From positions 1 through 25,816 of IMG/VR virus record IMGVR_UViG_3300050120_000039: a stretch of DNA of 25,816 nucleotides, one strand, 5' to 3'. This document shows, piece after piece, positions 1 through 25,816 of the stretch (within the stretch, counting starts at the first letter, position 1; each line of letters begins with the position of its first letter). This DNA is from a virus. The notes under the pieces are model-generated. The model saw only the letters and a program-made list of their open reading frames with translations, had not been told where the DNA came from and did no database searches. Position numbers and translations under genes: made by a program.

Positions 1-600
1 AGAGGCATCGCCACCAATGGTGATGTTCTGGTTACCTGTGATGAAACCCGCTGTAGAACCCGCAACAACGCGTCCCTTAGCATCAACGGTCACCGAGGTA
101 TAAGTGCTTGCCGCGACTCCCGTGCTCGCCAGGGTGACAACGATATTACCAGCACCATCTGAGGTACCAGAAGCATCACCACTCAAGCTGATTGCAGATC
201 CAGGAATAAAATAAGATGTTCCATTATAGACGCGAAGAACGTGATTTACCGTGTCATACCAAAGATCACCAACAAGAGATCCCGTTGGCTGGGTTGCGGA
301 AATTACTGGACGACCAGCGAGTTCCCAAATAGGAGAAAGCGACGTTCCAGTATTGACACGAAGATTCCCAATTGTCTCATCGTACCAAGTCATGCCCTTT
401 AGGGGCTTTAATGCATTTAGGGCCGTAGAGTTCGCAGCCGCGAAATTCTCCAACATGTTTACGAGATTTTGGTTGAATTTATCCGTAATCGATAGCGCAC
501 CGAAACCAATGAGATCAATTGGCATCTGCGTTGAATCAATTATCGTATCTGTTACGGTAAAAGATCTCGAAGTATCAAATGTGGTGACAATATTGCTCAT
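1..600 (-). CDS. Tail-fibre-like protein, N-terminal part (cut by window edge)
   Basis: The ATG lies at 598-600 and the frame stays open for 200 codons to the left edge, so only the N-terminal part is visible. The translation begins MSNIVTTFDTSRSF. It contains two fibre-type motifs of the kind LWYDTVNHVLRVYNGTSY (about residues 113-130), and a weaker copy near residue 72. These are followed by a low-complexity Gly/Ser/Thr stretch with YTSVTVDAKGRVVAGS (about residues 167-182), a motif common in phage tail fibre and tail collar proteins. It is the most downstream late gene seen here, after the 210-residue structural protein, and a late promoter (GGTAAATA) lies 29 bases upstream. A role as a distal fibre or fibre-attachment protein is inferred from motif and place. 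The receptor-binding end is outside the window, so specificity cannot be judged. Confidence 0.75.
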   Translation of the reverse strand, partial: MSNIVTTFDTSRSFTVTDTIIDSTQMPIDLIGFGALSITDKFNQNLVNMLENFAAANSTALNALKPLKGMTWYDETIGNLRVNTGTSLSPIWELAGRPVISATQPTGSLVGDLWYDTVNHVLRVYNGTSYFIPGSAISLSGDASGTSDGAGNIVVTLASTGVAASTYTSVTVDAKGRVVAGSTAGFITGNQNITIGGDAS

Positions 601-628
601 TTATTACGGTTCCCTAGATTATACCGGT

Positions 629-636
629 TATTTACC
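629..636 (-). promoter_or_regulatory. T4-type late promoter GGTAAATA for the fibre gene
   Basis: On the minus strand the 48-base gap between the 210-residue gene and the fibre gene holds GGTAAATA, ending 29 bases before the fibre ATG. It matches the last six bases of the T4 late consensus TATAAATA. It belongs to a set of five such sites in front of minus-strand genes in this window. No shared -35 element is visible. Confidence 0.6.
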
Positions 637-648
637 TTATACACTTTG

Positions 649-1281
649 TTATACGAACATTCTAAATCTAAGCACGTACACCGCTTCGATAATACGATTA
701 GAAGATTTCATGATAGGGCTAAACACAACGTGCGTGATCAATAGATCATCTTGTGTCTTAAGACCAATCTCGCTGAAAACGAATGCCGTGGTATTGATAT
801 TTTGTCCTGATAAAGAGTCAAAAGCTGGCTGAGTGAAAGGCTCATTCTTGCTCAACACACACCGAATCTCGACATCTGAAAACAAAGTTCCATTGATATG
901 CCTGACCGTCATCGAATTCCCCGATGGTGCTCCATTGTTATCGTCAATGACTTCAAAGTATGTTGGAGTATTGAGATCCGCACTACCTGAGGTGTTTGGA
1001 GTAGCATAGGTGATATCACCTAGTGGATCGACAGTGGCACCACCGCTTCCGAAATACATCGAATAGAGTGGTCCATTGGAGCGATGAGCAACAGAACGAG
1101 CAATAAGAATACTCATATGCTCTGGATGAATAGCGTTTCTCTTATCTAGAAGAACAACTCCTTTGGTGTCCTCTTCGTTTTCGTACTGAGTGATTTTAAG
1201 ATGGCCTTCAACCCTAACTTTGATTTCATCACTAAGTTGGGTTCTTGGAAGATCATGTTCATTACGTGTCGGATTACTCAT
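649..1281 (-). CDS. Virion structural protein, probable baseplate or fibre-associated
   Basis: This 210-residue protein sits between the giant virion protein and the fibre gene, in the late orientation. It has no signal peptide or membrane segment. A central segment reads KRNAIHPEHMSILIARS (about residues 47-63), followed by a YFGSGG turn and a Thr/Asn-rich loop. This pattern resembles conserved structural proteins of large T4-like phages, but I cannot assign a T4 gene number. The ATG at 1279-1281 is preceded by GAGGGA at good spacing, and a GATAAATA late promoter ends 22 bases upstream, so the gene can be transcribed alone. A role in linking baseplate and fibres is suggested only by position. 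A T4 gp8/gp9/gp10 counterpart is possible but not shown. Confidence 0.7.
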   Translation of the reverse strand: MSNPTRNEHDLPRTQLSDEIKVRVEGHLKITQYENEEDTKGVVLLDKRNAIHPEHMSILIARSVAHRSNGPLYSMYFGSGGATVDPLGDITYATPNTSGSADLNTPTYFEVIDDNNGAPSGNSMTVRHINGTLFSDVEIRCVLSKNEPFTQPAFDSLSGQNINTTAFVFSEIGLKTQDDLLITHVVFSPIMKSSNRIIEAVYVLRFRMFV

Positions 1282-1302
1282 AAATTTCCCTCATTACCGT
1301 AT

Positions 1303-1310
1303 TATTTATC
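1303..1310 (-). promoter_or_regulatory. T4-type late promoter GATAAATA
   Basis: GATAAATA on the minus strand matches 7 of 8 bases of the T4 late consensus. It overlaps the TGA stop of the giant gene (1309-1311) and ends 22 bases before the ATG of the 210-residue gene. The transcript leader would therefore be very short, leaving just room for the GAGGGA ribosome binding site. Confidence 0.65.
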
Positions 1311-4300
1311 AACTACTAGCTCCAGGGTTTTGCATGATCGCATAGGCGGTTGGATAAGCAATAGCGGCATTACTTGACTCACCACATATGTATGTACAGA
1401 ATGTTGTTCCCAAACCAAAAGGAGGCCATTGTAATACAGGAATAGCAGTTACACTATCCCCCGGAGTGTGTACCAATATATAATTTGTTCCATTGAACAA
1501 GTATACGTTTCCTGTACGACGTGCGAACGTCAATACTCCAACAGCAATCAGACCCATATCAATCCATGTGGTTCCATTCCAATTGTAAATGTGATTGGTC
1601 GTACTATCCAATACACTGATACCAGTTATACGATTATCTTCTATACCAAGACCTGAGTCATAATCCAAGTGTGAAACAAGTAAATCTTCAACTACAATAG
1701 GACTACGATATAGAATAGTCTGTGGAGATGGACCCAAATATGGATTTGAATAATGAACTGTGATTGTGCCATCAGAAGGTGATAGTGTTAGATTTCCTGG
1801 AGCATTATCGACACTCATCAAGTATCCATTGATGGTGATGCCATTACCCCATGGGGATGCCGTGTTCTGCCAGGAAATTGACGTAATCTCAACCTGACCC
1901 ACTGGGGCATTCAAAACCCACGACGCATATATGAATCGAATAACTGCACCAATAATCGTATTGATCGGAGATAATTCAATTACTCTATCACCAAGAATAA
2001 CGTGCATCCAATCAACTCCTTCGACCAATGGAATCCAGCCAGCGCCGTTATTAATCTCGATTAGAGCAATAATTCCCTCGGTATGAGTGCGATAGATGTA
2101 AGACGATGCTCCGATAGTCACCTGTTCGGATACCGGATAAGATATATCCAGCGTGGTGATCGAAGTAGTTGTATCGAATGGATCAGAATCGAATGGAACA
2201 GCATCAAAACCTACTTGATTATCACCAGGGCTTTCTGTTGGTTGTGAGCCAATTGACAAGTAAAACACTCGATCGCCAACATCTGTTGGACCGGTATCGA
2301 ATGGATAGAGATCAAACGGACCTGCATCGAATCCAGAATATCTATTCGAATACGAAGTAGTCACGGCGAGCAATACGGAATCTACTACGGTATATCTGAT
2401 GCGTTCTTCTGCATTTCCCCCATCAAGGGCACCGCAAGTATTTGCACATGACGCCATTTCAGAGCATGGGTTAGCGATATCCAAATCAACAATGAGTCGC
2501 GCCGCCGCGTGTAGATAATCGTCCTGATACGCGGTAAGTGTCGGGTAGAGAGCAAGAACCGAAGATCCCAACGATGGTGCTGGTCCCTCGACAAATCCAC
2601 TAGCCTGATACAGGACAATCGTATATCCCGAAGCTAAAGCATAACTAGACGTTAGTTCAACTGAATTATTACTCGAACTAATGGTGATCGTTATGAGTAA
2701 GCTATCTGCTGTGACGATATTTCCGTCAGAATCAATGATATCATAGCGATGCGCATATAGTTCAGGTTGGTTCTTCGCCACTGCCGTAAATGTCGTCGTG
2801 CTTCCATTAGTGTTGAATGTTCCGAGTGGATACCACGCTTGGCGTCCAAGATCAGGAAGATCCCAAAGTGATTGATCAAAATATCCTAGATCAAAACCGA
2901 AGTAGTCGAAAGCACCATCATCAAGAATATTGCAAGAGAGTCTATCGAATAACAAAGTAATCTTTGCTGTAAAATCATCTGAGATTTGTGGAGCTACTTC
3001 TTCTGGATTTTCTATAGAATATGATACTTCTTCAGAACGAATTTTAGTTCTGAATGGTTTTGTATCTAGTATATTTGCAATAATAGCGTCAGCCTCACTA
3101 GGACGCGTATATAGACTAGTATCGATACTATCAAAAATCTGAACTGTTATGTAACTAGTCTTAAAGAACCAGTCGCATTCTTTGTTTTGCCTTAACATTT
3201 CTCGTAGTAGAGCAAATATAACTTGGTTTTGTTGTAGTTGATCCAATAGAGAGATAATGCCAAGCCATGTACTACGGAACACAGAACCATTCGTCGATAT
3301 ATTTGAATTGATCGTAAATGTCCAGTTATCGATTCCAACTTCGTTCCAAGTAGTTCCGTCGTATTCGTATGTGGCTGCTACTTGGTCCCCGGTCCAGATA
3401 TCATCTCGATCGGATTGTAGTACGCGAACAACATCACCAGCCGCGTATAGCTGGGCGCTCAATCTCTGATCACGTTCCGCATAGCTGACTACGGTATCAA
3501 AAATAGTCGCGTCCTCATATCCAGAGAGACGATATTCTGCTCTCTGCCAAAATCCAGTCGAATTGCTCGTCGATAGTTCATCAGAAAGGATGAATGTATT
3601 TGTAATAGTAGTATCGGTGCTAAATTCTATGGTCTTTACTGTTATGTTGACCGCGTTCGTATACACACTAATGGCGGTTGGAACATCAGAGAATACCGTT
3701 TGAGCAGGAAGATACAGACTACCGATTTGTTCACCTAGCGAAAGGAAACTACTTGGAACACTGTTGCCGAATTGATCCAACTTAGACATCGAATCGATGA
3801 GCTTATTAGTAATGATGGTCGCTGGATAGTTGTTCTGATCATTCTCACTTATGAGCGTCCATTCCTCGTGTGTCTCCAAGGTGCGTTGGTCGATTAGAAT
3901 TTCAATTGCGTAACCGTCTTGAATGTTAGTGCCATCGGTAAAGACAATCATGCTCGTGGCATCGGCTGGAGCGAACCAAGACAATCCGAATCCCGTGGGA
4001 TCATCTAGGCGATTTTCAACATCCGCCGTCGCCATTCCCTTTACGTAATTCAACTTCGTGTTAGAACGAACCCAAAAATAAAAAGTCGCTATTGGCTGAT
4101 TGAATTGATTTAATGTGTCAATCTCAGTATAAGAGAAGTCATCCCCATCTGGGCGTGCAGTGCCACTTAGAACATCAACGCCACTCAAGGTAGCGACATA
4201 GGAATCGTATTGATCTGGCGAAACTGGAGATCGTACCCATTCATAAACCTCAACCTGCCCGATGACGATTTTTATATCGCCCGTCGCGGGGGTTACTGGT

Positions 4301-7300
4301 TGGTCCTGGATCTGATACGAGATGGTAAACGTGTCGATTACAGTAATGACTATGTTGGTGCCATTATAAGAGGATTGATCCGCATCAGTGACGTTTACGA
4401 TATCGCCGGAAGACAAACCATGGGCCACTGGCTCCTTAGTAATAGGGTTAAGAGTAGCCACTGTGACCACACCAGACGCATACGTGGCTGTGGCTCTGAA
4501 GTAGAACTGATTACCCCACTCACGTGCTCTTATGAGAGGATCTGAAATTCCATGATAGTCGAGATATGAAAGATTGGTAGTGTCCCACCAGAGCTTCCCT
4601 ACGTCGTTTTCTCCCCATAGGGTAATCCCAGGAGGAGCCGCGCTAGGTCCATCTGAGTAATTAGCAGGATCGTACGGGCCAACTATATCCAAGAGCGAGA
4701 ATGAATTCGGTTCATTAATATTCTGGGACGGGTCCCAATGAAAATTCTGCTCGATCGTGTTGTTATTATCAAGGGTGTTAAAAATTTGCAGGTAGAAGCG
4801 ATAATCAGCAACATCGGGGATTCCCGTGTTATTGACTGGGAAGGTGAGATTGGCAGCGCCATCGCTTGCTTTCTTTGGACCGATGATCCACCGAGGATTA
4901 TTCTCATTCGGCGTTCTTGCAAGACCTGGAATTTGTAGAATTGTGCTCCCAGGAGTTACCGTATTCGTAAACTGAACGACCTGTTTTGAATCGGAAAAAT
5001 CGTCTTTGAATATATTAAACTGAACGAAGTCCATACGGGTGTCACCGAAGGTAGCAACCTTCCACGCCCAGTCTTCATTAATGAAGACATTCTCAGTACC
5101 CAGACGAGTTCCGCGAATAAACGCAGTTTGTGGACGGATCGTGCCCTGAGTAGCCCGCAACGCGCGATCATATTTTACTTGGTTACGTGCGTCAGCATTG
5201 ATGGTGTCCATGTATGACTTTGGAGTATAATCATAGAGATTTTGCGCCTGAGATCTTAAAAATGAGTCATCTGGTGGATTATTGGAGTCGTAGAAACGAG
5301 TAATATTCATTGCCTGTTTCTCAAAATTAGGTATTAGAGCATTACCATTGAGAATAAAACCGGGAGCTTCAAATCTTCCGTTCCAATTTGTTGTTCTATA
5401 AGTATCAACCTTCAATGTCTTATGATACAAAGAAATAACAGGATCATAAATCAGATCATTAAACTTTGTAACATTAGGAAAGAATACCGCATGCTGAATT
5501 TCAGTTAAGTATAGTCGAAGACCAAAAATAACTGAACTCCCGAGTGTTGATACGGAAATAGTATCTTCGATCCGACTAATCATAACTTGATCCGAATCTA
5601 TTGGCTGACTGTTCTGATCTAGAACGCCATAAGATCCGTTCTGAATTGATTCAATATTAAGAATTTGCCCGAAGCTACTGCTAAATTTACCACCACCACT
5701 CATGGGGGAGTAATAAAACACCGATGAATTGAAATTCTTTACTCTTTTATATTTCGGGTCAGATAGTTGAATAGTCCAGGTGGCAAATTTCTTGGAACCC
5801 AACAACCAGTCAAAAGTTTCTCCAGAAATGAGATCCGTCGCATCAAATACCCATCCCATAGTATTCAAAAATCTTCCATACCCGATGAAGAAATTGATTA
5901 CGTCGTTTGGTGTTTCGAAATAGTGTCCATATTCAATAGTGTCGTATTGACCAGATGCAGTTGAGTTATAAGAAAACTGTCTGTTTTGTATAACGAAAGT
6001 CCTCATCTGAGTCGATGGGTTTGATTGCGTCGTTGATACGCTGACAATCACGGTCATACCAGCGGTTATTTGAACATTAGGATTGATGGTGAATGTCTTT
6101 GGTGATGTTACTGTAATATAACGTGGATCTATTTTGTACCCATTGATAAGAATGCCTAGTTGTGCAATGTCGTTCGCACCAACCGGTAGAGTGATGCTGG
6201 ATACCGTGAAATTACTCTGTTGGTCTGTAGCTGTGATTACTTCCCTAAGTTCTACCTGCCCACCAACCAAAGGAGCCACACCCGCCTCAATGACAAAATA
6301 TGGATGAAACGGGTCATATCCGAAAACTCGATATCCAGAGCCATCAGCTTGAACGGCGACGCCGGAACAAAAACGCTCCTGGGTCACGGGTGCCTGATAA
6401 AGAAGAACATTAACATCTTCGAAAGGAATTTCCTTACCGGAAATTGTTTCTATGATAGTGCTGTTCTTGTTTATAAAACCAGTTGTTCTCCACCCCAGTG
6501 TTGGAATCGTATTGACTAGAGTATTACCAAAATCATTTGTTGGATCAGCACCAATAAGAACCAAGGCTTCGCTCACCCAGGCATTAAGACCAATGTTCTG
6601 TGTGGTCACACCATTGACTACCTGTAAATGAACTGGAGAGTCTGTGATTTTCTCACGCGTCAAAGTACTCTTGCTGACCACATGTGGTGCGTTCCATAAT
6701 CTAAACGTTCCAGTATCACCGATATTCTGACGATAATCATTCCAGAGCGTATCAACGAACACCCCTGGCTTCATTAGAAAACCAGCCAGCGCGACGGCAA
6801 AACTATAGACGGCTGAATTGACGAACATCTGTTCGGCTGGAGATCCGTCACCATAGATAAATTCATCGTTGATCATCGTTCCATCTAGAGTGGTTGAATC
6901 AACGATTCCTAGTGCGATTGGATCGAGTAGTTCACCATTAAAATCTACGGGAATAGGAGCGATCATCGCGACATCGGGACTAATGGTCCCAATGGTGTCA
7001 ATTATACCGGCTTTGAGTTGAACCCACATATTATGTGAATTCGAATATCGAGGGGTTCCATCACTATACGTGCTCGTAGGCACATAAGTGGTTCTCCACC
7101 ATGTTGGTTCGATTGAATATCCTTGGATCTCCCAAGGATGAGAATGTGGACGGATCGTTCCATAGAGACGCTTATACATGCCAAGATAATGGCCCTCAAC
7201 ACCCGCACTTGTATAATTCCAGGTGAATGGATCATTAGGATCGAATGCGTTGTTTGTCATATCGATGTTGCGATTGACACTCCACCGCTCAAATTCACGC

Positions 7301-9828
7301 CGCATAATCTGTCTAAATTCTTGCCAAGAATAATCAAAATCCACAGTATTATTGAATCGACTAATCTTTAGGATCGCTGTGTTGTTGACGATGTAATATT
7401 CGCCATTGGAGAGATTCAAAAATATGTCATCGAGTTGAAATGCTCTAATCAGCCATTCAGTTCCACTCCATAGGGCGTATGAGCGCTGGGCCAAGGAGGC
7501 AACGGCATAGTTTGCCGTGGGGATAGCTATCGTGTTGAAGTCGAGAACAACATCATTGACCGGAGGAGAAGTCACTACGGGGGTGAAATTCCCAAAGTAC
7601 TTCTTAAGGAAGAATGCGGCTGATCCGTGGCGCGTAGAAAAGGATGTGGTTTCTGTGCGTCGATATACCGGAACCGTATTGAAGAACCTATTCTGAAGCT
7701 CTAACCAAACGTGATCGCGATCATCCCCCTGGGCGGGAACTATAAAACCATCATGTCCACGTAGAGAAATCGTTCCGTCACGGTCGATAAACTTCTCAGG
7801 AACAAATGTTGGTGATGCTCCAATTCGAGCAGAACTACTCGGAATGAAAATTGGTTGTGGCGTACTATCCACAACGTCTACTGTGCTACCAACGATACGG
7901 GTTTCTACATAGGTCCCCATGTCTGAATAATAGAATGGAAAATCACTAGTTCTTCCTATGAAGAGAGAACTTAGGATAATGTCTGCGGCTTGTTGTACAG
8001 TACAAACGAGATTACCACCCGTGGTGCTTAGAATATTAGTATTCCAAAGTTGATCCATTTTCGTCTGGAACTTAAACAGAATTCTATTATATTCCCGAGA
8101 CATAGCCCTGATGACATCGGGCATGCTTAAGCGACTGTCTTGCACGCTTAGCATAGCACGAAGTAATCCATCTTCTGGATCAATGATAACCGATCCAATA
8201 GTTGGATCTTGTTCTGTAAATCTATAGTTGCTTAAGCCGAGAGAGTTACCATCAAAATTTGGTTGTGATCCAATGATACTAGTAAGATGGTTTAGTATTG
8301 TCGATCTTGATGGATCGGTAAGAATTAAATGATCCGAGTTAGATACCAACGTCCTAGACTCTGGGAATAGATTTTGTGAATCCGGCGTCTCCGTTAGCAA
8401 TTCAAAAGATTTAGACCATACTGATCTGCATAATCCAGTTTGCCCATCACGGAACATACGATAGCCGAGCACGTTAGCGTGTGTTGCACTTTCTAACGTA
8501 AGATCGAATTGAATATCTCCAGTTGAAGCATGGTTTAGAGCCAACCCGATCACCGGGTCGATAGTTCCCGATCCCGCTATTGAGTATCCAAAAATTGTTG
8601 TTGATTGAGAAGGGACTAATAATATTTCCTGCGCTGTTATATCAAACGCATATAGGTTGAACTGAGGAGCATCATTTCGAAACGCCTTGGTGTCACCCGA
8701 AAAACTCTCAATACCGGACCAGAATTCTACGATTGGGCGCACCGCTTGGTTCTGCCCATTGTTTTGCGAAACAGTATCCTGGTCTACCACGGACAAATCT
8801 TCAAAATTTCTCCACCAATTTGTCGTGGTCCAAGGATCACTCAGCGAGGATAATTCTCTGACATCATAGATTGCAGTATTGTCGGCGGGAACCCCGGATG
8901 GCCCAGCCTGACACGTATAAACTAGAGAATTCCAATTAGCACCATCGTATTGAACAAGACGACGGAACGGAACAATCGTAGGATCTTCCCATATCATTCC
9001 CAACCGAGGCATTGTTGGCGCTTCCGTCGATACAACGACCGGAGTCGCTATCCAGCGGCCAGCCGCTTCTTTATAAACGAAAACAAGAGGACGATTGAAA
9101 TTAGGACCAGTAGAACCAAAATAGATGTAATCTCCTTCATTGTATGTGGTCAGATCTACCGAGGAGGGAGAATCCTCAACCCCGAAAATAACAACATTCC
9201 ACTGAGTTCCCGTGTACACGTAGATAACGCGATCGGTCGTTGTGGTCAATTCGATCAACGTCCCTGGAGTTGTTGTGCTTGGTAGAAAATTATCAGTAAT
9301 AATTACAGAGCGCTGAACTAGTGCACCGGAGACAACCTCATATAAAACCGTCTGAGATCCCTGAATCTCTTTGGTTACATATTCACCATTAACATCAGCG
9401 CTACCGGGACCGGTCCAGAAATATCGACTGAAATTGATGTGCTTGTCATAATCGATCGGGAGGGTCCAAGAGTAATAGGGGACTGCGCAGAGACGATTCT
9501 GATCATTCGTCAATCCACCGTTCGCTTGGATCAAATTAATCAAATCGTCGAAAAACGCGCCTTTGGAGAAAAGCCCAGAGTTTGGGTCAACGTACACGGC
9601 ACCAATGGTTAGTTGGTTTTTATCCCGCTGGGCATCGCCAGAACGAATCAATGGAGTGCGCGTGAGATCATCCGCCGAAAGAAGATCACCCGTGCCGATA
9701 TAACCGGTGAGGAAGTCGGCTTGCTCTGGCTCAAATAGGACATCATCGAGAAGAAGATATTCTCGATCGTTCTGTGGTGTTTTTAGATTATCGGGAACAA
9801 ATTCCCACGCGCGGCGCTGAAGTGACAT
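1309..9828 (-). CDS. Giant virion protein (2839 residues), gp7-position baseplate/tail protein
   Basis: This single uninterrupted frame of 8.5 kb fills a third of the window. It follows gp6 (after two small genes), where T4 keeps baseplate wedge gene 7, but T4 gp7 is only about 1030 residues. The N-terminus (residues 116-140) carries YYSWTLPIDYDKHINFSRYF, an aromatic motif I associate with giant structural proteins of large marine and T4-like phages. At least six short Y-x-G-T-x-W-type motifs are scattered near residues 204, 296, 788, 2156, 2750 and 2780, the kind seen in fibre and adsorption proteins. Asp-Phe-rich repeats (PFDxxPFDT) lie near residues 2500-2555, and a related segment near 2310. 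No signal peptide or membrane segment is visible. The ATG at 9826-9828 follows TTAGGATT, and a CCTAAATA late promoter lies upstream. Virion location is well supported. The exact role (wedge, tail needle or fibre base) is inference. Confidence 0.75.
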   Translation of the reverse strand: MSLQRRAWEFVPDNLKTPQNDREYLLLDDVLFEPEQADFLTGYIGTGDLLSADDLTRTPLIRSGDAQRDKNQLTIGAVYVDPNSGLFSKGAFFDDLINLIQANGGLTNDQNRLCAVPYYSWTLPIDYDKHINFSRYFWTGPGSADVNGEYVTKEIQGSQTVLYEVVSGALVQRSVIITDNFLPSTTTPGTLIELTTTTDRVIYVYTGTQWNVVIFGVEDSPSSVDLTTYNEGDYIYFGSTGPNFNRPLVFVYKEAAGRWIATPVVVSTEAPTMPRLGMIWEDPTIVPFRRLVQYDGANWNSLVYTCQAGPSGVPADNTAIYDVRELSSLSDPWTTTNWWRNFEDLSVVDQDTVSQNNGQNQAVRPIVEFWSGIESFSGDTKAFRNDAPQFNLYAFDITAQEILLVPSQSTTIFGYSIAGSGTIDPVIGLALNHASTGDIQFDLTLESATHANVLGYRMFRDGQTGLCRSVWSKSFELLTETPDSQNLFPESRTLVSNSDHLILTDPSRSTILNHLTSIIGSQPNFDGNSLGLSNYRFTEQDPTIGSVIIDPEDGLLRAMLSVQDSRLSMPDVIRAMSREYNRILFKFQTKMDQLWNTNILSTTGGNLVCTVQQAADIILSSLFIGRTSDFPFYYSDMGTYVETRIVGSTVDVVDSTPQPIFIPSSSARIGASPTFVPEKFIDRDGTISLRGHDGFIVPAQGDDRDHVWLELQNRFFNTVPVYRRTETTSFSTRHGSAAFFLKKYFGNFTPVVTSPPVNDVVLDFNTIAIPTANYAVASLAQRSYALWSGTEWLIRAFQLDDIFLNLSNGEYYIVNNTAILKISRFNNTVDFDYSWQEFRQIMRREFERWSVNRNIDMTNNAFDPNDPFTWNYTSAGVEGHYLGMYKRLYGTIRPHSHPWEIQGYSIEPTWWRTTYVPTSTYSDGTPRYSNSHNMWVQLKAGIIDTIGTISPDVAMIAPIPVDFNGELLDPIALGIVDSTTLDGTMINDEFIYGDGSPAEQMFVNSAVYSFAVALAGFLMKPGVFVDTLWNDYRQNIGDTGTFRLWNAPHVVSKSTLTREKITDSPVHLQVVNGVTTQNIGLNAWVSEALVLIGADPTNDFGNTLVNTIPTLGWRTTGFINKNSTIIETISGKEIPFEDVNVLLYQAPVTQERFCSGVAVQADGSGYRVFGYDPFHPYFVIEAGVAPLVGGQVELREVITATDQQSNFTVSSITLPVGANDIAQLGILINGYKIDPRYITVTSPKTFTINPNVQITAGMTVIVSVSTTQSNPSTQMRTFVIQNRQFSYNSTASGQYDTIEYGHYFETPNDVINFFIGYGRFLNTMGWVFDATDLISGETFDWLLGSKKFATWTIQLSDPKYKRVKNFNSSVFYYSPMSGGGKFSSSFGQILNIESIQNGSYGVLDQNSQPIDSDQVMISRIEDTISVSTLGSSVIFGLRLYLTEIQHAVFFPNVTKFNDLIYDPVISLYHKTLKVDTYRTTNWNGRFEAPGFILNGNALIPNFEKQAMNITRFYDSNNPPDDSFLRSQAQNLYDYTPKSYMDTINADARNQVKYDRALRATQGTIRPQTAFIRGTRLGTENVFINEDWAWKVATFGDTRMDFVQFNIFKDDFSDSKQVVQFTNTVTPGSTILQIPGLARTPNENNPRWIIGPKKASDGAANLTFPVNNTGIPDVADYRFYLQIFNTLDNNNTIEQNFHWDPSQNINEPNSFSLLDIVGPYDPANYSDGPSAAPPGITLWGENDVGKLWWDTTNLSYLDYHGISDPLIRAREWGNQFYFRATATYASGVVTVATLNPITKEPVAHGLSSGDIVNVTDADQSSYNGTNIVITVIDTFTISYQIQDQPVTPATGDIKIVIGQVEVYEWVRSPVSPDQYDSYVATLSGVDVLSGTARPDGDDFSYTEIDTLNQFNQPIATFYFWVRSNTKLNYVKGMATADVENRLDDPTGFGLSWFAPADATSMIVFTDGTNIQDGYAIEILIDQRTLETHEEWTLISENDQNNYPATIITNKLIDSMSKLDQFGNSVPSSFLSLGEQIGSLYLPAQTVFSDVPTAISVYTNAVNITVKTIEFSTDTTITNTFILSDELSTSNSTGFWQRAEYRLSGYEDATIFDTVVSYAERDQRLSAQLYAAGDVVRVLQSDRDDIWTGDQVAATYEYDGTTWNEVGIDNWTFTINSNISTNGSVFRSTWLGIISLLDQLQQNQVIFALLREMLRQNKECDWFFKTSYITVQIFDSIDTSLYTRPSEADAIIANILDTKPFRTKIRSEEVSYSIENPEEVAPQISDDFTAKITLLFDRLSCNILDDGAFDYFGFDLGYFDQSLWDLPDLGRQAWYPLGTFNTNGSTTTFTAVAKNQPELYAHRYDIIDSDGNIVTADSLLITITISSSNNSVELTSSYALASGYTIVLYQASGFVEGPAPSLGSSVLALYPTLTAYQDDYLHAAARLIVDLDIANPCSEMASCANTCGALDGGNAEERIRYTVVDSVLLAVTTSYSNRYSGFDAGPFDLYPFDTGPTDVGDRVFYLSIGSQPTESPGDNQVGFDAVPFDSDPFDTTTSITTLDISYPVSEQVTIGASSYIYRTHTEGIIALIEINNGAGWIPLVEGVDWMHVILGDRVIELSPINTIIGAVIRFIYASWVLNAPVGQVEITSISWQNTASPWGNGITINGYLMSVDNAPGNLTLSPSDGTITVHYSNPYLGPSPQTILYRSPIVVEDLLVSHLDYDSGLGIEDNRITGISVLDSTTNHIYNWNGTTWIDMGLIAVGVLTFARRTGNVYLFNGTNYILVHTPGDSVTAIPVLQWPPFGLGTTFCTYICGESSNAAIAYPTAYAIMQNPGASS
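2171..2334. repeat. Pair of 41-base imperfect direct repeats coding for Phe-Asp-rich motifs
   Basis: Two copies, 2171-2211 and 2294-2334, match at 31 of 41 positions by my count. On the minus strand they encode FDAGPFDLYPFDTG and FDAVPFDSDPFDT within the giant virion protein. A related segment FDYFGFDLGYFD lies about 600 bases away, near 2880-2920. The conservation looks like a duplicated protein module, not a DNA element. Confidence 0.6.
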
Positions 9829-9852
9829 TCATGAATCCTAATTCGTTCTGGG

Positions 9853-9860
9853 TATTTAGG
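9853..9860 (-). promoter_or_regulatory. T4-type late promoter CCTAAATA for the giant virion gene
   Basis: CCTAAATA on the minus strand ends 25 bases before the ATG of the giant gene. The same octamer stands in front of the 90-residue gene (11031-11038). It keeps the TAAATA part of the T4 late consensus. It lies in the divergent region 9829-9961, back to back with a plus-strand early promoter. Confidence 0.65.
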
Positions 9861-9890
9861 ATTTGAGATTCATGAACTTATACAAACGTT

Positions 9891-9925
9891 TTCTTCTTGA
9901 CGAAGAATTACAACCATGCTAGAAG
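9891..9925 (+). promoter_or_regulatory. Sigma70-type early promoter with palindromic -35 region
   Basis: The -35 TTGACG (9897-9902) and -10 TAGAAG (9920-9925) are separated by 17 bases, with a TGC extended -10. The -35 is embedded in TTCTTC-TTGAC-GAAGAA (9891-9907), a 6-base inverted repeat around a 5-base centre. The same 17 bases occur unchanged in the promoter at 16782-16816. It drives the small plus-strand block 9962-10568. The inverted repeat could be an operator, but that is inference. Confidence 0.7.
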
Positions 9926-9961
9926 TGGGTATGAACGCACTCTTGCTCCGTGGAGAATATT

Positions 9962-10225
9962 TTGAAATCGAAAATCGCCGCAGGGGTTTCTTTTTGCATC
10001 ATGATCGCCGTCATTGTTTATGGCGGCTGGATCTATGCAATGAAGCGAGTAGATGCCGCGATGGACGCAGCGACGATCCAGAAGGTCTGTGTGGAATCCT
10101 GGAAGGGGAAGGCGTTTACGGTAAAGACCACCCAGGAGTTGAACAACATGGTGGAGATTGCAGTAATCCTGCATACATTTTGTTCTCGTTCCGTCATGCT
10201 GACCGCTGCATTCGAGAAGGAGTAA
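9962..10225 (+). CDS. Small single-pass membrane protein, early block
   Basis: I place the start at TTG 9962, because GGAGA (9952-9956) sits five bases before it. The frame can also be opened at GTG 9950, which has no ribosome binding site. The 87-residue product has a short basic start (Lys-Ser-Lys) and a hydrophobic segment of about 20 residues (GVSFCIMIAVIVYGGWIY), then a soluble helical part with two cysteines. This suggests an inner-membrane protein with its N-terminus inside. It is the first gene behind the 9891-9925 promoter and is followed three bases later by the next gene. Early membrane proteins of phages often act in host takeover, superinfection exclusion or lysis control, but nothing here points to one of these. 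No family recognised. Confidence 0.6.
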   Translation: MKSKIAAGVSFCIMIAVIVYGGWIYAMKRVDAAMDAATIQKVCVESWKGKAFTVKTTQELNNMVEIAVILHTFCSRSVMLTAAFEKE

Positions 10226-10228
10226 ATC

Positions 10229-10453
10229 ATGGAATTTGAAATCATTGGCGGCAATGGCACAGATTGGACGGACACTCCACGAGCTTTGACTACGGAAGAA
10301 ATGATCCGTATGCGCGAGGCCGTCCAAGATGGCGTGTTGTCGAGCGGGAGACTGGTGGGTATTAAACTTTACCGCGAACTCACTAGGGCGACTTTGGCTG
10401 CTGCCGTGCGCTTCGTGGATGAATTGCGCAAGCAGGAGAACACCCATGAGTAA
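10229..10453 (+). CDS. Small early protein of unknown function (74 residues)
   Basis: The ATG at 10229 follows AAGGAG with good spacing. The gene begins three bases after the membrane protein gene and overlaps the next start by eight bases, so the three form one operon. The product starts MEFEIIGGNGTDW and continues as an amphipathic helical region rich in Glu, Arg and Leu (about residues 22-70). It has no cysteines, signal peptide or membrane segment. I recognise no family. Small helical early proteins of phages commonly bind host enzymes, but nothing in the sequence names a target. Confidence 0.55.
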   Translation: MEFEIIGGNGTDWTDTPRALTTEEMIRMREAVQDGVLSSGRLVGIKLYRELTRATLAAAVRFVDELRKQENTHE

Positions 10454-10568
10454 ATCAATTTGGGAAGTTAAGTCAACCGTCGAGTCCAGCTATTATATTT
10501 GGGCCGAAACTGCCGATGACGCGCTAATGCATAGTGATATGCCAGTGCCGCTAGCTCTTCCGTCCTAG
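10446..10568 (+). CDS. Tiny early protein (40 residues)
   Basis: The ATG at 10446 overlaps the end of the 74-residue gene, with the purine-rich AGGAGAA (10435-10441) as ribosome binding site. The product begins MSKSIWEVKSTVESSYYIW and has an acidic middle (ETADDAL). This looks like the start of a short beta-strand/helix fold of the kind in which small phage proteins display a modified surface, but no family is clear. Its TAG stop shares the palindrome CTAG (10565-10568) with the stop of the convergent minus gene. Translational coupling supports it. The short length keeps confidence moderate, and it could be a C-terminally truncated relic. Confidence 0.45.
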   Translation: MSKSIWEVKSTVESSYYIWAETADDALMHSDMPVPLALPS

Positions 10569-10726
10569 TCATTCTCTACTCGCTTGGTTTTCTTATTAAC
10601 TATTCGCATTTCGCCGGTTCCGGTGTTCCATTCGATATAGCTAGCAGCTTTCTTAGGCATACCTGCTAAGAGAATCTTTTTGATCTCTTCCCATCTAGAC
10701 ATGAATAAGTTGGTCTGGACGGTCAT
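10565..10726 (-). CDS. Tiny basic late-strand protein (53 residues)
   Basis: The frame starts at ATG 10724-10726, which overlaps the TAA stop of the 90-residue gene as TAATG. The same coupling joins the hub and spike genes in this window. The product begins MTVQTNLFMSRWEEIKKILL and ends with a Lys/Arg-rich tail (VNKKTKRVEND). An internal ATG at 10700-10702 is a possible alternative start (45 residues). It would be cotranscribed with the 90-residue gene from the late promoter at 11031. No family recognised. Its stop codon overlaps the convergent plus-strand gene within CTAG. Confidence 0.5.
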   Translation of the reverse strand: MTVQTNLFMSRWEEIKKILLAGMPKKAASYIEWNTGTGEMRIVNKKTKRVEND

Positions 10727-10998
10727 TACTCAGCCTTTGAACTAACCGGCTCGCCCTGCTGATGGACGATCTGGGCGAGATCGAAACCACGGTCAACACG
10801 CTTGAACTGCAAATTCACTTTCTCTAGGAATTCAATATCTTCGATAAGATGGCATGCCTCAGGCAGGCGATGCCCCTCTAGGATGAGACGAATACCCCCT
10901 GGAACCGCCTGTGCAGATTCAATCAACACGCCAAGCTTGTTCACTCGAAGAAGCTCTTCTAGGGTCTTGTAGTCGAGTTCGATATACGCTTTCTTCAT
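10726..10998 (-). CDS. Small late-strand protein of unknown function (90 residues)
   Basis: The ATG at 10996-10998 is preceded by AGAAGGAT at good spacing, and a CCTAAATA late promoter lies 33 bases upstream. The product begins MKKAYIELDYKTLEELLRV. It shows alternating strands and helices (strand near residues 3-8, helix near 11-19, strand near 23-40 with a PGGIRLILEG turn, then a helix), without cysteine or membrane segment. The compact alpha/beta pattern and late expression could fit a small virion or assembly protein between gp6 and the giant protein. A regulatory role is equally open. I recognise no family. Confidence 0.6.
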   Translation of the reverse strand: MKKAYIELDYKTLEELLRVNKLGVLIESAQAVPGGIRLILEGHRLPEACHLIEDIEFLEKVNLQFKRVDRGFDLAQIVHQQGEPVSSKAE

Positions 10999-11030
10999 AA
11001 TTTTAATCCTTCTGATTTAACACTCAGACA

Positions 11031-11038
11031 TATTTAGG
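11031..11038 (-). promoter_or_regulatory. T4-type late promoter CCTAAATA
   Basis: CCTAAATA on the minus strand lies in the 51-base gap after gp6 and ends 33 bases before the 90-residue gene. The octamer is identical to the one before the giant gene. The weak GC-rich inverted repeat CCAGTGCTGG (11040-11049) lies immediately upstream, but has no T-run. Confidence 0.6.
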
Positions 11039-11049
11039 CCAGCACTGGA

Positions 11050-14000
11050 TTAGCTGCTAAATATTCGAAGCTCAGAATCGCTAAAACTGTCTACTATGAC
11101 AACATCAGAAGCCACCGCGACGGAGATGAATAGCTGATCCGGCTCCGTCTGAATTTGGAACAAACGACCAAACGATTGTGTTGTGTCCACGGGAACAACG
11201 ACAATGGACTGAACATCCGGGGCTAGCATTCTATGGATATACGCCAATAGTTCAGTCAGGTAGAATGACTCGCCAAAATCCCAATTCGACACCGCGAAAT
11301 AATTATCGATCGTGCTGAGGATTTGTAGAACCAAATCATTTTCTGATAGCAAAGATCCACTTGATTGGATGACTTTAAATGTCCCCTGAAGATCTAATGG
11401 GGCGCGAGATCCAAATAGAGTCTTAAATCTAGCTGGGTAGTAAATGATACTATCGGACTCTGCCTTGAAGTTATCAAAGTCTGCGAACTGAAGGCGAAGA
11501 TCCTCTGGGGTCGATGGGACTGGCTCATCTTCTGTTGCGCCGTTCTGGAAGATCCAATTCGTGTACGCCTCATAGAACGTGCTCGTTAGAATGAAGCAAT
11601 CCATAATGTTGCTGATGCTTGGATCAATACGATTTGCATCCGGGGCATAATGGGACCACGTGAATGACAAATCATCGCGACCAATCTCAAAACGATAGAG
11701 CGTTTGATCCGAAGCAGTCCCCCATAGTCCAGATGTGCCATTAGCGACGATCCAGAGGCCCGTGGTGACATCATAGTGAATATCCCCGTCTGCACTAGCG
11801 CCGATCGAACCACCACTCACAGGACCGCCAAACGCTGATAGCGCGTACGTCCCTGCTGGACTAGTCGTATCATTGATGGCAAGCCATCTCGTTGCTCCGT
11901 TCTCATCAATCTTCTGCCATAGCACAAGATCAGTCACCCCATCCATGAGGACGAGATCCTTGAACAAGAATGGCTCATCATAATTGCCCACACTTTGGGT
12001 ATCGGCGGGAATGACGAACAATCCAGTTGGATTTACATATCCATCATCGCTGTAGAGAAGATCTTCAACAAACCAGATAGCGTCCTTACCCAAATAGGTG
12101 ACTAGACCTGATGGCAACGTAGTCAGTGTGGACTGTGTGATCATGGGATTGAACTGTCCACCCACCGAGGCCGCAATGACGAACACACTGATCGCGGCTC
12201 CATTGGATGGAGCGGATACGAAGTGAATCTGGTTCCCGTTCGTGATCGAATAAGCTGGAACGGTTGAATAAGTAGCCTCCTTAAGCACACCGCTAACGAA
12301 GACCATAACCTGACCTTCAACTAAGGATCGCAGACCAGTCATCGTAAACGTCGTGGTTGTTCCATCTCCCGTGAAGGTGTTCCATTTCGTCTTAGAGAAG
12401 TATGCTGAACGTGCCGCATAAATCAATACGACTGCACTATTCGCGGGTGCTGATACTAGAGTTACGCGATCGGTTGACGCGGTATGTGTGCCCACGGTAT
12501 AGGTGGGATTTTGCACAACACCATTCACGGCAACCAAGACAGTGTTCGTGGTCTGATTTAGCGCATTGAGATCGAACTGAGTAGTTGCCCCATCACCAAC
12601 ATAAGTGGTCACGACGAAGCTTGGGCTATCGATACCATCAACCCAGTAGATTTCTGCTCTTGCGTTATTCGCCGGGGCAGATGTGAAATTGAGCTTAGAA
12701 GCGGTGCTTGTTAGGCCAACGTTGAAATCAATGCCTGGGGTCTTCATAACCCCGGTGACGAATACAAAAGAATTCGCTTGGTTTATGTGGGTCGCCGTAA
12801 GGGGGAATGAAGTCGCTGTTCCAGTACCGATGACCTGAGCCACCGAGGGAGCCGCATAGACGACATCGTTTCCATAATGGAGTCGGATATCAGCATTCAA
12901 CGCGGGTGCTGTGAAGAACACAACACTGTCTCCGGAGGGAGATGAATTGATAGTGAAATCATTCAAATATGATTGAAGTGCGCCATTTACCTCAACCACC
13001 AACATCATTGTATTGATCGGACTGACTGAGGTATTGAAGTTGGTTCTTGCGTTGTCACCCACATATTGAATGGTAGAACTACCATCATTGGTTGATACGA
13101 TAGTGTTTAGACCACGACGATTAAGTGAATCTCGACTTTCGTTTTGTGCTAGAATGGCCACATTGTCTGAGACTGATCGACCAGTTACTGGATCTACGAC
13201 GGGATCATTCGAAGCGAAGTAGAAACTAATATCACGGGCGGATTCAAAGAATACCCCAAGCCCTCGATCAATAATTTCCCACTGATCGGCTTGGTCTCCA
13301 CCAGGAACGAACTCCATGTAGAACATCCAAGAAGCATCGAGATATCCACCCGTCGTATCACCCTGATTGGCAAGAGAAAAATCGCTTGTCTTATCAAGAT
13401 TGTTATAGGTGATTATCTGCCAGCCCTGAGTGATTTGGTTCCAAGAAACACCAAAATCTAATTTCTGAACGATCGCAGCAACAATAGCGGTATCTTCGGT
13501 CACCACGAATTCCGTACGTAGTGGTGGCATGACAGAAATGATCTTAGAACCATTTGGGACAATCGTTCTAAGAATAATTCCATCCGCCGCTGTACCCGCG
13601 TTTACGATTTTTTCTACTGCCGCAACGCTACCGAGTGGAGTATTGATTCGAACAACGGCATTTGGCGCAAGATAGAAAAGATTATCTGAAGTTGAGGCAT
13701 ACGTACCTACAGATTGTGGTGTGCTCGATCGATCAATATTTCCACGACCATATGCCCCAATGGTAGAAGTCTGTGACCAGATAGCATTACCAGTAACGTA
13801 TAATTCATTATAAGAATTATAGTAGAGAATATTCTTGTCTTCTTTACGAATCAATGGACGAATCGTAGTATCATGTAATGATGCTGCTGGTAATTGTGTT
13901 AAATCCGCTAAGACGAATTGTGCTGATAAAGTCTTTGATTGATAAAGACGACCATCATTAGCGTATAGATTGACATTAGAATACAATCCCGTTGGATCTG

Positions 14001-15399
14001 ACAACTTAGCATAAGCGGAATGACCGGAAAAAGTTCTATTAACAGTCTTCACTTTAATAATAGCATTATCCTTGAGGAAGAAACTGTTGTAGTCTCTACC
14101 AGTAATCATGCGATTTTGTGAATACGCAACTTTGTTGGCTCTTGTACGAATACTTTGATTGGTGTCAGAAGCAGCAGCATTTACTATATTTGTCTGTAGA
14201 GAATACTTCAGTGTAATATAATAGAGTTGATTATTCGACACATATGGTAGGGTCACTACGTTATTGGTGATCGCATCTGGGGTAATAAACTGTGGACTTG
14301 CGGAGACTGTACGGAACCAGAAGCGGAATTTTCCTAGTGGGATTTGACCGAAATTCCCATCTCCGAAACGCACAACGACACGATCATCAGTTAGGGTATC
14401 GATTTCATATATCGTGCCAATAGTGCTTGGAAGAGTATTGAATGCAACCGACTCTCCAAATACGGTATCAACGAGAGTCCAGACGGCTAACACATTCCCG
14501 TTACCGTCGAGTTGTTCTACGAACACGTCATCGTTGGAAATGGATGCGGTGTTGATGATAAAGGCACGATTTATCACTGTGGTGGTAAAATCAACATCCT
14601 GGAACGCCAGAGTTCCTTGCTTGATCGGAAGAAAGAACCCAGATCCCGGAGAACCATTGCCTTTTCCGTCTGACTTATAGAACAGTGAGAATATGTTGGT
14701 CGGATTTGGAGTTAACTCGTCGTAGGCTCCAGATGTCTCGTCGAGATTTGAGTTGTATATTTCGAATCCAAGAGATGAACCGGCAACCGAGGCGGTGAAT
14801 GGATAAACGCCTGAGCTAGGAGCAACTGAATTTAATCTATATTGGGTTACTTTAGACCCACTGCTTGTAAATTGATTGATCGGCTTGCCAAATGGATTGC
14901 GAACTTGAAATGCTGAGTTCAGAATAAGAATGAATTGTTCATACCAATCTTGATTATTAGAACTGTTCCAAACAATTTCTTTGTTCTGCAATAGGGTGTT
15001 TGAAGAATCCGTGATTGCTTCATTTGTCTTGATCGATACGATCTTGACATCACCGCTAGCGCCGGTTGCTCGATTGACCTTATAAGCGATGTTATAAGCA
15101 AGACGAAGAAGGGACTCACGACGTTCAGCCGTCGCGAGGAAATTTTCCCGAGTATTGAGATCGACACGGAATGCGATATTCTGGCTAAGCCACGCTAGAA
15201 TTTCAACCTTCATGACGAATTCTGAAGAAGCGATCCAGTCGTTAAAACTATCTGGGTAGTTTGTTTGAATATAGTTTACCAACGCTGCAACAATTGTATC
15301 GAAATCTGCCGCTCTAAAATCTACATTTTGTAGAGCTTCATAAATTCTGATCCAATCTTCACTAATAAAAAGCGTGTTTTGTCTTGCGATTGTTGTCAT
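11050..15399 (-). CDS. 6: Baseplate wedge protein gp6, enlarged
   Basis: The first 130 residues match the T4 gp6 pattern closely: VDFRAADFDTIVAALVNYI, then YPDSFNDWIASSEFVMK and FRVDLNTRENFLATAERRES. Around residues 420-500 a second conserved stretch follows (TRANKVAYSQNRMITGRDY). In T4, gp6 dimers form the ring that holds the baseplate wedges together. The protein is 1449 residues against 660 in T4. The extra length includes four tandem domains of about 70 residues (roughly 776-1075) and a C-terminal part with DLQGTFKVIQ and YLTELLAYIHRML motifs. The ATG abuts the TAA of gp25 (TAAATG), so the two genes are coupled and share the late promoter at 15832. The family assignment is firm. The role of the inserted repeats is unknown. 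Confidence 0.9.
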   Translation of the reverse strand: MTTIARQNTLFISEDWIRIYEALQNVDFRAADFDTIVAALVNYIQTNYPDSFNDWIASSEFVMKVEILAWLSQNIAFRVDLNTRENFLATAERRESLLRLAYNIAYKVNRATGASGDVKIVSIKTNEAITDSSNTLLQNKEIVWNSSNNQDWYEQFILILNSAFQVRNPFGKPINQFTSSGSKVTQYRLNSVAPSSGVYPFTASVAGSSLGFEIYNSNLDETSGAYDELTPNPTNIFSLFYKSDGKGNGSPGSGFFLPIKQGTLAFQDVDFTTTVINRAFIINTASISNDDVFVEQLDGNGNVLAVWTLVDTVFGESVAFNTLPSTIGTIYEIDTLTDDRVVVRFGDGNFGQIPLGKFRFWFRTVSASPQFITPDAITNNVVTLPYVSNNQLYYITLKYSLQTNIVNAAASDTNQSIRTRANKVAYSQNRMITGRDYNSFFLKDNAIIKVKTVNRTFSGHSAYAKLSDPTGLYSNVNLYANDGRLYQSKTLSAQFVLADLTQLPAASLHDTTIRPLIRKEDKNILYYNSYNELYVTGNAIWSQTSTIGAYGRGNIDRSSTPQSVGTYASTSDNLFYLAPNAVVRINTPLGSVAAVEKIVNAGTAADGIILRTIVPNGSKIISVMPPLRTEFVVTEDTAIVAAIVQKLDFGVSWNQITQGWQIITYNNLDKTSDFSLANQGDTTGGYLDASWMFYMEFVPGGDQADQWEIIDRGLGVFFESARDISFYFASNDPVVDPVTGRSVSDNVAILAQNESRDSLNRRGLNTIVSTNDGSSTIQYVGDNARTNFNTSVSPINTMMLVVEVNGALQSYLNDFTINSSPSGDSVVFFTAPALNADIRLHYGNDVVYAAPSVAQVIGTGTATSFPLTATHINQANSFVFVTGVMKTPGIDFNVGLTSTASKLNFTSAPANNARAEIYWVDGIDSPSFVVTTYVGDGATTQFDLNALNQTTNTVLVAVNGVVQNPTYTVGTHTASTDRVTLVSAPANSAVVLIYAARSAYFSKTKWNTFTGDGTTTTFTMTGLRSLVEGQVMVFVSGVLKEATYSTVPAYSITNGNQIHFVSAPSNGAAISVFVIAASVGGQFNPMITQSTLTTLPSGLVTYLGKDAIWFVEDLLYSDDGYVNPTGLFVIPADTQSVGNYDEPFLFKDLVLMDGVTDLVLWQKIDENGATRWLAINDTTSPAGTYALSAFGGPVSGGSIGASADGDIHYDVTTGLWIVANGTSGLWGTASDQTLYRFEIGRDDLSFTWSHYAPDANRIDPSISNIMDCFILTSTFYEAYTNWIFQNGATEDEPVPSTPEDLRLQFADFDNFKAESDSIIYYPARFKTLFGSRAPLDLQGTFKVIQSSGSLLSENDLVLQILSTIDNYFAVSNWDFGESFYLTELLAYIHRMLAPDVQSIVVVPVDTTQSFGRLFQIQTEPDQLFISVAVASDVVIVDSFSDSELRIFSS
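12173..13070 (-). repeat. Four tandem ~70-residue domains inside gp6
   Basis: Each copy begins with a G-[DT]-x-x-x-T-x-F motif (VGDNARTNF, IGTGTATSF, VGDGATTQF, TGDGTTTTF). It passes through a V-x-V-x-G-V/A strand (VEVNGALQ, VFVTGVMK, VAVNGVVQ, VFVSGVLK) and ends with an F/L-x-[ST]-A-P-x-[NL] turn (FFTAPAL, FTSAPAN, LVSAPAN, FVSAPSN). The copies follow each other with short linkers. The divergence shows an old protein-level duplication. Such beta-sandwich repeats are seen in phage tail and fibre proteins. A role as outward-facing decoration or fibre dock is inference. Confidence 0.75.
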
Positions 15400-15774
15400 T
15401 TAACTTGCCCGTTGGGTAAAGGTGAACGAAATCCACTCTGTTATATCTAGTTCTATGTAATTCAAACTGACGCTCCCAGTAATAGAATGGGCGTCTGGAT
15501 CAAGTACAACATTAACATCTACTAATGATACTCTAGGATCATTACCTACTATTCGAGTTAGATCATCCGTAACTAATTTTTCTGTTCGATCATCGAACAG
15601 ATCCCAACAAAGATCCCAAATGATTGATCCATAGGTAGGACGACGGACACGATCACCCAGGCGGCAATTGAATTCATTCACAAGGTCAATTCGCACGAGA
15701 TTAACGTTATAAACCGCTGTGTTAACGGAATTTTTATTAAGCGTAGAATATCCTCGATAAATTGGAAGTGCCAT
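15400..15774 (-). CDS. 25: Baseplate wedge protein gp25
   Basis: At 124 residues the length matches the gp25/GPW family. The conserved family pattern is visible: LVNEFNCRLGDRVRRPTYGS (about residues 32-51), where the RxGxRxxxPxYGS motif is diagnostic, then a helix region, and a C-terminal beta-strand region (VSLNYIEL). In T4 gp25 is a central wedge component that contacts the sheath. The gene is first in a two-gene late unit with gp6. A TATAAATA promoter lies 58 bases upstream, and a hairpin lies in the leader. The ribosome binding site is GAGAGA, about ten bases before the ATG. Older annotations call the family lysozyme-like, but no catalytic residues support that. Confidence 0.9.
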   Translation of the reverse strand: MALPIYRGYSTLNKNSVNTAVYNVNLVRIDLVNEFNCRLGDRVRRPTYGSIIWDLCWDLFDDRTEKLVTDDLTRIVGNDPRVSLVDVNVVLDPDAHSITGSVSLNYIELDITEWISFTFTQRAS

Positions 15775-15796
15775 TCAGATGGAATCTCTCACATAA

Positions 15797-15823
15797 AACC
15801 CATAGGAGATCATCCCATGGGTT
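15797..15823 (-). other. Hairpin in the gp25 mRNA leader
   Basis: AACCCAT (15797-15803) pairs with ATGGGTT (15817-15823), and GGA/TCC extend the stem around a 5-base loop. On the plus strand one position is an A-C mismatch. On the minus strand the same position is a G-U pair, giving an 11-pair continuous stem in the gp25 transcript. TTTT follows the stem on the minus strand, which is too short to call a confident terminator. The site lies between the late promoter (15832) and the gp25 ribosome binding site. It could stabilise or attenuate the late message. Confidence 0.5.
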
Positions 15824-15831
15824 ATCCGTCT

Positions 15832-15839
15832 TATTTATA
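15832..15839 (-). promoter_or_regulatory. T4 late promoter, exact consensus TATAAATA, for gp25-gp6
   Basis: All eight bases of the T4 late consensus are present on the minus strand, 58 bases before the gp25 ATG. The site lies in the divergent gap of 105 bases between gp25 and the phage sigma factor gene. In T4 this box is read by a phage sigma (gp55) with the sliding clamp as activator. Here the likely reader is the adjacent sigma factor, but this is inference. Confidence 0.8.
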
Positions 15840-15879
15840 CCTTCCATAGTGTTAATTTCGTAAGAGGTTGAATGTATCT

Positions 15880-16779
15880 ATGTCCACGAGTATCAATATT
15901 CCGAACAAAACAAAGCATCGTAATCATCAAGAACTTTTAAGTGGGGATCAGGAAGAGAAACTATTCGCTGAGTTCTTGTCTGAAACAGAACCAAAAAAAC
16001 AGAAGCGTCTTCTTGATCGAATTGTTCGATCCTACGTCCCGATCGTTCGTAAGAGTGTGAAAGACCTTAGCGGATATGGATGTGATCCCCTAGACTTGGA
16101 ACAAGAAGGCTATTTGGGTCTCGTATCTGCGGCATATCGGTTTGACCCAGCATTGGGTTGGAAGTTCTCCACCTTTGCCAAATCCTGGGTCCGTGGTAAG
16201 ATGATGGCGTTCATCACGCAGAACAAATTCATCGTCAACGTGTGTACGAGTCACAAGAAGAAGAAGCTATTCTTCCAGCTTCGCCGTCGTGTTGCCGAAG
16301 AACTTCGCCGAAATAGCAAATTCGAAATGACCTATGAGCTTGCTGAAGAGCTTGCGAATGAATTCGAAGTCTCGGTGTCTGATATTCAGAACATCAATAG
16401 TCTCTTTCAGGCTCCCGCTACGAGTCTAAACGAATTCATTGAGGGTTACGGTGATAGCGAGCGGATCGAACGGATGGACTTGCTTGCTGATGACTCTCTT
16501 TCACCGGAGAAGACTTATCAGGAGAACGAAATCACGACGATGCAGAAGAAACTCTTTATGGTTGCGATGGATAACGTTCTTACGCCACGCGAAAAGAAGA
16601 TCTTCGAGGCTCAAATGCTTCGTGATGAGGACGAGGAGCGGACGCTTGATGATCTTGGGAAGGAATTCAACGTTTCAAAAGAACGAGTTCGTCAGCTTCG
16701 TAACATTGCGATGGAGCGGATTCAAAAGGAAGTTCATCGTCTGTGTCGTGGTGGGTCACCTACGGATATTATGATCTAA
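15880..16779 (+). CDS. Phage RNA polymerase sigma factor, RpoH-like with regions 2 and 4
   Basis: The 299-residue product has a complete sigma core. Region 2 lies at about residues 42-110, with LDLEQEGYLGLVSAAYRFDP and FSTFAKSWVRGKMM. A segment HKKKKLFFQLRRR (about 125-137) corresponds to the QKKLFFNLR box that marks RpoH (sigma32) proteins. Region 4 at about 229-283 ends in a helix-turn-helix (LGKEFNVSKERVRQLR). T4 late sigma gp55 is about 185 residues and lacks region 4, so this is a different design. I choose ATG 15880: AAGAGG (15862-15867) lies 12 bases before it, while TTG 15868 directly abuts that site. The gene diverges from gp25 across a TATAAATA promoter and precedes the early block. 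A role in late transcription is likely but inferred. A heat-shock-like or middle role is an alternative. Confidence 0.85.
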   Translation: MSTSINIPNKTKHRNHQELLSGDQEEKLFAEFLSETEPKKQKRLLDRIVRSYVPIVRKSVKDLSGYGCDPLDLEQEGYLGLVSAAYRFDPALGWKFSTFAKSWVRGKMMAFITQNKFIVNVCTSHKKKKLFFQLRRRVAEELRRNSKFEMTYELAEELANEFEVSVSDIQNINSLFQAPATSLNEFIEGYGDSERIERMDLLADDSLSPEKTYQENEITTMQKKLFMVAMDNVLTPREKKIFEAQMLRDEDEERTLDDLGKEFNVSKERVRQLRNIAMERIQKEVHRLCRGGSPTDIMI

Positions 16780-16781
16780 TA

Positions 16782-16816
16782 TTCTTCTTGACGAAGAAAT
16801 TGTGATCTGGTACAAA
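16782..16816 (+). promoter_or_regulatory. Sigma70-type early promoter with palindromic -35 region
   Basis: TTGACG (16788-16793) and TACAAA (16811-16816) are 17 bases apart, with TGG as extended -10. The core TTCTTCTTGACGAAGAA (16782-16798) is identical over 17 bases to that at 9891-9907. It starts three bases after the sigma factor stop codon and drives the long early operon 16848-21640. Confidence 0.7.
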
Positions 16817-16847
16817 TACGAAAATGGTAGTACGATAGGAGAATAAC

Positions 16848-17150
16848 GTGGCAACAGAGGCATTTGCGAAGGTCATCGGGGATACGTGTGGGCGGCTTAA
16901 TATCGAAGCTAGCTCGCTGTATCATCTCGCTGAGTCGTTCCATGATACCGGTAACGAAGTGATGTATAATACGCTTACCAAGATGGCGCGGCGTATTGAC
17001 GTTCTCTCGACTACCTTGCATACCGCGCATGGTGCCGATGTGACCGCATATATCCAGGGCGTCGAGCAGGGTTCTCGGAACGTCCTTGCAGCGGCGCTCG
17101 CGGGGATCGAGGTTGGGCGTGGTGGCGGCGTGCACGAGACGAATAGCTGA
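16848..17150 (+). CDS. Early protein of unknown function (100 residues)
   Basis: The start is GTG 16848, preceded by AGGAGA at good spacing, and this is the first gene behind the 16782-16816 promoter. The product (MATEAFAKVIGDTCGRL at its start) is predicted by eye to be almost wholly helical, with Ala- and Leu-rich amphipathic stretches at about residues 1-35, 38-60 and 65-88, and a Gly-rich end. It has one cysteine and no membrane segment. I recognise no family. Being first in the early operon, it would be among the first phage proteins made. Confidence 0.65.
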   Translation: MATEAFAKVIGDTCGRLNIEASSLYHLAESFHDTGNEVMYNTLTKMARRIDVLSTTLHTAHGADVTAYIQGVEQGSRNVLAAALAGIEVGRGGGVHETNS

Positions 17151-17161
17151 TAGGAATACAC

Positions 17162-17491
17162 ATGGGTCCCTTGCAGCTTAAAATTCTTAAGACGTTAGCG
17201 CTAGCGCTTACAATGAATCGTCCGATGAGTGCGACGGAGATTGCCCAAGCACTCAAGGTAACGCCGGGATCTGTCTCTGGAGCGATTTCCGGGATGAGGT
17301 TCTATTCGGAGCGTCACTGGGTGAAACCTGCCGATAAGTCTTGTTCCAGATTGGAACGTAGGTATGTGATCACCGCAGATGGTGTGATCGCCCTAATGGA
17401 TCACCCGGTGACTATTCGGAATGTAACATGGGATGTTAAACCGTACTGGCGTAAATCTTTTGCACGGAATGATAGTCGATATCTGAATTGA
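17162..17491 (+). CDS. Winged helix-turn-helix DNA-binding protein
   Basis: The 109-residue protein has a winged-helix layout. A leading helix (QLKILKTLALAL) is followed by a helix-turn-helix (SATEIAQALKVTPGSVSGAI, residues 22-41), and then a short strand region with basic residues ending ERRYVITADGVIALM, the wing and closing helix. This pattern is shared by MarR-like and other small winged-helix regulators. It contains no ligand-binding or phosphoacceptor domain. The ATG at 17162 follows TAGGAA. As the second gene of the early operon it probably regulates phage or host promoters. The palindromic -35 elements at 9891 and 16782 are natural candidates for its site, but that link is a guess. Confidence 0.7.
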   Translation: MGPLQLKILKTLALALTMNRPMSATEIAQALKVTPGSVSGAISGMRFYSERHWVKPADKSCSRLERRYVITADGVIALMDHPVTIRNVTWDVKPYWRKSFARNDSRYLN

Positions 17492-17506
17492 ATACGGAGG
17501 TATCAG

Positions 17507-18043
17507 GTGGACGGGTTTACGATTGATGAGATCTGGGATGCATTACGTCTAGCCTGCTCACCCGCTGGGCTGGAGGCGAAACGTTTGATGCGCATCGATC
17601 GTTCGGACATTGAGACGGCGTTTCGGTTCGCCGCCGATATCCGTGAGAACCCGGAGGCTCATAAGATCGAGAAACCAGTTGCCCAAAAGGGTGCGGGGAA
17701 ACAGGTTGGGGTCAAGGGTGGTGCGGAACAGGTGTTCGTGTTCAATGGATTGGACGAGCAGACGATTCAGGATCTTCTGGGTCCGCTTGGCCCTAGTCTG
17801 GGTATTCTCTCGAAGGACGAGCGCGCTGAGTTTAAATTTTTCGATCACACGGCCCAGATGGCTGATCTGGTCGTCCTGGCGGGTAAGTTCCCCTCAAAGG
17901 CCCAGGCGAGGAAGAACGGCTTTCCTGGTCCGATCCCTAGCGGGTTATCCAGATTTGTGATCGGCAAGGGGAGCAAGCAGCTTATCCTATGGGTGGCTAA
18001 CCGTATGCAAGATGATGTTCCTCTTCAGGAGAAATGGCAATGA
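17507..18043 (+). CDS. Early protein of unknown function (178 residues)
   Basis: The start is GTG 17507 after GGAGG (17496-17500). The N-terminal part (residues 1-50) is helical, followed by a linker with a Gly/Lys/Gln-rich stretch (AQKGAGKQVGVKGGAEQ). The C-terminal half holds a segment SKAQARKNGFPGPIPSG and then FVIGKGSKQLILWV. The combination of SKxxARKNG and a later GK strand is faintly like a small RNA-binding or nuclease-like fold, but not enough to name one. There are no membrane segments. The gene ends in ATGA, overlapping the next start at 18040, so translation is coupled. Confidence 0.6.
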   Translation: MDGFTIDEIWDALRLACSPAGLEAKRLMRIDRSDIETAFRFAADIRENPEAHKIEKPVAQKGAGKQVGVKGGAEQVFVFNGLDEQTIQDLLGPLGPSLGILSKDERAEFKFFDHTAQMADLVVLAGKFPSKAQARKNGFPGPIPSGLSRFVIGKGSKQLILWVANRMQDDVPLQEKWQ

Positions 18044-18261
18044 CTGATAAACCCCCGTTCCGTCCTGGTGAACTCGTTGTCGGTGAGATTGAACCTTCTA
18101 TGAAGTTGGTGGTCGATTCATGCGTTTGGATCGAGAGCCAGGGTTTTGGGTTCGATTCTTATTGGTTGGTCTACGCGACCGATTTGATGGAAATCGACGA
18201 TCGACGTATCAGTGAATGCGGACCAGCCAGTTCGTATGTCCGTTATTCGGTGGAGTGGTAA
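18040..18261 (+). CDS. Small early protein, possible SH3-like beta barrel (73 residues)
   Basis: Two ATGs are possible. I choose 18040, because AGGAGA (18027-18032) lies seven bases before it and it overlaps the previous stop as ATGA. ATG 18034 is too close to that site. The product begins MTDKPPFRPGELVVGEIEP and is rich in strand-forming residues, with PGELV followed by MKLVVDS and SYWLVYATDLM. This resembles small phage proteins with a KOW/SH3-like barrel, a weak resemblance only. No cysteine motif or membrane segment. The next gene starts one base after its stop. Confidence 0.55.
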   Translation: MTDKPPFRPGELVVGEIEPSMKLVVDSCVWIESQGFGFDSYWLVYATDLMEIDDRRISECGPASSYVRYSVEW

Positions 18262-18262
18262 G

Positions 18263-18721
18263 ATGACGAAGAATCCATTTACATTAGAACAAATGAAACG
18301 AATTGATTCCACCTATGTGGATCGTTGCCATAAGAAGATCACCGAGGCCGTGGCGATCGTATCGGCGACGGGGAATGAACATCAGTGCCTATGGAGTGAA
18401 TTTTCCAAGCAAGCCACACCTTTGATGAAACTTTTCCTCACCGAGGGAAATTACAAACGCTTTGATTGGGAATCCGATCAGTCCGGATATTTCGCACATC
18501 TGGGGCATTTTTGTGAAGCTCCGGTTTGCGTGAGCATTACTTTCGCCAAGATCGAAGGGCATACCATTGTGTTCTGGCACGCTACCTCTGAGGTTGTCCA
18601 CCATGGGATGATCGAGGATTTCTTCAAGTCACTGAACACGAAAGCCACGAATACTGATGCCGGTAACTTCGTCAATATACTTCACGTGATCGAGAACAGG
18701 AACGCGAAGGAAATTAGGTAA
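18263..18721 (+). CDS. Early conserved-type phage protein of unknown function (152 residues)
   Basis: The ATG at 18263 lies two bases after the previous stop codon, with GGAG about eight bases upstream. Upstream in-frame ATGs fall inside the preceding gene and lack ribosome binding sites. The N-terminal half is helical with His and Cys residues. The C-terminal half contains a strand pair and the segment IVFWHATSEVVHHGMIEDFF (about residues 102-121). This FWHxTSxVVxxxMIExxx pattern resembles a small-protein family recurrent in phages, whose role I do not know. It ends TAATG, coupled with the 32-residue membrane peptide. Confidence 0.6.
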   Translation: MTKNPFTLEQMKRIDSTYVDRCHKKITEAVAIVSATGNEHQCLWSEFSKQATPLMKLFLTEGNYKRFDWESDQSGYFAHLGHFCEAPVCVSITFAKIEGHTIVFWHATSEVVHHGMIEDFFKSLNTKATNTDAGNFVNILHVIENRNAKEIR

Positions 18722-18819
18722 TGACAGAACATGAGTGGTTCGTTATGGCGGCTATTGCGCTTATTACGATTGCGGATGGATTTCTACTTGGCGGTCTTAC
18801 TCAAGGATGGTTCAAATGA
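18721..18819 (+). CDS. Tiny single-pass membrane peptide (32 residues)
   Basis: The ATG at 18721 overlaps the preceding TAA as TAATG and is preceded by AGGAAATTAGG. The product starts MTEHEWFVMAAIALITIAD and is mostly one hydrophobic segment (about residues 7-25), ending with a Gly-rich turn and a lysine. Its TGA stop overlaps the next ATG (ATGA at 18816). Coupling on both sides supports expression. Short single-span phage peptides often modulate the inner membrane or a host membrane enzyme, but no target is visible. Confidence 0.5.
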   Translation: MTEHEWFVMAAIALITIADGFLLGGLTQGWFK

Positions 18820-19073
18820 CCCGGCTCCTTATACCAAATACACAGAAAGAATATGTACATACCGTATATCCGGTTGATGTGAGCGTGATCACTGCGGCAG
18901 CGGATAAATTTAATCCTACGTTAACCTCGCCACGTTATCATGTTTTCGTTCGTATTGGTAATACGACGACATTCCTTGGTGAGTATAAGCAAAGATGGCT
19001 TGCTCATTTCATAGGCTTCTGGTACAGTAGTTCTTTCGAAAAACGTTTCAATGAGGACGAACGAAATGATTAA
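18816..19073 (+). CDS. Early protein of unknown function (85 residues)
   Basis: The start chosen is ATG 18816, which overlaps the stop of the 32-residue peptide gene as ATGA. An earlier in-frame ATG at 18735 would lie wholly inside that gene and has no ribosome binding site. The product begins MTRLLIPNTQKEYVH, has a beta-rich middle (YHVFVRIGNTTTFLGEY), and ends in a charged helix (FEKRFNEDERND). No cysteines, signal peptide or recognised domain. It overlaps the next gene start by eight bases. Confidence 0.5.
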   Translation: MTRLLIPNTQKEYVHTVYPVDVSVITAAADKFNPTLTSPRYHVFVRIGNTTTFLGEYKQRWLAHFIGFWYSSSFEKRFNEDERND

Positions 19074-19779
19074 GGTATTTCCCGATATCATCACCTTCAC
19101 CGGGGTGGACGATTTTACGAACCCCTATGAGATGGTTCGTCTATCCAACGAGTATCCGATGATCGAGTGGGGAGTCCTGTTCTCGCCGAAGCTCCAAGGG
19201 ACCGGTCGTTATCCGAGTCTGGAAACGGTGGACCGACTTGCTCATATGGAGATTCATACGGATCATATTGGCTTCCAACTAGCCGCGCATATTTGTGGTG
19301 GTCATAGTCGTGAACTCATTCGCACGGGAAGCATTCCGGAGATTGAGAAGTTTTTGATTCCCCAAAGAAAATTCAACGAGAAACGTTTCGTGCGCGTCCA
19401 GATCAACACGGCTGATCCTGATGTGCAGCCGGGCCATCTCTTCAATTGGGGCGAACGCCTGCGTCTTCGCGTTATCCTTCAGACCCGTGGAGATGCCTTT
19501 CCGCAGGATAACCGCGTGAACTGGCTCTACGATCGTTCTGGGGGCCGTGGAGAGGTCCCGGCGAGTTTCCCGCCTCTGGACCCCGCTACTTCGGACTCGC
19601 CCTTCTGTGGCTTCGCCGGGGGTATTACGCCGGATAACGTGGTCGAGGTGTTGGAGCGAATTGATGCACCGCTCGATACCCCGTATTGGATCGATATGGA
19701 GAGCGGAGTCCGGACTGATGATCTGTTCGATCTGGCGAAGTGCCGTCGTGTCTGCGAAGCCGTGTGGGGTGCGCCATGA
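19066..19779 (+). CDS. Phosphoribosylanthranilate-isomerase-like TIM-barrel protein
   Basis: This 237-residue protein has the outline of a TrpF-type (beta/alpha)8 barrel. The first strand and loop read ITFTGVDDFTNP, a middle strand LYDRSGGRG (about residues 153-161) matches the LxDxxxGGxG segment that carries the catalytic Asp in TrpF, and FAGGITPDNVVEVL (about 183-196) matches the phosphate-binding LAGGLxPxNV motif. WIDMESGVR follows, as in the family. The catalytic Cys of TrpF (KICG) is replaced, since the first strand reads TFTG, so a tryptophan-pathway role is doubtful. I choose ATG 19066 (AGGA eight bases upstream) over ATG 19051, which lacks a ribosome binding site. It overlaps both neighbours (ATGA at 19776). 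A sugar-phosphate or nucleotide-related reaction is possible. Confidence 0.7.
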   Translation: MIKVFPDIITFTGVDDFTNPYEMVRLSNEYPMIEWGVLFSPKLQGTGRYPSLETVDRLAHMEIHTDHIGFQLAAHICGGHSRELIRTGSIPEIEKFLIPQRKFNEKRFVRVQINTADPDVQPGHLFNWGERLRLRVILQTRGDAFPQDNRVNWLYDRSGGRGEVPASFPPLDPATSDSPFCGFAGGITPDNVVEVLERIDAPLDTPYWIDMESGVRTDDLFDLAKCRRVCEAVWGAP

Positions 19780-20378
19780 CCACCACGAAAGAACTCCTCA
19801 CGTGGGCGGCTGACTTGCTCGAAGGCTATGATCTCACGGGAACGGGATCTGGGCCAACGAAGAAGGAACAGCAAGAGCATGACACGAGGGTTGCTCTACT
19901 TCGCTCGCTTGATTCAGCGCTGAGAGAGGCACTAGAGCCTTTTAAGAATTGCACCCACGAGAACGTACAATCACAGCCGAGTGCGATCCTCTTTAGCTCG
20001 TCCGAGGGCGATGAGAATCGGGATTTCCGTATTTCCTTCGGTGATCTCTACCGTCTGGCCGAACTTCGCGCACCATCCTTATCGCGTCAGTCCCGTCAAA
20101 GAGATCAGACTATGGAGCCTGATGAGGATGTCGAGCGAGTCGGGCGCATTCTTTTCCGGCAAGCGCGTGGGCTTGTTTGCCCGCCAGCTAGTCAGAATTG
20201 GCGCGATTACGAGAACAACGCGATCGAGATTATTGAATCTCTTTTCGAGCCGCCGGAAGAGCCAAGCCAGTATTCGGACGAACTCTACAATGCCGATCCT
20301 GCTTGCAAACACGAAGTATATGCGGCTCCGGGTGGCGGCGTCAAATGCCGGAAGTGCCCAGGCTGGTTTTGTTACTAA
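19776..20378 (+). CDS. Early protein with C-terminal Cys/His cluster (200 residues)
   Basis: The ATG at 19776 overlaps the TIM-barrel stop as ATGA. The product begins MTTTKELLTWAADLLEGYD. Two helical regions (about residues 1-55 and 80-150) are rich in Glu and Arg. The C-terminus carries a Cys/His cluster, CKHEVYAAPGGGVKCRKC (about 177-194), a possible zinc ribbon, and an earlier CTH pair lies near residue 59. No catalytic motif is visible, and the soluble, charged composition suggests a protein- or nucleic-acid-binding adaptor. A ribosome binding site is not evident, so translation probably relies on coupling. I recognise no family. Confidence 0.6.
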   Translation: MTTTKELLTWAADLLEGYDLTGTGSGPTKKEQQEHDTRVALLRSLDSALREALEPFKNCTHENVQSQPSAILFSSSEGDENRDFRISFGDLYRLAELRAPSLSRQSRQRDQTMEPDEDVERVGRILFRQARGLVCPPASQNWRDYENNAIEIIESLFEPPEEPSQYSDELYNADPACKHEVYAAPGGGVKCRKCPGWFCY

Positions 20379-20392
20379 AGGAACAGAAAATC

Positions 20393-20734
20393 ATGATCGG
20401 ATCAACTGATGGGCCAACCTGCAAACACGGCTGGAATGCTTTCATGCGAGAGCGATGCCCAGAATTCCTGAAGGAAGAGGCAGAAGCGAGGAGCCAACTC
20501 GACATCACCGCACTGGCGCGCGATTACGCTGAACGCTGCGGCTGGAAGATGGTCATTCCAGGGAGCAGCGAGACGGGCTGGCGGAGGGTCCATGAGGATG
20601 ATCTGACGAAAGCTTTTCTTGCTTTTGCCAAAGAGATCAATAAGAGAGCCGCTGAGGTTGCTGAACTCGGCGTTCTTAACTTGGGTGGGCAAACGATTGG
20701 TGGTGCGATCCGTAAACTTGTCGAAAATGGTTGA
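20393..20734 (+). CDS. Early protein with N-terminal Cys/His pair (113 residues)
   Basis: The ATG at 20393 follows AAAGGAACAG at 11-base spacing and comes 14 bases after the previous stop, so this is one of the few small gaps in the operon. The product begins MIGSTDGPTCKHGW, which contains CKH as does the preceding protein. A further Cys follows at about residue 21 (RERC). The rest is an amphipathic helical region with repeated Ala/Glu/Arg. Weak sequence kinship with its neighbour's C-terminus is possible. It overlaps the next start by eight bases. No family recognised. Confidence 0.55.
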   Translation: MIGSTDGPTCKHGWNAFMRERCPEFLKEEAEARSQLDITALARDYAERCGWKMVIPGSSETGWRRVHEDDLTKAFLAFAKEINKRAAEVAELGVLNLGGQTIGGAIRKLVENG

Positions 20735-20915
20735 TCATTCGATAAAAGCGATTTGTACTAAACGCAATTGTCGCAAGAAAGCGACTGTGTTTGGGAAGTT
20801 CGCTGGGGGTCTCTGCCACGAGCATGCTATTGAGTTTTCGAAAGAGTTTGGCGTAGAGGAATTTCATCCAGAATATCGGGATGCATTCCGTATTACGAAC
20901 GGAGAGACAAAGTGA
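20727..20915 (+). CDS. Small Cys/His protein, probable zinc finger (62 residues)
   Basis: The start chosen is ATG 20727, which overlaps the previous gene by eight bases. An upstream frame extension has no ribosome binding site. Residues 9-32 carry the order C-x4-C, then C-x2-H (ICTKRNC and GLCHEH), with Lys/Arg around them, as in small treble-clef or zinc-ribbon DNA-binding proteins. The C-terminal part is acidic and aromatic (FHPEYRDAF). It ends GTGA, where the next gene starts. Metal binding is likely from spacing but not demonstrated. Confidence 0.55.
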   Translation: MVDHSIKAICTKRNCRKKATVFGKFAGGLCHEHAIEFSKEFGVEEFHPEYRDAFRITNGETK

Positions 20916-21235
20916 GCGAACCAAGAATTTTCCGTATGCATATCTTCGAGGCTAAGGGGAACCGGTTTGCCTTTACGTCAACATATTCCTATTTTCTGGA
21001 AGATGAGCCATCTCTCCCAGAGTCCGATTGCATCTTTTTCGCAATGAACTTCGGCGAGATCACCTATACGGGCGAGTGTCTGAATGTGCCATGCGTGGGT
21101 GATGAGATAATCTTCGAACACGTCAAGGGAGAGATCACGAGTCCACTTTTCTTCCATGGTGGTGCGACCGTCTATTATCTCAGTGGTCCTATTTTCGATG
21201 AAATTAAACTTGAAGAACAAGGAAATAAGGTATGA
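20912..21235 (+). CDS. Early protein of unknown function (107 residues)
   Basis: The start is GTG 20912, overlapping the preceding TGA as GTGA, with GGAGAGA upstream. The product begins MSEPRIFRMHIFEAKGNRF and is rich in beta strands, with a segment LNVPCVGDEIIFEHV (about residues 57-71) and then VYYLSGPIFDEIKLEE. PxVGDEI followed by a strand pair recurs in small phage proteins of unknown role. No membrane segment. It overlaps the next ATG (ATGA at 21232). Confidence 0.6.
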   Translation: MSEPRIFRMHIFEAKGNRFAFTSTYSYFLEDEPSLPESDCIFFAMNFGEITYTGECLNVPCVGDEIIFEHVKGEITSPLFFHGGATVYYLSGPIFDEIKLEEQGNKV

Positions 21236-21519
21236 CAGAACTTTCAGAACCCCAAAAGACCTATGAGTTGATGGATGAGCGTGCCAATGAATTGTTCGCT
21301 GCGAAGGACTCGCCGACATTTAATAATGAGATCTACATAGCCCTGATGGATGCCGTAGTTATCGGATGGGAATCGAGGGATCAAGAATTTGAGCGACTCA
21401 AGGCGATCGAAACAGTAGCAAGGGAACTCAATAAAGTCCCATGGTATGAGATCCCGCCGATCGAATTGCAACGTGCATTTACGGCTGCGCTTTTAGTTCC
21501 AGAAAAATCAAATGAATGA
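21232..21519 (+). CDS. Early protein of unknown function (95 residues)
   Basis: The ATG at 21232 overlaps the previous TGA, and AAGGTATG supplies only a weak ribosome binding site, so expression probably depends on coupling. The product begins MTELSEPQKTYELMDERAN. It is helical and acidic, with an alternating charged region and a Trp-containing segment (VIGWESRDQEF). It has no cysteine, membrane segment or known motif. Its last eight bases overlap the final small gene of the block. Confidence 0.55.
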   Translation: MTELSEPQKTYELMDERANELFAAKDSPTFNNEIYIALMDAVVIGWESRDQEFERLKAIETVARELNKVPWYEIPPIELQRAFTAALLVPEKSNE

Positions 21520-21640
21520 AATCATAAATGCGTTAGCCATAGTGGCATCGGAGAATCTTTTCGTACGTCAGCGTAATAGCAAGAAGATCCACAAACATCG
21601 TCGTGGTTCATATAAGCCAGGACAACCGAAGGGCGCTTAA
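21512..21640 (+). CDS. Tiny strongly basic protein (42 residues), last of the early block
   Basis: The ATG at 21512 overlaps the end of the previous gene by eight bases. The product begins MNEIINALAIVASENLFVRQ, then becomes very basic: RNSKKIHKHRRGSYKPGQ, with about one Lys/Arg/His in two residues over this stretch. A short amphipathic helix plus a basic tail would fit a nucleic-acid-binding or RNA-polymerase-binding peptide, but no homologue is recognised. Its TAA lies within TTAA (21637-21640) and shares the palindrome with the stop of the convergent gp5 gene. No terminator fits between them. Confidence 0.45.
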   Translation: MNEIINALAIVASENLFVRQRNSKKIHKHRRGSYKPGQPKGA

Positions 21641-23982
21641 GCCGTCTGCGGCAATCCCGTATTGAACAAGCCGATTTCTTGTGAACGTCGCGTCACCAGA
21701 ACTGGGTTAACAGTTCCACCAGATTTATTGAATCCCTGGAACTCAGTAATCGCACTAGGGGTATCTCCGGAGTTGAAGTCCTTAAGCATCTGAGACTTCA
21801 GAAAACCCCCGGTACCGACATTATAGGTCAACGAGACCATAGCATCGTATTGGCCCTGGGTGATCGGCGCGGTGACGCCGGATTTTACCGCAGCCTGATA
21901 TTTTTGGCTATCGATATCGAATAGAGCATCAGCTTGATCCTGAGTGATGCTTAGAGCACCGGTATTACCCGATTTCAATTGTGTTAGGATTGCCTGGGTG
22001 ACGACGGTTCCACCGATGTTGTCACCTATCTTGATCGTATGCCCATACCCGATGGCAAAGCCCGTGACATCCACATATGGGGATGATCTAAAGCCCTCCT
22101 GGTTCTTGATGAATGCTTTACCAGCATCGGATAGGCTCATTCCAGATACCGCCCCAGGGGTGCCAGCAGCGCCCGCAGGACCACTGTTCGTATACGTAGG
22201 GACTTCACCCGCATTATGTGTAGTATACGGGTTGGGTGACTGTACATTTCCGCTATGATCGATATATGGGACTGGCTTGGTCGCCTTTGGCGTTGTCGCT
22301 CCTATGCGGACAATATCGACGTACGAGCTATTGTATTGAACGTTGCCATTGGTGTTACCGGAAGTCGCTGGATGACCCGGCCATGGCTCATGCTGAGGCA
22401 CCATTGATCCCACGTAGGGAATCATATCGGGATGATCCCCGTTTGCAATTTCTGTCGAAGTGGGAACCCCATAAGTGCTCCCGATGATCGGTGCACTCGG
22501 GAGCGTCGGCGTCACCGCGCTGGTCCCCATAGACGCGGTGGTTCCCGTGGTACCCAACATGACGAAAGAGCCATCCAGGTACGAGGGACCCGTTGAACTC
22601 ATCGATAAGGCCGTGGTTCCTGTAATAGCGAGAGTCCCACCAGTATAGATGCCACCGCCATTGGATGAGCTTAGATTAAATGTTGTCCCCGTGATTATAT
22701 TGAGATCTTGAGTCGAATCGATCGTTGTATGGGTGGATGACTTTAGATCAAAACCATTACCGATTTGAACCTTCCAAGCCTCAGTAATGCTTTGATTATA
22801 ATTTCCTTGATGATCCCAGTTCCAACCAGATCCGCCGATACCAGAGAATATATCAACAACTCCCGTGTGCGTCTGAGTAGTATTCCCCTTCACGGCTAGT
22901 GTGTAATTTCCAGCAACTTCACAAGTATAGTTGCCATCCACAGTGACGCTATAATCGCCCTCTGTGTGATGGTTGATAGATTTTGTTGAATATACGTTGA
23001 TGTCCCCGGTATCATTGATTTCAACCCAAGTATTTCCCTTGGCTGTATTCAAATAGATATAACCGTCAACATCATTGATGAGTATTTGCGACCCGTTCGA
23101 AGATCGTAAGCGAACCGCAGCATGATCGGGATGATCATCAAATACTAATTGATGCCCCATCGTATTGATCGACGAATAGCTCACTGGATCAGAACTAAAG
23201 GGATCTGTATCTCCACCGCCGATCGGTAGCGCTTGTTCTATTTCATAGGACCAACCTGGAGATTTGAAACCACTCACATAGGACGGTGATTCTCTAATCG
23301 CGCTTGCGGTACCAGCACCACGCATAGTATCTCGCATAAGACCGGCTACGCGCAAGTTAGCCGAAAATGTCTGCATCTCTACACGAGGCAGATTAAAATC
23401 ATCCGCAGACTCTTCGTGCGATGGCACAATCTCGGGATTGATGCTTGTATCGTTGTCTTCGACCACACCTGGAGTCCCAGGTACCATGAAGGTCTGATTT
23501 ACCTTGGGAATACACGAGAACCAATAGGCTTGCGCGGGATCACCATTCGCGAATAGGACGCCAACATAGTCACCAATTCTTGGCTGGAAGGACCAACCGT
23601 AGGAATTCGATTGGCCGCGATATGCATTACGTCCTGGGACAGTACGATCGTTCGTGCCTTGTCTGAATGAATCCGAACCGAAGAAAGGAAACATGGGGAA
23701 GCAGAGTATCCATGACTGTCTTAGTGAAGAATCTGACGAAGCCACAGGACCACTTGGCACTGACGCGGCATCAACATTTATGGAAGAGAAATTTGGAAAA
23801 TATACCCATAGGCGATGTGCGCTCTGATCATCTTGATCGTCCATCACCATACCGATCTGGAAGGTGACGCCCTGATGCTCTGCAAGAGGAACAGTACGAT
23901 CACCAGCATAGTATTGACGAGCTACCTTGCCAATTCCAGCATCGAATGCACTTATTGCTTTTTCTCCGTATATCTTTGACAT
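21637..23982 (-). CDS. 5: Baseplate hub spike with C-terminal lysozyme, gp5-type
   Basis: The 781-residue protein has three gp5-type parts. An N-terminal OB-fold contains QPRIGDYVGVLFANGD near residues 134-149. A long beta-helix at about 275-500 begins with GHQLVFDDHPDHAAVRLRS and continues with VDGNY/VAGNY/VKGNT strands. A GH24 lysozyme fills residues 614-781: EGFRSSPYVD, with catalytic Glu629 and Asp638, then IGYGHT. In T4 gp5 the lysozyme lies between OB-fold and helix; here it is at the C-terminus. The triad Thr is not found at its usual place. The protein should form the membrane-piercing trimer that digests peptidoglycan at injection. The ATG at 23980-23982 overlaps the TAA of the hub gene as TAATG. 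Assignment is strong, subject to the domain-order question. Confidence 0.9.
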   Translation of the reverse strand: MSKIYGEKAISAFDAGIGKVARQYYAGDRTVPLAEHQGVTFQIGMVMDDQDDQSAHRLWVYFPNFSSINVDAASVPSGPVASSDSSLRQSWILCFPMFPFFGSDSFRQGTNDRTVPGRNAYRGQSNSYGWSFQPRIGDYVGVLFANGDPAQAYWFSCIPKVNQTFMVPGTPGVVEDNDTSINPEIVPSHEESADDFNLPRVEMQTFSANLRVAGLMRDTMRGAGTASAIRESPSYVSGFKSPGWSYEIEQALPIGGGDTDPFSSDPVSYSSINTMGHQLVFDDHPDHAAVRLRSSNGSQILINDVDGYIYLNTAKGNTWVEINDTGDINVYSTKSINHHTEGDYSVTVDGNYTCEVAGNYTLAVKGNTTQTHTGVVDIFSGIGGSGWNWDHQGNYNQSITEAWKVQIGNGFDLKSSTHTTIDSTQDLNIITGTTFNLSSSNGGGIYTGGTLAITGTTALSMSSTGPSYLDGSFVMLGTTGTTASMGTSAVTPTLPSAPIIGSTYGVPTSTEIANGDHPDMIPYVGSMVPQHEPWPGHPATSGNTNGNVQYNSSYVDIVRIGATTPKATKPVPYIDHSGNVQSPNPYTTHNAGEVPTYTNSGPAGAAGTPGAVSGMSLSDAGKAFIKNQEGFRSSPYVDVTGFAIGYGHTIKIGDNIGGTVVTQAILTQLKSGNTGALSITQDQADALFDIDSQKYQAAVKSGVTAPITQGQYDAMVSLTYNVGTGGFLKSQMLKDFNSGDTPSAITEFQGFNKSGGTVNPVLVTRRSQEIGLFNTGLPQTA

Positions 23983-25816
23983 TAAGTCTTCCCAACTACG
24001 ATACTATTATCAACGTAATTTAAATGAACTAGTTTATATCCATGTAAATCTTGAGTGAATTTACCACCCTCGAATTCTGAATTTACCTGAGCGATTTCAT
24101 AAAATCCCCCAAGTATGCTAGTATCTACGCTAGCGAACCTTCTAACCGGGTCCATATAAGCATCCTGATTTGGAGCATAAGCACGAATTAGAACACATTT
24201 AGCACTTTGGGGCTTAATCAACGGGTTGTCCCCTTGGATGGTAAAGAACGATAGACCACCAGTTTCGCTGCACGAATATTCGTTTAGCAACCAGATAGGA
24301 TCTCCACGAACGACGAGATGTTCAATTTTTAACATATCGAGTGACAGGTGATGGTCAATTTGATTTAGGAATTCTTGTTTTCGATTTCCAGCGACATGAG
24401 TATTAGCGCCAAATCCCTGAGGTGTTCTTGCAACTCCCTGATATGTGTTTTGAACGGTCGGATTATCCGCACCAATGGTTCCCTGACCCACCAGATTAGT
24501 AAAAACGGCATCAATGTCCTGCGTGGTTGTGCCATTGACATTAACTGTGACGCTCGTACTATTCGCCTCCGTTGTTACTTCCTTTGCAATCTGGCTCGAC
24601 GTGGCCACAGAGGTTTGACCTCGCTGAGCAGGGAAGTCTACCGGTTGGGACATCGCTAATGCATAAAACGCATTATAGTTATAATTGAAATCAATAATCT
24701 CACTATTATCACCAGTACCAAAGTAGTCATAACGACGAATCATCATCTGATACTTGATCATTTCTTTAACACGCTGCTGCTGTGAATCTTGTGATATAAT
24801 ACTGTTGTAGTTTGCCGTCGTCGCCGTAGGCGTTTTGAAAGTAATAAATGGTTCGATGATATACTGGATATGCATACTAGTATAGTCATTAGTGTATTGT
24901 TGGTTCGCTGTGTTTGATATATCACCATATATGATATTCATTCTAATAGTGAATGCGACTCTCGGAGTAGTGAAATTGGCATTATTCACATCTGCAATAA
25001 ACAAATCTTGGGTATATTTTAAACTACTTAATGTATTGTATAGGAATGTTGCAATATCTAATCCCTTACCAGATATTCCAGTAGGATCTCCGTTTACGAA
25101 ACGACTTGTATCTGTGGTTTTAGACCCAACGTCAAATGGTGCGTTCAGCAATAGACTTGGGGCGATGAACTCATAAGTGTGGGTTAGGATACCATTTGTG
25201 TTCTCTTTGGTCGCCGCAGTGAGTTTGTTCTGAAGCGACGTGAGGAAACCACCAAATGTGCTCCCGGTGGCTTGAATAGAACTACCATCCATGATCAAAT
25301 ATTCTGGTCTATACGCGGTTGTATGATATGGACTCATGGAAATTTCATAGGTGGTTCCACTTCCGGTGGGTTTTCCCTCTATGGCTCCAATGATCACGAA
25401 ATATGAAACAGTATCGACTACAGTCTTATTCGCAGACACTACGGGTATCTTTTGCATCCACTGACCAGTATCCTGATTATATCCTGACCACCAGATGTCT
25501 ATCTTGTAGACAATACGCGCGGGACTTATCTGCTGATAGTTCAGTTTATTTGCCAAGGTTAATAGGTCTTTGTGGAGGCTAAACCCGTATGGCTGAACGA
25601 GAGTCATCTTCATTTCGGCCATTGTGGAGAACATCGGGTTTTGTGCGGTCATGTTCAAATAGTTAACCATGTTGAATTTATTGATCGCATATAAGGGGAA
25701 GTGATGCTGCACCTGGGTTGTCCCGTTGGCATCCGTGAGATTTACAATTTCGTCCACGTATGAGGTAGATCCTGTGCTCGCAATCGAGAACACACGGCCA
25801 TCAACTACCGATCCCG
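23982..25816 (-). CDS. Probable baseplate hub protein (gp27-like), 5' end beyond window
   Basis: The frame is open through the right edge. A GTG at 25791-25793 is possible as a start, but the reading frame continues upstream without a stop or evident ribosome binding site, so I treat the gene as truncated. At least 610 residues are visible. The C-terminal part contains IEHLVVRGDPIWLLNE (about 500-515 if counted from that GTG) and later GGFYEIAQVNSEFEGGKFTQ, a pattern (GDPxW, then an xFxGGKFTQxL strand) typical of hub proteins in contractile tails. It is coupled to the gp5 gene by TAATG, and T4 gp5 pairs with gp27, which is about 390 residues. The identification as hub rests on neighbours and these strands. 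A different tail-tip protein remains possible. Confidence 0.55.
   Translation of the reverse strand, partial: GSVVDGRVFSIASTGSTSYVDEIVNLTDANGTTQVQHHFPLYAINKFNMVNYLNMTAQNPMFSTMAEMKMTLVQPYGFSLHKDLLTLANKLNYQQISPARIVYKIDIWWSGYNQDTGQWMQKIPVVSANKTVVDTVSYFVIIGAIEGKPTGSGTTYEISMSPYHTTAYRPEYLIMDGSSIQATGSTFGGFLTSLQNKLTAATKENTNGILTHTYEFIAPSLLLNAPFDVGSKTTDTSRFVNGDPTGISGKGLDIATFLYNTLSSLKYTQDLFIADVNNANFTTPRVAFTIRMNIIYGDISNTANQQYTNDYTSMHIQYIIEPFITFKTPTATTANYNSIISQDSQQQRVKEMIKYQMMIRRYDYFGTGDNSEIIDFNYNYNAFYALAMSQPVDFPAQRGQTSVATSSQIAKEVTTEANSTSVTVNVNGTTTQDIDAVFTNLVGQGTIGADNPTVQNTYQGVARTPQGFGANTHVAGNRKQEFLNQIDHHLSLDMLKIEHLVVRGDPIWLLNEYSCSETGGLSFFTIQGDNPLIKPQSAKCVLIRAYAPNQDAYMDPVRRFASVDTSILGGFYEIAQVNSEFEGGKFTQDLHGYKLVHLNYVDNSIVVGKT

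Follow-up and report, generated by a model that had tools for sequence, protein, structure and literature searches.

TAAATA boxes before structural genes of an uncultured jumbo myovirus are probable T4-type late promoters

Five copies of the hexamer TAAATA on the minus strand of a 25.8-kb virus record are very probably (we would put it at about 0.92) T4-type late promoters, which gp55 would read through a reduced core and with no -35 element. The whole of this record, referred to here as the window, is a genome fragment from a jumbo myovirus related to T4, as judged from its gp6-like protein, which has matches at 33-37% to Phosso, Atu_ph07, PA5oct, and the RaK2/GAP32/121Q group (by tblastn for Phosso, Atu_ph07, PA5oct, and RaK2). 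In the mechanism that we propose, host RNA polymerase together with the phage late sigma factor gp55 would recognize the -10-like TAAATA with no -35 element and would initiate about 6 nt downstream of the box, with one box for each late operon (gp25-gp6, the 90-residue gene, the giant virion gene, the 210-residue gene, and the fibre gene). The late timing, the start position, and gp55 as the reader are what we infer, the last because the contig itself encodes a different, RpoH-like sigma factor; the label "late" would follow from gene function and homology. The TAAATA sites, from a count of the sequence, and the minus-strand genes are as follows.

629..634, minus strand: putative late box GGTAAATA before the fibre gene
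1303..1308, minus strand: putative late box GATAAATA before the 210-residue gene
9853..9858, minus strand: putative late box CCTAAATA before the giant 2839-residue gene
11031..11036, minus strand: putative late box CCTAAATA before the 90-residue gene
15832..15837 (octamer 15832-15839), minus strand: putative late box TATAAATA, the full octamer, before gp25
11058..11063, plus strand: the sole plus-strand TAAATA, located in the 3' end of gp6 and followed by no gene on that strand
1..600, minus strand: tail-fibre-like gene truncated at the contig end, N-terminal part only (weak tail-fibre PHROG matches)
649..1281, minus strand: 210-residue gene, function unknown in PHROG (PHROG 11259, E 3e-48)
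1309..9828, minus strand: giant structural gene of 2839 aa, at the position of the giant virion gene of Phosso, Atu_ph07, and PA5oct
10726..10998, minus strand: 90-residue ORF with a box ahead, matching no family
11050..15399, minus strand: gp6-like baseplate wedge subunit, without a box of its own (PHROG 10646, E 1e-259; tblastn to relatives)
15400..15774, minus strand: gp25, baseplate wedge subunit, heading the gp25-gp6 unit (Pfam GPW_gp25 2.6e-4, below the cut-off; PHROG baseplate wedge 4e-8)
21637..25793, minus strand: gp5-lysozyme (21637-23982) and the gene upstream of it (Phage_lysozyme 3e-30; homologues in the same order in the related contig L070)

A sequence-only reading of this DNA had listed five minus-strand sites and no others on that strand, and our count confirmed both their positions and their octamers, giving 5 copies on the minus strand and 1 on the plus strand of the window; the plus-strand copy is probably not a promoter. 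The distances to the ATG given in that reading (29, 22, 25, 33, and 58 bases) are differences between positions, and the bases that actually lie between box and ATG are one fewer each: 28, 21, 24, 32, and 57 for the fibre, 210-residue, giant, 90-residue, and gp25 genes, respectively. The reading had placed a box before nearly every late unit, which holds for all five visible unit starts, with no other minus-strand copy in the whole window. A sixth late unit (gp27-like/gp5) begins 23 bp from the contig end; the start of the unit lies at or beyond that end. The full octamer TATAAATA is found in one of the five boxes, and TA at -13/-12 is thus mostly not kept.

Could the five boxes simply be coincidences of AT-rich intergenic DNA? 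Intergenic DNA is indeed AT-rich, and a single leader contains TAAATA by chance in 4-35% of shuffles, but we consider this explanation next to impossible given that TAAATA is the sole hexamer common to all five leaders, with a joint chance of 1.3e-5 (leader shuffles), and that any hexamer at all was present in all five leaders in only 3 of 2,000 shuffles. The zone within 70 bp upstream of gene starts makes up 2% of the minus strand yet holds all five sites. The hexamer is also scarce elsewhere in the window: counting both strands, 6 copies were observed against 16 predicted from dinucleotide shuffles, and when synonymous codons were permuted with every protein kept, the minus-strand genes held 0 sense copies against 5.5 expected (P = 0.0045) and 1 antisense copy against 6.7 expected (P = 0.0065), P values that rest on small counts. 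The same synonymous-codon shuffles showed no depletion of ATAAAT, TATAAT, or TAAATT in the minus-strand genes of the window. Sigma-70-like promoters and terminators between 9700 and 25816 were in no excess over shuffles, and an attenuator considered in the gp25 leader is not claimed, as its stem of -21 kcal/mol has a z score of only -1.7 and the clade's leaders give only a poor alignment.

The genome-wide check of upstream enrichment that the sequence-only reading had proposed was run in three complete relatives, Phosso, Atu_ph07, and PA5oct, which stood in for the genome of the window phage beyond the window; by their names, their hosts are Sinorhizobium, Agrobacterium, and Pseudomonas, respectively. 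With ORFs called by a simple script that takes the longest ATG start, TAAATA was observed 10-50 bp upstream of ORFs 66 times against 3.7 expected in Phosso (49% GC), 87 against 11.7 in Atu_ph07, and 58 against 16.5 in PA5oct, and it ranked first among all hexamers in this zone in each of the three, which supports both the late-promoter reading and its case against coincidence. Relative to its annotated genes, Phosso carries boxes 20 nt ahead of gp25, 23 nt ahead of the 600-bp gene next after the giant gene (comparable to the box of the 210-residue gene in the window), and 28 nt ahead of the next, and a box stands 33 nt before gp25 in Atu_ph07 and 23 nt before it in PA5oct. The late-promoter reading would have been undermined by TAAATA being equally frequent inside genes, and this is not the case: as in the late genes of the window, sense copies within genes are depleted in Atu_ph07 (60 against 148 expected) and PA5oct (151 against 204; synonymous-codon shuffles in both), and in Atu_ph07 the complement of TAAATA showed the strongest depletion among the words tried. 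In Phosso, several AT-rich words are depleted in genes alike, so the effect there is not specific to TAAATA, and in T4 the depletion of sense in-gene copies is small by the same shuffles. Counting TATAAATA was rejected as a signal, as its frequency in the relatives is no higher than that of a reversed control; position, not count, is informative.

Conservation extends to orthologous leaders in IMG/VR. A single-sequence query found no close relatives of the window gp6 in viral contigs, and a query with a five-sequence gp6 alignment returned 80 loci, including L070, whose gp6 is 52% identical to that of the window; the sigma gene beside gp25 led to further contigs. TAAATA is present in 60 of 68 distinct gp25/gp6 leaders among these homologues, and nine other AT-rich words are present in 6-32. 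The contigs of the window's own clade (L070/L153, L151, L152, L154, L155, and L156) share an arrangement in which gp25 and an RpoH-like sigma gene diverge and gp5-lysozyme comes next, and all carry TAAATA 54-69 nt before gp25 (57 in the window), with a second box 26 nt before gp25 in L070/L153 and L154; these contigs are partly dependent, L153 being the same contig as L070 and L154 nearly identical. In L152, a box lies 28 bases before the ATG of the giant gene. The genes gp55, gp33, and gp45 are absent from the 25.8-kb contig itself, and gp55 is encoded in the clade contigs that extend as far as its place, L070 (PHROG 12791, 3.5e-42), L152, L155, and L156, in each case in divergent orientation to a structural gene whose own box precedes the ATG by 19-23 nt. 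Because of synteny with these contigs, we would expect the window phage to encode gp55 as well, 3-4 kb past the point where the contig stops on the right.

The presence of a second type of sigma factor raises the question of whether it, and not gp55, reads the boxes.

15880..16779 (ATG 15880; alternative TTG 15868), plus strand: RpoH-like sigma factor gene, divergent from the gp25 late box (Sigma70_r2 and r4)

Its product has regions 2 and 4, with Pfam PF04542 and PF04545 above their cut-offs, and its best NCBIfam matches are sigma-32 models (4e-48), at 164.5 bits against a cut-off of 323.1; judged by these matches, the protein is RpoH-like, and we do not file it as RpoH. It is 42% identical to the copy in L070, and in all contigs that have it the gene lies divergent beside the gp25 late box, a location that speaks for a role at that box. 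We nevertheless regard this assignment as improbable, because tblastn did not detect the RpoH-like sigma in Phosso, Atu_ph07, or PA5oct, all of which use the TAAATA box. In addition, a sigma factor that keeps region 4 would be expected to require a -35 element, and none is seen in the relatives; close relatives that have the RpoH-like sigma also have gp55. Sigma-32-type promoters before the plus-strand genes of the window were in no excess over shuffles, a further difference from RpoH systems. Phage CBB is described as having a second sigma factor, one that contains regions 2, 3, and 4 (PMC5259590).

The architecture of the boxes agrees with gp55-type late promoters. The sequence-only reading had found no common -35 element by eye; no column from -40 to -3, counted from the start of TAAATA, is informative in Phosso, Atu_ph07, or PA5oct, and therefore we conclude that there is no -35 element, a result from the three relatives, as the window's own sites are too few for such a test. 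In all three relatives, the sixth base downstream of the box shows an excess of A; this is the +1 position of T4, whose box spans -13 to -6 (PMC1524935). It had also been proposed that the first two bases of the octamer vary freely. This holds for -13 and is a little overstated for -12, which avoids T: across 17 sites of the window clade, several of them mutually homologous, -12 is A in 7, G in 7, C in 2, and T in 1, and in Phosso it is A in 57%, G in 21%, C in 19%, and T in 3%. Compared with T4, what is left of the element would be TAAATA, with any base at -13 and A, G, or C at -12.

The T4 late promoter (TATAAATA, served by gp55, gp33, and gp45) resembles the window boxes in its TAAATA core, its lack of a -35 element, and its short distance to late genes, and the relatives add an encoded gp55 and the A at +1. 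It differs in keeping TA at -13/-12 in 16 of 27 T4 sites, against 1 of 5 in the window, 7 of 63 in Phosso, 2 of 46 in PA5oct, and rarely in Atu_ph07, and the window also encodes the RpoH-like sigma factor. Relaxed late boxes are known: the late motif of Aeh1 is CTAAATA, and in most T4-like phages position -13 shows little conservation (PMC1524935, PMC2988020), while the late box of S-PM2 is NATAAATA (PMC2984593). Both have the same core with relaxed first positions; at -12, Aeh1 keeps C and S-PM2 keeps A, whereas the window has A, C, and G there within one contig. RB49, KVP40, Aeh1, and S-PM2 all relax one or both of -13 and -12, and the full TATAAATA is therefore not defining for the wider family. 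CBB and GAP32, which belong to the same wider jumbo-phage group by gp6 and gp55 homology, have an ATAAATA late motif in the same place, before structural genes (PMC5259590), and differ from the window clade in that -12 is less restricted in the latter. As late boxes of the forms CTAAATA, NATAAATA, and ATAAATA were already published, the novelty implied by the sequence-only reading is smaller than it suggested. If the boxes are what we propose, one 6-bp core would suffice to recognize a gp55-type late programme in a clade of uncultured jumbo phages, and TAAATA before an ORF, together with its rarity within genes, would give a simple rule for finding late operons in viral metagenomes.

In some uncultured relatives, TAAATA lies 4-5 nt before the ATG, at the place of a Shine-Dalgarno sequence, which would favor reading the hexamer as a translation or RNA-processing signal and not as a promoter. 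For the boxes of the window we find this scarcely credible: in the window clade, Phosso, and Atu_ph07, TAAATA mostly stands 19-69 nt from the ATG, which is too long a distance for a translation signal, and the spacing varies; moreover, it is the T4 late core with A enriched at the T4 +1 position. Neither the window clade nor Phosso, Atu_ph07, PA5oct, or T4 shows the peak of TAAATA near the ATG. For the contigs that do have it, which are apparently marine, we favor a promoter as well: if the box works there as in T4, these mRNAs would begin on the AUG or no more than one base away from it. It is reasonably likely that transcription is initiated on the first base of the start codon, give or take one base, so that the late messages have neither a leader nor a Shine-Dalgarno sequence. 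On the same reading, and with similar confidence, the start signals for late transcription and translation would probably be fused into TAAATA-N4/5-ATG, and virion genes would be independent of Shine-Dalgarno recognition. In the part of the literature that we covered, leaderless late mRNAs are not reported for any T4-like phage. One survey of pelagimyophages could not predict their late promoters (PMC7029224); a leaderless arrangement, should pelagimyophages share it with our contigs, would be one possible reason for this.

The evidence for this arrangement comes from gp25 and from one large contig. Of 60 distinct gp25 leaders, 45 have the box 3-8 nt before the ATG, a placement seen in many IMG/VR contigs that are more distantly related, and the next Met of those gp25 genes is typically about 130 residues downstream. 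A count made independently of gene calls (an ATG followed by 40 open codons) across 79 loci gave 24 instances of TAAATA-N4-ATG and 26 of TAAATA-N5-ATG, against 1 each for N3 and N6, mostly the same gp25 site in related phages. In the 257-kb contig G002, 13 different genes have TAAATA-N4/5-ATG, where about 0.2 would be expected (about 0.1 per position), and of the top-ranking hexamers 4-5 nt ahead of open ATGs, TAAATA (16 against 1.9) is the only one that is not a Shine-Dalgarno word. Shine-Dalgarno-like words precede 8% of the boxed genes of this contig against 54% of its other genes. The protein of one boxed G002 gene has the motif GGFDPLHSGH, which we take to be nucleotidyltransferase-like, from residue 9 onward, so that a start further downstream would be hard to accommodate.

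In the more distant IMG/VR relatives (loci L071-L149), the gp25 ATG follows the end of TAAATA, the predicted T4-type late promoter core, by 3-8 nt in 45 of 60 distinct gp25 leaders, and in the 257-kb contig IMGVR_UViG_3300023175_000005 (L116/G002) TAAATA stands 4-5 nt before the ATG of 13 genes. A Shine-Dalgarno sequence is mostly absent where the box adjoins the ATG in either set; the late mRNAs of L116/G002 and of the L071-L149 gp25 genes are predicted from sequence to be leaderless. Upstream of ORFs in the genome of the Sinorhizobium phage Phosso (L006-L029), CTGTTA/TGTTAG and, likewise, TTGACA/TTGACT are enriched besides TAAATA, and these words probably represent other promoter classes.

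Around the window's late boxes and beyond gp25 lie the following:

11030-11064: 8-bp inverted repeat, ATATTTAG...CTAAATAT, spanning the gp6 stop codon
15784-15822, minus strand: stem-loop (11-bp stem, then UUUU) in the gp25 leader, downstream of the late box and ahead of the ATG
15880-16779, plus strand: conserved, divergent RpoH-like sigma gene between gp25 and gp5-lysozyme
16848-21519, plus strand: block of small ORFs (~4.7 kb, ~50% GC) between sigma gene and gp5-lysozyme
19051-19779, plus strand: 242-aa protein with a C-terminal phosphoribosylanthranilate isomerase match

One arm of the inverted repeat is the box of the 90-residue gene, the other the window's single plus-strand TAAATA. The stem-loop is oriented as a terminator or leader hairpin would be; it was not significant against shuffles.

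The sigma gene, which this clade carries in addition to the late sigma factor gp55, is also kept, divergent between gp25 and gp5-lysozyme, in the related contigs L070 (8628-9494), L151, L152, and L154-L156. In related contigs it directly adjoins gp5-lysozyme without the small-ORF block, which is probably an insertion. The isomerase match of the 242-aa protein (Pfam PRAI, 2.9e-5) is barely over the cut-off; such a match is uncommon in phage.

Between gp6 and the giant gene, L152 encodes:

3728-4645, minus strand: 305-aa protein

Its N-terminus is of the secretion type, and the protein gives an NMT1-like match (solute-binding; 4.5e-18). At the end of L070 (13440-13478), a reading frame yields VSYTHLTLPTKA, which looks like a sequencing-adapter remnant in the assembly.
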